Shown here piece after piece: positions 1 to 50,011 of a stretch of 50,011 nucleotides of DNA; position 1 is the first letter of the stretch; the number at the start of each line of letters is the position of its first letter. The translations under genes were made by a program, and so were the position numbers. The notes under the pieces were generated by a model, which saw nothing but the letters and a program-made list of their open reading frames with translations, was not told the DNA's origin and made no database searches. The stretch comes from a virus, in the IMG/VR virus record IMGVR_UViG_3300020205_001469, positions 1 to 50,011 of that record; one strand, written 5' to 3'.

Positions 1-1016
1 CTTAATAAATTACTCTTGGCTGATACCAGGTCGGCACTTGTTACACTAACTTGATTGCTAACTGAGTCAATTCTTAAACTTAGTGCATTATCTGCACTGA
101 TACGATTTGACATTTCGGCTGCAACAGCACTGGTACGATTTGATATTTCGTTACTTAATGCGTTACTTACTACATTGATGTTACTTAATAAGTTTGCTTT
201 AGCACTAACTAAGTCAGCACTTGTAACTGACACCTGATTACTAATACCATCTATTCTAACACTCAGCGCATTATCTGCACTGATACGATTGGATAATTCA
301 GCGGCCACAGCACTGGTACGATTTGATATTTCAGAATTGATTGCGCTTATTCTATCTACTATCTCTATGCTCACGGTGTTACTTGTTGCATCAATAGCAT
401 CAAGTACGTTGCGTGAGCTAACAACCAATGTTGTGTCAACGGTTAGGTTGGGTAAATGTGTGACTCCCACAACACCAATGTAACGATATCCATATACATA
501 AATTACACTACTGCCACTCATACCGGCAGGTAATGTACCGCCAATAAAGTTTAACGTGCCTGCTTGATAATCAAAATACCATTCGCCCACGCCACCACTG
601 CCATCTGCTGAAATTTGTGTACCACCAGACGTAGCTGGATCACTTAACCCACTTGCACCATAATATATTTTTACACGATATGTATTTGTTGCATTAGCAG
701 TATCAAATTCTGGAGGGATCCAATTTGTTAAACTGGTTTTCCAAGTAGGGTACGCAGTACCACTAATTTTGTTTGTAGTAATGTCACCAACACATTCAAT
801 TTTACTTGTTGTTTGATACGCTTGTACAATAGTTGCCACCGCGGCAGCAGTCGCGGGTATACTTGCCGCTTGTGTCCAGGTAAGATCACCACGGTTTAAA
901 GTTGGGCTAGCAATAGCCTCATTACCCGGACTCTTGTTTGCGGCTGTATCAGTCTTGGCAACGCCGTAGAGTTTCTTAAGTAATAAGTCTGTTTTAATTG
1001 TATCTGTAATTGCCAT
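1..1016 (-). CDS. Virion structural protein with coiled-coil repeats (tail fibre or baseplate-associated), 3' end outside window
   Basis: The ATG at 1016 follows a GAGGAA ribosome site and the frame stays open to the left edge (338 codons visible), so the C-terminus is missing. The first 200 or so residues form a globular head with GDLTWTQ and WYFDYQAGTLNF, a layout I associate with phage adhesin or fibre N-terminal domains. From about residue 215 it changes to heptad-like repeats (ISADNALSVRID, VSVTSADLVSAKANL) predicted to form a trimeric coiled coil. The same repeats occur in the neighbouring 1029-5291 product. It starts 12 bases after that gene and is probably co-transcribed from the late promoter at 5319. 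Exact virion position unknown. Confidence 0.8.
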   Translation of the reverse strand, partial: MAITDTIKTDLLLKKLYGVAKTDTAANKSPGNEAIASPTLNRGDLTWTQAASIPATAAAVATIVQAYQTTSKIECVGDITTNKISGTAYPTWKTSLTNWIPPEFDTANATNTYRVKIYYGASGLSDPATSGGTQISADGSGGVGEWYFDYQAGTLNFIGGTLPAGMSGSSVIYVYGYRYIGVVGVTHLPNLTVDTTLVVSSRNVLDAIDATSNTVSIEIVDRISAINSEISNRTSAVAAELSNRISADNALSVRIDGISNQVSVTSADLVSAKANLLSNINVVSNALSNEISNRTSAVAAEMSNRISADNALSLRIDSVSNQVSVTSADLVSAKSNLL

Positions 1017-1028
1017 TCTATTCCTCTA

Positions 1029-4000
1029 TTATACCGTTGAAGCGCCAATATATAATGCTGTTATTGCTTGTCCAGCGGTTAATTTAATCCTTATCCAAAT
1101 TTCATTGCTAGTAGCACTACTTGATGACAACGAACCAAACGAACAGTTAATTGACTGTGTGCCAGTATTAGCTGGAACAAAATTTCCGCCTAATGCACAT
1201 CCACCAGAATTAGCATTATCAATTGCCAAACTTAACCAACTATTTATATGCCCTGTGGCCAGGTTAGTTTGGCCAGGCATTGCACAAAATATTCCAGCAA
1301 CACCAGTACTAGATACATATGTAATGTTAAATTTACTGACCCCAGTTCTAACAAACTTAAACGTAAAGTATTGAGCACCCGCACCACGTGAGCTTAAGTC
1401 TGGTCCCACTGGCAAATAACCTGTGGAATAATTTGTTGTGTTATATTTTAGTGCATGTGTGCCGGTTCCGGTACCAACTACAGTCGCATCTGTGGCTTGC
1501 AATGTACTAAATGCTGCCGCACCAGCAGTAAATACTGGATTATCTGTAGCTGTACCACTGTCTGGATTTGTTACCCTGAAGGCCAATCCGCTACCACTAC
1601 CCAATGTAGTGTTAAAATAAATATTCGTTTCTTCCAAGAAACTAGTAGAACCAGTTGTACCGGTTTTATATAAGATAACAGAACCTAAGTTTGGCAATGC
1701 AGTTGCAGTAGTAGTGTAACTATTATCAGCAGTATAAGATGGTACTTGTGATGTGGTGGTTTGAGCACCAAATCCAGAAATAATATTTGTTGTATAAGTT
1801 GTGCTGTTTGGTCCTGCACCTGCTGTTACAGTAGTGGTAGATGGCAACGTGGTATATGCCAAGTTGGCATATGTCTTACTTGCTGGAGAACCAAATGCGC
1901 CGGCTGCCGCACCAGTTAATATTGTTGAAGCAGTACTAGGGTGACCAGTCTGACCAGCATTCCAAGTAACAGTAAATCCAATATTGTAAACTGTACTACT
2001 GGTGTAATGCGGTATAGTACTAGAATTAATTGTGCTACTAGAGCCAAGAGCAAATGTTTGACTAGCAAATGATGGTGCCACAGTTGAACTATTGTCATAA
2101 TACCAAACACCTTGGTTGGTGGTATTTGCACCAAATGTCGTGTTACCTGCTCCACTGTGTCTAATCTGTACACTGTTCCAACCTGCAACCACACCAGTAC
2201 CACTGGCCGCAACATCCATAGTTTCCCAAAATCCACGTTGAGCTGTGGTTGCTGGGTAAGCAATATTGTTAGTTAATATCAATGAATTATTGTTTGTAGT
2301 ATAAGTGCCAACATCTGGTTTTTCTGTTAATGTAATTGTACCGCCACTGGCTGTTGTGCCGCTAAACGCAGTTGTTCTAACACCAGTTGTATAGTTATAA
2401 TTGTCCAGAGTCACTGCTGACCCCAATACATTTGTTACATAATAGTAATTTCCAGATACCAATCCGCCAAACGATGCACTGGCTTGAACTACGTGCCCAG
2501 CCGCTAATACACCAGAAGATGGAGTGCTCACAGTTACCACAGCACTACTATTTGTGGTATTAGTCACAGTATAATAAACCACGTTAGCTGTAGTATTTCC
2601 AACCGTCATTTCATGTGAACCGCCTGCAACAGTATTGCGATATACAGTTATAGTTCCACTGTCGCCAGGACCTGTTGTGGTAATTGTATTGGTACTATAT
2701 GTAGTAGCTCTACTTACATATACTATTGTGCCAGCCGCGGCAGTTGTAATATTGGTAGCATCATTATTAGTTTGGCTACCAGCAGCCGTAAACATAATAC
2801 GTTGAGTTGGGCCAGAAATTGTCAATGCTACTGCATTGGGAAACGCTGAAGGTTGGCCTGGTACTAATTTGTTTAACACTTGATTTAATTGTGCCAGTCC
2901 GTCAGTTAAACTAGTGGAAGTTGCCATGGTCACGGCACCAGCTAATGCACCCAACGTTGGAGTACCGATTGCCATACTATTTGCATTTGGGGCCACTATT
3001 GTTCCAGTAAATGTTGGGCTAAACTTGGGAGCATAAATTACTGATACTGAATTACTTAATGCCGAGATTGCATTTGATAGTTTACCATCAACGCTAACCA
3101 GCTGGGCACTTACTACTGACAATGCGTTACTAACAAAATCAACACGGACACTTAATGCATTGTCTGCACTAACTCGATTTGATAATTCAGCGGCCACAGC
3201 ACTGGTGCGATTTGATATTTCTGAATCAATTGCACTAATACGGTTGCTAATTTCATTACTCAATGCATTGCTTACAACATTGATATTGCTTAATAAGTTT
3301 GCTTTTGCACTAACCAGGTCTGCACTGGTAACAGATACCTGGTTGCTTATACCATCTATTCTAACACTTAGTGCATTGTCTGCACTGATACGATCTGATA
3401 ACTCAGCGGCAATAGCACTATTACGATCTACAACTTCAACTGATAATGCATTGCTTAACCGATCAATCGCACTGATACGATTTGATGTTTCTTTATCTAT
3501 CGCACTATTACGATCTACTATTTCAACTGACAATGCATTGCTTAATCTATCAATTGCACTGATGCGATTTGATGTTTCTTGGCCAATAGCACTATTACGA
3601 TCCACAACTTCAACTGATAATGCATTACTTAACCGATCAATTGCACTGATGCGATTTGATGTTTCTTTATCTATCGCACTATTACGATCTACTATTTCAA
3701 CTGACAATGCATTACTTAACCGATCAATTGCACTGATGCGATTACTAATTTCATTGCTTAATGCATTACTTACAATGTCAACACCATATTGCAATACTGA
3801 CAAACGATCACTTAGATGATTAATACTAATTCCACCCAGACTCAACAACAGGTCTACTCGGGCACTTAGTCGTTGATCTTCTGATAGTCTAGCCGCAATT
3901 TCTACTGACACTAGTTGACTTACAACATCAACGTGAGCACTTAAATTATTGATGTGCGACCGAACTGAAACCAAATCTGCACTAGTAACTGACACTTCCT

Positions 4001-5291
4001 GACTTATTGAGTCAATTCTTAAACTTAATGCATCGTCTGCACTGATACGATTTGATACTTCTGCACTTAATGCATTGCTTACAATGTCAACACGAATACT
4101 TAATGCATCATCTTGAGTTATTCTACCAGCAGTCTCAACTGATATACGTTGGCTTATACCGCTCAACACATTGGATACTATATTAATATGATCTTCAAGA
4201 GTGGCACTGGCAGTTTGACGATTTGCTATCTCTACACTCAATGCTGCCGAAATAATATTGATATTACTTAGTAAATTATTCTTTACGCTGACTAGGTCAG
4301 CACTTGCAACAGATATGGTATTAAGTGTTGATGTAATTCTAGAACTAAGTGCAGTGTCTTCACTTTGCCGGGCCGCTGTTTCAACAGATAGCCGTTGACT
4401 AATTGCACTGGCTGCATTGGAAACTGTATTGATGTGTGATTCAAGATTAATACTAGCCTGTGCGCGAGTTGCAATCTCACTGCTTAATGAATCATTTACA
4501 GTATTGTAGTTGCTTTGTAATGAATTTTTAACGCTAGTTAAATTGGCACTAGTAACTGATATAGTATTAAGAGCCGATGTAATTCTAGAACTTAAGGCAG
4601 CGTCTTCACTTTGTCTCGCCTCAGTTTCAACAGATAGCCGTTGGCTTAATACACTTACCGCATTGTTTAAAGTTTCTTTAATTGATACAACATTGGCGCT
4701 GGTATTCTGTGATGAAGTAGTTGCTGTTCCACCACCACCTGTTGTTGCAACAGAATTAATTCTAGCACTAAGGGCAGAATCTGCACTTATACGTGCGGCA
4801 TTTTCAACAGACAAGCTACCTTGAACTACCGACTGAGCGACACTAACAGCGTTAATGTGGGCTTCTATTACACTACTAGCAGAACCACGATCATACATTT
4901 CCTGACTTAGTCGGTTGTATGTGGATGCTACTGCGGCACTTACAGTATTGACATGAGCTTCAACCGATGCAACCGCAACACTTATTGTTTGGTCACGAGA
5001 ATTACCAGACACCACGGCAGCATTAATAACGCTAATGGCATTGTTAATTGACACGTCTGCGACAATGCGGGCACTTATTTCTTTAGATAAGGCATTGCTG
5101 ACGACTGATACAGCATCGTCTAACGCATCTATTGCTGAATGAAAATCAGCACTGGCGACGGAGCCAGCACCTTCAACAGGTACCGACGTAGAATTAGTGA
5201 TTACCCAGCCGATGCCATTGAATCGCCAGGTTCTGTCACCATAAGTGTATGTTTCATCGACTGCCGGATTCAGTGGAAAACTTAATGCCAT
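1029..5291 (-). CDS. Giant tail-fibre-like protein, 1420 aa, coiled-coil stalk plus beta-rich tip
   Basis: Residues 1-40 form a small head with YTYGDRTWRFNGIGW, a short motif common at the start of phage fibre-type proteins. Residues 45 to about 755 are almost uninterrupted heptad-like repeats (NALSVEI, RISADNALS, VSVTSADLVS), expected to build a long trimeric stalk. The remaining 660 residues are rich in Thr, Ser, Gly and Asn, as in beta-structured fibre tips, and end in LYIGASTV. There are no enzymatic motifs. A CATAAATA late-promoter motif lies 27 nt upstream of the ATG. Role by inference: host recognition or a whisker-like fibre. The stalk includes an 87-bp tandem repeat and blocks shared with the neighbour at 1-1016. 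Confidence 0.82.
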   Translation of the reverse strand: MALSFPLNPAVDETYTYGDRTWRFNGIGWVITNSTSVPVEGAGSVASADFHSAIDALDDAVSVVSNALSKEISARIVADVSINNAISVINAAVVSGNSRDQTISVAVASVEAHVNTVSAAVASTYNRLSQEMYDRGSASSVIEAHINAVSVAQSVVQGSLSVENAARISADSALSARINSVATTGGGGTATTSSQNTSANVVSIKETLNNAVSVLSQRLSVETEARQSEDAALSSRITSALNTISVTSANLTSVKNSLQSNYNTVNDSLSSEIATRAQASINLESHINTVSNAASAISQRLSVETAARQSEDTALSSRITSTLNTISVASADLVSVKNNLLSNINIISAALSVEIANRQTASATLEDHINIVSNVLSGISQRISVETAGRITQDDALSIRVDIVSNALSAEVSNRISADDALSLRIDSISQEVSVTSADLVSVRSHINNLSAHVDVVSQLVSVEIAARLSEDQRLSARVDLLLSLGGISINHLSDRLSVLQYGVDIVSNALSNEISNRISAIDRLSNALSVEIVDRNSAIDKETSNRISAIDRLSNALSVEVVDRNSAIGQETSNRISAIDRLSNALSVEIVDRNSAIDKETSNRISAIDRLSNALSVEVVDRNSAIAAELSDRISADNALSVRIDGISNQVSVTSADLVSAKANLLSNINVVSNALSNEISNRISAIDSEISNRTSAVAAELSNRVSADNALSVRVDFVSNALSVVSAQLVSVDGKLSNAISALSNSVSVIYAPKFSPTFTGTIVAPNANSMAIGTPTLGALAGAVTMATSTSLTDGLAQLNQVLNKLVPGQPSAFPNAVALTISGPTQRIMFTAAGSQTNNDATNITTAAAGTIVYVSRATTYSTNTITTTGPGDSGTITVYRNTVAGGSHEMTVGNTTANVVYYTVTNTTNSSAVVTVSTPSSGVLAAGHVVQASASFGGLVSGNYYYVTNVLGSAVTLDNYNYTTGVRTTAFSGTTASGGTITLTEKPDVGTYTTNNNSLILTNNIAYPATTAQRGFWETMDVAASGTGVVAGWNSVQIRHSGAGNTTFGANTTNQGVWYYDNSSTVAPSFASQTFALGSSSTINSSTIPHYTSSTVYNIGFTVTWNAGQTGHPSTASTILTGAAAGAFGSPASKTYANLAYTTLPSTTTVTAGAGPNSTTYTTNIISGFGAQTTTSQVPSYTADNSYTTTATALPNLGSVILYKTGTTGSTSFLEETNIYFNTTLGSGSGLAFRVTNPDSGTATDNPVFTAGAAAFSTLQATDATVVGTGTGTHALKYNTTNYSTGYLPVGPDLSSRGAGAQYFTFKFVRTGVSKFNITYVSSTGVAGIFCAMPGQTNLATGHINSWLSLAIDNANSGGCALGGNFVPANTGTQSINCSFGSLSSSSATSNEIWIRIKLTAGQAITALYIGASTV
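3378..3756 (-). repeat. Tandem 87-bp coding repeat in the fibre stalk
   Basis: Three full 87-bp units start at 3465, 3552 and 3639, with degenerate half-units on both sides. Each encodes 29 residues of the form DRLSNALSVE-IVDRNSAID-KETSNRISAI. Units 1 and 3 are nearly identical; unit 2 differs by scattered changes. The period is a whole number of codons, so copy-number change would lengthen or shorten the stalk without a frameshift. Confidence 0.85.
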
Positions 5292-5318
5292 AATAGTTTT
5301 ATCTCAACATGTATTCGG

Positions 5319-5326
5319 TATTTATG
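5319..5326 (-). promoter_or_regulatory. T4-type late promoter motif CATAAATA
   Basis: On the minus strand it reads CATAAATA (7 of 8 to T4 TATAAATA), 27 nt before the ATG at 5291 in a 111-bp gap. A 6-bp inverted repeat ATGGTA-ATAA-TACCAT sits just upstream (about 5330-5345). Confidence 0.55.
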
Positions 5327-5402
5327 TGAATGGTATTATTACCATTTTGACAAAATACAGATTAAAGACAGCTAGAATCGTTGCAAAACCACCGATTTTC
5401 GC

Positions 5403-5918
5403 CTACCATGTACCAGCTGACCAGGCTACACGTTTCCAGATATGAGTGGAGGTATTGACGTAATTTGCCGTGCAATAATAGATATATGTAGAGTCAAATG
5501 CCACTTGTCCGCTCACATCTCCAGATACTCCATAGCTGTGTGCTGGTACTGTGGCAGGAGGCAATGTTACTCGCCCATTGGAATTTAAAATAAGTTGAAC
5601 CGTGTTATTCGTTAGCTTATTTGGGAAACTCAACCCTCCAGTATTGCCAAATTCTATCCATTGGCCACTATCGAAGTAAATGTATTCTATTCCGTTGTCA
5701 GTATCAATCCAGAGTTGGCCGGGCACTGGGTTCAATGGTGGTTCGGGTGATATTGTAGCAGTAACCGCCGCAATATTTTGCGGATGCCCACCTGGCGTAA
5801 TTCCGTCATGAACTATCAACACATTATTTGTAGTATCAATCGTAACTTCACCAGCACTACCTACAAACGTACTAGTGGCGTCAGCACTTCCTCGTCTAAG
5901 TTTAAGTATCTTAGGCAT
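5403..5918 (-). CDS. Virion protein with Mtd-type N-terminal domain
   Basis: The 171-aa product begins MPKILKLRRGSADAT and continues with a GEVTIDTTNNVLIVHDG-type segment. This resembles the N-terminal domain of the major tropism determinant, found on many phage fibre and receptor-binding proteins. A second motif, PGQLWIDTDNGIEYIYFD, resembles a short beta unit common in phage structural proteins. I chose the ATG at 5918 rather than the upstream start at 5972 because the domain begins there and the gene then overlaps the previous one by only 8 bases. Probably a virion surface or fibre-attachment protein; receptor binding is inference. Confidence 0.75.
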   Translation of the reverse strand: MPKILKLRRGSADATSTFVGSAGEVTIDTTNNVLIVHDGITPGGHPQNIAAVTATISPEPPLNPVPGQLWIDTDNGIEYIYFDSGQWIEFGNTGGLSFPNKLTNNTVQLILNSNGRVTLPPATVPAHSYGVSGDVSGQVAFDSTYIYYCTANYVNTSTHIWKRVAWSAGTW

Positions 5919-6432
5919 TGCCAATTTCACCCAAGTCGTATTCATCAGTATTGTCTGTAGCAACAGTGTCAATAGCTGGGTATACCCCTTTTATTACATG
6001 CATCTGTCCACTTACTCCGTAATTGTCATCGCTATAAGCAATAATGTCTGTGGTAGGATCCGCATTACTGGTCAATTTTACACTGAAATTATAGAATCCA
6101 GATGCTAATGCTACTGTATCAGCAGCCGCAATAACGACCCTACCCGTTCCTAGCGTATGGAAAGTACTGCCATCGTCAGTTAACGTAGCTGTCTTGGACA
6201 ATACCACCAGTTGTTCTTCTTGATCTATTACATACAGCTTAATAGTTTTTCCAATCACAGACACTGGTTTCTGGTCCTGATTGGTGAATTTTAATTCGAT
6301 GGTATTGTCTATATTCTTATAGATTTTCACTGGAGTAGAGTACACAACTTTGTTCCTTATAGTTGGCGTGGTCCCATCGACTATTAATATCGGTATCTGT
6401 TGGTTAACTAAATATCTGATGATGGTTTGCAT
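5911..6432 (-). CDS. Putative virion surface protein, 173 aa
   Basis: Its beta-rich sequence includes IELKFTNQDQKPVSVIGKTI and a later ASGFYNFSVKLTSN segment. This pattern recalls the immunoglobulin-like N-terminal domain of upper baseplate proteins (BppU type), but the match is by eye only. It is the first gene of the left-end structural operon and overlaps the next by 8 bases. A late-like motif GCTAAATA lies only 6 nt before its ATG, so its mRNA may be leaderless. No catalytic motifs seen. Confidence 0.6.
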   Translation of the reverse strand: MQTIIRYLVNQQIPILIVDGTTPTIRNKVVYSTPVKIYKNIDNTIELKFTNQDQKPVSVIGKTIKLYVIDQEEQLVVLSKTATLTDDGSTFHTLGTGRVVIAAADTVALASGFYNFSVKLTSNADPTTDIIAYSDDNYGVSGQMHVIKGVYPAIDTVATDNTDEYDLGEIGNA

Positions 6433-6438
6433 AACTAA

Positions 6439-6446
6439 TATTTAGC
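6439..6446 (-). promoter_or_regulatory. Late-promoter-like motif GCTAAATA 6 nt before ATG
   Basis: Minus-strand GCTAAATA ends 6 nt before the ATG at 6432. It shares the TAAATA core with the other late motifs here but is only 6 of 8 to the T4 consensus. It occupies the 21-bp gap between divergent genes. Confidence 0.4.
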
Positions 6447-6453
6447 CAAAAGA

Positions 6454-6831
6454 GTGGACGACACAACAACAAAATTATTAAATCAATTTCCTTTTATAAG
6501 TTTTCTCACTTACGGTGGAAATGAATATCTGGGAATTATACAGAACTGTGATCAATATATCACTAATGTGTACGACTACGGAAAATTAATATCTGCTAGC
6601 GATAAACAACTGTTCTTGGAACTGGGGGAAGTATGGTGGTGGGAAAGTAACCGCACCATACCAATCAATATCTTTATGAAACAAGATTGGGCACCATTTA
6701 GGTATTGCCTACGTACTCTAAACAGTAAAGATGTAGCGGTTATTCATGGGCCACAGATTAATCTGCGGAATTTGGCGCAAAAACGTATTAAGCGCAAACA
6801 GATTGTTCTGGTAAAGAAGATTCCGCGATAA
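6454..6831 (+). CDS. Hypothetical protein, 125 aa, plus strand
   Basis: I see no recognisable enzymatic family. The sequence reads as a real folded protein: an aromatic core (FLTYGGNEYLGIIQN, LGEVWWWESNR) followed by a basic tail (AQKRIKRKQIVLVKK). It starts with GTG at 6454 in a 21-bp gap divergent from 6432, and runs head-on into 6788-7399 with a 44-bp overlap. It is one of few plus-strand genes in the left half. A nucleic-acid-binding role would fit the basic tail but is speculation. Confidence 0.65.
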   Translation: MDDTTTKLLNQFPFISFLTYGGNEYLGIIQNCDQYITNVYDYGKLISASDKQLFLELGEVWWWESNRTIPINIFMKQDWAPFRYCLRTLNSKDVAVIHGPQINLRNLAQKRIKRKQIVLVKKIPR

Positions 6832-7399
6832 TTTCTTGCTGTAATAATAGCATATTAACCGCCACAAGGTGTGCGTATGCTACTGCATGTGACTTACGAA
6901 AAACATAGCCATCTTCGTCACGATCCCATACGTTTTTTGCAATTTCCAGCCAGGATTTGTTGGCTAAATGCCGTTTACTGGGCCTAATTACAGCCAGGAA
7001 CATCGCCAACTGCTCTATGCTAGTGATAGGCTCAGGTAAACGTTGTAATAAGTCGTATGAGTTATTTAGATGCATCAACCTCTCGCAAAATTCACGAGCT
7101 TGCAACAATTCCCACAATGGTTCGGTGGCCATTAGATCAAGTAAATGCGCTTCATCTCGTATCTTTTGATACAGATGCACATTAAGAAAATCTATCTTTT
7201 GATATCCCAATCCTTCTGCAATCTTGTAATCCATGGTTGCCAAACCAGTGATGGGATTGTGCGGAATCTGGGTAACATATACTCCGCTGGGATGTCGCTT
7301 AATTTGATCGTCTTTAATAATTACCGCGGGGATATGCGGTATAACTGCCAACAGCAAATTACGATCCGGCATATCAAGATCAATATCTCCACTTTCCAT
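6788..7399 (-). CDS. Mini DNA-polymerase-III-alpha-like protein, 203 aa
   Basis: Several segments align in order with C-family polymerases (DnaE): GDIDLDMPDR near residue 4 resembles the catalytic PD(I/F)D(V/L)DF motif, GYQKIDFLNV resembles the VKFDFLGL segment, SIEQLAMFLAVIRPS resembles the ALxRPG region, and FRKSHAVAYAHL matches the F-KSH-xAAYA signature. At 203 aa against more than 1100 for DnaE, it lacks the PHP, palm core, beta-binding and tail domains. I recall small proteins of this form in marine myoviruses without assigned function. It closes the replication operon and is coupled to 7400-8080 by TAAATG. Polymerase activity is doubtful; a remnant or accessory role is more likely. Confidence 0.6.
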   Translation of the reverse strand: MESGDIDLDMPDRNLLLAVIPHIPAVIIKDDQIKRHPSGVYVTQIPHNPITGLATMDYKIAEGLGYQKIDFLNVHLYQKIRDEAHLLDLMATEPLWELLQAREFCERLMHLNNSYDLLQRLPEPITSIEQLAMFLAVIRPSKRHLANKSWLEIAKNVWDRDEDGYVFRKSHAVAYAHLVAVNMLLLQQEIIAESSLPEQSVCA

Positions 7400-8080
7400 T
7401 TAAAATCCCGCCTCACGTAACATGTGTTTGGCCCATTCTACATCTGCTGGATAATCATTAAACTTCTTTTTCCAAAAAGATGGATCAATCCAGGGAAACA
7501 CAATAGCAGTTTGTTCATCAGTCAATGTACTTAGAAAATGCATACCACTATCACAGTTGTAAATGGTCCATGCTGTGATACGCCCTTGTGTTATTTGATA
7601 ACATAGTTTGTTGCTGTTACCATAGCTGAACATATGATTAAACTGACTGCCATTTTGCTCTGCCCAGTCCTGTGCCGTTTCAATAGCCCTGGCCAACGCA
7701 TCTTGTGCTGGTTCATATCGCAAATGCTGTGTTAGATACTCAGCATAAATTTTATCATGACACCACTGATCTAATTTCTTGTTCTGCTTTACCACCCATT
7801 CAATAAACTTACTTGGTGCTATAGCATTAATTGCTTTGATGTGTCTACCAAATTTTACAAAGGCAGAGTAAAATGCACTTTTGATAAAATCTTCGTATGA
7901 TTTTAGTTTGGCACTGCCTTGTGTTATTTCATAGAACCGCAGATACGCATTGAGCCCAAGCTGTACGCCTATTTCTTTTTCTTGTTGCCAGCGTCGCTTG
8001 GGCTCACACAGATGAACTGCAAGAGTAGATTCTTTGCGGAATTCTTTGTCACAATATCGACATTTATTGGGCTCGGCCAT
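7400..8080 (-). CDS. C2H2-type zinc-finger phage protein, 226 aa
   Basis: The N-terminus CRYCDKEFRKESTLAVHLC carries a C-x2-C ... H-x3-C zinc-finger pattern at residues 7-25, followed by basic EPKRRW. The rest is mostly helical with aromatic patches and ends in DVEWAKHMLREAGF. This matches a family I recall in T4-like marine phages near the clamp-loader genes; its biochemical role is unknown to me. It lies 4 bases after 8085-8582, inside the UvsW to mini-DnaE operon, so a replication or transcription role is plausible. Confidence 0.7.
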   Translation of the reverse strand: MAEPNKCRYCDKEFRKESTLAVHLCEPKRRWQQEKEIGVQLGLNAYLRFYEITQGSAKLKSYEDFIKSAFYSAFVKFGRHIKAINAIAPSKFIEWVVKQNKKLDQWCHDKIYAEYLTQHLRYEPAQDALARAIETAQDWAEQNGSQFNHMFSYGNSNKLCYQITQGRITAWTIYNCDSGMHFLSTLTDEQTAIVFPWIDPSFWKKKFNDYPADVEWAKHMLREAGF

Positions 8081-8084
8081 GCGA

Positions 8085-8582
8085 TTACTTAATCACAATA
8101 TCATGTGCTTCCATTAACTCACTAAATTCGTCATCAGACATAATACTCAACCTCATCTCTAGGTCACTGAGTTTGTCAATTGGATAAATTTCCGATAACG
8201 CATTAATTTTCTTTGTATCGCTTTTGGTAGGTGATGGTGCTTTGATCCATTTATGATATCGTGGAGTAAGTTTATATGGTGCCACAGTAGTCATTACCAG
8301 CCACTGCAATTTTCTATGCTCTTTAGATATATCAAAGAAGTTCATGTTAGCATGTTGATTGGCCGAACGCAAATAGTAATCTGCCAGCAAATTATCACCT
8401 TGCACTGACGATGCATATCGTAATGTTAGGAATCCGCTGAACTTTTTCTTTAATTCATCAGATAGTCGATCATAAAAATCACGATCCTTGGCGTCCAGTG
8501 CAGAGCACAACGATTTTAAATCTATAGTTGGTGCTGGTGTTCTTTTTTCTGCAGGTGTTTTACTTTTCTTTGGTTTTGTCAT
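8085..8582 (-). CDS. 62: Probable clamp-loader small subunit (gp62-like)
   Basis: The 165-aa product has a basic N-terminal extension, then DAKDRDFYDRLSDELKKKF, ADYYLRSANQHANMNFF and KEHRKLQWLVMTT followed by HKWIK. This order matches gp62, the small clamp-loader subunit of T4-like phages as found in marine relatives. T4 gp62 is 187 aa. In T4 it works with gp44 to load the gp45 sliding clamp; neither partner is in this window. It overlaps the upstream gene by 23 bases. The assignment rests on pattern recognition only. Confidence 0.5.
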   Translation of the reverse strand: MTKPKKSKTPAEKRTPAPTIDLKSLCSALDAKDRDFYDRLSDELKKKFSGFLTLRYASSVQGDNLLADYYLRSANQHANMNFFDISKEHRKLQWLVMTTVAPYKLTPRYHKWIKAPSPTKSDTKKINALSEIYPIDKLSDLEMRLSIMSDDEFSELMEAHDIVIK

Positions 8583-8844
8583 TTGGTTTACTTAGATAAT
8601 AAAACATTTTAACACGTTCTAATTCATCACGCAACCCAGGATTTGTCAGGGCTGCTCTACGTATTTCACTCCAGAGTTTATCATCCATGATATGGTCTCT
8701 TAACGGTCTTCCATCAGATGTTCTCTTGTCATACTCCCAACCAATTTCTTGCCGCGTACTAGGGTCAGCACCAAACTCTCTGGCATAAGTTATACCGTCT
8801 GCTTGTTCATAAATGTATGTTGCTCCTGGTATTAGATTTCCCAT
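8560..8844 (-). CDS. Conserved phage protein of unknown function, 94 aa
   Basis: It starts MGNLIPGATYIYEQADGITY and contains a helical C-terminal half (LRDELERVKMFYYLSKP). I recall short proteins beginning NLIPGATYIYE in T4-like marine phages, without a function. I use the ATG at 8844, two bases after the previous stop, not the in-frame GTG at 8853. The end overlaps 8085-8582 by 23 bases, indicating translational coupling to the gp62-like gene. Confidence 0.7.
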   Translation of the reverse strand: MGNLIPGATYIYEQADGITYAREFGADPSTRQEIGWEYDKRTSDGRPLRDHIMDDKLWSEIRRAALTNPGLRDELERVKMFYYLSKPNDKTKEK

Positions 8845-8846
8845 AG

Positions 8847-9347
8847 TTACCACGCTTTGTTTATATCAACTATCTCGCACTGCCGGCTGACATCCTTGAT
8901 AAAAAACGCACATACCGGTTTTTCACCATCAGTTAATGGCACAGCAAGTAATTGATTGTTTTTTAACTTGGGAAAGTACCACTTTACATCTTGATATATT
9001 TCTAGTATCTCAATCTTTGCAAATGCTGGTCTGAAGCTACCCATGGGGTTGAGTGTAAATGCACTAAATCCACGGTCATTGATTGACGTTAGCGGAACGA
9101 TTTCTAAGTCACCTACTTCAGCCTCTCCAATTAATATTTGCCAATCTACTGGCATTTTTAAAACATGGGTTCCAATACGTATTACCAATGCTGGTGCATT
9201 AAAACTTTCCAAGAATATTAACGGCATGAAAAAGTAATCGGGATTCTTGGGATTACTATTATCCAAAACGCAAAATCTTAAATCGTCTATCTCGTCTGGT
9301 ATGCTGTCTAATTCATATGATATGTTGTCGTTAGTTAAAAGTTTCAT
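8847..9347 (-). CDS. Conserved phage protein of unknown function, 166 aa
   Basis: Alternating hydrophobic strands (FFMPLIFLESF, ALVIRIGTHVLKMPVDWQILIG) and a later WYFPKLKNNQLLAVPL segment suggest a beta-rich fold. No catalytic motif or family recognised. It begins an operon with its own sigma70-like promoter (9370-9398) in the 47-bp gap after UvsW, and is followed within two bases by 8560-8844. Position among replication genes suggests early expression. Confidence 0.65.
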   Translation of the reverse strand: MKLLTNDNISYELDSIPDEIDDLRFCVLDNSNPKNPDYFFMPLIFLESFNAPALVIRIGTHVLKMPVDWQILIGEAEVGDLEIVPLTSINDRGFSAFTLNPMGSFRPAFAKIEILEIYQDVKWYFPKLKNNQLLAVPLTDGEKPVCAFFIKDVSRQCEIVDINKAW

Positions 9348-9369
9348 GCAGGGTGTGGTCCTTTTTTAT

Positions 9370-9398
9370 ATTCTATACTGTTACTTCTGTAATGTCAA
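9370..9398 (-). promoter_or_regulatory. Sigma70-type promoter TTGACA-N17-TAGAAT
   Basis: The -35 TTGACA (9393-9398) overlaps the UvsW stop codon; the -10 TAGAAT is at 9370-9375 with a 17-nt spacer. It would give a short leader with AAAGGA before the ATG at 9347. Best -35 match in the window. Confidence 0.6.
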
Positions 9399-10849
9399 CA
9401 CCATGTAGCCTTCTTTATGTTGAAATTATAATTAGCTTCTTTGTAAAACTGTTTGCGTTTGGTAAGATGTCGTTTGGCAAACTTACAGGTACTTGCAATG
9501 TCCCAGATATTAACAAAATCTTTGTCACCTGATTTACGCAATCCGCGCCCTATGCTTTGTATTACACGCACAAAACTCTTGCCTGGTTCAATCAAAACAA
9601 CATTGAACAATCTGGGTACGTTAATACCCACTGCGGCAATGCCATATGTGGCAATAATGGTCTTGTTATCGTTAACAGCCACTTCATCATATTGCTCTTT
9701 TCGATCTACGTCTTTGGTGACACCGCTGATGAATACGCTATTGGGTATATACTGTTCCAACATCTTGCCAGCCTGAATCCGATCAATCAACACCAATGTA
9801 TTGCCAGTTTCGGCGATCTCTGCTATCACGCTGGCGATATATTTAATGCGATCTTCGTTAGTAGTCAAATATTGTAGCTCTTTCTGATACTCTTTATACT
9901 CGCCGTGATCCTGTAATTGGATAATATTAACTTCACAGTTGGCCAATACTCCTTGATCTTGTAGTTCACTAGCAGATAACTTACCAACTACCTCGCCCAA
10001 ACTAACCCTAAGAGCAAAAAACTCAAATGGTTCTTTGGGTATAGTACCTGTCAATCCCCAGCGTATAGGAATCATTCCCATTACACCAGTTAACATGGTC
10101 TTCAACACTTCAGCTTTGGCCATGTGAACTTCGTCTACCATGATACAAACAACACCCGCCAAGAAATCCTGTATGGTTACTTCTGCTACACCATTCTTGG
10201 TGTTCTTGAACATGTTATTTAGGCTTTGCCATGTACAAATGGTATGGGTCTTGTTAAATTCTTTTCGATCACCAAAATATACACCTACATCTAATCCCAG
10301 ATTTTTATAGTCAGCTTCAGTTTGTGTAACCAAGCTCTTGTTGGGCACAATAACGATGGTACGTCCGTATGGTTCACATCGATGACTTAGCACAGATGTG
10401 ATTAGAGTTTTGCCGGCGCCGGTGGCTACCTCTTGCAAGCATTGCGGATTGGCAAAGAAGTTATTGATCACATCTACTTGATAGTCACGAAGTTTAATAG
10501 GTTGGCCAGCATCAGGATGACCAATGGGCCAGGTTTTGTGGCTATAACTATCTTCTACTACTTTTTCAAACGCAAACTCACGGCGATAGTCACGCTGATC
10601 AATTAGCTCAAATTTATACCCTTGCTGATCCAGGTAAGCGAGAATGTCTGGCAACAGGTTAATATAACTACTGCCACCCAACGTAAAGAAGGATACCTTA
10701 CCATCCCATCTGCCCAGTCTAACTGCGGGCAAATGTCGTGCGTAAGGTAACTCAAAACTAAATTTCTTTACTAGATTTTTTCTAGTAGTTAAATCTAATC
10801 CCTGTAATGTGACATTGACTTCATCTTTAATTAGTATCTTTGTTTGCAC
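9395..10849 (-). CDS. uvsW: UvsW-type superfamily 2 helicase
   Basis: Helicase motifs appear in order: ATGAGKT (Walker A) at residues 142-148, DEVH at 239-242, GLTGT near 266 and QSIGRGLRKSG (motif VI) in the C-terminal RecA-like domain. The N-terminal 110 residues, with VRLGRWDGKVSFF, match the small UvsW N-terminal domain. At 484 aa it is close to T4 UvsW (about 500). In T4 this enzyme unwinds branched DNA and R-loops and shifts replication from origin- to recombination-dependent mode, working with UvsX, UvsY and gp32, all present here. It starts with GTG and overlaps 10827-11939 by 23 bases. Confidence 0.93.
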   Translation of the reverse strand: MQTKILIKDEVNVTLQGLDLTTRKNLVKKFSFELPYARHLPAVRLGRWDGKVSFFTLGGSSYINLLPDILAYLDQQGYKFELIDQRDYRREFAFEKVVEDSYSHKTWPIGHPDAGQPIKLRDYQVDVINNFFANPQCLQEVATGAGKTLITSVLSHRCEPYGRTIVIVPNKSLVTQTEADYKNLGLDVGVYFGDRKEFNKTHTICTWQSLNNMFKNTKNGVAEVTIQDFLAGVVCIMVDEVHMAKAEVLKTMLTGVMGMIPIRWGLTGTIPKEPFEFFALRVSLGEVVGKLSASELQDQGVLANCEVNIIQLQDHGEYKEYQKELQYLTTNEDRIKYIASVIAEIAETGNTLVLIDRIQAGKMLEQYIPNSVFISGVTKDVDRKEQYDEVAVNDNKTIIATYGIAAVGINVPRLFNVVLIEPGKSFVRVIQSIGRGLRKSGDKDFVNIWDIASTCKFAKRHLTKRKQFYKEANYNFNIKKATWC

Positions 10850-11939
10850 TAGCTTCCTTGTTAATATACCAGATGTTGTTTGTGGTGTTAAACAACAAAT
10901 GCCAATCTAAATTGTAGTTATCAGTTATAATTAACGCATTTTCCGTTGGTATTGGTAACGGTAACGGTACCCCAAACATTCCACCGCTACTGTTGCAAGT
11001 ATAGTGATATACGTGCTCACTGTCAACCGCTATACCTTCGTCTAGTGTAATTGTAGCCCTTGGCGGAGGGTCGGTTATTACTATTACTGGTCCTTTTCCG
11101 GTCAGCTGACAATAAGTTTTGGCTGTATCTATATAATTATCCCGATGCATTTTTATTGTTCTAGAAATCATAAGTGAAAATAACATACCAGGATCAGGAT
11201 AATTTTGCAGTAATCGATATAATTCTCTGGTTGTATTGAGAGGTAGTTTGTAATTGTATAGCCAAGAACGATCACATAATTTTATCAACCCAGTTATGTC
11301 TTTTTCTGCTAAATGATCTGTCAGTTCAGTTGCACCATTTTTAAAGGTGCAGTCTGCTTGCAGAGTAGGTGCAAACATTTCTTCAGTAGTATCAGATTTA
11401 AATTTTTCCAGTTTACTGTGCAGCTCGCACACTTCAGCACCAATAGCAAAATTATGTTTTTTGGCGAAGCACATGACAAAATCTAGATTATGTTCGCTGG
11501 GATAGATTACCCAACTATGCGATTCCTTACTCCACGAAAACTTACCTTGTTTACCCTTATTTGCTTCCAGTTCATTAATCAATTCTTGATTAAAATTAAA
11601 TGCCAAGTGTAAGTAGCCGTCAGAGGCCTGTATTACATGTTTGATTTGTTCTACTTCACGTATCTGAAATAGTAGCGGTACTGAATCTAAATTATCTATA
11701 GTCACATTCCATTTTGATAATTGTTTTCTGTATTTGGTTACTAATAATCTGGCAAGGTCTACCTGCTTGGCGGTAAATCCCAGTCGTCTAACTTTGACCT
11801 GCAATGCAAGATTTCGTATCGGAGCGCGATCAAATCTACTTAACCTGATCATATTTTCTACGGTGATACCGGGTACAGAAATGTCGCTTAAGTTATGCAA
11901 GTAAACAATATAATCTTCTAGATAGATAGGATGCTTCAT
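10827..11939 (-). CDS. Conserved phage protein of unknown function, 370 aa, upstream of uvsW
   Basis: Mixed alpha/beta sequence without an enzymatic motif I recognise. It begins MKHPIYLEDYIVYLHNLSD; a VKVRRLGFTAKQVDLARLLV segment looks helical and DNA-binding-like, and a SWSKESHSWVIYPSEHN segment follows. The C-terminal third has PVIVITDPPPRATI and ends close to the uvsW start, which it overlaps by 23 bases, so the two are probably coupled. An upstream GTG at 11966 is possible, but it would lie inside the promoter; with ATG at 11939 the promoter -10 ends 6 nt before the start. Function unknown; recombination or replication by context. Confidence 0.7.
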   Translation of the reverse strand: MKHPIYLEDYIVYLHNLSDISVPGITVENMIRLSRFDRAPIRNLALQVKVRRLGFTAKQVDLARLLVTKYRKQLSKWNVTIDNLDSVPLLFQIREVEQIKHVIQASDGYLHLAFNFNQELINELEANKGKQGKFSWSKESHSWVIYPSEHNLDFVMCFAKKHNFAIGAEVCELHSKLEKFKSDTTEEMFAPTLQADCTFKNGATELTDHLAEKDITGLIKLCDRSWLYNYKLPLNTTRELYRLLQNYPDPGMLFSLMISRTIKMHRDNYIDTAKTYCQLTGKGPVIVITDPPPRATITLDEGIAVDSEHVYHYTCNSSGGMFGVPLPLPIPTENALIITDNYNLDWHLLFNTTNNIWYINKEASANKDTN

Positions 11940-11945
11940 GGTGTA

Positions 11946-11974
11946 AGCATACACGATATAGAACACTTAGTCAA
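11946..11974 (-). promoter_or_regulatory. Sigma70-type promoter TTGACT-N17-TATGCT, apparently leaderless
   Basis: The -35 at 11969-11974 is embedded in the T-tract of the preceding terminator; the -10 is at 11946-11951. Only TACACC separates the -10 from the ATG at 11939, so transcription should start at or next to the A of ATG. Confidence 0.55.
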
Positions 11975-12000
11975 AAAAAGGGGACTCGAAAGTCCCCTTT
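11973..12000 (-). terminator. Intrinsic terminator with TTCG loop
   Basis: On the minus strand a perfect 10-bp stem (AAAGGGGACT / AGTCCCCTTT) closes on a TTCG tetraloop and runs into seven T's. It ends the AAA+ ATPase transcript (12076-13128). The clearest terminator in the window. Confidence 0.9.
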
Positions 12001-12075
12001 AAAAAACCACCGCTAGGAGCGAGTAAGCAGTGGGTACAACACCAATATATATGCTACAATTCTGAGCTGTGAAAA

Positions 12076-13128
12076 TTATGCATTACGCATACAGGTGGAC
12101 TCAGCCATTGCTTTCCACTTCATCGGAAAGCTCTTGTAAAGCTCGGACACTTTAACTGCCATACGCAAGCTCATCTCACGCAAGCGGTTTTGGTTTGTGT
12201 CCATGAAGTCAATAATCTCAGCTTGACCCACTTCACCAATGTCATAGTCGCTAAACAATTCGCCAGTGCGAGCAACCTGTTTGATGCGAAGCAGTTTGTC
12301 ACGCATTGTGTTCAACGTCAGGTCCAAGTAGTGGCAACGTGACTGCAATGCATCCAAGTGATCACGCAATTTCTGCGACTTCATTTGGTCAAACTTCAGG
12401 TTGGTAATGAAAATCACCGTGCCTTTGAAGTCAAACGTGCTGGGAATGCCTTCGCTACGCAACATATGGCTATCGGACAACCAGCTGATACGGCGGCGCT
12501 TACCGGAATCCAATGCACCTTTGAGCAAGTTCAACGCAACATCATCCAACAAGATGCTGTCGCAGTCATCAAACACCAGCACACAGCCTTCATCGCTGAA
12601 TTTGTAGAGCTGGGTATACAGACCCAATGCAGTGGTGCTACCTTTGATAACTTCGCTCTTGACCCGCTTGCCTGAAATCTTGTCAAACAGTGAGGCTTTT
12701 TCCAGCTCACGCTCAACACCGTAGCTCTTGCCCACGCCCGGAGGACCGGACACAATCATGGCACGAATGTCACCACTCACAGCGGCTTTGGTCATGTCGT
12801 CCAAAATCTCAAAGCGGTTGGCAATACGGGTCATTATTTCTTCGTCCGTTTCTTCCACAACAACCGGTGCCACGACTTTAGTATCCTTCAATTTTACATC
12901 TCCCATAGTTTGCACTGCATCACGTTCATTGGCAATCTGGTAATCACTCATGCCAGACACTTTAATACGAAAAATTTTGGGGTAACCGGAATACATACCC
13001 GCATTATTGACTACAACAAAACCACCGCCTGCGGCGTAGGGTTGATATTCAGTATTCAATTCAAACACTTGACCCGAAACATCGTTGTTGCGATAAGTAC
13101 CTGCATTAATACGGATAAATGTAGTCAT
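12076..13128 (-). CDS. AAA+ ATPase in a self-contained cassette
   Basis: Walker A GPPGVGKS (residues 128-135) and Walker B CVLVFDDCDS (182-191), with VIFITNLKFDQ as a sensor-like segment, identify an AAA+ ATPase. The first 90 residues form an unrelated beta-rich domain (FVVVNNAGMYSGYPKIFRI). I do not know the substrate; MoxR-like or replication-associated remodelling is possible. The gene has its own strong promoter (13163-13190), an AAGGAGC ribosome site 8 bases before the ATG and a strong terminator, so it is monocistronic. Its GC content is visibly higher than that of most of the window, which suggests separate ancestry. Confidence 0.85.
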   Translation of the reverse strand: MTTFIRINAGTYRNNDVSGQVFELNTEYQPYAAGGGFVVVNNAGMYSGYPKIFRIKVSGMSDYQIANERDAVQTMGDVKLKDTKVVAPVVVEETDEEIMTRIANRFEILDDMTKAAVSGDIRAMIVSGPPGVGKSYGVERELEKASLFDKISGKRVKSEVIKGSTTALGLYTQLYKFSDEGCVLVFDDCDSILLDDVALNLLKGALDSGKRRRISWLSDSHMLRSEGIPSTFDFKGTVIFITNLKFDQMKSQKLRDHLDALQSRCHYLDLTLNTMRDKLLRIKQVARTGELFSDYDIGEVGQAEIIDFMDTNQNRLREMSLRMAVKVSELYKSFPMKWKAMAESTCMRNA

Positions 13129-13162
13129 TTGCTTCGCTCCTTAATTATTAACTTATGTGTCT

Positions 13163-13190
13163 ATTATACGCTTTTTGACGGAAAAGTCAA
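13163..13190 (-). promoter_or_regulatory. Strong sigma70-type promoter TTGACT-N16-TATAAT (copy 1)
   Basis: The -35 is 13185-13190 and the -10 is 13163-13168. A TTGAC-N6-GTCAA inverted repeat covers the -35. Layout, the sequence after the -10 and the AAGGAGC ribosome site resemble the promoter at 13491-13518. Confidence 0.8.
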
Positions 13191-13223
13191 GCGTTTTTTA
13201 TGCTTTGTAAGTGCTTGATTCTA

Positions 13224-13457
13224 TTAGATAAACTTCACACACGGGGGAATCCTACGGTTCAAATTGCGGATTTTACCCATGGTTTCCATCAACTGCTCTT
13301 GCAAAATCGTGTGGGCGACACCAGTGCAGGCCGCCATGCCTGTTTGCAGACGCATCGCTTGAGCAACCAAGTCCTGTTTCTTTTGCACTTTTTTGGCATG
13401 TTCCGCCGGAACCATCGCTTGCCTACCACCAACTGTCATTTGCACATAATTTTGCAT
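13224..13457 (-). CDS. Small early protein of unknown function, 77 aa
   Basis: Mostly helical and basic (AEHAKKVQKKQDLVAQAMRL), ending with RIPPCVKFI. No family recognised. The ATG at 13457 is preceded by AAGGAGCAACAA, an excellent ribosome site, and by its own promoter. The strong signals suggest abundant early expression. It lies between the AAA+ ATPase gene and the 13558-14371 group, whose genes share the same orientation. Confidence 0.7.
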   Translation of the reverse strand: MQNYVQMTVGGRQAMVPAEHAKKVQKKQDLVAQAMRLQTGMAACTGVAHTILQEQLMETMGKIRNLNRRIPPCVKFI

Positions 13458-13490
13458 TTGTTGCTCCTTGTTATCTAACTGTATGTAGCT

Positions 13491-13518
13491 ATTATACAGT
13501 AATTGACCAAGAAGTCAA
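13491..13518 (-). promoter_or_regulatory. Strong sigma70-type promoter TTGACT-N16-TATAAT (copy 2)
   Basis: The -35 is 13513-13518 and the -10 is 13491-13496. The same TTGAC-N6-GTCAA inverted repeat lies over the -35. The similarity to copy 1 runs on through the leader to the start codon. Confidence 0.8.
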
Positions 13519-13557
13519 CCAAAATAAACAACAATAAAACTCAATGAAATCATTAAG

Positions 13558-13968
13558 TTACTTGGCTATATGCCACGCTTCCACGGCCTTTTCAGGAGTT
13601 CCAACGGTAAGATCCACAAGTAAACGATAGTGATCCCATGCTTCTTGCAAGGATGCGTTACTTGTTGCAGGGCTAGGCAACACATCAGCCCAAACACAAT
13701 CTGGCTGAACACTGCCCCTGTGTGTACCATGAATGCGTGGCTGGTGAATTTTACCAGTATCCCAAAGGTGCAATGCTATTGTGTTACATTCTTTTTCATC
13801 CAACCCAAGTAAATAATCCGCACGATACCGGTAGTCTTCTATAATTGCCTCAACTTGCTCACGAGCTTCGATCCGGGTGCTGGCAACAATGACTATGACA
13901 TCCTCTATTTTTACTTTGCCTTGAACAATATCGCGCACACATTGACCAAAACTAAATCCTATTTTCAT
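13558..13968 (-). CDS. Small phage protein, 136 aa, unknown
   Basis: It begins MKIGFSFGQCVRDIVQGKV and has VEDVIVIVAST-like hydrophobic strand content, a helical stretch (REQVEAIIEDYRYRADYLLG) and then HLWDTGKIHQPRIHG. I recall similar short early proteins in T4-like marine phages, annotated only as hypothetical. It starts 3 bases after the 13972-14241 stop, with GGATAAG as a possible ribosome site, and is the third gene of the operon led by the promoter at 14408-14436. Confidence 0.7.
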   Translation of the reverse strand: MKIGFSFGQCVRDIVQGKVKIEDVIVIVASTRIEAREQVEAIIEDYRYRADYLLGLDEKECNTIALHLWDTGKIHQPRIHGTHRGSVQPDCVWADVLPSPATSNASLQEAWDHYRLLVDLTVGTPEKAVEAWHIAK

Positions 13969-13971
13969 ATC

Positions 13972-14241
13972 TTATCCGTTCAGGCTATTAAAATGCGTAG
14001 GGGTCATTACTCGTGTTGCGTTATGATTGCAAGCATTAACCATACGATATCCATTTGTATCGTAGTCATTGATGCATTGCCGCCATTCGTTTAGTAATCG
14101 TTGCTCAAGTTCTTTAAGCCAGTTTGCTCTCCAACTATCCTCTGTGGAATCAAGTAACGCTAATTTGTCGCGAACAGAATCTAACCGTTTGCCCAATACT
14201 TCAAGCTCATTGAGGTTCTTTTTTTGATGTGTCATCTGCAT
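13972..14241 (-). CDS. Small helical protein, 89 aa, unknown
   Basis: I use ATG 14241 (MQMTHQKKNLNELEVLGKRL) because AAGGATATCG lies just upstream; the longer open frame to 14307 has no such site. The body is a predicted helical coil (LNELEVLGKRLDSVRDKLALL, then SWRANWLKELEQRLLNEW) ending in a less ordered tail. No family recognised. Its start overlaps the end of the 54-aa gene upstream by 35 bases. Confidence 0.6.
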   Translation of the reverse strand: MQMTHQKKNLNELEVLGKRLDSVRDKLALLDSTEDSWRANWLKELEQRLLNEWRQCINDYDTNGYRMVNACNHNATRVMTPTHFNSLNG

Positions 14242-14371
14242 TTGCGATATCCTTGACAAATTTGATGGTTTTACGGAGGGTGTCAAATACATATTCGTCA
14301 GCTTCATCGTCGTTATTTACTGTGACAACAAAGCCGTTATTGACTTTACGCATTTCTAGACTAGAAAACAT
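14207..14371 (-). CDS. Small protein, 54 aa, unknown
   Basis: This short gene is easily missed. It starts ATG at 14371 after AAGGATCATT and reads MFSSLEMRKVNNGFVVTVNN, then an acidic DDEADEYVFDTLRKTIKFV stretch, ending KKEPQ. The two-strand-plus-helix layout is typical of small early phage proteins. A TTGACT-N17-TATAGT promoter lies 37 nt upstream, making this the first gene of a three-gene operon (54, 89 and 136 aa). Confidence 0.65.
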   Translation of the reverse strand: MFSSLEMRKVNNGFVVTVNNDDEADEYVFDTLRKTIKFVKDIANADDTSKKEPQ

Positions 14372-14407
14372 AATGATCCTTGGTTAGAGTTAATGAACAA
14401 TATACAC

Positions 14408-14436
14408 ACTATAACATCTAATGCGCCACAAGTCAA
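14408..14436 (-). promoter_or_regulatory. Sigma70-type promoter TTGACT-N17-TATAGT
   Basis: The -35 is 14431-14436 and the -10 is 14408-14413, in the 82-bp gap before the 54-aa gene. The leader contains AAGGATCATT before the ATG. Confidence 0.65.
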
Positions 14437-14453
14437 TCGCATGATCATCAAAA

Positions 14454-14684
14454 TTAAATTAGTGGTACGATTCTGCCAGTGGCATCATAGATCAAATTCT
14501 CTAGCATACGCATTGCTTGGTCATTCTTTTTAAGAGCAAATGCATCAGCAATTTGATTTATCGCAGTGACCGATCCAGTGGATGAGTATAACTTACGTCG
14601 GTTAAATTCATTCACCAACTCAGCATCATCAAAATCTTCAATATCAACCTCAACCTCAATTTCTTTGTATATACTAACGCTCAT
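14454..14684 (-). CDS. Small acidic protein, 76 aa, unknown
   Basis: It begins MSVSIYKEIEVEVDIEDFDD and has a helical second half (AINQIADAFALKKNDQAMRM). The first half resembles short acidic proteins of large phages that carry an E-V-E-V-D-I-x-D-F strand motif; no function known. The ribosome site AAGGAGACATC is excellent, and the start lies 9 bases after the nitronate-monooxygenase-like gene, so the two are probably co-transcribed from the clpS promoter. Confidence 0.68.
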   Translation of the reverse strand: MSVSIYKEIEVEVDIEDFDDAELVNEFNRRKLYSSTGSVTAINQIADAFALKKNDQAMRMLENLIYDATGRIVPLI

Positions 14685-14693
14685 GATGTCTCC

Positions 14694-15554
14694 TTAAAGG
14701 TCTGCGGTAAGTTCTTTAACTATTGTCGCTACTGATTTAATGGATGAAATATTATCTATTGCTTTGCCAGCAAATAGCAATCCCTTACTGGAACTATCTC
14801 GTCCGATAAGTAATCCCCTAGTATGATTTGCATCTTCATCCGGGATAGGAGTGAATATTATGGCATTTTGCTTGCTAACTCCAATATTTCGAACATCTGC
14901 AAAAGATTTTTCAATCATTGCCAATTTCTTTTCATAATTAATACAAGATTCTTCTGATAATGCAAATACCGTGCCTAGACCCACTGCCACTGCTCCAGCA
15001 TCTAAATATTGTCGTATTTCGGCAGAGGTTGAAATCCCACCTGTTACAATTATAGGTAAATCAGGATTCAGCATTTGTAGTTGAGAAAGACGACTAGATA
15101 ATGGAACCCCGTCATTGACGACCCTGGATGCTCCCTCAGGTCCCTTTATGTCAATAGCATCTACAAGATGTAGATATTCCGCCCCTCTGGAACGAGTACT
15201 AATACGTTTAACAATTATTTTAATGTTTTTCTTTTTTAAACTACTTAAAGCCAATTCCTCAGCCACGGTTTTTATATCATCTATCAGTTGTAAATGAGTT
15301 ACATTATAAGTTAAAATTACATCTATCAGTTCTGGTGATAATTGAGCAGGGCTTACTGCCAATATCAAATCAGTGAAATTACCAGCACCATTATTAAATT
15401 TTTCCAACTCAACCACAGTTTCCGACAAAGCACTAAATGATGCTATTAAACTTGGTATTATACCAGCTGTATGTGCGGCTAATGCTAACTTGGCATCTGA
15501 CACCTTGTTCATTGGTGTACATATAATCGGATACTTTGTATTAAAAAATGGCAT
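14694..15554 (-). CDS. Nitronate-monooxygenase-like (2-nitropropane dioxygenase family) FMN protein
   Basis: The 286-aa TIM-barrel-like sequence opens with TKYPIICTPMNKVSDAKLAL and has the phosphate-binding pair PIIVTGGISTSAEIR and GAVAVGLGTVFALSEES, typical of FMN-dependent nitronate monooxygenases and their IMPDH-like relatives. The family oxidises nitronates such as propionate-3-nitronate. Where the family has an AGGH motif with the catalytic His, this protein has GPEGASR, so the usual chemistry may be altered or lost. It is shorter than typical members (310-380 aa). Its AAGGAAG ribosome site begins a few bases after the tRNA CCA end, so RNA processing and translation are linked. Unusual cargo for a phage. 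Confidence 0.75.
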   Translation of the reverse strand: MPFFNTKYPIICTPMNKVSDAKLALAAHTAGIIPSLIASFSALSETVVELEKFNNGAGNFTDLILAVSPAQLSPELIDVILTYNVTHLQLIDDIKTVAEELALSSLKKKNIKIIVKRISTRSRGAEYLHLVDAIDIKGPEGASRVVNDGVPLSSRLSQLQMLNPDLPIIVTGGISTSAEIRQYLDAGAVAVGLGTVFALSEESCINYEKKLAMIEKSFADVRNIGVSKQNAIIFTPIPDEDANHTRGLLIGRDSSSKGLLFAGKAIDNISSIKSVATIVKELTADL

Positions 15555-15568
15555 ATAACTTCCTTAAA

Positions 15569-15645
15569 TGGTGGGCCTTGTTGGACTCGAACCAACGACC
15601 CAGCGATTATGAGTCGCTTGCTCTAACCAACTGAGCTAAAGGCCC
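15569..15645 (-). tRNA. tRNA with CAT anticodon, probably tRNA-Ile2 (lysidine-modified, reads AUA)
   Basis: Complete 77-nt cloverleaf with encoded CCA: acceptor GGGCCTT/AAGGCCC, D arm GCTC/GAGC, anticodon arm AGCGA-CTCATAA-TCGCT, T arm GTTGG-TTCGAGT-CCAAC. The GCGACTCATAATCGC arm resembles bacterial ileX rather than elongator tRNA-Met. The acceptor has C4-G69 and C5-G68, known positive determinants for lysidine synthase TilS. I therefore prefer Ile2 over Met. It lies between clpS and the nitronate-monooxygenase-like gene on the same transcript. Confidence 0.85.
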
Positions 15646-15651
15646 GATTTC

Positions 15652-15951
15652 TTATAATGCTGGTTCTATGTCTGCCAACAACGGATGTTGCTTTTGCTCT
15701 GCATGAAGTCTAATTTGTAGTCCACGAGTTTCTGCAATATCTTTTGGATATATACCTGCGGCCGCTTTGCCCTTTTCATGAACATCTTTTGCTACTTGAA
15801 AAGCCTTTTCTTCAGATAAATTACATACCCCACACAATACACTTACAACAAAGTCAAATGGAGTAAAGTCATCATTGTGTAACATCACCGCATATAGCGG
15901 TGGTGGTACCACTTTTTGAGTATCCTTGACTGGTTCTTTAAGCTCTGACAT
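15652..15951 (-). CDS. clpS: ClpS, N-degron adaptor for ClpA
   Basis: The 99-aa product has the full ClpS core: YAVMLHNDDFTPFDFVV (residues 20-36, with the HNDD pocket at 25-28), DVHEKGKAAAGIYPKDIAET (57 on, with the pocket His at 58) and QHPLLADIE at the end. ClpS hands proteins with N-terminal Leu, Phe, Tyr or Trp to ClpAP. All N-degron-binding residues I know are present, so it should be functional. I start at ATG 15951 (AAGG ribosome site); an in-frame TTG at 15993 is less likely. It heads an operon with the tRNA and two more genes. A ClpA-type gene lies at 48178-50011. Confidence 0.93.
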   Translation of the reverse strand: MSELKEPVKDTQKVVPPPLYAVMLHNDDFTPFDFVVSVLCGVCNLSEEKAFQVAKDVHEKGKAAAGIYPKDIAETRGLQIRLHAEQKQHPLLADIEPAL

Positions 15952-15984
15952 ATTCCGTACCTTATCAACAGTTGAGTATTCTGT

Positions 15985-16013
15985 ATTATACAACAGCTCT
16001 TGGTAAAAAGCAA
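15985..16013 (-). promoter_or_regulatory. Sigma70-type promoter TTGCTT-N17-TATAAT
   Basis: A perfect -10 (15985-15990) with a weaker -35 (16008-16013), giving a leader of about 30 nt with AAGG before the clpS ATG. The promoter at 19489-19517 has the same TTGCTT-N17-TATAAT layout. Confidence 0.65.
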
Positions 16014-16019
16014 GTGGGT

Positions 16020-16247
16020 TTAATGAAATTGTGTGTCAGTATCATTCTTTATGATGAATTGATGTTGAATATTGTCTAATTGTGGTATTAGATTCCAAAA
16101 ATCATCCACAATTCCAGCCAACAACATTGATGGGAAACACCAAACTCTCCATCCTGCGATATGCTTTTCTGCAATAGCATATAGCTTACCATGTCTAAAA
16201 ACCAACTCAGTATTATCTCTGCCTGACTGTACTGTGTATTTTTTCAT
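16020..16247 (-). CDS. Small protein, 75 aa, unknown
   Basis: It reads MKKYTVQSGRDNTELVFRHG and then GWRVWCFPSMLLAGIVDDFW, with a short hydrophobic central stretch that is too polar for a confident membrane call. No family recognised. A TTGACT-N17-TACACT promoter ends only 6 nt before the ATG, so its mRNA is probably leaderless; no ribosome site is visible. Confidence 0.6.
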   Translation of the reverse strand: MKKYTVQSGRDNTELVFRHGKLYAIAEKHIAGWRVWCFPSMLLAGIVDDFWNLIPQLDNIQHQFIIKNDTDTQFH

Positions 16248-16253
16248 GTGTGT

Positions 16254-16282
16254 AGTGTAAGTTATTAGTAACGTGAAGTCAA
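16254..16282 (-). promoter_or_regulatory. Sigma70-type promoter TTGACT-N17-TACACT, apparently leaderless
   Basis: The -35 (16277-16282) abuts the stop codon of the upstream gene; the -10 is 16254-16259. ACACAC alone separates the -10 from the ATG at 16247, the same geometry as at 11946-11974. Confidence 0.5.
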
Positions 16283-17440
16283 CTACCGTTGTTCTCTGCC
16301 AACCCCTTTTGGACCACTAATTTTTCCTTTGCCTGCAAACTTTGCATTGGTAGGTGGTGCAATCTTAATACGTTTTCCTGGCAATGGTGTTGGCGTTGCC
16401 CTGCCCGCTGCCCCCGCTGGATATGAGTTAGCGTCAGCACCTGCTTCGGCATCTGCACCTGCTCCACCAGTTACAAATGTTATCTTAGGCATAGCTTCTT
16501 GTTCTGGGCCATATATATTAGGCATATCTACTCTGAGTATATCTGCAACTTTGTGTGCATCATCGAACGAGATAACTTGCTTGTTGCCAACATCCATTAA
16601 CATCATTGCATCAAATTTTGTAATTGTTTTGTAATTCTCAAAACTCAATAGACCCCATTCACGTTTAATTCCTGCTATATCACCGGATACAATTTGTTTC
16701 TCTAACGCAGATGAATTAGTGACAAATTTAAATGTTGAGTCAACTACTGCTTTGGCAATCTTTTTTATTGCCGTTGGTTCTAATGTTGGGCGGATTGTGG
16801 TTACCCACGGCTTGACAGATAATCTATCACCAACGGTAACCCCGTTTATTTCCAATTCTCTTTTAATTGACTGCATATCGTATTGAGCTTTTCTGCCAGC
16901 CGTCCATCGACCACCAGCTACTTGTTTGGCTTTTAACTCTATATTTTGGCCGTTAATTTGAATGTCACCAGGAGTACTGTCACTACCAGAAAATTTAATA
17001 TTAGGACTTAGCAGAGCTAGAGCCAGTTCTCCCGGGCCCACTCCCATCGGAGCAAGTGGTATTAGGTTTAAAAATACTCTCATCGCAAACCCAGTGTCGG
17101 TTAAAATCTCATCAAACGATACTGCGACACCCTGTTTAAGTATAGCAGGAATGTTGATAAACCCTTTGTGATAATTGTCTAAAAATACTTGTTTTTCTTT
17201 CAACGTACCATCAGTGTTGTTTATAGTCTGTGCTAATTGCCGCATGAATTTCTTAGCATCTTCATCACTAGATAACACTGAGGTCAATTTAGTATCCAAG
17301 TTATTTTTTTCTAAAACCTGCAGGATTCTATCCAATAATGCTGGATCTGATTCCGCCTTGACTTTGGAGATTATCTCCTTTTTTACGTCAGCAGGTGCTT
17401 GTGTTTCCGCTTCATATATCAAATCTATTAACTCGCGCAT
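16283..17440 (-). CDS. Probable head-packaged protein with PD-(D/E)xK-like nuclease motif
   Basis: The 385-aa product starts at ATG 17440 (AAGG site and late promoter upstream); a longer frame to 17497 has neither. The first ten residues MRELIDLIYE, followed by A, fit the T4 capsid-targeting pattern that ends in (I/L)xE. Around residues 137-180, GELALAL ... PGDIQINGQNIELKAKQ ... GGRWTAGR looks like a PD-(D/E)xK nuclease core with D159, E168 and K170. The C-terminal 60 residues are low-complexity, rich in Ala, Gly and Pro, with basic patches. I infer a nuclease or nuclease-like protein carried in the capsid. Neither activity nor packaging is proven, and substrate is unknown. Confidence 0.65.
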   Translation of the reverse strand: MRELIDLIYEAETQAPADVKKEIISKVKAESDPALLDRILQVLEKNNLDTKLTSVLSSDEDAKKFMRQLAQTINNTDGTLKEKQVFLDNYHKGFINIPAILKQGVAVSFDEILTDTGFAMRVFLNLIPLAPMGVGPGELALALLSPNIKFSGSDSTPGDIQINGQNIELKAKQVAGGRWTAGRKAQYDMQSIKRELEINGVTVGDRLSVKPWVTTIRPTLEPTAIKKIAKAVVDSTFKFVTNSSALEKQIVSGDIAGIKREWGLLSFENYKTITKFDAMMLMDVGNKQVISFDDAHKVADILRVDMPNIYGPEQEAMPKITFVTGGAGADAEAGADANSYPAGAAGRATPTPLPGKRIKIAPPTNAKFAGKGKISGPKGVGREQR

Positions 17441-17462
17441 AGGATACCTTTTAATGATAGTG

Positions 17463-17470
17463 TATTTATT
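17463..17470 (-). promoter_or_regulatory. Late promoter motif AATAAATA
   Basis: Minus-strand AATAAATA (7 of 8 to T4 TATAAATA), 22 nt before the ATG at 17440. It supports that start codon and late expression of the nuclease-like gene. Confidence 0.55.
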
Positions 17471-17527
17471 ATGGAATTTGATTATCCAACTATTCATTAT
17501 AAGTTAATATTTTATGTTGCGACCGCA

Positions 17528-17535
17528 CATAAATA
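17528..17535 (+). promoter_or_regulatory. Late promoter motif CATAAATA, plus strand
   Basis: 24 nt before the ATG at 17560, with AAAGGA between. It forms a divergent pair with the motif at 17463-17470. Confidence 0.55.
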
Positions 17536-17559
17536 ACAGCACAACCAAAGGAAATATAT

Positions 17560-17712
17560 ATGAGTAAACACATTACTAGCATACCAACAGCAATTTTTAA
17601 TATTTTTGTTACAATAGCAAATAGTATCAGTACTGCCAAAAAAGCGGCGAGCACTTACCACTTTACTGGCAATATTCAAGCTACCAAAGACGTTATCCAA
17701 GCCAATAAGTAA
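17560..17712 (+). CDS. Small late protein, 50 aa, plus strand
   Basis: Too short for usual cut-offs, but well supported by AAAGGA 8 bases before the ATG and a late motif upstream. It reads MSKHITSIPTAIFNIFVTIA, then a Lys/Ala segment (STAKKAASTYHF) and ends QANK. A short hydrophobic stretch (residues 9-21) may be amphipathic or membrane-associated. No family known. Its last 20 bases overlap the end of the convergent gene 17693-18349. A competing minus-strand frame here (17512-17751) is Cys-rich nonsense. Confidence 0.62.
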   Translation: MSKHITSIPTAIFNIFVTIANSISTAKKAASTYHFTGNIQATKDVIQANK

Positions 17713-18349
17713 CAATCTTGTCCTCAACCTCGTGAGGTTTAGGACGACCATGGAATACTATGGCCCTACTGTTAGGGCCATAATTTTTCTGCATTAGATA
17801 TTCCCACTTGTAACTAACTGCATATTCCGCCGGATACCATTGGCGATCAGTAGCATATTTATGAATGAAATCTTGATCACCATGCATGGTATTGACGTAT
17901 TGCGATTGTGCTGAGTTAAACTGCTTCCACAACAAGGTATACTTGCTATGCGGCCAACTCATAATGCTACTATTACTTAGATTGATGTTGGGGATTCTTG
18001 CACGGTTAAAATCATGTATAATGTGTAACTGATCAGTCTGCGGTATAAACACAGACAAATCACCAGTATAAATAATATCTAAATCAAAATAAAGTATCTG
18101 TCCTGATAGTTTAGACTCTGGACTAAACATCCAGATCTTATGCCACCAGGGTTTGATATACTTGGTATCAGGTACATATATAACCCGACCCATTGCAGAT
18201 AGCTCTGTATCTAAATCACGACGATTCGTCAAGATGTTAAATGTGTGTGGTACTGGAAGGTATTTTTCTGTGGCGTTTTTTAGATTACGAACATAAGAAA
18301 TGTCATAAGCATCGCCCCAGAATAAACAAACTACGTTAATTGCTTCCAC
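17693..18349 (-). CDS. Glycosyltransferase, GT-A type
   Basis: The N-terminus INVVCLFWGDAYDISYVRNL is typical of small GT-A nucleotide-sugar transferases, and ILYFDLDIIYTGDLS supplies the DxD metal motif. A later HGDQDFIHKYA and a final IVFHGRPKPHE complete the pattern. The open frame continues to 18433, but the domain begins at about 18349, where a GTG overlaps the end of the cupin gene by 14 bases; I prefer that start although no strong ribosome site is visible. It probably adds a sugar to a cell-surface or phage glycan, together with the two cupin genes upstream. Confidence 0.75.
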   Translation of the reverse strand: MEAINVVCLFWGDAYDISYVRNLKNATEKYLPVPHTFNILTNRRDLDTELSAMGRVIYVPDTKYIKPWWHKIWMFSPESKLSGQILYFDLDIIYTGDLSVFIPQTDQLHIIHDFNRARIPNINLSNSSIMSWPHSKYTLLWKQFNSAQSQYVNTMHGDQDFIHKYATDRQWYPAEYAVSYKWEYLMQKNYGPNSRAIVFHGRPKPHEVEDKIVTYWLG

Positions 18350-18689
18350 CAACCGTTTCTCGTTGGATATCGTTGTGATCAAGTTCAGCGGCCCAATACA
18401 ATTCAAATGCAACAGTATCCACCAATGCTTCAAATTGATGGAACTCGCCCGGTGCTACTGCTGTAAAGTCACCTGGGCCAAGAATAGTTTCATCTACTAA
18501 ATCATAATTGGTTTTCCAAACTTTAATCTTTAATGATCCACTCTCTACAAAAAATCCATTCCACTTGTGTGAGTGTTTGTGTTTACTGCAGAACGCACCT
18601 TCATTTGCTTCAATGCGGTGAAATTCTACCACAGCATTGGCATGAACCAATTCGGTCATACCCCAAACTTTTCCAGATTTAATTCCCAT
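18336..18689 (-). CDS. Small cupin protein
   Basis: The 117-aa single-domain cupin has motif 1 KHKHSHKWNGFFVESGSLKI and motif 2 PGDFTAVAPGEFHQFEAL, with His ligands H37, H39 and H41 and the motif-2 His. Such proteins act as sugar isomerases or epimerases or as binding proteins. It lies 8 bases after the nucleotidyltransferase-cupin fusion and shares its promoter, so a role in nucleotide-sugar formation is likely. No specific substrate can be read from the sequence. Confidence 0.8.
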   Translation of the reverse strand: MGIKSGKVWGMTELVHANAVVEFHRIEANEGAFCSKHKHSHKWNGFFVESGSLKIKVWKTNYDLVDETILGPGDFTAVAPGEFHQFEALVDTVAFELYWAAELDHNDIQRETVGGSN

Positions 18690-18697
18690 GATGTCCT

Positions 18698-19465
18698 CTA
18701 TTTGCGTTCAATATCATCTTCAATACACTGCTCGCCATACTGAATTTCAATAATTTTCAGTGGATCTGTTGTGTTGTTTTTCAATTGATGCCACTCATTT
18801 GTTTCTATAGGTATAGTTTTAAATTTCTCATACACCCCCTTGGTTTCACAATCAGTAGTACGATTGTCAATAGTATTAACTGTGGCAGTCCCTTCAGATA
18901 CAAACCAAAATTCAGCACGATCTTTATGACGTTGCATTGATAGTGATTGCCCAGGGTCAACTGTTAGCTCTTTTAATTTAACTGCTTGACTGGGTTCATG
19001 TAATACACGATAGTATCCCCAGGGACGGATAGTTTTAGGTGCTTTCCATTCTTGTAAAATCCAACTACTGGAATTCATCTTGTTTTTACCACCCACACCA
19101 AATTTGAATTCTATATTGTCGTCTTGAAATGACATCTCAGGAATATTAGTTTTAGTACGATCACCGCCGTTGGCAAATATAATTTTATCCTGTGGATAAC
19201 TTTGTCGTGTCATCAGGATCGCCGCGTTTGCACTATTATCTGAATCGTCAAAATTAATAACAAAATCAACGCCTACTATATTACGCAATATACATGCTCG
19301 TTCACTTAACGGCATGAATGCTTGCCCTTTTTTCCGTTTAAGCCAACTGTCTGAATTGACTCCTACTACTAGTATATCACCCAATGCTTTAGCTGCCTTG
19401 AAATATTCAATATGTCCTGAGTGTATTGGATCGAATCCTCCAGTAACTAATACAATTTTTTTCAT
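18698..19465 (-). CDS. Nucleotidyltransferase-cupin fusion (RfaE/TagD-like plus mannose-6-phosphate-isomerase-like)
   Basis: Residues 1-135 are a cytidylyltransferase-type domain: VTGGFDPIHSGHIEYF with the HxGH motif (HSGH), GVNSDSWLKRKKG and LSERACILRNI, as in RfaE and TagD. Residues 142-255 are a cupin like the C-terminal isomerase part of ManC: RPWGYYRVL, DPGQSLSMQRHKDRAEFW, NEWHQLKN and IIEIQYGE. The C-terminal isoleucyl/acidic end is intact. The fusion suggests coupled isomerisation and activation of a sugar phosphate. It heads a three-gene operon (fusion, cupin, glycosyltransferase) with a TTGCTT-N17-TATAAT promoter. The ribosome site is GAGGATTTT. Confidence 0.85.
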   Translation of the reverse strand: MKKIVLVTGGFDPIHSGHIEYFKAAKALGDILVVGVNSDSWLKRKKGQAFMPLSERACILRNIVGVDFVINFDDSDNSANAAILMTRQSYPQDKIIFANGGDRTKTNIPEMSFQDDNIEFKFGVGGKNKMNSSSWILQEWKAPKTIRPWGYYRVLHEPSQAVKLKELTVDPGQSLSMQRHKDRAEFWFVSEGTATVNTIDNRTTDCETKGVYEKFKTIPIETNEWHQLKNNTTDPLKIIEIQYGEQCIEDDIERK

Positions 19466-19488
19466 AAAATCCTCTTGAGTTGCATTAC

Positions 19489-19517
19489 ATTATATATGTA
19501 AACATCAGCATAAGCAA
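19489..19517 (-). promoter_or_regulatory. Sigma70-type promoter TTGCTT-N17-TATAAT with TTACAT-N5-ATGTAA palindrome
   Basis: The -10 is 19489-19494 and the -35 is 19512-19517. A 6-bp inverted repeat (19485-19501) covers the -10 and could be an operator. It drives the leftward sugar-nucleotide operon. Confidence 0.6.
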
Positions 19518-19542
19518 GAATAATTTACTCATTTTGGTGGAA

Positions 19543-19550
19543 GTTAAATA
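19543..19550 (+). promoter_or_regulatory. Late-promoter-like motif GTTAAATA 5 nt before ATG
   Basis: GTTAAATA is followed by CTAGC and then the ATG at 19556. It has the same core and spacing as 38045-38052 (GTTAAATA-CTTCT-ATG). Confidence 0.45.
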
Positions 19551-19555
19551 CTAGC

Positions 19556-20119
19556 ATGACATTGATAAACGAAACATATAGGCAACAATTGCAGGAATTA
19601 CATCAAAATCCAAAGAAGTTTGGCCGCTCTGGTGAGAAGAAGTTTAGTATAGTTAAATCGTTTATTGAAGAATACAGACCAACATCATTGATAGACTTTG
19701 GATGTAGCCAAGGCGAATTGTTACCCATCTTGACTGAGCGATATAACATCAATGCAATGGGATATGATCCGGGTGTTCCAAAATTTGAGGTGTTTCCTAC
19801 TGATGTGGTTGACTGTTTGACATCCACTGATGTGTTAGAACACGTTGAGCCAGAAATGCTGGATGATACGCTCAAAGCTATCAGTAACATGTTTACTAAA
19901 TCAGCATTTTTGTTAATCGCCAGTTACCCGGCCAAAAAGAGTTTGCCGGATGGGAGAAATGCACATTTAATAATTGAAAGTTTTGACTGGTGGAAAACTA
20001 AATTAAAGGCATGCATTGCTGGCAACATAGTTAAATCACTTTCCACTGAGGTAGTTAAAGCACCCAAAAAAGGGCCACAGATCACCGGATACAATTTTAC
20101 TTTTGTGATTGAAAAATGA
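19556..20119 (+). CDS. Class I SAM-dependent methyltransferase, 187 aa
   Basis: SLIDFGCSQGELLPIL is the glycine-rich SAM-binding motif I, followed by NAMGYDPGVP (the motif II region) and CLTSTDVLEHVEPEML as the post-motif segment, which has the VLEH pattern of sugar and quinone methyltransferases. A late-like motif lies 5 nt before the ATG. It overlaps the second methyltransferase gene by 4 bases (ATGA). The two, with the downstream transferases, form a plus-strand glycan operon. Substrate unknown. Confidence 0.82.
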   Translation: MTLINETYRQQLQELHQNPKKFGRSGEKKFSIVKSFIEEYRPTSLIDFGCSQGELLPILTERYNINAMGYDPGVPKFEVFPTDVVDCLTSTDVLEHVEPEMLDDTLKAISNMFTKSAFLLIASYPAKKSLPDGRNAHLIIESFDWWKTKLKACIAGNIVKSLSTEVVKAPKKGPQITGYNFTFVIEK

Positions 20120-20775
20120 CATCAACTTATTATAATGAATCTGTAAAGCAAGGGATGCATTTTCAAAATACCAATCCTAAAAATTGGAATGGATATGATG
20201 TTGTAAAATATCAAAAACACATTAAAGATCTAGTAGTACGATTTAATGCCAAGACTATTTTGGATTACGGCTGTGGCAAAGGATTGCAATATACCGATCC
20301 ACTTCCGTATGGTGATAAAAAGATTTGGACTACATTTGATAAATGGTTGGAGGTTACTGTATACAAGTATGATCCCTGTGTGAATGCATTTAGCACACCC
20401 CCGCCCGACAATATGAAGTTTGATGGGGTTATTTGTAGTCAAGTATTACAGACCATACCAGACCAAGACTTAACTTGGGTGTCAGAAAAACTATTATCAC
20501 ATACTGATAAATTTTGTTTTGTTAGTTTAAATTTTCAAAAGGCAGCAAAAAAGAAGAAGTTTATATATGACGCTGAAAGTTTTAAACACCCACGCACTAG
20601 AGAATTTTTCAAAGGGTATTTTAATGCTTGGCCCAAAGAAAAATTATTCTGGTGGTGGAAAGATAGAATGCATTATGATAGTTGGATTGACGATCAGTTA
20701 ACTGGCAAGTGGACTGATTTGCCTAGTGCATGGAACGGCAATTACTCTTACGTTGAAAAAATATACGAGAACTAA
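20116..20775 (+). CDS. Methyltransferase-like protein, 219 aa
   Basis: TILDYGCGKGLQYTDPLPYG provides a motif I, KYDPCVNAFS the acidic residue after strand 2, and FDGVICSQVLQTIPDQDL the post-motif segment. The C-terminal part is aromatic (FFKGYFNAWPKEKLFWWWKDR), unusual for small-molecule methyltransferases. It is coupled by ATGA to the previous gene and ends one base before the glycosyltransferase start. The role in a surface glycan is inferred from position. Confidence 0.75.
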   Translation: MTSTYYNESVKQGMHFQNTNPKNWNGYDVVKYQKHIKDLVVRFNAKTILDYGCGKGLQYTDPLPYGDKKIWTTFDKWLEVTVYKYDPCVNAFSTPPPDNMKFDGVICSQVLQTIPDQDLTWVSEKLLSHTDKFCFVSLNFQKAAKKKKFIYDAESFKHPRTREFFKGYFNAWPKEKLFWWWKDRMHYDSWIDDQLTGKWTDLPSAWNGNYSYVEKIYEN

Positions 20776-20776
20776 T

Positions 20777-22399
20777 ATGAAAATTTTTATTGGATATGAT
20801 GCCAGAGAAGATATTGCTTATCAAGTATGCAAATACTCTATTGAAAGCAGAAACCCTGATGCAGAAGTCGTTAAACTAAAACAAAAGGAACTCAAGGCTG
20901 CTGGATTGTATTGGCGTGAGAAAGATCCGCTGAGTTCAACTGAGTTTACCTTCAGTCGTTTCTTAGTACCTGTTATGACCGAGTATCAAGGATGGGCTAT
21001 ATTTTGTGACTGTGACTTTTTATGGCAAATAGATCCAGCAGAGATTATGAAGTATGCTGATGACAAATATGCAGTTATGGTTGTTAAACATGATTATACT
21101 CCGCCTGAAGGCGTAAAAATGGATGGGCAAAAGCAGTTACCCTATCCAAGAAAAAATTGGAGTTCCATGATATTGTGGAACTGTGCTCATCCAGCAAATA
21201 AACAACTTACACCTGAAATTGTTAATACAGAATCTGGACAATACTTACATCGGTTTAGTTGGTTAAAGGATGAGGAGATTGGTGAATTGGGGAAAGAGTG
21301 GAATTGGTTAGTTAATCATTATCATGAACCGCAGGACGGATCACCAGTAGCAATACATTACACTGAAGGTGGTCCCTGGTTCAATAACTATCATCATTGC
21401 GAATATGGTTATCATTGGGCCATTGAGCAGGAGCAATACTTAAACAGTTTGGAACCAAAGATACAAAATACGTCATTGTTTAATTGTTTACCTACCGACA
21501 TAGAACTACTGTTTAATAATATTTTAAAATATCGAGTTGACCCCCTGGGAGAATACTATGACATTACCCGAGAGTCAATTGACAAGGAAATAGATATGAT
21601 AAACACCAACAAAATTAATGCTATTGATTCAGAATTTAGATACGAACGTAAAGGTGCCAAATACGATCCTACATTACAAAGTTTTGTACAAGGCTGTGGT
21701 GGGCAAATTTCAACTTGGGATCGTGTCAGTAACTCTGCTACTCCAGTTGTGATACGTGGTATTACTAAACGAAAAGAAATGCAGGCCTGTCGTAATGCTG
21801 GACGTGATTTTTATTATATAGATACTGGCTATTTTGGCAACGGTAGACATAAGACTTATCACAGAATTACATTAAACGATGTTCAATATTTTGGTCCCAT
21901 TAAAGATAGACCAACTGATCGGTTGGATCGCACCAACGTACAATTTCACAAGTTTACTTCTGGTCGCAACATCCTACTAGCACCGCCAAGTCAAAAGTTA
22001 TTAAATTTATATGACATTAACTTAGAGGAATGGATGGATCAAACTATATCAGAAATAAAGAAATATACTGATCGTCCCATTGTTGTACGTACCAAACAAG
22101 GCAGGTCAGTTCGTACATCTACAGATACTATGGAGATGGCATTATCACGTGATGTACATTGTTTGGTTACTTACACTAGTATTGCGGCTGGTGAAGCATT
22201 GTTATTTGGTAAGCCAGCTATTACGTTAGGTCCAAATGCAGCCGCACCACTGTGTAGTCATAGCATCAGTGAAATTGAAAATTTAGCTGTTCCTACTGTT
22301 GATGAAGTTCGCCGTTGGGCGGCACATTTAGCATATTGTCAATTTAATGAAACAGAGATGAAGGATGGTACCGCTTGGAGAATATTGACGAATGCTTGA
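20777..22399 (+). CDS. Two-domain glycosyltransferase: GT8-like head plus KpsC/S-like tail
   Basis: Residues 1-250 form a GT-A transferase: MKIFIGYDAREDIAYQVC at the start, GWAIFCDCDFLWQIDP with a DxD motif, and HYTEGGPWFNNY near the end. Residues 300-540 look like a capsule-type domain (KpsC/KpsS-like): QGCGGQISTWDR, HCLVTYTSIAAGEALLFGKP and a final WAAHLAYCQFNETEM. The same C-terminal pattern occurs in 22392-23312 and 24841-25692. I start at ATG 20777, one base after the previous stop; the frame extends upstream to 20726 inside the previous gene. At 540 aa it is probably a bifunctional capsular enzyme, by inference. Confidence 0.78.
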   Translation: MKIFIGYDAREDIAYQVCKYSIESRNPDAEVVKLKQKELKAAGLYWREKDPLSSTEFTFSRFLVPVMTEYQGWAIFCDCDFLWQIDPAEIMKYADDKYAVMVVKHDYTPPEGVKMDGQKQLPYPRKNWSSMILWNCAHPANKQLTPEIVNTESGQYLHRFSWLKDEEIGELGKEWNWLVNHYHEPQDGSPVAIHYTEGGPWFNNYHHCEYGYHWAIEQEQYLNSLEPKIQNTSLFNCLPTDIELLFNNILKYRVDPLGEYYDITRESIDKEIDMINTNKINAIDSEFRYERKGAKYDPTLQSFVQGCGGQISTWDRVSNSATPVVIRGITKRKEMQACRNAGRDFYYIDTGYFGNGRHKTYHRITLNDVQYFGPIKDRPTDRLDRTNVQFHKFTSGRNILLAPPSQKLLNLYDINLEEWMDQTISEIKKYTDRPIVVRTKQGRSVRTSTDTMEMALSRDVHCLVTYTSIAAGEALLFGKPAITLGPNAAAPLCSHSISEIENLAVPTVDEVRRWAAHLAYCQFNETEMKDGTAWRILTNA

Positions 22400-23312
22400 T
22401 TGTATAGTATATGTAAGCAGTGTTCTTAATCCCAGAAAACATCCTAGAAAAACTAATTGCTTAGAAAGTTTTGCTACTGGTGTCAAGGCACTGGGGTATT
22501 CTATCCGCACCGAGTGGGAATATCAATACCAACCCAGCAAGCTGGCAGTAATACTGGGATGGGCTACACATAATACCGGTGGGCAAAATATTGCATTGCG
22601 TAAGCAGATAATACAAGAGCAACAAGCACTGGGATTACATACTATGTGCATTGATGCCAGTTGTTGGAAGTATTTAGATAAGGATAGCAGTTATTTGCGA
22701 TATAGTCTAGGTGGTCCATTTTATGATCAAGCTGAATATGCCAACCATAAGTCAACTGATGAGAAGTGGTTAGAGATCAGTCAAGCATTGAGGATTACGT
22801 TAGACCCAATCCAGCAATCAGATAATGGACATATTTTAATCTGTATGCAACGCAATGGTGGATTTGCAATGAAAAATCTAAATCCTATCCATTGGCTACA
22901 GGGTAAGATATCGCAGATACGCCAAATAACCAATCGCAAAATTAAAGTACGACCACATCCTGGTGCTTATTACATAGAAGAATTTCTTGGAGTACCAGAG
23001 TTAGAAAATTATGATATTGATCTAATAGACCCAACTACCAGATCGCTTGAAGAAGATTTGCAAAATGCTCATGCGGCAATCTTTTTTAATAGCTCTGCAT
23101 CAGTTGCCGCAGTGTGTGCTGGTATACCAATTTTTGTAGATGATGCTAGTTGTGTTGCGTGGAAGGTAGCTAATACCGACATTAATAATATTGAAACTCC
23201 GGCGGTGTACCAACGAGAACAATGGTTATATGATTTGGCCGCCGCACATTGGACTGACGCAGATGCAAAAAGTGGTAGAATTTATCAAAAATTCTTGCCT
23301 TACTTGACTTAA
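22392..23312 (+). CDS. Capsule-biosynthesis-like (KpsC/S-like) protein, 306 aa
   Basis: It has a GHILICMQRNGGFAMKNLNP segment, HP in KVRPHPGAYY, and an AAIFFNSSASVAAVCAGIPIF block that resembles the conserved donor-binding region of KpsC/KpsS and related capsule transferases. The C-terminus (LYDLAAAHWTDADAKSGRIY) matches the family end. It overlaps the previous gene by 8 bases and runs into the convergent FkbM gene with a 4-base overlap. Probably transfers a sugar (Kdo-like in the named family) to a glycan; substrate not readable. Confidence 0.72.
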   Translation: MLDCIVYVSSVLNPRKHPRKTNCLESFATGVKALGYSIRTEWEYQYQPSKLAVILGWATHNTGGQNIALRKQIIQEQQALGLHTMCIDASCWKYLDKDSSYLRYSLGGPFYDQAEYANHKSTDEKWLEISQALRITLDPIQQSDNGHILICMQRNGGFAMKNLNPIHWLQGKISQIRQITNRKIKVRPHPGAYYIEEFLGVPELENYDIDLIDPTTRSLEEDLQNAHAAIFFNSSASVAAVCAGIPIFVDDASCVAWKVANTDINNIETPAVYQREQWLYDLAAAHWTDADAKSGRIYQKFLPYLT

Positions 23313-23959
23313 CCAGCCCACCCCATCACAATATCGTTCTTGACTTGATCTAACTGCCTGGCTCCCCAGCTACGCAACAAGGCTATGGCCTCTCCCTGAT
23401 CTACTATGCCAGTATCAGTATGAAACTTTTGTTCTACTACAATAATTGGGCGGTATTTACGAATACATTGTTCACCACCACGCAGTATTTTAAACTCATA
23501 CCCCTCACAATCAATTTTAACATATTCAAATTTAGGTAAATCTAAACTATCCAATGTCTGCATCTTGATACTGCCATTTCCCATACTGGCTGGATCTACA
23601 TGACTATGTCCAGTATTTTCAGGAGTAATGATCATGTCAATCATACTTGCTGATTCCCCCAATGCACAATCATAAATTTGTAAATTATCTGTAGTTACGT
23701 TTTTACGTAAACAATCTCTAAACTCTGCCACTGGTTCAATAGCAATTACTTGATTAAAGAACCCGCACAAATCTCTGGTCCATAGTCCCACATTGGCACC
23801 AATATCCAATGCCAAGTTACGATGCAGACAATGTTGTATACTGATTCTCCGTACTGGTTCTTGGTATACTGGTTGATTTCCTTTGGCTACATTCTTATCC
23901 AACATCTTGGCAAAGTGAGTATCGCAGTCTGGGAACCAAAACCCATGAGATTGTTTCAT
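23309..23959 (-). CDS. FkbM-family methyltransferase
   Basis: LALDIGANVGLWTRDLCGFF is the FkbM motif I, VIAIEPVAEFRDCLRKN motif II, and KIDCEGYEFKILRGGE the diagnostic FkbM segment, followed by RPIIVVEQK. FkbM-type enzymes O-methylate sugars and polyketides. At 216 aa it is slightly short of the usual length, with an intact core. It is coupled by a 4-base overlap to the glycosyltransferase-like gene upstream (23956-24798), and meets the plus-strand operon head-on. Likely methylation of a surface glycan. Confidence 0.88.
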   Translation of the reverse strand: MKQSHGFWFPDCDTHFAKMLDKNVAKGNQPVYQEPVRRISIQHCLHRNLALDIGANVGLWTRDLCGFFNQVIAIEPVAEFRDCLRKNVTTDNLQIYDCALGESASMIDMIITPENTGHSHVDPASMGNGSIKMQTLDSLDLPKFEYVKIDCEGYEFKILRGGEQCIRKYRPIIVVEQKFHTDTGIVDQGEAIALLRSWGARQLDQVKNDIVMGWAG

Positions 23960-24798
23960 TTTAATGTATTCCAGTATTTGCTTTTACGTGGTACTTTTAG
24001 GTCATCAAGATTACTATGCCCTGAATCTTTCCGTTTACCTTTGAGATGATCCAAATACTCGCCCCACTCACTGTTAATCAATGGGTGTCCTTCTCCCAAA
24101 CTGTTTCCTTTGTTTGGTCTTAGATCTATCAGCATTTCACACCAATCATGTTGTTTCAATCCTGGTATACGGTTACGGACAGAATCAAAAACAAAACTGT
24201 CGTGCCACTCAGCTAACAAAAAGATACCATTTTCAGCATCATCATATACACGTTGAAATTCTCGTAGGAATTTGTTAGTATGTTCTGTATGTAACTTCAT
24301 TGAGTATAATCCGCATTCAGAATATTTTCCTTTTCTACCAAGGAAACACAAATCCTTATCTGATAAGATCAACCCCTGTATCTGCTCTGTACTGATATTA
24401 CTATGGCATATAGTGTCAGCATCCATCCATATTAACGTATCAGCATCGCAATGTGTGGCACAATGAAATATTGAATATACTTTGTGTGCAAAGCGGATAG
24501 CATGCCATTTAAATCCTTTACCAGCATCACGTCGCATAGATCTAACTGGATCAGCAGTTACATCTCCATTGGCTTTGGGAACATTGTGCCAACGTTGTTT
24601 AAAGGCCGCCAATTCCTGACTGGATTCTTCTAAGTTTCTTACTATTAGGTTGGGTGCTGATTCCTGTACTGAACAATTCTCAGCATAAGCATAGAGTATA
24701 ACATCTTTGGGCCAAGTTTCCAAAAAGGTAGCAATCATGCGCTTGGCGTAAGTATCGTATCCAGCTTGATTGAATGTAGTTACTACGGCGTAAGTCAT
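23956..24798 (-). CDS. Glycosyltransferase-like protein, 280 aa
   Basis: MTYAVVTTFNQAGYDTYAKR resembles the N-terminal strand of GT-A enzymes, and ADTLIWMDADTICHSN carries a DxD-type motif (DAD). KWHAIRFAHKVYSIFH sits just before it, as in many phage GT-A proteins. I chose ATG 24798 because the fold starts there; an exact TATAAATA late motif lies 5 nt before it. The C-terminus (SEWGEYLDHLKGKRKDSGHS) is polar. Sugar and acceptor unknown. Confidence 0.78.
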   Translation of the reverse strand: MTYAVVTTFNQAGYDTYAKRMIATFLETWPKDVILYAYAENCSVQESAPNLIVRNLEESSQELAAFKQRWHNVPKANGDVTADPVRSMRRDAGKGFKWHAIRFAHKVYSIFHCATHCDADTLIWMDADTICHSNISTEQIQGLILSDKDLCFLGRKGKYSECGLYSMKLHTEHTNKFLREFQRVYDDAENGIFLLAEWHDSFVFDSVRNRIPGLKQHDWCEMLIDLRPNKGNSLGEGHPLINSEWGEYLDHLKGKRKDSGHSNLDDLKVPRKSKYWNTLK

Positions 24799-24803
24799 AA
24801 AGA

Positions 24804-24811
24804 TATTTATA
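24804..24811 (-). promoter_or_regulatory. Exact T4 late promoter TATAAATA 5 nt before ATG
   Basis: TATAAATA, then TCTTT, then ATG at 24798. With T4 geometry, transcription would begin at or beside the start codon. Confidence 0.6.
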
Positions 24812-24825
24812 ATGATTTTAGTTGA

Positions 24826-24833
24826 CGTAAATA
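24826..24833 (+). promoter_or_regulatory. Late-promoter-like motif CGTAAATA 7 nt before ATG
   Basis: Plus-strand CGTAAATA, then ATTGACT, then ATG at 24841. It is back to back with 24804-24811 in a 42-bp gap. Confidence 0.4.
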
Positions 24834-24840
24834 ATTGACT

Positions 24841-25692
24841 ATGCAGATTTCCTACTTTCCAGATCAAATTAGCCTTGCTGGCCGTCCAATTATGGAGAAG
24901 TTTATTGAAACGGTTAGAAAGACTGATGCCATAAAACTTAACGACATGAACTGTGATGCAGTAGTGATCTGGAGTGTATTATGGCAAGGGCGAATGATTA
25001 AGAATCAACAAGTTTATAATCATTATCGCGATGCTGGTAAACCTGTTATTATTCTTGAGACCGGAAATTTAATAAGAGGTGAAACTTTTAAAGTATGTAT
25101 TAACAATATAAATGGGTTGGGGCAACATGCGATACCTGACGAACTTGACTTAACTCGTATAAGCAAATTTACAGGTGTTACCTCTCCAATTGTGCGTGGT
25201 GACAACATAATGATATGTACCCAACAGGACAAGAGCTTGTTGTGGAAGGGTCAAATACCTGCATTGCATTGGGTGGAAAAGACATTGGATACTGTTAGGA
25301 GATTTAGTCGCAAGCCGGTAATTGTTCGTGTACATCCAAAACATCGCGGTATGGATTTACATTACTTGACCCGCAAGTACAAGAATGTAATTTTACAAAC
25401 ACCAGAAGTTACAAATGATGTTGCTGACTTTACAAAATCTTTAAAATCAGTCTGGTGTGTTGTCAATCACAATAGCGGGTGTGCGGTAGAGGCAGCCATG
25501 CATTCCATTCCAGTATTTTGCGATGGTAGCAGTTTGGCTGGCAAGTTATCAAATCTAAACCTTAAAGATATCGAATCAGCTGTCTGTAAAACCACCCAAT
25601 CTTGGATGGACTTTGTTGTTCATACTGAATGGTTTGCGGATGAAATTGAGCAAGGTATTCCGTGGAAGATTTTACGGAATAAACTTACTTAA
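24841..25692 (+). CDS. Capsule-biosynthesis-like (KpsC/S-like) protein, 283 aa
   Basis: The ATG at 24841 (MQISYFPDQISLAGRPIMEK) follows a late-like motif. An IVRVHPKHRGMDL segment and SVWCVVNHNSGCAVEAAMHS, followed by IPVFCDG, match the donor-binding region shared with 22392-23312 and the C-terminal half of 20777-22399, so the window holds three related domains. The end (TEWFADEIEQGIPWKIL) repeats their terminal pattern. It overlaps the convergent APS-kinase fusion gene by 8 bases. A stand-alone transferase for a surface glycan is likely. Confidence 0.72.
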   Translation: MQISYFPDQISLAGRPIMEKFIETVRKTDAIKLNDMNCDAVVIWSVLWQGRMIKNQQVYNHYRDAGKPVIILETGNLIRGETFKVCINNINGLGQHAIPDELDLTRISKFTGVTSPIVRGDNIMICTQQDKSLLWKGQIPALHWVEKTLDTVRRFSRKPVIVRVHPKHRGMDLHYLTRKYKNVILQTPEVTNDVADFTKSLKSVWCVVNHNSGCAVEAAMHSIPVFCDGSSLAGKLSNLNLKDIESAVCKTTQSWMDFVVHTEWFADEIEQGIPWKILRNKLT

Positions 25693-26476
25693 TTCCAAGA
25701 CTTTTTCTGATTTTGGTAGCACTAATATCAGTTATCTTTTCATCAAACGTTTCTTCTCCGCTTGTATACCCAACACCACGACCCCAACCAATGTGTACAA
25801 TGTTCGGTACCACTTGTATATCGTATAATCCTTGATACAATGGATCTAAGTCTTGTTTAATAAAGCTCTTAACTTTGTTTACTTCAAACGGATTGCTACC
25901 TTGCCATCCTTGTACATCACGTACTTGAATAATAACTTGACCGGTTCGCTTCAATAGGCGCTCAAATAATGCACGATGTCCATCGTGCCATGGTTGCCAG
26001 CGGCCCAACATCTGTACTGTTTCTTTTTTCCAATCAAACACAGGCCGACGTCGATTCTCGATCATGTGTTCAGAAATAAAGTCTGCCCACTTCTCTGCGT
26101 TTTGTTCGTTAATACGGAAGTCATATAACTCGGGCTCAACAAACATTGCATTCGTATCTGCATAACGGCCTTCACGGATAGTATCCATCCACACAGTCCA
26201 ATCTGCTTTAAAGTTATTACGCATTTCTACCAACGGAGCAACAAAGTCACATAAGGCGTAGTCTGTTCCACAAGTCTCTGCTAAGTCATACATACGTTTA
26301 CTTTGACGAATACGTCCTGCTTCGCTAAAGTCCCAATCGTTAAACTGTTTACGAACTTCGTCGGCATTAAACCATGTTATAGTTTTGCCTGTTGTTTCAA
26401 TTAACTTCTTTAATTCTGTTGCTAATGTTGTTTTACCTGCGCCAGGTAAGCCCATAATTAATATACGTTGTGTCAT
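25685..26476 (-). CDS. APS-kinase-like / nucleotidyltransferase fusion
   Basis: Residues 1-110 resemble adenylylsulfate kinase (CysC): Walker A GLPGAGKT at 9-16, TWFNADEVRKQFNDWDFS and RIRQSKRMYDLAE. Residues 150-263 form an NMNAT/cytidylyltransferase domain: LGRWQPWHDGHRALFERLL with HDGH at 164-167 and ISATKIRK at 251-258 (the ISTxxxR pattern). APS kinase makes PAPS, the sulfate donor, but in phage glycan clusters such kinases may act on sugars. It follows the carbamoyltransferase gene with a 4-base overlap, so the two are probably co-translated. Substrates unproven. Confidence 0.85.
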   Translation of the reverse strand: MTQRILIMGLPGAGKTTLATELKKLIETTGKTITWFNADEVRKQFNDWDFSEAGRIRQSKRMYDLAETCGTDYALCDFVAPLVEMRNNFKADWTVWMDTIREGRYADTNAMFVEPELYDFRINEQNAEKWADFISEHMIENRRRPVFDWKKETVQMLGRWQPWHDGHRALFERLLKRTGQVIIQVRDVQGWQGSNPFEVNKVKSFIKQDLDPLYQGLYDIQVVPNIVHIGWGRGVGYTSGEETFDEKITDISATKIRKSLGIK

Positions 26477-27954
26477 GATAGTACCTTTATATTATATTGC
26501 TGTTCGAACCGATCTGCGTCATTGCGGTCATTTACCATGGGTTCGCCACGGATGTTAAGACTTGTGTTGAGTAACATAGGACATCCTGTTACAACAAACC
26601 ATTTTTCCAAAAGTCGTCGAATTCCTGAATCATCACGGGGAACAGTCTGTATACGGCTCGTGCCGTCAACATGACAAATAGCAGGATAAAGATCAGGATA
26701 CTTACACTTACCGACAATTTGCATATAACGGCTGTCACAAAACCCACTAGGGATATCAAAATAATCTTGAACATGCTCTTCCAAAATAACCGGTGCAAAC
26801 GGTCTGAATTTCTGTCTTTGTTTAATCTCATTTACTCGATCCTTAATATCTTTGCCGCGTGGGTCTGCCAATAAACTACGATTGCCCAATGCCCTTGGTC
26901 CAAATTCTGCTCTGCCTGATGCTACTCCCACAATTCCCACACTGAGCAGAGCGTCCAGTAAGCTATTGACAGGATAACTGCCAGGAATATTATGGCCAAG
27001 AAAAGCATTAACCCAGTTAAGACGACCACCATAGGCAAGAGCACCGGCGCCAAGACTACTACCAGCATCGCCAGGACAAGGCATAATCCAAATGTTTTCA
27101 AAATATTCTCCCAATTTTCTGTTAGCTAAACAATTTAATGCCACACCACCCATATAAACTAAGTTATTGCTCCAGTTAAACTGTCTTGCCCGCGCCATGA
27201 CACTGCCAATTAATTCTTCCACTAAATCTTGTGCCCCTCTTGCTAAATCTTCGTTAGAAGCATCAGGCAAATATAACGGGTCAACGCCTATATGTAAATT
27301 TTCCTTAAATCTAATATCCCAACTATTACGAATAAAATCTTGCTTAAACTGCTTGGCTAGTCCTGGTTTCCCATACGCACTCATTCCCATCAAGATGTAT
27401 TCTTCATCTAATGGTTGTAAGGCTGCGCGGCCAGTAATTGCACTATAAAATAACCCAATGGAGTGCGGATAAACCTGTCTCCATAATCTTTTATACTTTG
27501 CCACGCCCTTTGGATCATACGTTGCACCCCATATACTTATAGTATCCCACTCCCCAATAGCATCTATTACTACTACAGTGGCACGATCAAATGGACTTGT
27601 TTGAAACCCGGCCGCGGCATGACTTAAGTGATGATTAAAAGAATATACACGTTCTGGATCTACCCATCCGCCTAGTTGTTTGTTTAATATTTGATGTACC
27701 GTGAGTTTATCCCACTCAACACCTTCACCGCTATATAATCTACGTAATTGTTTGGCCCATGGCCTTTCATAGTAAGCAACAATGTCTGGACCATACGGTA
27801 AAATATCATCAAGCAATCCCTGGCAGAAGTTGTGGTCATTCTTACGTTTGCTGTAGCGTTCACTATGCCCAGCAAATAATATATCACCACGGGTACTGAT
27901 TACTGTTGCGGCCGCATCATGGAAACCTGCACTAATACCAAGAATATTTGACAT
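26473..27954 (-). CDS. NodU/CmcH-family carbamoyltransferase
   Basis: The 493-aa protein has the two-domain layout of O-carbamoyltransferases: ILGISAGFHDAAATV at the start, NHHLSHAAAGF (residues 107-117, metal-binding His) and VVVIDAIGEWDT in the N-domain, then VYMGGVALNCLANRKL, and GRAEFGPRALGNRSLLADPR in the C-domain. It transfers a carbamoyl group from carbamoyl phosphate, via carbamoyl-adenylate, to a sugar hydroxyl. No truncation is seen apart from a slightly short C-terminus. It sits between uvsY-side genes and the APS-kinase fusion, suggesting decoration of a surface or fibre glycan. Confidence 0.92.
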   Translation of the reverse strand: MSNILGISAGFHDAAATVISTRGDILFAGHSERYSKRKNDHNFCQGLLDDILPYGPDIVAYYERPWAKQLRRLYSGEGVEWDKLTVHQILNKQLGGWVDPERVYSFNHHLSHAAAGFQTSPFDRATVVVIDAIGEWDTISIWGATYDPKGVAKYKRLWRQVYPHSIGLFYSAITGRAALQPLDEEYILMGMSAYGKPGLAKQFKQDFIRNSWDIRFKENLHIGVDPLYLPDASNEDLARGAQDLVEELIGSVMARARQFNWSNNLVYMGGVALNCLANRKLGEYFENIWIMPCPGDAGSSLGAGALAYGGRLNWVNAFLGHNIPGSYPVNSLLDALLSVGIVGVASGRAEFGPRALGNRSLLADPRGKDIKDRVNEIKQRQKFRPFAPVILEEHVQDYFDIPSGFCDSRYMQIVGKCKYPDLYPAICHVDGTSRIQTVPRDDSGIRRLLEKWFVVTGCPMLLNTSLNIRGEPMVNDRNDADRFEQQYNIKVLS

Positions 27955-27955
27955 A

Positions 27956-28234
27956 TCAATGTTCGCCCTTGAGCAGGTTTACATACGCATTGTGTTGATA
28001 CTGACAAACTAATTCACACAATTTCTTATAGTTTTGCTCAGCCACTTCTTCATTAGTGGACATCAAACTAAGTTTAAGATCTTTAATAACAAGTTCAATC
28101 TCTTGTTCTATTATAAACAGATCAACACCAACCGCTACTTTGGTAGGGTTGCCATCATTAAGCATACGATGATCAATATTGCGCCACTGTCGCCATTCCA
28201 ATAGTGTATGTTCAATGTCTGCGTATGATATCAC
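27956..28234 (-). CDS. Small helical protein, 92 aa, unknown
   Basis: Starts with GTG in the GTGA overlap with uvsY. The sequence is mainly helical (IIEQEIELVIKDLKLSLMST, then EEVAEQNYKKLCELVCQYQH). No family recognised. It is followed one base later by the carbamoyltransferase gene. Tight coupling with uvsY suggests a shared transcript, not necessarily a shared function. Confidence 0.65.
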   Translation of the reverse strand: MISYADIEHTLLEWRQWRNIDHRMLNDGNPTKVAVGVDLFIIEQEIELVIKDLKLSLMSTNEEVAEQNYKKLCELVCQYQHNAYVNLLKGEH

Positions 28235-28683
28235 AGAGAGAAATCCTCCATACCAGCAGTTTTTAGTTTAACCAAATGACCCAACATAAAGTTTTTAGAT
28301 TCCAATGCCTTCATTACTCCCAACCAACGATTACGTAGTAATGCTACTTCGTTAATCAGTGTTTCATAGTCAATGACTTCATCTTCTCCATCAACATATT
28401 TTTCAGCATCTCTGGCAGTAAGGGCACGATTGTAATTCTCAAGATATTTTTGGAAATATCCTTTGCGTAGTTTACGTAGTTGAATGTTCATATAGTTTAA
28501 TACCGCTTCAATTTCTTGTAGTTGATTAAATCTACGTTCAGTAACACCAGGTAGATCTCTAATGTTACGTTCAACCACACCATTTATACTAATCTCACGT
28601 TTGGCTTCGTCTAGCTCAGCCATGTAAAAATTAATAAATTCTGGTAATTCACCAAGATCTTGGGTTACTTTGTTATACCACAT
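28231..28683 (-). CDS. uvsY: UvsY recombination mediator
   Basis: The 150-aa protein carries the UvsY signature of marine T4-like phages: YFQKYLENYNRALTARDAEK, YVDGEDEVIDYETLINEV, and RNRWLGVMKALESKNFMLG, ending in KLKTAGMEDFSL. T4 UvsY is 137 aa. UvsY loads UvsX onto gp32-covered single-stranded DNA; all three genes lie in this stretch. Its start overlaps the second radical SAM gene by 19 bases. In T4, uvsX and uvsY are also functionally coupled but not separated by radical SAM genes. Confidence 0.82.
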   Translation of the reverse strand: MWYNKVTQDLGELPEFINFYMAELDEAKREISINGVVERNIRDLPGVTERRFNQLQEIEAVLNYMNIQLRKLRKGYFQKYLENYNRALTARDAEKYVDGEDEVIDYETLINEVALLRNRWLGVMKALESKNFMLGHLVKLKTAGMEDFSL

Positions 28684-29945
28684 AATTCCTCATATTTGAT
28701 TAGCCATGGAAACACTTGTCGCCAGTTTGTATTTCTGCGTCTATCTAACTCAGTTAGATGTGTAATCAATTGTACTATCTTTTCTGTATTTTCGCAAGTA
28801 CTTTGTAATTGAGACCAAATACCATTGAGATAATTAAATGCCGTAATTTCCTGTGGATTAGTTTGTTGCATTAGAGATAATGCCAATTCAAAATCAGTCC
28901 GCCAAACTTCTCCACCAAAAATTTCAGGATTATGATACGAGGGGTTAAACACTGTTTGAAAATAATGATGAATTGACCTAACTGTTCTCCATTCATTTAT
29001 CTTTTTTATAAGATCAGGAAAGGTACGAATAGTCAGCGGAGTTAATGTACTATTAATGTTAAGATATACCCATTTTTCATCAAGCAATGTTTGCATATTT
29101 TTTTCAATAGTATCTAATTTAATTCCTGATCTAGCATATTCCTGTTCATCTCCCCAACAATCCAAACTTACAGTAATGTCAAATCGCTTAATACATCGTT
29201 GAATTATCATTTGTTTCACCTGTTGCAAAAATAACTGAAATTTGGCAGGTGCAAGCATTAGGTTGGTTACTAGATTTAATTCTAATTCTCTGTTGGGATG
29301 AGTTTTAAAGAAATCCACACATCTATAAAATTCTTTCTGATATAAAGGTTCACCACCCAATATATGTAATCTTCGTAATTCATTTGAGTTATTTTCAAGC
29401 CACGTAAACAACTTTTCAATATATTGTTGATTTAAATTACGATCAATTGTTTTGATAGGTATAGTTACGCCATTTTTATTAAAATTACCAAATTTGTTAT
29501 TCTCACGTTCAATTTGAGAACTATTACTAGCATTACAATAAGTGCAGGATAAATTGCATGTATTATTAATAAAAACTTCAAGTATTTTTGGAGTTACAAT
29601 CACTGCATTGGGAGTTACTTCCAATTCTTTGGGAGATAAATTTGGTATTGTTAAATGGTGCTGTCTGTCGCTATGTCCACCACTTTTTTCAATTTTTTCG
29701 CAGTATCTACATCCCTCATCATCATGCATATACTCCAATGGTTGTGGCCATTCTCCACGTAACATACTTTCCCGTTGTCGTATCTTCTCTTCTGTGTTAT
29801 GAAATTTGTCAAAATTATCAATTGGGATAGGATGTCTACCCACACGATGACAAGATGCTGTAGTACCATCATTAAGAAATACAGTACTCCAGGTCCATTT
29901 AAGTTGACATGCAGTATCGGTTTTTATTGGGAAGTATTTGTTCAC
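28665..29945 (-). CDS. Radical SAM protein 2 with N-terminal Cys cluster
   Basis: CNLSCTYCNAS at residues 130-140 is the radical SAM CxxxCxxC motif (C130, C134, C137), and LHILGGEPLYQKEF is the GGEP motif. A second Cys group lies N-terminal to it: C32, C79 and C82 (GCRYCEK), resembling the auxiliary-cluster or twitch ligands but placed at the N-terminus. It starts with GTG in a GTGA overlap with radical SAM 1. Such enzymes modify peptides or make cofactors; no substrate is evident. The end overlaps uvsY by 19 bases, so the gene is locked into the recombination operon. Confidence 0.85.
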   Translation of the reverse strand: MNKYFPIKTDTACQLKWTWSTVFLNDGTTASCHRVGRHPIPIDNFDKFHNTEEKIRQRESMLRGEWPQPLEYMHDDEGCRYCEKIEKSGGHSDRQHHLTIPNLSPKELEVTPNAVIVTPKILEVFINNTCNLSCTYCNASNSSQIERENNKFGNFNKNGVTIPIKTIDRNLNQQYIEKLFTWLENNSNELRRLHILGGEPLYQKEFYRCVDFFKTHPNRELELNLVTNLMLAPAKFQLFLQQVKQMIIQRCIKRFDITVSLDCWGDEQEYARSGIKLDTIEKNMQTLLDEKWVYLNINSTLTPLTIRTFPDLIKKINEWRTVRSIHHYFQTVFNPSYHNPEIFGGEVWRTDFELALSLMQQTNPQEITAFNYLNGIWSQLQSTCENTEKIVQLITHLTELDRRRNTNWRQVFPWLIKYEELCGITK

Positions 29946-31138
29946 TTCGTTGCCCAGTTAATTAGCGATTGAGGAAACATAGTTAGTTCTAAAGAACGTC
30001 GTTGAGCAAATGTTGTTAAATAATTCTTAAAATTTAATCTTTGTTTTACAGATGGGATATTTGGCATAGCAGTAGTTATCATACTTTGTACTGGTGATGG
30101 AAATTTATCCAATAAGTTAAGTATTCTTTCTTTAGATTCATCATCCAATACATGGATTGATAAAAACTCCGGATCGGTACACGGTGAATATACAACGGGA
30201 GTATCGCTAGCCCAATTAATAAAGTCAGGAAGCCCGCTTAATGTAAGATTGCTTATGGTAGCATAAAATGAATATGTTACTTGTTGCTCTGTTAATACTG
30301 CAATATTACGCTGTAATCTGTCCCAGGTGTTTCCATATCTTACAAATTCATAAAGTTTATCTGTACTCTCTGCACTAATACATACATTAACTTGGCGTGG
30401 TAATAAAGACAATTCTCTCGCAAACCGGGTAGTGTCAACTCCTAGCCCTGACCAAATATTAACTTTAATATGTGATGGGATCGCTCTTACTAGATTTCTC
30501 AGTCCCAAGTAAAGAAAAGGTTCTCCACCAGTTATAGTTATTTCTTCCAAATTAGAACTAGCCGCAAGTCTATTGATCTCAGCAAATAGTAATTGAGTAT
30601 TGTCTGAATTGCTAATATCTTTCTGACTAAGTTTTAACAACACTCGATCAGTATTATTTAAATCAAATCGATCATCTTGGGTATCCACTCCCACATAAGA
30701 TCCGTGAGTTAGAATATCTTGCGTCCAAGCACTGCTATATTGTTTGCAACAATATACACAAGTCATATTACAATCATTACCAATGATAATGTGCAATATA
30801 CGAGGCGATGCATTAATGTCAGTGTGTGTACGTAGTTGGCTTTCTGAACTTAGCCTACGACTTGTCAATCCTTGTTGTTCGGCATTCCAGCATGTAGCTG
30901 AGCAACTATCCACTTTGACATCTGACAACATTAACTTACGCTCATGTTGCAGTTCTGGTGTATTAAATAGTTTGCCTGGATTCTCACGCAACCATGATAA
31001 ATTAATTTTAGCTGGAGTTGCCGCACAACAACTTAGAGTTTGAATTTTACTAATATCAACAGTCAACCACCAAAATTTCTGACTACAGTAAAAGTTGGTG
31101 GGAGACTGTATATTATTCGTCTTCTTCGTCGTCTGCAT
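29942..31138 (-). CDS. Radical SAM protein 1 with N-terminal Cys cluster
   Basis: CNMTCVYCCKQ (C123, C127, C130) is the [4Fe-4S] motif, and EEITITGGEPFLYLGLRNL is the GGEP segment. The N-terminal part holds C37, C38, C79 and C83 (SCSATCW), the same layout as radical SAM 2, so they are probably paralogues. I use ATG 31138, which overlaps the acidic protein gene by 26 bases and follows GAGG; the frame runs on to 31219 inside that gene. The C-terminal half (FAQRRSLELTMFPQSLINW) has no further Cys group. Substrate unknown. Confidence 0.83.
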   Translation of the reverse strand: MQTTKKTNNIQSPTNFYCSQKFWWLTVDISKIQTLSCCAATPAKINLSWLRENPGKLFNTPELQHERKLMLSDVKVDSCSATCWNAEQQGLTSRRLSSESQLRTHTDINASPRILHIIIGNDCNMTCVYCCKQYSSAWTQDILTHGSYVGVDTQDDRFDLNNTDRVLLKLSQKDISNSDNTQLLFAEINRLAASSNLEEITITGGEPFLYLGLRNLVRAIPSHIKVNIWSGLGVDTTRFARELSLLPRQVNVCISAESTDKLYEFVRYGNTWDRLQRNIAVLTEQQVTYSFYATISNLTLSGLPDFINWASDTPVVYSPCTDPEFLSIHVLDDESKERILNLLDKFPSPVQSMITTAMPNIPSVKQRLNFKNYLTTFAQRRSLELTMFPQSLINWATK

Positions 31139-31337
31139 CCTCGTCCTCAGGAGCATATTCCCGTAACGATCGTTTAAGTGCTGGATCACTCCCACCAAAT
31201 TCTTGTAATTCTGAATCACCCAGCATATCTACCAATACACTAATTAAACTATCGGCAGCTTCTTGACGATCTTTTTGTGGTACGTGTTGAATTAAGATTG
31301 CGTATGTCTCGCTTAATACTTCTACATCTATACTCAT
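31113..31337 (-). CDS. Small acidic protein, 74 aa, between uvsX and radical SAM genes
   Basis: An N-terminal helical domain (VEVLSETYAILIQHVPQKDR, then EAADSLISVLVDMLGDSELQ) is followed by an acidic tail (EYAPEDEDADDEEDE). No family recognised, although short genes just after uvsX are common in T4-like marine phages. It is coupled to uvsX by ATGA and overlaps radical SAM 1 by 26 bases. It might be a substrate or partner of either neighbour; neither is shown. Confidence 0.7.
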   Translation of the reverse strand: MSIDVEVLSETYAILIQHVPQKDRQEAADSLISVLVDMLGDSELQEFGGSDPALKRSLREYAPEDEDADDEEDE

Positions 31338-32395
31338 TCTGCGGTTTCCTTATCAGGTTGTACAGTAGCATGATGCGGATTAGCAGTAAAGTCTGCCATG
31401 ACCTTATCCAGTGATTCGTCTTCATTTCGTTCCCAAGCCTTGCGGAATTGCTTGATCACTGTGCCATCTGTCAGTGTATATTTAAGACTATTTCCTTCCT
31501 TGGATAATAAACCTTTGTGCTCGAACATATCAACTAATCCAGAATAAGGGTTCATGCCCTGTTCGTATGGAATCTTAATCTGTACCGTTTCAAAAGGCTT
31601 GCTGTAGCGTGTTTTCATAATCTTACAACTTGCACGTATACCACTAACATCTGAAGTTTTGTTACCATCTTCATCTTCTTTGAGCTTGAGTTTACGCATT
31701 GCCACTACAATTGAGCTGGCATAGATAAACCCTTGTCCACCGCTGATCTTGTCATCAGGATCAAACATATCTTGGCTGGCATACGTATGGTTGGTTGCAA
31801 CTAGCCCAATGTTTAAACTACCAAACATGTTAACACAATTACGAACTAGTGCGGCCAGTGCTTTGGGCTTACGACCCATGTCACCTTTCATATCGCCTGC
31901 TTCAAACTGGTTAACGTCCGTGGGAGTTAGCAACATACCCAGCGAGTCAACCACAAACAAGACCTTGGGACGTTCTATTTCTGGTAATGTTTTGTATTCT
32001 TTAACAAATTCACTGATCATCTTACCCACATCATCAATCATAGCCATATTGAGTTTGAGTAATTTATCTTCGCTAGTATCTACACCCAGTGCATGTAGCC
32101 ATTTTTCATCCAATGCGTTTTCGCTATCTATTAGAATAACAAAGATATCTTGTTTCTGTGCGTTAGCTACTAGGTTACCTGAACAGATAAAACTTTTACC
32201 CGCACCTGATTCACCAGCAAATACAGTAACCTTGCCCAGTGGGATTCCTTTATGGAAATCTCCGCTGATAAGATAGTTCAATGTATAGTTGCTGGTACTG
32301 ATCCAATCCGTAGGGTCGTTAAAACCAAAACTGATTCCGTCGATACTCTTGGTAATACTTTTTCTAAATTTACTTACGTCAAATGGTCTGCCCAT
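31334..32395 (-). CDS. uvsX: UvsX, RecA-like recombinase
   Basis: Walker A GESGAGKS at residues 61-68, the FVILIDSENALDEKWLHALG segment, Walker B KVLFVVDSLGMLL, and DDKISGGQGFIYASSIVVAM mark a full-length UvsX (353 aa; T4 391 aa). It catalyses strand exchange in recombination-dependent replication and repair, with UvsY, gp32 and UvsW. The ATG at 32395 follows AAGGAAAATAAACT. A 15-codon copy of its start lies 881 bases upstream at 33229-33276. It is followed by the acidic protein gene through ATGA. Confidence 0.95.
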   Translation of the reverse strand: MGRPFDVSKFRKSITKSIDGISFGFNDPTDWISTSNYTLNYLISGDFHKGIPLGKVTVFAGESGAGKSFICSGNLVANAQKQDIFVILIDSENALDEKWLHALGVDTSEDKLLKLNMAMIDDVGKMISEFVKEYKTLPEIERPKVLFVVDSLGMLLTPTDVNQFEAGDMKGDMGRKPKALAALVRNCVNMFGSLNIGLVATNHTYASQDMFDPDDKISGGQGFIYASSIVVAMRKLKLKEDEDGNKTSDVSGIRASCKIMKTRYSKPFETVQIKIPYEQGMNPYSGLVDMFEHKGLLSKEGNSLKYTLTDGTVIKQFRKAWERNEDESLDKVMADFTANPHHATVQPDKETAE

Positions 32396-32419
32396 AGTTT
32401 ATTTTCCTTTTCTCAATAA

Positions 32420-33229
32420 TTATTTTTTAATTTCAAAAACTGCATGGTTGCCGGATAACCTAACGTTACGCTCCATTATCTTCCGAGCTTCCGTTAACGT
32501 GTCCTGCCAATTACATAAATTCCCCAAAGGCCAAAACTGACCATGTGGTACTAAGCCGTGATACTTGCATAAATCCACATATTCCGCCGGCGGCGTTGAT
32601 ACATAAGGACGGCTTAATTGAATCCTGACATGCGACACGATGGTATTCCAGTTTACTAATTCAGCGTCAGTAACGGTGCTACTGTTAGTAAGAAACTTTT
32701 CAAAAGCACATCTGCCAAAATCTGCATAAACTAGGCTGATATGAAATTCACCCCATGGCTGATCCAAATCTTTAAATATATTCTCGTGTTGACAAAATCT
32801 AGGAGTGCGAATAGAATATGTAAATCCTTTTTCTAATAAATGTACCATTGTGTTAATATCATGAAACCGCTTTCCCGTCAACGGGTCAATTTTATCAAGC
32901 AAAAGATCAAGTTTAGGATACCGTCGAATCGCTGACACCCATTCACTATGCAATTGATTTAAATGCGATTGATCAGTATGGTCAAATGCCTCAGTCAGTT
33001 TCACCAGTAAATTACATTTTTTACAACATTTGTTAACTTGCGATATGTTAAAATATAATTCCTCCGAGATTGCCACGGTATCGACTGGCCTGATATCTGA
33101 CGATATGTTACTCGACGACCAGCTATTTTCCGGATCATTAAAAATATCTACAAAAAATTCTGAGAACTCATCACTTACCGAATTTATATCAAGTGCATCA
33201 CCAGATTTGGACCAAGTCATACGTAGCAT
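32420..33229 (-). CDS. Inserted gene between gp32 and uvsX, 269 aa, unknown
   Basis: Starts ATG in a TAATG junction with the 15-codon uvsX leader. It has a Cys cluster (CCKKC near residue 68), LHSEWVSAIRRYPKLDLLLD, a DINTMVHLLEKGFTYS segment and a C-terminal YADFGRCAFEKFL ... AELVNWNTIV ... PHGQFWPLGNL region. I recall this C-terminal layout in uncharacterised marine-phage proteins but know no function, and see no HNH or GIY-YIG motif that would make it a homing endonuclease. The flanking uvsX copy suggests it arrived as an insertion. Confidence 0.65.
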   Translation of the reverse strand: MLRMTWSKSGDALDINSVSDEFSEFFVDIFNDPENSWSSSNISSDIRPVDTVAISEELYFNISQVNKCCKKCNLLVKLTEAFDHTDQSHLNQLHSEWVSAIRRYPKLDLLLDKIDPLTGKRFHDINTMVHLLEKGFTYSIRTPRFCQHENIFKDLDQPWGEFHISLVYADFGRCAFEKFLTNSSTVTDAELVNWNTIVSHVRIQLSRPYVSTPPAEYVDLCKYHGLVPHGQFWPLGNLCNWQDTLTEARKIMERNVRLSGNHAVFEIKK

Positions 33230-33276
33230 TACGTAATACTTTTTCTAAATTTTGAAACATCAAATGGTCGTCCCAT
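33229..33276 (-). pseudogene. 15-codon uvsX start copy serving as leader peptide
   Basis: ATG at 33276 opens MGRPFDVSKFRKSIT, identical to UvsX residues 1-15, then stops with TAA in a TAATG overlap with the next gene. The ribosome site AAAGGAATAAACT parallels that of uvsX. Eight of 45 bases differ from uvsX codons 1-15, all synonymously. It could be a relic of insertion that now couples translation of the 269-aa gene. Confidence 0.75.
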
Positions 33277-33305
33277 AGTTTATTCCTTTAATGTAATAGT
33301 GTGCG

Positions 33306-33320
33306 TCGTCTGCCAGACGA
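33306..33320. repeat. Short inverted repeat TCGTCTG-C-CAGACGA
   Basis: Perfect 7-bp arms with a one-base centre, in the gap between gp32 and the uvsX leader copy. Realistically a 5-bp stem with a 5-nt loop. Function unknown; possibly mRNA processing. Confidence 0.45.
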
Positions 33321-33342
33321 GTTCCAAACAAGTTTCATAAAG

Positions 33343-33372
33343 AAGACAACCACCGGTCAAGGTGGTTGTCTT
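33343..33372 (-). terminator. Strong hairpin after gp32, probable terminator or mRNA stabiliser
   Basis: A 12-bp perfect stem (AAGACAACCACC / GGTGGTTGTCTT) with a 6-nt loop, followed on the minus strand by CTTTATG only. The weak T-tract suggests partial termination, or protection of the abundant gp32 mRNA. Confidence 0.6.
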
Positions 33373-33377
33373 TCCCT

Positions 33378-34352
33378 TTATTGCTTCTTCTGCCGACTGC
33401 GGATCATAGCTAAAATATCTTCAGCTTTTTGTCCACTTGGCTTTGGTGCCTCGCTTGGTGTCGCAACTGATACATTAGGAGTAAATGGTGGTGTAGCCTT
33501 TACTTGTGCTTCGGGTTCAGCATCATCAACCACTACGTTTGATGCGGCTGGTGTTGCTGATGCGTTGTTGCCACCAGATGTACCAGCAGGTTTGTAATAC
33601 TGCCCCCAACGTTCCATGTCATATGGTTGACCATCTACACTGGCTTCAAACATTTCTTTGATGACCTTGAGTTCAACATCACCGGGCTTCTTGGGTAAGA
33701 AACTGTTGAGATCAAACAAGCCATATTTTTCAATAGCGGCCAATTCATCTTCGGTCAGTGCGCTTTCTTTACGGCTCCATTTGCTGGTGCTGTAATCGGC
33801 ATAACCACCTTTGGTAGTTTTAGTAACTTGGAAGTCCAGACCACGTTCATAATCTGTAGGCATTTCTTCCATCTCTGCATCCATCAATGCACTTTTAACC
33901 AAACCAAAAATGCTTGGGCTAATAATGAATCTACGGATAGGATTTTCTGGAGTTTCTTCTCCCAACGGATCTTTACGAACAAAACCTTGGAAAACATAAC
34001 TACGTTTCTTCCAATATTTGCGACCCATTTCTTTCAAACTTTCATCCTTGAACCATGGACGTACTTCTGTAAGGATCGGACAAGTTTCATTCCACATTTC
34101 CATACAAGGTACTTGAATCCAAGTAGGCTTGCTTTCTGGTTGTCCCTTGATACCAGCAAACGGCAATTTAATCATTGCACGTTCTACCCAAAAGAAAGAA
34201 TTCTTAGGGTCACTGTCTGGGAGGAAACGGATTGTTGTGGTAGCACCTTCTGGGATATTCCAGTGAGCGTAAATTCCTTTATCGCCTGTGCCCTGAGTTT
34301 TTGTGTCTTGCTGTTGCAGCCTTGCTCTGATTTCTGCTAATGATGTTGCCAT
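33378..34352 (-). CDS. 32: gp32 single-stranded DNA-binding protein
   Basis: The 324-aa protein starts at ATG 34352 (AAAGGAG site), MATSLAEIRARLQQQ. TIRFLPDSDPKNSFFWVERA, PCMEMWNETCPILTEVRPWF and RKYWKKRSYVFQGFV match marine gp32 proteins. The zinc ligands of T4 gp32 are only partly visible (C83, C91). The C-terminus AEDILAMIRSRQKKQ is basic, not the acidic tail of T4 gp32. It coats single-stranded DNA and organises UvsX, UvsY and UvsW. An 11-bp palindrome overlaps its promoter. T4 gp32 represses its own translation. Confidence 0.92.
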   Translation of the reverse strand: MATSLAEIRARLQQQDTKTQGTGDKGIYAHWNIPEGATTTIRFLPDSDPKNSFFWVERAMIKLPFAGIKGQPESKPTWIQVPCMEMWNETCPILTEVRPWFKDESLKEMGRKYWKKRSYVFQGFVRKDPLGEETPENPIRRFIISPSIFGLVKSALMDAEMEEMPTDYERGLDFQVTKTTKGGYADYSTSKWSRKESALTEDELAAIEKYGLFDLNSFLPKKPGDVELKVIKEMFEASVDGQPYDMERWGQYYKPAGTSGGNNASATPAASNVVVDDAEPEAQVKATPPFTPNVSVATPSEAPKPSGQKAEDILAMIRSRQKKQ

Positions 34353-34413
34353 AGTAATTTCTCCTTTGCCTATAAATTTGCCTATGTTGCGTTGCCTGTA
34401 ATACATGCCTATT

Positions 34414-34439
34414 GCACATACTACCCCTGTAGTATATGC
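34414..34439. promoter_or_regulatory. 11-bp inverted repeat over the gp32 promoter
   Basis: Arms GCATATACTAC and GTAGTATGTGC around AGGG on the minus strand; 10 of 11 positions are complementary and the other is a G-U wobble as RNA. The left arm contains the -10 TATACT. Candidate operator. Confidence 0.55.
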
Positions 34440-34460
34440 TACATCTATTTAGCAAGTCAA
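34431..34460 (-). promoter_or_regulatory. Sigma70-type promoter TTGACT-N18-TATACT for gp32
   Basis: The -35 is 34455-34460 and the -10 is 34431-34436. It gives a leader of about 70-80 nt before the gp32 ATG, and could drive the long gp32-uvsX-uvsY operon. Confidence 0.6.
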
Positions 34461-34485
34461 GAGAAATTCAAACTTTTTTATCAGT

Positions 34486-36243
34486 TTAAGCCGCAGGTGG
34501 TGCTACTGGAGCAGGCGGTGTTACTGGAGCAGGTGGTGCTATTGGTGCCGGAGTAGCAGGTTCTGGTGATTTAATTTGAGGATATTTTTTCAATATTAGA
34601 TCAATTTTACTAACATAAGTTTTTCCAGCATCAGAAGTTTTAAGTTGGTTCAATAAATTGGCCATATTTGCCAATTCATCATCGTCTGCTTTCATACTTT
34701 GTGGTTTGGCGGCAAGTTGCAACAGTCTGTTTATAATTAATGGTCTTGCATCAAAGTCTGGTTGTGTATCTGCTTTGGATGCCAGCGCATCAAATAACTC
34801 ATCATCACCAAATAAGTCACCCAATGCATTGGTAGCATTGTCAGAATCTGGACCTAGTTCCAATGGTGAAGCCATTAATTTAATAAATTTGTCTACTTGT
34901 TTTTCACTGAGTGGTAACTCCCAGGTACCTTCGTCTAATTGCGATTCAGCCACACCTTGTTCAACTATGCTATGATTTTTTTTTACGATGTCTTTGATTT
35001 CTTTAACATAACTACGAACTAATTTGCCGGCCATCTCGCGATTTGTTTTATTGGCAGTGTCCCAGTTTTCCATAACATGACGGGCAAACTTGGCTATCAC
35101 TTTATCAGATTCAGATAATTTAGTACTGATGTTTTCCAACATCTTGATCATAAATGCATTCTTGTCAGTAAACTCCAACAATCCCAACATATCACGATCA
35201 GATTCATTTAATCCAAATCTGGCGGTACCGGTTTCAAATTGTGCAATCTGGTTGGCTACTTGTGCGGCTTCACGGATTGTGGCAGCATATGCTTTGGCAA
35301 TGTGTGGGATCGCTTGTTCCATTCTTTGATCAAAATACTTTTGAATAAAGCGTTCTTTGAGATCTTCAGTCATCTCATCTAACTGTTCGGCAGATGAGCT
35401 TTCTTCAAAACTTTCCATATATTTGGTATAGCCACGTTGTCCTTTGAGACGATGTAGTGTTTCACGTAATGTGTTGTAATACTCTACTGCTGATTCCACC
35501 ATCTGTGTCGTAGTAGCATCTTCAAATTGTCTACGTTTGCTGGACATCACAAAGTAACGCAAATCTTTTAATTCGTTAATGGATTCATTTACATGTTTGG
35601 AAAATGCATCATTGTGAGCACCACCATTACTGACATGGCGAGCAATAACTCTGCCAGCCAATAGATTGTTGCTTTCTAATTTAAAACGTTCACCTTCATT
35701 GTTTTCAATGAAAATCTTTTCAATATTTCTGCTACGAGCACCATGGATGTTCTCATCAACTTGTGCGCTGTGTTTGACAATTAGTTTAACCGGACCCATT
35801 TTCTGATAACTGCTTTTAGTTGACCCGTATAGCTTGCTTTCAGCAATATCTTTAACTGTGGAATCTTTGGAATACGTTTTAGCAAATGTCTTAATATCGC
35901 GCAATGCCAGACTGGATTTGCCAATGTCTCTAGCGTCAAAAGTTAGTAAGTTTCTCATAGCAAAATTCCTTAATCCTTTTAAAAATGCATACCAATCCTT
36001 GGAATCAAGGGCTGGATTATTTGATATATTTTTACTATAAAATACTTTCAACCCCTTCTTGTCAGCAACAGTAATAGTAATGTTACCAAAACTTTCTTTG
36101 CGTTGTTTATAGTCAAAGTTAAAAAACCTGGCTTCTGCAGGGTCTACTGTATCGTTAGCTTCTTCATCGCCCATATTGATATCTTCAGAACGAGCTCTGA
36201 GCTTTTCAAAAAGGTCTGTACTGATTTGTTCTATAGGTTTCAT
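34486..36243 (-). CDS. Probable head-associated protein, 585 aa, with QGVAE site
   Basis: Mostly helical. It begins MKPIEQISTDLFE, an N-terminal segment that ends in LxE at residue 13 and could be a capsid-targeting sequence. Residues 50-240 form a mixed domain (LKVFYSKNISNNPALDSKDW), 250-420 are helical, and HSIVEQGVAESQLDEGTWEL at 424-443 carries a QGVAE tag (429-433) like those in 40782-42938. It ends with a Pro/Ala tail (APIAPPAPVTPP). An exact TATAAATA motif lies 6 nt before the ATG. Located between terminase and gp32. Head-cargo role inferred. Confidence 0.65.
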   Translation of the reverse strand: MKPIEQISTDLFEKLRARSEDINMGDEEANDTVDPAEARFFNFDYKQRKESFGNITITVADKKGLKVFYSKNISNNPALDSKDWYAFLKGLRNFAMRNLLTFDARDIGKSSLALRDIKTFAKTYSKDSTVKDIAESKLYGSTKSSYQKMGPVKLIVKHSAQVDENIHGARSRNIEKIFIENNEGERFKLESNNLLAGRVIARHVSNGGAHNDAFSKHVNESINELKDLRYFVMSSKRRQFEDATTTQMVESAVEYYNTLRETLHRLKGQRGYTKYMESFEESSSAEQLDEMTEDLKERFIQKYFDQRMEQAIPHIAKAYAATIREAAQVANQIAQFETGTARFGLNESDRDMLGLLEFTDKNAFMIKMLENISTKLSESDKVIAKFARHVMENWDTANKTNREMAGKLVRSYVKEIKDIVKKNHSIVEQGVAESQLDEGTWELPLSEKQVDKFIKLMASPLELGPDSDNATNALGDLFGDDELFDALASKADTQPDFDARPLIINRLLQLAAKPQSMKADDDELANMANLLNQLKTSDAGKTYVSKIDLILKKYPQIKSPEPATPAPIAPPAPVTPPAPVAPPAA

Positions 36244-36249
36244 ATCAAG

Positions 36250-36257
36250 TATTTATA
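36250..36257 (-). promoter_or_regulatory. Exact T4 late promoter TATAAATA 6 nt before ATG
   Basis: TATAAATA, CTTGAT, ATG at 36243. No ribosome site between. One of two exact T4 late consensus matches placed at a gene start. Confidence 0.65.
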
Positions 36258-36261
36258 CCAA

Positions 36262-37827
36262 TTACATTATTATAAAGGGCATTGGCATACGTATGGGTTC
36301 GTCGCTGCCATTACGCATTTTATCATCCAGATTAGCGTCATAACTCTGTAAAAATGCTATCATTCTAACTGCTAATACAGTGGCCATTACTAAATCATCT
36401 GTTTGCCCAGTTAGTGCTTTGTATGTAGTGCCACTGGAAATGAAGTTTTTAAGCTCTGATATTAGTGGTTTACTTTTGATCACTAGTTTGTCTGTTTCTA
36501 CAAAATTCTTAAGTTTAGCACACGCACTTAGTTTGCTTGAGTGTGTGGTTGAAAACCCCTTGCGGTGTTTTCGTACATTACCCAGTCGATGCGGCTCGCT
36601 TAACATTGTGCCTGGTATGTTTTCCTCGCCATACTCACGTAAACTAACCAATCCTGCTTCACCAATTGTGTTATTTTCTAAACTGTAATATATTTGCTCG
36701 TTGGTTTTAACTGTTTCTGCAATAAGAGTTACAATCTCTGCCAAAATTTTAATTTGCTGTTCTACTGGTGTTTTATTATGACACCATTCTGCTACTTGTT
36801 CACAACTGGGTAATTCAAATACTTCTATTGCGGCAGGATCACCACCAGTACCAATGCTGGGATCTAATGCCACTATATAAGTGGATTTGGGATCTATCTC
36901 CTTATACCAGCGTACCTGTCCTTGCTTGTTAATAGGACTAACACCTTCCATACGTGCTAGTTTTAGTGGATCGATCAGTGTTTCATCATCGCGAATAAAT
37001 TCACAATCCATTTCACGACGGAAACGTTCTTCACCCAATTGTCCTCGTTGCTCACTTGCCCAGTTTTCGTCACGATCTGGATGTTCATTCCAGTATGCTC
37101 TGAATGATTTAAATCCGTTTCGTCCAACATCAGTTTCATTACCGAACTCATCCAAGCACTGATTGGCACCTTGCCAAAGTTGTGCAAATTGATCTTCGTC
37201 ACTGTTTGGAGTACTGGTTATAATGGCTTTACCACCAGTTGCCAATGTGGGGCTAATACTGGTCCAAAACTCACGGGCGATAGTTGGTCGCACAAAACTA
37301 AACTCATCGCAATACAGCAATGTTATGGACATACCACGACCAGTATTTTCTGTGGTTGCTTGACTAACTATACGGCTACCATTTTCAAACTCTATACTAC
37401 CTTTGTTGTAACTGGTAACACCAGCACGTATATGATCTGGACAATCTTCGTATGCATAACGTACACGTTGCATAATTTCCTGTGCGCCACTATACTTGTG
37501 TGCCGCCACTAATATAGTTGCGTCAGGTACAAACATGGCATACCATAACAAGTATCCAGCGGCTGTTGCTGTTTTGCCCATTTGCCGAGGTAACATATTA
37601 ATGTTAAATCGATAGTTGTGATAAGTTGCAATTAGTCTGACTTGGAATCCGTAAGGCTGATACAACATCTTGCCTTGCATGGGATGTTGTATATAGAAGA
37701 AGTGAGTTAAGAAATAAAGTGGGCCAGTTACTGGGTCAGCACACTGGGCAAACTCGCGCATTTGTTGTTCGGTATAGTTCTCTTGCCGATTTGGTCGTTT
37801 TATTAACGAGCCGTCTTGTGATGACAT
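36262..37827 (-). CDS. 17: Terminase large subunit (gp17), ATPase and nuclease
   Basis: I start at ATG 37827 (MSSQDGSLIKRPNRQENYTE), in a TAATG junction with the preceding gene; the frame runs on to 37869 but no start there is better. Walker A RQMGKT at residues 81-86, Walker B LLYCDEFSF at 170-178, the TSTPNSDED coupling motif at 205-212, and nuclease residues in IVALDPSIGTGGD (D322), SLENNTIGEAG and TDDLVMAT identify gp17. It packages DNA into the prohead. At 521 aa it is slightly shorter than T4 gp17 (610). The small subunit gp16 is not recognised nearby. Confidence 0.95.
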   Translation of the reverse strand: MSSQDGSLIKRPNRQENYTEQQMREFAQCADPVTGPLYFLTHFFYIQHPMQGKMLYQPYGFQVRLIATYHNYRFNINMLPRQMGKTATAAGYLLWYAMFVPDATILVAAHKYSGAQEIMQRVRYAYEDCPDHIRAGVTSYNKGSIEFENGSRIVSQATTENTGRGMSITLLYCDEFSFVRPTIAREFWTSISPTLATGGKAIITSTPNSDEDQFAQLWQGANQCLDEFGNETDVGRNGFKSFRAYWNEHPDRDENWASEQRGQLGEERFRREMDCEFIRDDETLIDPLKLARMEGVSPINKQGQVRWYKEIDPKSTYIVALDPSIGTGGDPAAIEVFELPSCEQVAEWCHNKTPVEQQIKILAEIVTLIAETVKTNEQIYYSLENNTIGEAGLVSLREYGEENIPGTMLSEPHRLGNVRKHRKGFSTTHSSKLSACAKLKNFVETDKLVIKSKPLISELKNFISSGTTYKALTGQTDDLVMATVLAVRMIAFLQSYDANLDDKMRNGSDEPIRMPMPFIIM

Positions 37828-38039
37828 TATATGGGTTTCTCGCCGGTCAGGTATGGTTTGGCAAACCAAAGTTTAAACCATTCTGGAGTACCTGGTCTTA
37901 TATCGTGTTTACGTTGTAGGTCGGCTTTTTCTTGTCCAGTGATGCTGACATTGCTACCCATGCTGTATGGTTGCCAATTTGGTTTATTAGTTATTCCAGC
38001 TAGGACTTTGAGTTCCTGTAATGGATCATATTCATTCAT
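37827..38039 (-). CDS. Small protein, 70 aa, upstream of and coupled to terminase
   Basis: Starts MNEYDPLQELKVLAGITNKP and ends WFKLWFAKPYLTGEKPI. GTTAAATA-CTTCT precedes the ATG at 38039, which makes this start better than a TTG at 38096. The gene ends in TAATG with the terminase start. Too short for a T4-like small terminase subunit (about 160 aa), so an assembly or regulatory partner is possible. Function unknown. Confidence 0.68.
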   Translation of the reverse strand: MNEYDPLQELKVLAGITNKPNWQPYSMGSNVSITGQEKADLQRKHDIRPGTPEWFKLWFAKPYLTGEKPI

Positions 38040-38044
38040 AGAAG

Positions 38045-38052
38045 TATTTAAC
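38045..38052 (-). promoter_or_regulatory. Late-promoter-like motif GTTAAATA 5 nt before ATG
   Basis: GTTAAATA, CTTCT, ATG at 38039, in the 46-bp gap after the repeat-protein gene. It would drive the small gene and terminase. Confidence 0.5.
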
Positions 38053-38085
38053 TGATCGTCCAGCTGGACTAGATTACTTGGACAA

Positions 38086-38598
38086 TCATCTGGCAAGGAG
38101 TTTTACCTTAAATTCTTTCTGATATGCCTTGGCATATTCAGGGTCTGTGGCAATTGCAGCCTCACCTGGCGGCCAGCGTTTACCAATTATATCTTCGGCA
38201 TACTGGTAGGCCCATTTAGGATCTTTGGCAATTGCGGCTTCGCCAGGTGGCCAGGGTTTTTTAATTACAAAGCGGGCATACAGGTAGGCCGATACAGGAT
38301 CATTGGCAATTGCAGCCTCACCTGGTGGCCAGGGTTTACCAATTACATCCTGGGCATACCGGTAGGCATAGTAAGGATCATTGGCAATTGCAGCCTCACC
38401 TGGTGGCCAGGGTTTACCAATTACATCCTGGGCATACAGGTAGGCATATTCAGTATCTTTCGCCCATAGATGTTCTAGTTCTTGTTTCTGTGCTTTAGTT
38501 TTAGCCATATCCCAAGCAATCGATGGTATTTTCGCAGAGGCATCAGCATACCCCATTAACTGCTGTGGTTGGGCATGGAATCGGTATAGATTAAGCAT
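38086..38598 (-). CDS. PWPPGE-repeat protein, 170 aa
   Basis: After a 45-residue lead (MLNLYRFHAQPQQLMGYADA) come four 26-residue repeats of the form PWPPGEAAIA-NDPxYAYxYAQDVIGK. Related repeats occur in several phage proteins and are likely short helical hairpins; function is not known to me. The start overlaps 38591-39325 by 8 bases. It lies inside the head-cargo block but lacks an obvious targeting sequence. Confidence 0.75.
   Translation of the reverse strand: MLNLYRFHAQPQQLMGYADASAKIPSIAWDMAKTKAQKQELEHLWAKDTEYAYLYAQDVIGKPWPPGEAAIANDPYYAYRYAQDVIGKPWPPGEAAIANDPVSAYLYARFVIKKPWPPGEAAIAKDPKWAYQYAEDIIGKRWPPGEAAIATDPEYAKAYQKEFKVKLLAR
38149..38460 (-). repeat. 78-bp tandem coding repeat
   Basis: Copies of ggcaattgcagcctcacctgg start at 38149, 38227 (with changes), 38305 and 38383, a constant 78-bp spacing (26 codons). 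The two rightmost units are nearly identical, suggesting recent duplication. Confidence 0.88.
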
Positions 38599-39325
38599 CT
38601 AGGTATTTCCCGTAATATTTTTTAATTAAGAAATTCAAAAACTGTGTATATTCTGGAATCTTACTTAATGCCGCAATATCCTGTTTACCAATTTCCAGAT
38701 CGCGTTCGTTCATAAACGATTTGTCTTCCATATGAAGCTGGAATTTGCGAGCCTTACCGCCCAAATTAGCCATGATAATATACAAGTCACCTTTGGATGC
38801 ATAGTTTTGAAATTGATTATTCTCTTTACCCGCAGTACACCATTTTGTACCAGCACCATACAGACACGATGCTTCTTCTGTTCTAGGGACGATGACTTTG
38901 AAGTTGGGAGTATCAATGATTCGATCTGCGTTGGCTTTAACATCACGAGTTTGCTGTTTAGCACTTGGCGCGGCTGGTTGTTGTTCCTCGGTATCGATTA
39001 TATCATATAGCTGATTTAAATCTTTAATCTGGTTTAAATCTTTAATCTGCAACGTATTTCGTATCTTAATAAACTTAGCAATAGAATCGCGCAAGCGAGC
39101 CAAATCATCGAGTTTGAATTGCTGACGCACATACATGTTGGCGATGAATTGTAGATTCTTACCTTGTGGGTCTGGATCTGCTTGCTTTAACTGATCAACA
39201 ATGGCAACCGAATCCATTGGTTGACCCAGATCCTGTTGAGCCGCCGCTTCGATCTTGGACTTCATCTGTGTTGCGATGAACTCCGCTCGATCTTCAAGTA
39301 AATATATAAATTCTTTTGCTCTCAT
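38591..39325 (-). CDS. Probable head-cargo protein with GTKWCT motif, 244 aa
   Basis: Begins MRAKEFIYLLEDRAEFIATQ. The first eleven residues end in LLE and share EFI with T4 internal-protein signals, so this is a candidate capsid-targeting sequence. The C-terminal half has ASCLYGAGTKWCTAGKENNQ and YASKGDLYIIMANLGGK, a Cys/Trp-rich motif that I have seen in uncharacterised phage proteins; I do not know its activity. A Pro/Ala/Gln linker at about residues 115-125 separates the halves. Ribosome site AAGGAAG. Confidence 0.65.
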   Translation of the reverse strand: MRAKEFIYLLEDRAEFIATQMKSKIEAAAQQDLGQPMDSVAIVDQLKQADPDPQGKNLQFIANMYVRQQFKLDDLARLRDSIAKFIKIRNTLQIKDLNQIKDLNQLYDIIDTEEQQPAAPSAKQQTRDVKANADRIIDTPNFKVIVPRTEEASCLYGAGTKWCTAGKENNQFQNYASKGDLYIIMANLGGKARKFQLHMEDKSFMNERDLEIGKQDIAALSKIPEYTQFLNFLIKKYYGKYLDA

Positions 39326-39337
39326 ACCAAAACTTCC

Positions 39338-40780
39338 TTATTTAATTTGTTTAGCTTTGGCTAATAAAGCAATTAACTGTGGTCCCAATGTTGGATCTTG
39401 GAGTAACTTGGCAATGTCATCTAGTGTTGGTAAAAATGCTTGTGCTGTTGCTGGAGTAGATATTCCGTTACTAGCCGCAGTCAATGCTTTGCCCAACGCA
39501 GCCGGATTAGCGCCAACGACAGAAGCCAATTTGCCACTTTGGGTTTTCTGAATTTGTGCCTTTTTAACTTCGATTGGGTCTGGCACCGCACCTGGTACTG
39601 GAGCACCAGGGACTCCTGGAGCCGCTTCACCAATGTTGGGATCAATCCCTCTGGAACCTCTTCCACCTTTTTTACGTATAGCGGCAAGTTCATCTAATCC
39701 ATGTTTAATTTGTTCAACATTCATTGCTAGTTCACCAAATTGGCGAGCAATACTTTCCCAACCAATGGCACTACCATTTTCAGCTCGTTTTGCTAACTCT
39801 TTAAATTGTGCGGCGGCTCTGGCCATACGGTATTGTAGTTTAGCAGGATTGGCACCTTGATGATTGTGGATCATGGGGTTCATCGGTTCTGCTGGATCCA
39901 TTTCAATCGGCGCTTCTGTCACACCTTGAGATCTATTAGTACCTATAGTAACCGCTGGCGCTCTCATTCGCATTTTATCGTTCGATGCTTGCACCACACT
40001 ATCAAAAGTTAAATTAAATACTCTATTGCCATCTTTATCTATTGTTTCATCTCCCAAAACATATCTGCCATTGGCAATAAGATTTGCAGTCATTGCCGCT
40101 TTGGAACTTAACGGAACACCTGGAAGTAGAGTAGTACCTTCACCACCTTTATAAGTTCTAATAGTACTAGGTTTAAACCCCTCGTCTCGCATTATTTCAG
40201 GATATTCCATTATCTCAGCACCCGCCAACACTAACTGTGGGCCTGGGTTAATTTTGGCATAGAAAGTATCTGTGCTTAGTTCTAATATATCCTTTGCAAA
40301 CTCAACATTAAAATCCAATGTAGCGTATCCGCTAACTTTAGTAGCTACATCAATTTCTTTATCAATTTCTAATTTTAAATTATTAACTGCTTCTTCTGGA
40401 TTCTGACCTTTGGCTTTAAATGTTGCTTGCAATGTTCTTGGATTTTCAGCAACCGCAATAAAATATAAATTTTTAAACTTCTGTTTGCTTACATAAACAT
40501 CATATCTTTTGTGTGAACTTAAATTTTTATATTGATTATTAGCTTTATAACCTGACAATTCATTTAATAAGCCCTTTACCACATCAGGCTCCTGGAAGTT
40601 TTCAAACTCTTTTAGATAATCCTGTCCGGATGGTGCAGAGGTTACACTCTCACCACCAACCATTTTACTACGTGACGCTTTAGCTGAGTCTTTTCCAGCC
40701 CAATATCCCGGAAACTTCTTTGGTGCTTTTCTGGGTTTAACTGCGGCAACTTCTGACAGGTGTTTTCTAAATGATTTCAT
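39338..40780 (-). CDS. Probable head-cargo protein with CTS-like start and QGVTE site, 480 aa
   Basis: The N-terminus MKSFRKHLSE-V matches the T4 capsid-targeting pattern in length (10 residues) and end (LxE). A mixed alpha/beta domain occupies residues 60-280 (KRYDVYVSKQKFKNLYFIAV, FKAKGQNPEEAVNNLK), then SQGVTEAPIEMDP at 284-296 holds a QGVTE site, followed by helical segments and a Pro-rich linker (PGVPGAPVPGAVPDP) and a final helix ending KAKQIK. No enzyme family recognised. It directly follows the 40782-42938 polyprotein-like gene. Confidence 0.65.
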   Translation of the reverse strand: MKSFRKHLSEVAAVKPRKAPKKFPGYWAGKDSAKASRSKMVGGESVTSAPSGQDYLKEFENFQEPDVVKGLLNELSGYKANNQYKNLSSHKRYDVYVSKQKFKNLYFIAVAENPRTLQATFKAKGQNPEEAVNNLKLEIDKEIDVATKVSGYATLDFNVEFAKDILELSTDTFYAKINPGPQLVLAGAEIMEYPEIMRDEGFKPSTIRTYKGGEGTTLLPGVPLSSKAAMTANLIANGRYVLGDETIDKDGNRVFNLTFDSVVQASNDKMRMRAPAVTIGTNRSQGVTEAPIEMDPAEPMNPMIHNHQGANPAKLQYRMARAAAQFKELAKRAENGSAIGWESIARQFGELAMNVEQIKHGLDELAAIRKKGGRGSRGIDPNIGEAAPGVPGAPVPGAVPDPIEVKKAQIQKTQSGKLASVVGANPAALGKALTAASNGISTPATAQAFLPTLDDIAKLLQDPTLGPQLIALLAKAKQIK

Positions 40781-40781
40781 T

Positions 40782-42938
40782 TTATTTTCTTCTACGTGTT
40801 ATAGTACCCGGACCGCCATTGGCAAATCCGTTGCCAGCACCCATACTTGTTGCTACACTACCTGTACCCATGCCACCAGCATCTTCTTTAGCTACATTTT
40901 TAGCAAATTGTGCCATATGGCGTAGATGTGGATCTGCGCTATGTATAGCTTGGGCTATTCTGGATTTGGGAATTGTTTCATCTTGTGGTACATGTAATGC
41001 CTTGTGTAGATTGCCTTTGGTCTTGGGATTCACTGCCTTTTGTATCCATTTTTCACCTTCTGTTACACCTTGCTCTTCGGATTCCATATAGTCCCAAACA
41101 TTAACTAGCATAGATTTAGCCACAGCAATCTTTTCTTGACACCATTCAGGCAAATTATCACCAGTGTCAATCAAGTCATCTAATCCGTCCACGGCACGGC
41201 GCAGTGTGCTAAGATTGTTGTCTGCCATTCCTGCTTCGTCATCATATTCGGGATTGTATTCCTCCGCCACACCTTTCTTATTCAATGCATCAATCGCGGT
41301 TTTTTTATGTTCAGGCGATGCGTCGCTCATTGCGATATCTCTAACTATCTTGGCAGTGCCAACCATGTTATCCGTGGGTTCAAATTTGCCCAAACCTTTT
41401 TCATATTCTTTACGCTTGGTTGCAACTTGTTTGGCATGAGCCGAGCGTGGTTCTTTACTACCACCTGCCCAGCCATAAGTTGTACGAAATTTCTTTACTT
41501 CTTGTACTTTTTTCTTACGATAGGTATCGTGAAATGCTTCTGACGAACTAACAGTAAATCCCGCATGTGATGCTACATATTTTTTAGCACCTTCACGTGT
41601 TTTGAATTTTCTTGCCTCTGTACCGTTTTTATGTGCTATCCAAGCACCAAGTGGATCAGCTTTGGTTTCCGCCACATCCTGCTCATTACCGTACTGCCTT
41701 AATAGCATCTTACCACTAGCAACTTCAAATCTACCCTTAACGGCAGGACCTAATCGCTTAGTAGCCCGTCGTTCTATTTTAGATAAATTTAATTCAGCAT
41801 CGTTTTCATCAGTATATTCACCATACAATACCACCGCATTATCCCAAGCCCAAACATAGTATTTGTTAGGATCAATAGTGTATGCACTACCATGAATAGT
41901 CTCAATGCGGGCTTCCGCCACACCTTGTAACTTTTTTAATTCTAACTCAAGTTCTTGAACTCGAAGTTGTCGTTCTTGTTCTTTAGCAATAGCAATAAGA
42001 TTCTTAAGACTACGGATACGATCTGCTTTTACTGTATCTTTGGTCATTGGACTTGCATTATCAAATCCGCCTTCCGCCACACCTTGCTCTTTAACATAGT
42101 TAGCACGAACATTCCCTGACTGATAGTTCTTTAGATTTTTGGCTGCTACTTTTTCTTTCGATTCTTGATCTTTTTTGTATGTTTCTCTTTCAGCTTTTTG
42201 TCTTGCCAATTCTTTTGCTGATGTTCTAAGATCGTCAAAGCCTTCCGCCACACCTTGCGTAATACGATGATTTCTGCCGCCAAAAATTTTGCGGATAGTA
42301 TCAATTGCCTCTTGCTCGCTATTAGCGCGAACTGAGTATGTCTTTGTGTATAATGGGACATCTTTGTTGGAACCATGATGCTCAGCTGTGACGTGGAACA
42401 TCTGTTCTACTTCTTCCGCCATACCCGGCTGACCTTTGATTGCTTGTAACAATGCACGAGCAACTACACGATCCTTTTCCTGTTCATCATCAGGTAACTG
42501 TGCATACTCAATGTTCATCAACTTGGCTCGTTGTTGTAGTTTTGCTTCTAATTTGCCAGCGGCTTTTAGTTTTTCTGTATCGTCAAATTGATCAGGATTT
42601 TGTACAAATGCTCGAGCAGTGACATTCCAACCTTTGTGTATGGCGTCGCTAATTTGTTCTATATCTGTAACACCTTTATCAATCATTTGTTTAGCAAACG
42701 CGGCAGATTTTAGGTTAGCTTGCCATCCAAATGTATTTCCGGGTGTACTACGACCATAATGATATGCATTATCCAATGCTTCGTCACTGATTGTGGCCAA
42801 CTCTGGGACTGACATTTGTTTAACTGGCTTTGCCATCTCATCTGGGCTAACAGGATTGTTTCTTAAAAAATCTCTAGTTGGATTTCTAGTTTTAGATGCT
42901 TCTGCTAGTTCTGAGTTATGAAAATCGGTAAACTTCAT
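40782..42938 (-). CDS. Polyprotein-like head-cargo protein with repeated VAE/VTE sites, 718 aa
   Basis: N-terminus MKFTDFHNSELAE-A could be a capsid-targeting sequence cut at residue 13. Later sites: GMAE 172-175, QGVAE 228-232, QGVAE 285-289, QGVAE 338-342, QDVAE 420-424, GVAE 556-559, QGVTE 623-627. They separate unlike segments, including a charged coil (ELARQKAERETYKKDQES), an aromatic beta segment (KYYVWAWDNAVVLYGEYTD), a DNLPEWCQEKIAVAKSMLVN helix and a basic end. The sites resemble prohead-protease sites (LxE or IxE in T4). Each module is 50-140 residues. I infer a head polyprotein. Confidence 0.72.
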   Translation of the reverse strand: MKFTDFHNSELAEASKTRNPTRDFLRNNPVSPDEMAKPVKQMSVPELATISDEALDNAYHYGRSTPGNTFGWQANLKSAAFAKQMIDKGVTDIEQISDAIHKGWNVTARAFVQNPDQFDDTEKLKAAGKLEAKLQQRAKLMNIEYAQLPDDEQEKDRVVARALLQAIKGQPGMAEEVEQMFHVTAEHHGSNKDVPLYTKTYSVRANSEQEAIDTIRKIFGGRNHRITQGVAEGFDDLRTSAKELARQKAERETYKKDQESKEKVAAKNLKNYQSGNVRANYVKEQGVAEGGFDNASPMTKDTVKADRIRSLKNLIAIAKEQERQLRVQELELELKKLQGVAEARIETIHGSAYTIDPNKYYVWAWDNAVVLYGEYTDENDAELNLSKIERRATKRLGPAVKGRFEVASGKMLLRQYGNEQDVAETKADPLGAWIAHKNGTEARKFKTREGAKKYVASHAGFTVSSSEAFHDTYRKKKVQEVKKFRTTYGWAGGSKEPRSAHAKQVATKRKEYEKGLGKFEPTDNMVGTAKIVRDIAMSDASPEHKKTAIDALNKKGVAEEYNPEYDDEAGMADNNLSTLRRAVDGLDDLIDTGDNLPEWCQEKIAVAKSMLVNVWDYMESEEQGVTEGEKWIQKAVNPKTKGNLHKALHVPQDETIPKSRIAQAIHSADPHLRHMAQFAKNVAKEDAGGMGTGSVATSMGAGNGFANGGPGTITRRRK

Positions 42939-42955
42939 TGGAGTATCCTTTATCT

Positions 42956-43228
42956 TTATTTAGTGAAATTACCGATGGAATCTAGTGTAATCGGTATTTG
43001 GTTCAATGTTGCATCACGCAACTGAAACATCTCTTGTCTGTCTGCACTGATCCAAACTTTATGTTTTCCTGCTGGTAAATTTAACAACAAGTTCTCAGTA
43101 ATATATGTTTTAGTATGATCCCAGATAAAAGTTCGTTCTGCGATTAAGTCAGAATTGACATACAAACGATATATTGGTGTTAATGCAGAATCGGCACAAT
43201 GTACATTAACTGTTAACTTGTCTTCCAT
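42956..43228 (-). CDS. Small beta-rich protein, 90 aa, unknown
   Basis: It reads MEDKLTVNVHCADSALTPIY with strand-like IAERTFIWDHTKTYITENLL and AGKHKVWISADRQEMF. The pattern suggests a single beta-sandwich. No family recognised. It starts in a TAATATG junction after the ligase-like gene and could be a small head decoration or accessory protein. Confidence 0.65.
   Translation of the reverse strand: MEDKLTVNVHCADSALTPIYRLYVNSDLIAERTFIWDHTKTYITENLLLNLPAGKHKVWISADRQEMFQLRDATLNQIPITLDSIGNFTK
42957..42964 (-). promoter_or_regulatory. Late-promoter-like motif ACTAAATA
   Basis: Ends 18 nt before the ATG at 42938, with AAAGGA between; overlaps the end of the preceding gene. 6 of 8 to the T4 consensus. 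Confidence 0.4.
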
Positions 43229-43229
43229 A

Positions 43230-45086
43230 TTATTTTTTAGCTACAGGTTTGACTGGTTTGACTGGTAATGCTGGTGCTGCCGGCTCATCAGCAATACCCA
43301 TGCCATCACGTGTGGCTTGATATAATGTTTTGCCACCCACTTTGATATTTGGTCCTACTCCTGTGGCTTTCTGAAATCCAGCCTCATCTCCAGCAGTGGC
43401 TAATTTACGTGCTAGTGATCCACTGATACCAGCTAACCCACCTGCATCAGGATCACGGTCACCACTACTAACGAATGTTAGATGAACGTGTTCTCGTCCA
43501 GTAGGACCACGAGCATTGTCTGTGGTGCGAACTGATCCACTATTCCATCCAGTTAATAACTTTTCAATACTGCCAGCACTATTACCCAAACGGTCACTGC
43601 CACCAATAAAAGCTATGTTACGGAAGCCTTTATCATACAACCAATTTGCGGCATAGATAGGACCTTGCACTGGATCAGACACGATACGGGCCGCATACTT
43701 GGGATATATTGCTTTGATAAAGGCTGCTTTGGTTGCTGGATCTAATGGATCATCTGGTGCTTTGTTACTGTTACTTAAGAATATATAACTGTTCTTTCCA
43801 CCTGTTGCTACTGTTTTGGCCATAACTAAATTATGACCTAGTGTGGGTGGATTCATACGTCCAAAACAAAATGCAGCCAATGGCATCTTCTGCTTGGCTG
43901 CTACCTCGTCGTCAGACACACGATGTTTAGCAAAGTTTGCTTTACTAAATCCCAGTCGGTCAATTAGTTTTAGTTTATCTCGACCAGCACCAAATACATA
44001 TCCTTCATGTGCAGTTGCACCATCTGTTGTGGCAATAATTTCACTATTTTGTTGTTGTGAGTCTATCTGTTGTTTAATATGTAGTTTTAAATCTGTTACC
44101 GCGGCCCACATACTCCACAATCCCAATAATCCTGGAGCACCACCATCTTCTTGATATAACCAACCATCATTGTTTGCACCCAAAAACTTTGCTGTTACTA
44201 CTTTATTATCAGCGAATCGTTCACGTAGGAAATTTAAAAATCGTGGTACAATATCCGCACTTACATCATTCTCTTCCAACATACGTGTAATAAACGGGCT
44301 CATTGCTGTTATAATGCTCTTGCCCTTCATAGCAGTTACATCTGCCATAAATTTAGTTACTGCTTTTTTATGCTGTCTAATTACTGTTTCAGCTTCACCC
44401 AACACTCGTTTATCAACAGCAACTTTGGGCTTCTCGGTCATTTCTCCAACTAGGAAAGTGATACCAGCTTTTTCTTTAAGCCCCCGTAATCCCACCAGCG
44501 GAACATCGCCCTGACCTAACCCGTTGATAAAGGTATGTACTGCTATACCACCAGCACTCTTGGTAATTTTGTCACCAAGTGGACTATCAATTTTAACTTT
44601 GTATTCTACGGTATTGGGTTTAAAGACATAGAATCCATCTTTGGTAGCGGGAGTATATGCCCACATTAAGTCACCCATCCAATACTGATCCTTGACCATG
44701 GGTACTATTTTTTCTAGCAGTGGGCGCATGATACCTTCTTTGTCCCATAGATCATTGCGATTAGATCCACGTTGCTCGTCATAGGCAGCAATGCTCATAA
44801 ACTCCATCTTGCCCTTGGAGACTTTGTCGTACATATGTTTGTCTACAAATACTATTTGTCCTGCGGCATCGCGACCAAACACCACTGCTGGAAATCCATC
44901 CCATTTAACGGTTACTGTATCGGTATTTTTACCCAGACCTTTTAACTCGGCAACTGCACGTTCAGCACCAGCGGCACCATCGTCAATAATCAAATCTTCA
45001 ACGTGAGTAATACCTTCAGTTAGTACCTTGGGGGCGGCATGTAGTGGGAATTTATCCGACTGGTTAAAAATCTCAAATAATCTCAT
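43230..45086 (-). CDS. ATP-dependent ligase-like / NMNAT-like nucleotidyltransferase fusion, 618 aa
   Basis: Residues 60-380 carry covalent nucleotidyltransferase motifs: KWDG (motif I, K61), WMGDLMWAY (motif III-like, 136-144), AHEGYVFG (IV, 359-366) and KLKLID (V, 371-376), as in DNA or RNA ligases. Residues 400-570 form an NMNAT/cytidylyltransferase domain: FGRMNPPTLGHN (408-419; TxGH variant of HxGH), FIGGSDRLG and ISGSLAR (554-560). A Pro/Lys tail follows. The N-terminal 24 residues end in LTE-G, a possible capsid-targeting cleavage site. ATGA overlap with 45083-45997. RNA repair or NAD-linked roles are guesses. Confidence 0.75.
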   Translation of the reverse strand: MRLFEIFNQSDKFPLHAAPKVLTEGITHVEDLIIDDGAAGAERAVAELKGLGKNTDTVTVKWDGFPAVVFGRDAAGQIVFVDKHMYDKVSKGKMEFMSIAAYDEQRGSNRNDLWDKEGIMRPLLEKIVPMVKDQYWMGDLMWAYTPATKDGFYVFKPNTVEYKVKIDSPLGDKITKSAGGIAVHTFINGLGQGDVPLVGLRGLKEKAGITFLVGEMTEKPKVAVDKRVLGEAETVIRQHKKAVTKFMADVTAMKGKSIITAMSPFITRMLEENDVSADIVPRFLNFLRERFADNKVVTAKFLGANNDGWLYQEDGGAPGLLGLWSMWAAVTDLKLHIKQQIDSQQQNSEIIATTDGATAHEGYVFGAGRDKLKLIDRLGFSKANFAKHRVSDDEVAAKQKMPLAAFCFGRMNPPTLGHNLVMAKTVATGGKNSYIFLSNSNKAPDDPLDPATKAAFIKAIYPKYAARIVSDPVQGPIYAANWLYDKGFRNIAFIGGSDRLGNSAGSIEKLLTGWNSGSVRTTDNARGPTGREHVHLTFVSSGDRDPDAGGLAGISGSLARKLATAGDEAGFQKATGVGPNIKVGGKTLYQATRDGMGIADEPAAPALPVKPVKPVAKK

Positions 45087-45997
45087 TTTACTTTGTCCAA
45101 TATACTTCTAAACCAGTCTGATGTTCCTTCTTGAACTGGGACTGGATAAAACTGTTTTACTGCATCCCATTTTTTAGGATATTTTTGCAAGGCATTTTTG
45201 ATACCGGTTAAACTAGATATATCACGAGCTTTGGCTTCTGGCCCAATTAATATTTTTGCTATTTGATCTTTATCAATAGCCACAACCTTTCCAGTTGTTC
45301 TATCTACTAGTCCATTGTCAGGACTAAATTGTAAACTACCCTTGACCTCACCAGTTTTGGGATCAGTAAATTGTCGTGGACTACTTACTTTGGTCAGTGC
45401 CGCATATAGGTCGTTCCACAAATCTCCACCACGCATATTTTGATCCAAACTAAAATCGTGTGTATGTAGCATCCAAGCTGACCGTGGCCGTACGATTAAA
45501 TCTACCGAGTAGTGTTTGCCACCAGCAGTATATTCCAATGTCAATGTGCCAGGATCCGTAGGTAAGCCATTTTGCGTCATAAAAGCAGCCAATGCTGCCT
45601 TGCTGGCTTTCATTTGTAACCCAGCTTTTTTGGCTGGATCTGCCATGGCGTTGTCTATTGCTTTGGGGCCTAGTGGTTTGGCTGATGCGGCATTCCACTG
45701 TGCTATATCTGCTGGGAATTTTTTAACTAACTCTTGCGGATCAATCATAATATCCACGTCGCCAGAATCTTGTCTTAGTGTTCCAGAATACGGATGTTCT
45801 GGATCAAAACTGCCTGCACCCCCTGATGTCCAACCAGCACTAATGCCGGCTTTTTTAAGGATGGGATTTATCTTGGCTTTTGCTGTAAGAAAAGCATCTT
45901 TTGTAATACGTGATACATCCACGCCTGCGGCGGCTAATCTCTTGCCGGCTTCTGCTATATTTGTTGCAATTTTTGTGTGTTTAGCAATAGAATTCAC
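45083..45997 (-). CDS. Nucleotidyltransferase-fold-like protein, 304 aa, candidate head cargo
   Basis: The GSFDPEHPYSGTLRQ segment followed by DSGDVDIMIDPQELV (D-x-D at 77-79) resembles the metal-binding core of DNA polymerase beta-type nucleotidyltransferases, although the canonical GS motif is shifted. Then LTLEYTAGGKHYSVDLIVRP supplies the third strand with an Asp. The start is GTG at 45997 with GGGGA upstream; the N-terminus MNSIAKHTKIATNIAE-A could be a targeting sequence ending IAE. It overlaps the ligase-like gene by 4 bases, suggesting a functional pair. Function unproven. Confidence 0.65.
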   Translation of the reverse strand: MNSIAKHTKIATNIAEAGKRLAAAGVDVSRITKDAFLTAKAKINPILKKAGISAGWTSGGAGSFDPEHPYSGTLRQDSGDVDIMIDPQELVKKFPADIAQWNAASAKPLGPKAIDNAMADPAKKAGLQMKASKAALAAFMTQNGLPTDPGTLTLEYTAGGKHYSVDLIVRPRSAWMLHTHDFSLDQNMRGGDLWNDLYAALTKVSSPRQFTDPKTGEVKGSLQFSPDNGLVDRTTGKVVAIDKDQIAKILIGPEAKARDISSLTGIKNALQKYPKKWDAVKQFYPVPVQEGTSDWFRSILDKVK

Positions 45998-46018
45998 CTG
46001 AAATATCCCCTATTGCTT

Positions 46019-46026
46019 TATTTAGC
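46019..46026 (-). promoter_or_regulatory. Late-promoter-like motif GCTAAATA
   Basis: Minus-strand motif 21 nt before the GTG at 45997, with GGGGA between, directly after the 46027-46515 stop. Confidence 0.4.
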
Positions 46027-46515
46027 TTAAAGGGATTCAAGCAGCCATAGATAGAAGGGGGATTTAAATGTAAGTTTCCATGAACCATTCCAACTAAGAT
46101 TTACGTGTTCTTTTAATTGTTTGGTTTTCTCACCGCCAAAATTAACTTCTTGAGCTAAGTCGTATATGCAGTGCTGTTTAATAAGGGTGACACCCAAATC
46201 AATATCGTCGATCATTATTTTAACTATTTCTAGCGACAAATCCCCAACGATATTTCCATCGGCATCAAGCTGTGTATCTCTTGGCCCTTTGTTTAACAAC
46301 CGCACATCAATAACGTTGTCACCGTTAACTATAGTAACGATAGAGAACGATGCTATATGTATTTCATCTGTTGGTTCAGCAAATGTAAGTACCGCGAGAT
46401 TGTTGTTGAAATGCACACTATACTGGGGAAGTTTTGTTCTGTTATTAATAGCTAAAATAGTGGGTTTGAAATGTATTTCTACATTTAAGTTTTCACGTGC
46501 TATATTGTCGGTCAT
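46027..46515 (-). CDS. Conserved phage protein of unknown function, 162 aa
   Basis: Beta-rich: NVEIHFKPTILAINNRTKLP and IVTIVNGDNVIDVRLLNKGP, ending FKSPFYLWLLESL. I recall short Ig-like or carbohydrate-binding-like structural proteins of this appearance in marine phages, but no family can be named. It overlaps the glycosyltransferase gene by 4 bases (ATGA). Possibly a virion or glycan-binding protein; speculation. Confidence 0.65.
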   Translation of the reverse strand: MTDNIARENLNVEIHFKPTILAINNRTKLPQYSVHFNNNLAVLTFAEPTDEIHIASFSIVTIVNGDNVIDVRLLNKGPRDTQLDADGNIVGDLSLEIVKIMIDDIDLGVTLIKQHCIYDLAQEVNFGGEKTKQLKEHVNLSWNGSWKLTFKSPFYLWLLESL

Positions 46516-47219
46516 ATACTACTCCTCACCTGTTCATTTTTTAAGTTTTCCAATGCATCTTGACCAAGGAACAAATAAGTTCCTTGATGGTCAAGTATAA
46601 CACTTTTGTCGACCCAAACTTTCTTGCCCAATGCTCGCCAACGATGGCAAAACGCCCAATCTTCACTTAAATAATTCTGCTTTTCGTCAATCATGGTATC
46701 AAATAATGCATACATGTTTGGTTCGTACCTTTTACCAATCCCGATGTTGTCATTGTATTTGGTTTCTGGGTAGGCTGCAACCATTTCTTCTAAACAACTA
46801 CGTTTGATAAGCATAAACCCAGTGCCAGCAGTTTCTACTTCTTCTAAGTGGCCTTGTTTTTCACCATCTTTTAATGCGTTAATTACGAATCGCGGTGGGA
46901 TGGACTTCATTGGATATAGTCCACACACAATATCTTTGTCAGCTTGTAACATTCTGATTAAATATTCAGGATTCCATCTGATATCTGCATCAACAAACAT
47001 CAAATGAGTAGCATCTGTATTAGTTAAGAACTTGGCGACTAAGTTATTTCTGCCACGCGGAATCAAACTTTCATTCACCATAGTATCCACCGTCCACTCA
47101 ATATTAACCGCTTTGGACATTACTGTAAACCGAAGCAAACTCATAAAACAAGCTTCGTACATTAATCCACCATAGCACGGCAACGCAAAATAGACATGCG
47201 ATTTTTTTGGTTCAGACAT
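46512..47219 (-). CDS. GT-A glycosyltransferase, 235 aa
   Basis: HVYFALPCYGGLMYEACFMS starts the nucleotide-binding region, and THLMFVDADIRWNPEYL carries the DxD motif (DAD). ETAGTGFMLIKRSCLEEM and EDWAFCHRWRALGKKVW are typical acceptor-side segments of phage GT-A enzymes. It follows the 55-aa gene in a TAATATG junction and overlaps 46027-46515 by 4 bases. It may glycosylate phage or host surface structures; target unknown. Confidence 0.82.
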   Translation of the reverse strand: MSEPKKSHVYFALPCYGGLMYEACFMSLLRFTVMSKAVNIEWTVDTMVNESLIPRGRNNLVAKFLTNTDATHLMFVDADIRWNPEYLIRMLQADKDIVCGLYPMKSIPPRFVINALKDGEKQGHLEEVETAGTGFMLIKRSCLEEMVAAYPETKYNDNIGIGKRYEPNMYALFDTMIDEKQNYLSEDWAFCHRWRALGKKVWVDKSVILDHQGTYLFLGQDALENLKNEQVRSSI

Positions 47220-47220
47220 A

Positions 47221-47388
47221 TTACTCAGCTAATTCAACAATTACATCTGATCCAACTAATTCTTGTGCAACTTGCACCAAGGCAGCAATTGTGTCTGCAG
47301 ATGCAAGTAGATCAGCACCCATTTCGTCAGTGCTTTTAATTAACTTACTAAACTTCAATGTTATTACTTCTTCCTGGATTTTAGCCAT
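47221..47388 (-). CDS. Small protein, 55 aa, unknown
   Basis: Short gene with a GAGGAGTAAT site before ATG 47388: MAKIQEEVITLKFSKLIKST, then an Ala-rich helix (LLASADTIAALVQVAQELVG), ending IVELAE. I know of no function. Its stop forms TAATATG with the glycosyltransferase start. The helical profile could mediate self-association. Confidence 0.62.
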   Translation of the reverse strand: MAKIQEEVITLKFSKLIKSTDEMGADLLASADTIAALVQVAQELVGSDVIVELAE

Positions 47389-47393
47389 ATAAA

Positions 47394-48188
47394 TTACTCC
47401 TCGGTGTATTTACTTGCATAAACTACCTGTTGAATTTTTCCTATCTTACCTGGCCAAGTCAAATGCAACCAACTGACTTCTGCTTCTTCTCTTAGGTAAA
47501 ATCTAATACCATTAAAGTAGTAAGTATCAGTAACAATGTTTGATAACGATTGCCATGCCAGCCTGGTAGATTTGACTCGATCTGCAAAGGTACCGTTAAG
47601 TTTTTCTGCAAGCCCAACTGATAGTTTAGCATCTACATTCTTAAGATATGTTAATAACCGTTTGGTATCTGCTATTTGATATCTGCCTTCTCGTATAGTA
47701 ACCAAAAACCGATAAGGGGTTTCTCGCTTGAGTATAATTAAGTCTTTGGCTAAAATCCGTAAACTTTGCTCGCTATCAGGCACATATATAGTGGCAATCT
47801 TTCGCCGCACTAATGGTGATACTGATTTTGTAAATTGTTCTGCATCTTGTTCCGTAACAAAATAGCAATCTAAATTGTCGCGCTCTACCCGCATTTTGAC
47901 TGGTGGTGATTGTGCTGTTAGGTAGGTGGTCAAGTCAGTTAATAATTGTTCATTCTCCCAAGTGAGCGGAGGATGCGTATTGTTATAGGCACCGCGCCAA
48001 TGCCGCCTCTTTTTAGCTTCAGCAAGTACAATATCGCTAGATTGTCCTTTGCGACACCCATTCACTATGTCCTGTACTTCTGGCGATTTGATAGTAATCT
48101 TGTAGTAATACTGGCCATAAAACTTTTTACTAACTGGAACAATAGTTGCTGTTGGATTAACTGTACTCCATATATTGTTATTGAGCAT
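47394..48188 (-). CDS. Conserved phage protein of unknown function, 264 aa
   Basis: Mixed fold: YGQYYYKITIKSPEVQDIVN, KMRVERDNLDCYFVTEQDAE, RFLVTIREGRYQIADTKRLL and a C-terminal WLHLTWPGKIGKIQQVVY. I start at ATG 48188 (AAAGGTGCTTG upstream, inside clpA), giving an 11-bp overlap with the ClpA-type gene. No motifs of a known enzyme. It ends 5 bases before the 55-aa gene, so the right-end genes appear to be one operon. Confidence 0.68.
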   Translation of the reverse strand: MLNNNIWSTVNPTATIVPVSKKFYGQYYYKITIKSPEVQDIVNGCRKGQSSDIVLAEAKKRRHWRGAYNNTHPPLTWENEQLLTDLTTYLTAQSPPVKMRVERDNLDCYFVTEQDAEQFTKSVSPLVRRKIATIYVPDSEQSLRILAKDLIILKRETPYRFLVTIREGRYQIADTKRLLTYLKNVDAKLSVGLAEKLNGTFADRVKSTRLAWQSLSNIVTDTYYFNGIRFYLREEAEVSWLHLTWPGKIGKIQQVVYASKYTEE

Positions 48189-50011
48189 CAAGCACCTTTA
48201 CTTTACTGGACTCTATTTCAAATGCAAACTTAGAGTCAATATAATCAATAGTGATTATACTATTGGGTTTAACTACCTCAAATAACAACTTTCTGCTTAG
48301 TGGTGTCTTAATTTCGTTGTCAATGACCCTGGCCAACGGCCTTGCGCCCATCTTTTTATCGTATCCCTTTGTTATCAATGCATCGATACAACTCTCACTG
48401 CAACGAACTTTAAGTTGCTTGCTACTAAGTAGTTCATTTAACTCTTGCATAAACTTGTTAACTACTTTCTTAATACTGAGAGTATCCAATGACTTAAATT
48501 TAACAATTGCATCCAATCTATTTCTAAATTCAGGTTTAAAGAAATCCTTAACTTCTTTATCATCAGCATCTGTACGATCTAATACTGTTGTAAATCCCAT
48601 ATTGCTACGTTCGTTGGCCTCGGCACCCAGGTTACTGGTCATAATAACAATAGTGTTACGGCAGTCAGCTTTCTTTCCGTTACTACCAGTAGCCACGCCA
48701 TCATCCATTACCTGCAACAATACGTTATAAACATCTGGATGCGCTTTTTCAATTTCATCAAACAATATAATTGAGTGAGGATGTTTTTCCACTTCACTAA
48801 TAAGCAAGCCACCAGCCATACTACCATCTTCATAGCCCACGTAGCCAGGTGGAGCACCAATTAGTTTAGCAACACTGTGCCGTTCCTGGTATTCACTCAT
48901 GTCAAATCGCAACAACTTCATGCTTAACTGTTGACTTAACAATTTAGCAAGTTCTGTTTTACCAACACCAGTTGGGCCTGTGAATAAGAAATTACCAATG
49001 GGCTTATTAAGCGATTTAAGGCCAGCTTTGGCCACAAATATTTTTGCCAATACCGTATCAACAGCATGGTCTTGCCCATATAACTTCTCTTTAATAGTAT
49101 CCTCTAGCGTTACAGATACTTGATCACGTTCTCCCATTAATTGCTGTAATGGTATTTTAGTTTGCTTGCTTACTATGTCTAAAATATGTGATTTAGTAAT
49201 TAGAAATTTGCCTGCTTTAATCTTGGCCTTGGCGCATGCCATATCAATTAAGTCAATAGCCTTGTCAGGTAGTTTCCTATCACGAATATATCTGTCGCTG
49301 TACTCAACTGCAATATCAATAGCAGTTTCTGATATCTTGCCGCCATGAAATTCTTCGTAACTGGATTTTAGTCCACGTAAAATTTTCTTGGTAGTATCTA
49401 CTGTGGGCTCATCAATACTCAACCTATAGAATCGACGCATTAACGCACGATCTTTTTCAAAACTCTGAGTATATTCTTCCCATGTGGTAGATGCAACTAC
49501 TTTGATTTTACCTTTAGCCAGGGATGGTTTTAACATGTTAGCCAAGTCCACACTACTTTGACTGCCTGCACCGGCGCCTTTCATTTGATGTGCTTCATCG
49601 ATAAACAAGATACAGTTCTTTTTAGCTTCCATTGCGGTAAGTATGTCTTTGAGTTTTTCTTCAAACTCACCGCGATACTTACTACCAGCCAACAAACTAC
49701 CAACATCTAAATTGTATACTATAAAGTCTTTTAAGTAATCCGGCACAAATCCCTTGAGTATGTTGTATGCCAATCCTTCCACAATAGCCGTTTTGCCTAC
49801 TCCTGGATCACCAACCAACAATACATTACTCTTATTCTTACGTGCTAGTACTTGAATAATTTCGGTTAGTTCATCATCACGACTAATAACTGGATCAATC
49901 TTTCCTTCTTCACATAACTTGTTGACATTGGTGCAGTATTCATCCAAGATACTATCTGCTCGTGAATCCGACACATCCTTGGTGGCTTTGCCGTAGTTTT
50001 TATTAAAGAAC
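48178..50011 (-). CDS. clpA: ClpA-type AAA+ unfoldase, N-terminus outside window
   Basis: The visible 610 residues contain two AAA+ modules: GDPGVGKT with ILFIDEAH (first) and GPTGVGKT with IILFDEIEKAHPDVYNVLLQ (second), plus GSLLAGSKYRGEFEEKLK and RPLARVIDNEIKTPLSRKLL. In E. coli ClpA an IGL loop contacts ClpP; here the corresponding segment has MGF (SNMGFTTV), close to the [LIV]G[FL] rule, so ClpP binding is plausible. The frame stays open to the right edge (no stop before 50011), so the N-domain that binds ClpS is not visible. With ClpS at 15652-15951 it could redirect host ClpP. No ClpP gene is seen. Confidence 0.92.
   Translation of the reverse strand, partial: FFNKNYGKATKDVSDSRADSILDEYCTNVNKLCEEGKIDPVISRDDELTEIIQVLARKNKSNVLLVGDPGVGKTAIVEGLAYNILKGFVPDYLKDFIVYNLDVGSLLAGSKYRGEFEEKLKDILTAMEAKKNCILFIDEAHQMKGAGAGSQSSVDLANMLKPSLAKGKIKVVASTTWEEYTQSFEKDRALMRRFYRLSIDEPTVDTTKKILRGLKSSYEEFHGGKISETAIDIAVEYSDRYIRDRKLPDKAIDLIDMACAKAKIKAGKFLITKSHILDIVSKQTKIPLQQLMGERDQVSVTLEDTIKEKLYGQDHAVDTVLAKIFVAKAGLKSLNKPIGNFLFTGPTGVGKTELAKLLSQQLSMKLLRFDMSEYQERHSVAKLIGAPPGYVGYEDGSMAGGLLISEVEKHPHSIILFDEIEKAHPDVYNVLLQVMDDGVATGSNGKKADCRNTIVIMTSNLGAEANERSNMGFTTVLDRTDADDKEVKDFFKPEFRNRLDAIVKFKSLDTLSIKKVVNKFMQELNELLSSKQLKVRCSESCIDALITKGYDKKMGARPLARVIDNEIKTPLSRKLLFEVVKPNSIITIDYIDSKFAFEIESSKVKVLDAQ

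Follow-up and report, generated by a model that had tools for sequence, protein, structure and literature searches.

We consider it likely, from comparison of sequences between relatives, that the genes around the large terminase subunit in the DNA analysed here encode head cargo which is targeted and processed as in T4, with the T4 scheme extended to cleavable cargo polyproteins whose modules are shuffled. The stretch studied is a 50,011-base fragment of an uncultured virus record, hereafter the window. On this view the genes of the block specify proteins of the head interior in a large T4-like myovirus. Each would be recruited into the prohead core by an N-terminal targeting peptide, which a gp21-type prohead protease, presumably encoded outside the 50-kb fragment, would remove by cutting after hydrophobic-x-Glu. 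This protease may also cut polyproteins wherever (Q/K)GVAE-type sites separate their modules, and we therefore propose that several small proteins could be carried in by one targeting peptide, the cargo leaving the head together with the DNA when a host is infected. The junction would in addition be the place of module exchange, insertion and deletion between strains, and the cargo set may therefore evolve quickly. Tests of domain boundaries gave results far beyond chance; that this phage packages, cuts and ejects the proteins is what we infer, as are their enzyme roles. A previous sequence-only reading, which saw in seven products capsid-targeting N-termini and a virion cargo system, is partly supported; its main idea appears to hold for the greater part of the block, on stronger grounds than it gave.

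Genomic context

All seven open reading frames flagged in that reading exist with correct coordinates, and the terminase that it placed among them is real (36262-37869, matching PF03237 at 5.6e-18). One of the seven, 16283-17440, sits apart from the six-gene block around the terminase. The genes are as follows (an arrow marks a predicted cut).

16283..17440, minus strand: candidate cargo protein that begins MRELIDLIYE↓A and contains a PD-(D/E)XK-like motif
34486..36243, minus strand: putative virion protein (phrog_13484) with an insertable cassette, homologue of PA5oct EST35_0206
36262..37869, minus strand: terminase large subunit of the T4 gp17 type, flanked on both sides by putative cargo genes
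38591..39325, minus strand: putative cargo protein with a GTKWCTA motif, start MRAKEFIYLLE↓D, homologue of PA5oct EST35_0205
39338..40780, minus strand: putative cargo protein, start MKSFRKHLSE↓V, internal site QGVTE↓APIEMDP
40782..42938, minus strand: probable modular cargo polyprotein whose start resembles a targeting peptide and whose interior has seven hydrophobic-x-E sites
43230..45086, minus strand: putative cargo protein with DUF6267 (KWDG motif; PF19782 at 2.5e-33, phrog_3041 at 7e-24) and a cytidyltransferase domain
45083..45997, minus strand: putative cargo protein, polymerase-beta-like nucleotidyltransferase, mature domain predicted from AGKRL (residue 17)

By terminase large subunit, the closest cultured phages are jumbo myoviruses: the PA5oct-like phages come first (53% identity), followed by Phosso, Atu_ph07 and the RaK2/121Q group. 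A PADLOC search with seven proteins returned no match. The cargo block also holds a 170-aa protein (38086-38598) without a targeting-like start, containing four near-repeats of YAQDVIGKPWPPGEAAIANDP whose DNA copies are spaced at 78 bp. Elsewhere in the window we noted by eye a ClpS-like adaptor (15652-15993) and a ClpA-like ATPase (48178-49974), and ClpS, ClpA, ClpX and ClpP are also among the PA5oct annotations. The stretches 26473-27954, 28665-31219 and 19556-25692 encode a carbamoyltransferase-like protein, two proteins of likely radical-SAM type and a set of genes resembling methyl- and glycosyltransferases, part of them on the opposite strand. The 1420-aa product of 1029-5291 is probably a fibre, as it is rich in coiled-coil-like repeats (NALSxEIxNRxSADxALSxRI).

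N-terminal targeting-like peptides

The T4 prohead protease is specific for LxE and IxE and acts on 10-residue targeting peptides (PMC9026906). A short start ending in (L/I/V)xE, previously ascribed to all seven products, holds for those of 39338, 16283, 38591, 40782 and 45083; the 43230 product is without a short site, and in the 34486 product the LFE falls in a start that is conserved across the listed homologues (MREINKIAEGLFEKIRDRFED) and is therefore not convincing as a variable signal. A loose form of the pattern occurs in 6/7 flagged genes versus 8/43 other window genes, and since the flagged genes had been picked by eye the case from the window by itself is weak. In PA5oct the pattern did not discriminate virion proteins (14/89 of those detected by ESI-MS/MS versus 17/110 undetected), and we dropped it as a predictor of virion location. 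The comparison with relatives carries the case. Among 81 terminase-proximal sequences (80 loci of relatives plus the window), a strict pattern with T4 spacing follows 53/1890 N-terminal methionines (2.8%) versus 17/7781 internal ones (0.22%). Many of these cases belong to one family, MKNFLQYLSE↓xQKTYEFRIK, encoded upstream of the terminase, whose PA5oct counterpart EST35_0202 (MKSFRDYYDASKRKYSFVIKIA) is annotated as detected by ESI-MS/MS.

The frequency of the loose pattern by chance, both in the window and in PA5oct, is what would be expected were the starts ordinary amphipathic N-termini of late cytosolic proteins that are never packaged, their likeness being due to chance and shared ancestry. 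We regard this as very improbable given the excess of the strict pattern, the virion annotation of the PA5oct homologues of the 34486 and 38591 products, and the boundary statistics of the 45083 and 43230 families and of alignment starts described below.

Conserved domains behind variable putative propeptides

The predicted sites and propeptides outside the 40782 product are the following.

45950..45997, minus strand: variable N-terminal propeptide of the 45083 product, predicted cut ..NIAE↓AGKRL (..ATNIAE↓A)
45128..45136, minus strand: VQE↓G, a candidate second site towards the C-terminal end of the 45083 product, VQEG kept in 3 homologues with a short tail after it
45015..45086, minus strand: 24-residue propeptide of the 43230 product with an M-x-L-x-E start, predicted cut PKVLTE↓GITH
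40751..40780, minus strand: T4-like 10-residue targeting start MKSFRKHLSE of the 39338 product
39914..39928, minus strand: predicted internal site QGVTE↓A (residue 289) of the 39338 product
34945..34959, minus strand: predicted internal site QGVAE↓S (residue 433) of the 34486 product

In the 45083 family a Glu precedes [AS]GKRL in 9/10 homologues, and one homologue has KTE; the flank ahead of the Glu varies in both length and sequence while the part behind it is conserved: NIAE↓AGKRL in the window, and MQMQE↓AGKRL, MTIQE↓AGKRL, MQVHE↓AGKRL, RALEFIFE↓SGKRL and RLYDLFE↓SGKRL in relatives. One homologue, L267, begins at MAGKRL without a propeptide and is possibly a cytosolic version of the enzyme. 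In the 43230 family the comparative site lies at residue 24, where E24-G25 is invariant in 9/9 homologues behind a variable stretch, giving a layout of M-x-L-x-E, variable stretch and (L/I/V)xE↓GI. Over both families, majority identity is 0.32-0.40 before the cut and 0.74-0.82 after it. Both domains also occur internally: the 45083-type domain of relative L270 follows QAVAE↓AGKRL at residue 351, and the DUF6267-type domain of relative L271 follows KIIAE↓GIDHPEDL at residue 301, so that in one L271 protein the second cargo domain stands behind a site equivalent to the N-terminal site of the first. The two domains are fused in L270 and L271.

The claim that several products look enzymatic stood for these two families and, by motif, for a third. 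The 45083 product has conserved DSGDxDIMID and SxDL motifs, and its predicted fold (pLDDT 80.7) gave DNA polymerase lambda/beta as best Foldseek match (probability 1.00, E 3e-5), with a TM of only about 0.37; residues 1-28 are disordered (pLDDT <50), as expected for a removable peptide. The 43230 product combines DUF6267 with a cytidyltransferase domain, and its invariant KWDG presumably resembles a ligase nucleotidyl-transfer motif. Searches of the 45083 product against Pfam and PHROGs gave no useful match, PDB sequence searches with both families gave none, and no 45083 homologue was found in the cultured phage collection. For the 16283 product, the start at 17440 is supported by a Shine-Dalgarno-like AAAGG upstream of the ATG, with no such sequence at the alternative start (17497), and homologues begin MRKLINLLLSE↓A, MRDLISITNKLFE↓A, MRKFIDLIKLTE↓D and MKIRELFE↓D. 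Its residues GE..SP..GD(L/I)..(I/V)E(L/V)K are conserved and arranged as is usual in PD-(D/E)XK nucleases; the predicted fold was of low confidence with no PDB match, so the possible nuclease assignment derives from the GDI..IELK motif.

In the 39338 product an APIEMDP module follows QGVTE, and in other phages this module follows IKE, VKE or LQE. Neither this product nor that of 40782 had a useful Pfam or PHROGs match. At the residue-433 site of the 34486 product, the homologue in sister strain L001 has ~57 additional residues, between VSE↓A and VKE↓S.

A probable modular polyprotein with exchanged segments

The product of 40782-42938 is probably a modular cargo polyprotein, cleavable at the sites where its modules exchange. 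Its seven internal sites, which the sequence-only reading had missed, are all (V/M)(A/T)E and mostly (Q/K)GVAE.

42900..42938, minus strand: targeting-like start MKFTDFHNSELAE↓A; in L001 and L002, MKFADFHNTKLAE↓A
42414..42428, minus strand: predicted site PGMAE↓E (residue 175), at which L002 has an exchange point, its homology ending exactly there
42243..42257, minus strand: predicted site QGVAE↓G (residue 232), CAAGGTGTGGCGGAA
42072..42086, minus strand: predicted site QGVAE↓G (residue 289), CAAGGTGTGGCGGAA
41913..41927, minus strand: predicted site QGVAE↓A (residue 342), CAAGGTGTGGCGGAA
41667..41681, minus strand: predicted site QDVAE↓T (residue 424), at which both L001 and L002 have an exchange point
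41262..41276, minus strand: predicted site KGVAE↓E (residue 559), marking the left edge of a module that also occurs in other phages
41058..41072, minus strand: predicted site QGVTE↓G (residue 627), where L001 and L002 have DVMAE↓G instead

The sister strains L001 and L002, which are about 95-97% identical to the window nearby, keep the start and the C-terminal part of this protein and have the middle replaced. Homology between the window and L002 ends at residue 175, a site, and resumes at 421, close to the site at 424; a piece common to L001 and L002 is bordered by the L001 sites 228 and 276. One exchange point, near residue 43 in the comparison with L001, lies off any site. At the last site the EEQGVTE↓GEKWIQ of the window corresponds to EDDVMAE↓GEKWIQ in both sisters, which have lost QG and kept hydrophobic-x-Glu-Gly. 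A distant relative of module 559-622 is found in a small protein beginning MKTFKQLREE.. in the cultured cyanophages S-WAM2 (L285) and S-H9-1 (L286), with the gene of an annotated structural protein lying two genes downstream.

Internal sites across phages

A codon-degenerate search of the viral collection for EQGVAEG returned at least 120 stretches, and some genomes carry arrays of up to 11 sites per record. Among the matches listed, targeting-like starts were present in 53/100 QGVAE open reading frames with a visible start versus 298/1412 controls (P = 2e-11). By an automated criterion applied to all proteins compared, the same domain stands behind an N-terminal peptide in one protein and behind an internal linker in another in 64 distinct cases, some of them weak. 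In alignments involving QGVAE proteins, hydrophobic-x-E common to both partners was 3.7-fold enriched at alignment starts; when E was substituted by D, K, R, Q, G, A, L, S or T as controls, the values were 0.17 to 0.53-fold. Across 53 distinct site-spanning pairs, Glu was kept at homologous internal sites in 87% of subjects, other positions in 28-70%, and P3 was V, L or M in 46/53. Alignment ends are only about 3-4-fold more frequent at sites than at random, and about a quarter of them at most lie no more than 6 residues from one, which leaves part of the domain borders unaccounted for. Most modules had no Pfam match, and the literature matches listed for QGVAE included no phage paper.

Packaging of long uncut proteins has a precedent in the N4 virion RNA polymerase (PMC5512222), and modular proteins might likewise be packaged whole here, with only the N-terminal peptides cut and the internal GVAE segments left as linkers. 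We think this unlikely, since the sites found inside proteins share their residues with those at N-termini and stand before the same domains, and a protease that cuts the N-terminal site should therefore cut the internal one.

At the DNA level the site is more uniform than a protease would need, the identical 15-mer CAAGGTGTGGCGGAA occurring in 124/192 sites of the codon-degenerate search among the matches listed. Together with the site arrays and the exchange of modules at sites, this could be read as a recombination repeat or mobile short element that is translated as a harmless flexible linker within multidomain proteins that are never cut. We judge that account a little less probable even than the uncut linkers. 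The QGVAE frame is used in 334/346 evaluable sites, and such frame locking implies a constraint at the protein level and rules out a purely mobile repeat as sole cause. Glu and the hydrophobic P3 also persist in diverged sites that have lost Q and G, and domains lacking QG still begin after hydrophobic-x-E and are also found behind targeting peptides. In the bacterial genome collection the 21-mer had a single exact hit, on a Rhizobiales contig, where it reads KQGVAEG in an unrelated-looking frame.

Cargo cleavage at QGVAE may nevertheless coexist with a role of its DNA: QGVAE would be a protein cut site that also serves as a frequent exchange point, the latter half being what we infer. In its full form, with a 15-21 bp junction (consensus GAGCAAGGTGTGGCGGAAGGC, EQGVAE↓G) acting both as prohead-protease cut site and as DNA exchange point for swapped cargo modules, such that modules inserted in frame would be targeted, freed and injected, we give the proposal an even chance.

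Protease, capsid junctions and virion proteins

No prohead protease was found within the 50-kb window. Matches to Peptidase_S77, the T4 gp21 family, above the curated cut-off were present in 5/15 terminase relatives and 5/20 QGVAE-bearing records, many of the other records being fragments, and where read the gene adjoins portal, scaffold and major capsid genes. Capsid precursors of relatives have the junctions KYLSE↓SATAGAT, KHLME↓TATSGAT and KYLKE↓NASAGST, and that of PA5oct FLVE↓NASAGAT, the cuts, assigned on the T4 model, falling just ahead of the conserved start of the capsid protein. The starts of QGVAE proteins in L189, L214, L130 and others, such as MRFNQIVE↓TTTAGSVATVA, mimic this capsid junction (E↓SATAGATSAGNVAT).

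In PA5oct, EST35_0206 and EST35_0205 adjoin the terminase and are both annotated 'structural protein, ESI-MS/MS'; the latter aligns with the 38591 product at 32% identity (E 5e-40). EST35_0203, likewise annotated from ESI-MS/MS, carries VEE↓TASAGASSAGGIAS, and RaK2 ORF112 is annotated as a virion structural protein. The ESI-MS/MS annotation extends to likely contaminants (ribonucleotide reductase and single-strand binding protein) and is therefore supportive, not proof of an interior location. Capsid targeting with gp21-type cleavage, as previously proposed for the whole set, is well supported by the domain boundaries, the S77 proteases and capsid LxE junctions of relatives and the two PA5oct homologues; the start of the 34486 product and the site position in the 43230 product do not fit it as first described.

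Comparison with known systems

If this reading of a processed and modular head cargo is right, the hydrophobic-x-Glu boundary rule would provide a sequence test for injected proteins of uncultured phages and would mark the start of each mature cargo protein. Large phages could then renew their injected set fast, with modules travelling behind one peptide and freed by the head-maturation protease. Nucleotidyltransferases and possibly a nuclease are among the predicted cargo, and such enzymes could act on the nucleic acid of host or phage just as the phage enters.

The system resembles the T4 internal proteins IPI-III and Alt in its short N-terminal peptide, the predicted cut after hydrophobic-x-Glu, the gp21-type protease (here in relatives), the one signal common to unrelated proteins and the location in a late block with head genes. 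It differs in that T4 cargo consists of single proteins without tandem cut sites, whereas here strings of modules carry internal sites and exchange modules, and in that the putative propeptides are 5-24 residues long, unlike those of T4. In phiKZ and SPN3US many head proteins, among them inner-body and ejection proteins processed by gp175/gp245, are also cut after Glu, with several sites per propeptide; however, their sites are S/A-x-E and lie mostly inside discarded propeptides, and shuffled modules with a constant site are not described in the literature examined on these phages. Polyvalent proteins (Iyer et al. 2017, PMC5512222) are likewise multidomain, thought to be injected with DNA and subject to domain shuffling. 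Several of them are described as bearing their own peptidase domains, with no constant prohead-protease junction described, and unlike them the modules considered here are short and mostly absent from Pfam.

Follow-up and report, generated by a model that had tools for sequence, protein, structure and literature searches.

Two adjoining genes of a T4-type phage appear to encode a nucleic-acid end-repair module that would be packaged in the phage head and matured by the head protease, with RNA as its likeliest target; we hold this overall reading, in which the activity is deduced from the domains, with about even confidence. The window, i.e., the whole stretch of DNA that was analysed, is a 50,011-base virus fragment (IMG/VR record IMGVR_UViG_3300020205_001469), and positions within it that are written with two dots lie on the minus strand. 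NT (45083..45997; GTG start, 304 aa) encodes a nucleotidyltransferase (NTase) predicted to have the polymerase-beta fold, and the gene after it (43230..45086; ATG start, 618 aa) encodes a fusion of a ligase-like DUF6267 domain with a nucleotidylyltransferase domain of the HxGH type; this domain architecture is almost certainly correct. The start and stop of the two genes overlap by 4 bases (45083..45086), and the same overlap or a short gap is found in relatives. Genes nearby encode a virion structural protein (34486-36243), the large terminase (36262-37869) and a ClpB-like ATPase (48178-49974), and UvsX-like and SSB-like genes lie nearby as well. A preliminary description of this DNA had reported both reading frames, their motifs and the overlap, all of which were found again in place, and had read them as a ligase, an end-modifying transferase and an NMNAT-like domain serving RNA repair or NAD-linked capping or salvage, an interpretation that is partly supported by the evidence below.

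The ligase-like domain, i.e., the part of the fusion protein that resembles covalent nucleotidyltransferases, occupies residues 25-395 (43902..45014). Pfam family PF19782 (DUF6267) covers residues 26-387 of the protein with an E value of 2.5e-33 and 116 bits, against a curated cut-off of 27 bits for that family. Ligases and capping enzymes share the order of motifs that is seen here as KWDG, EGYV and KLK, namely motif I with K61, the presumed nucleotidyl-lysine (K61-W-D-G, 44895..44906), followed by motif IV (E361-GYVFG) and motif V (K371-LKLID; both within 43959..44006). KWDG (K61, W62, D63, G64), E361, G362, V364 and K373 are invariant in 19 full-length relatives, and across 64 relatives from several phage lineages conservation is 100% at K61, D63, G64, G138-D139, E361, G362, V364 and K373, so that the hallmarks of the covalent nucleotidyltransferase superfamily (KxDG, EGx[VI] and a motif V lysine) occur in order and without variation. 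An AF2 model of the fusion protein (pLDDT 90.7) places strands at motif I (59-61, 67-72, 78-82), motif III (134-143), motif IV (362-365) and motif V (372-375), with a helical region at about 226-344 that sets motif IV apart from the rest of the domain; the DUF6267 protein of Syn9 is just 320 residues long. Motif order together with the predicted strand pattern makes a ligase core likely, and we consider it highly probable that the domain performs chemistry of the ligase superfamily.

Comparisons with known ligases have been less decisive. The Foldseek and VIA lists for the fusion model are filled by matches to the HxGH domain, and the only ligase listed is Trl1 (9r3w), with a probability of 0.15. 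When the ligase-like domain was aligned by HHalign with T4 proteins and with profiles of Rnl1, Rnl2 and DNA ligase, nothing significant was obtained; with small alignments, the E values against Rnl1 and Rnl2 were a non-significant 0.026-0.039 (0.026 for Rnl1), and the best local match to each fell on motif IV, in register. In controls with equally small alignments, Rnl1 or Rnl2 against DNA ligase also failed (E 0.12 and 0.47), and since known ligase pairs fail too, the failure of the window domain says little. DUF6267 is the sole Pfam match of the window protein even at an E value of 10, with no ligase or capping family among the hits, and none of the families Rnl1 (PF09511), RNA_ligase (PF09414) and DNA_ligase_A_M (PF01068) is one of the 25 that a set of 76 relatives hit most often. 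The PDB was also searched by profile, starting from the whole fusion, from the NTase and from the region of motifs I-IIIa, with no credible match, a hit to PBP2X looking like chance. A literature search on DUF6267 found nothing in the collection consulted, and no relative of the fusion was detected in GTDB representative genomes at the sensitivity used. The ligase core proposed in the preliminary description is therefore best regarded as plausible, not proven, its motif and strand order fitting while HHalign and Foldseek do not decide. The profile search of each domain, also proposed there, returned DUF6267 and a PHROG cytidyltransferase, and neither a ligase family nor any match for NT.

NT carries the motifs GGAGSF and, at residues 77-86, DSGDVDIMID, with catalytic aspartates D80, D82 and D166. 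In 35 relatives G79, D80, D82, D86 and D166 are invariant, and the hallmarks of the polymerase-beta superfamily (hG[GS], DxD and a third Asp) are seen as invariant G62, D80, D82 and D166 and a nearly invariant S63. An AlphaFold model (AF2) built from the 35 relatives has a pLDDT of 90, lower at the N-terminus; it matches DNA polymerase lambda in Foldseek (E 2e-4, TM about 0.4) and DNA polymerase beta in VIA (Z 9.3, rmsd 4.0 A over 187 residues). A polymerase-beta fold with metal-binding aspartates, as the preliminary description had suspected, is thus well supported by the model and by three invariant Asp. The window NT has no Pfam and no PHROG match, and the RlaP family (PF10127) is matched neither by it nor by any of the 35 relatives, the one RlaP match in relative G001 being to a different gene from its NT.

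All PDB matches listed for NT are family X DNA polymerases, the SGDxD context of its motif is like that of polymerase beta, and an injected repair set would obviously find a substrate in the entering genome. One might therefore picture a kit for DNA gap filling and nick sealing, in which a family-X-like polymerase and the ligase-like domain are injected to mend incoming phage DNA. We consider this unlikely, though it is the likeliest of the alternatives. Sequence identity to the listed polymerases is just 11-16% and the TM score about 0.4, so the substrate of NT is not fixed by the fold match; no helix-hairpin-helix motif was seen by eye in NT; and 5/11 relatives carry a separate, canonical DNA ligase gene. 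Because some relatives also encode such a ligase, or Rnl1 (3/11), the ligase-like gene is not simply the replication ligase.

The remainder of the fusion protein (residues 399-600, 43287..43892) is an HxGH adenylyl/cytidylyltransferase domain of the NMNAT/PPAT fold. Its motifs are PPTLGHN (413-419, within GRMNPPTLGH) and ISGSLAR (554-560), and the core GRMNPPTxGH is invariant in the 19 full-length relatives. A PHROG cytidyltransferase profile matches residues 399-574 (E 7e-24), PF01467 is matched by 31/76 relatives, and relatives are also hit by the NCBIfam models of NadR (nadR_NMN_Atrans, E 1.7e-6), NadD and PPAT. In fold comparisons with residues 401-600 the Z scores range from 11.8 to 13.1 (PPAT 13.1, NMNAT 12.2), so that motifs and a Rossmann-like fold agree in placing the domain in the HxGH group, and it is, on its model, a nucleotidylyltransferase of the NMNAT/PPAT group. 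The earlier label "NMNAT" accordingly holds at the level of the fold, with NMN as substrate a guess; the weakest part of our reading is the role of the domain, which would be to supply NAD+ or another dinucleotide.

A second alternative, improbable and a shade less probable than DNA mending, takes the label literally: a true NMNAT delivered by the virion would restore NAD+ after defence-driven depletion, or boost metabolism, with DUF6267 and the NTase regulating it or making its substrate. The NMNAT-like fold, the nadR/NadD matches of relatives, NMNAT homologues in virions (PMC9602691, PMC10665884) and a second HxGH gene of the phage, fused to a kinase (25685-26476), all speak for it. It leaves unexplained, however, the coupled NTases and the invariant KWDG, EGYV and lysine, and the folds of PPAT, NadD and NadM fit the domain about equally, so that NMN is not established. 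NAD-capping is favoured by nothing in the analysis.

The three domains belong together. Among 63 nonredundant loci of relatives, NT stands directly before the ligase-NMNAT gene in 14; NT and NT2, a second NTase-like gene that was sought in the window and is absent there, occur in the same gene run in 23; and NT and the ligase-like domain share one ORF in nine, one of which also has NT2 and one of which is cut by the contig end. The ligase-NMNAT gene was seen alone in 18/63 loci, mostly in a leaderless clade. Four-base overlaps recur among the related loci, and in several relatives all three domains form a single protein of about 880 residues, for which reason we take the coupling inferred from these gene orders to be real; adjacency, where the preliminary description had seen a coupled three-part module, is kept or turned into fusion. 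When the genes are compared with those of near relatives, dS is far above dN (ligase-NMNAT, dN 0.010-0.013 and dS 0.18-0.19; NT, dN 0.006-0.007 and dS 0.12-0.14; dN/dS 0.05-0.07), which, with the PF19782 match and the conserved motifs, argues against chance reading frames. The fusion protein matches 469 phage records, and the ligase-like domain alone gave 337 matches at a loose limit.

Candidate capsid-targeting starts had been asserted in the preliminary description; comparison of leaders now supports them strongly, and they are its best-supported part. The putative leader of the fusion protein (45015..45086, residues 1-24) reads MRLFEIFNQSDKFPLHAAPKVLTE|G, the bar marking the predicted cut, and residues 1-23 have a pLDDT below 50. 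In 37 nonredundant leader-bearing or fused ligase-like proteins, which are mutually related and hence not independent cases, P3 is I, L or V in 37/37 and P1 is E in 36/37, this Glu being the last residue ahead of the conserved sequence G[IT]xHxED with which the ligase-like part starts. Leaderless ligase-like proteins (15/15) begin with MAGI at the same junction, without the Glu, and the NT-ligase fusions retain a cleavage-type site between the domains. Leader-bearing NT relatives follow the pattern MxFxEFFxE|AGK (e.g., MNFKEFFTE|AGK; another is MRIQELITE|AGK), and leaderless ones start with MSGxAL at that junction (e.g., MSGNALKK). Least typical among the leaders is that of the window NT, VNSIAKHTKIATNIAE|A (45950..45997, residues 1-16, ending NIAE|A; GTG start). 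In the fused family all leader-bearing records have NT (9/9) and two leaderless ones lack it.

Leaders of the same design, i.e., a short N-terminal stretch ending in hxE|[AGS], are found on T4 internal proteins and gp24 (MKTYQEFIAE|A, MKTFKEFTSTTTPVSTITE|A, MAKINELLRE|S), and T4 uses such a leader for encapsidation (PMC3012670). Genes for Peptidase_S77 (gp21) and gp23 are present in the records of 7/11 relatives, and the capsid proteins of relatives have, by eye, junctions of the LVE|S or IAE|S type. Three neighbours in the window also have a leader or a leader-like start: a 718-aa leader-bearing protein (40782..42938), a 480-aa protein with the leader MKSFRKHLSE|V and one SQGVTE|A site (39338..40780), and a 244-aa protein whose leader-like start, MRAKEFIYLLE, was spotted by eye (38591..39325). 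Another motif that looks like a cleavage site, QGVAE, was counted 21 times in nonredundant ORFs of related loci, some copies being homologous, whereas its other permutations average 0.28; the 718-aa protein has six [QK][GD]V[AT]E sites where 0.58 are expected, and in several ligase-NMNAT relatives the HxGH domain is directly followed by [GPN]VAE|[GS]. The 718-aa protein may consist of internal head peptides strung together and separated by the head protease, the link of this motif to that protease being less certain because P3 is V, not L or I.

Mass spectrometry of cyanomyovirus virions has detected NMNAT homologues in S-SCSM1 (PMC9602691), S-CREM2 (PMC10665884) and S-SZBM1 (PMC9146016), and the authors of those papers themselves point to possible carry-over from the lysate. 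The leaders of these homologues are MKSFLQFLKE|A, MKNFSSFLTE|A and MRFRQFIIE|A, respectively; an NMNAT-like protein was likewise found by mass spectrometry in virions of S-CBWM1. No DUF6267 protein was seen in the virion proteomes considered, which are those of distant marine phages with a separate NMNAT gene, unlike the fusion of the window, and the leaderless DUF6267 neighbour in S-SZBM1 is absent from the main text and proteome table of that paper (PMC9146016). In other marine relatives that encode DUF6267 and NMNAT separately, these genes often start with such a leader. Taken together, these observations make virion packaging very probable; injection cannot be essential everywhere, because some lineages have no leader.

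The leader also resembles the start of T4 Alt (MELITELF), an injected ADP-ribosylating enzyme, and capping enzymes belong to the covalent nucleotidyltransferases. An injected KWDG domain and its NTases might thus modify the host by capping, NADylation or AMPylation, adding nucleotides to one of its proteins or RNAs, but the window protein has no capping-enzyme profile match and no target is known, and we regard such host modification as quite improbable. That the proteins are instead head-core components with vestigial enzyme folds is very improbable indeed, for although the genes lie near terminase and T4 Rnl1 is annotated as also acting in tail-fibre attachment, the catalytic residues are invariant, dN/dS is low, and KWDG is kept in leaderless, presumably unpackaged lineages.

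The closest counterparts of the module are in the Kyanoviridae (S-PM2, P-HM1, Syn9, HTVC008M and Melnitz), where DUF6267 (PF19782; T4-GC 71) is followed by a cytidyltransferase (T4-GC 190), the same two domains, adjacent or fused and homologous by profile, with no annotated function other than "cytidyltransferase". The marine records that were examined, except probably S-PM2 with a fusion, encode them separately, unlike the window, and the NT gene is absent from four complete marine records that were searched. DUF6267 of S-PM2 is split over two ORFs, seemingly through a frameshift or an error in sequencing, since a second S-PM2 record aligns in one piece. T4 IPI-III and Alt share with the window proteins an MKxFxEFxxE|A-type leader and the hxE junction, and window relatives have the gene for a gp21-type protease (PMC3012670); the cargo here, whose packaging is predicted from the genes, would be a multi-domain nucleotidyltransferase set and not an inhibitor or ADP-ribosyltransferase. 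In jumbo phages, RlaP, a polymerase-beta NTase, is paired with an RNA ligase (ATP-grasp) in a known repair system, for which nucleotide restoration followed by sealing has been proposed (PMC7824862). NT resembles RlaP in this coupling, its partner being ligase-like, whereas it has no PF10127 match, the ligase-like part has no Rnl1 or Rnl2 match, and the window module adds a fused HxGH domain and leaders. The tRNA repair of T4 by Rnl1 (gp63) and Pnkp offers the same KxDG...EGYV...K order, and in HTVC008M a P-loop kinase with polynucleotide-kinase PHROG similarity sits between the two homologous genes; unlike Rnl1, to which profile similarity is not significant, the window protein has a helical insert before motif IV and the fused HxGH domain. 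In our reading the module would mend ends in the manner of RlaP/Rnl systems and reach the cell in the manner of T4 internal proteins.

In the end-repair reading that we prefer, NT and the fusion protein would be made late, along with the head proteins, and their N-terminal leaders would take both into the prohead, where a gp21-type head protease would free them at [ILV]xE|[GAS]; the matured proteins would be packed with the phage DNA and then injected. The polymerase-beta NTase may then add back nucleotides to a broken end, which the DUF6267 domain, taking a nucleotide onto K61, may seal, and the HxGH domain may make or recycle a dinucleotide, possibly NAD+, the likeliest target being a tRNA or other RNA cut by host defence. 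Action on nucleic acid is fairly probable, and, granted this, RNA is moderately favoured over DNA because of the RlaP parallel, the HTVC008M kinase and the separate DNA ligases of relatives. More tentatively, and with less than even confidence, we suggest that phages of this group make an RNA-repair set as leader-tagged or polyprotein precursors, mature it with the head protease and inject it ready-made, so as to undo cuts in tRNA or other RNA ahead of all phage gene expression, and that DUF6267 is a ligase family both new and divergent.

Hundreds of T4-type phage records contain DUF6267 and its HxGH partner, and in most of them "cytidyltransferase" is the only function named. Should DUF6267 prove to be a head-carried enzyme of the ligase superfamily, a widespread phage gene would gain a testable function. 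The leader pattern, with [ILV]xE| directly ahead of the domain and cleanly missing from leaderless lineages, also offers a test at sequence level by which further injected enzymes of this group of phages can be sought. Counter-defence by repair would, if the proposal is true, begin with the infecting particle itself.

Some relatives encode, in one operon with the polymerase-beta-fold nucleotidyltransferase (NT), a protein of ~338 aa that also bears a leader, i.e., a putative capsid-targeting N-terminus. This protein, NT2, is likely a second pol-beta nucleotidyltransferase, judging from its motifs GRPTGSSA...YGDIDLQMI and QIDF; it occurs in locus L011 (5000-6019, plus strand) and about 20 others, is joined with NT in one fusion in L017, and is absent from the window. 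The NT homologues of loci L143-L168 are leaderless and about 30% identical; the flanks retrieved contain no ligase-like gene near them, and L146 has a further nucleotidyltransferase-like ORF nearby (10460-11170; motif GSNAAYGYGPHSDLDLHLVVD).

Among marine phages, S-CREM2 gp156 (L355, 4513-5226), which carries TGGNANYNYTPYSDIDLHLVVD and appears nucleotidyltransferase-like by eye, lies two genes downstream of the virion NMNAT homologue and is itself among the proteins of the published virion proteome. In HTVC008M, DUF6267 and NMNAT genes flank that of the P-loop kinase gp129 (L170, 6706-7368; Zeta_toxin/AAA_33, polynucleotide-kinase PHROG). A divergent DUF6267-like protein (hhalign 99%) is encoded close to the replicative helicase in the Straboviridae phage Vibrio phage EniLVp02_0206 (L317, 3393-4475).

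Elsewhere on the minus strand of the window, a fused P-loop kinase and C-terminal HxGH domain (25685-26476; LGRWQPWHDGH...ISATKIR) gives this phage a second NMNAT-like gene, another HxGH protein (18698-19465) resembles heptose-1-phosphate adenylyltransferase, and 28665-31219 and 26473-27954 hold two radical-SAM-like genes, side by side, and a Nol-like carbamoyltransferase. The leader-bearing 718-aa neighbour (40782-42938, minus strand) has six [QK][GD]V[AT]E sites against 0.58 expected, at positions that differ among near relatives, a pattern suggestive of internal head peptides strung together in a polyprotein.
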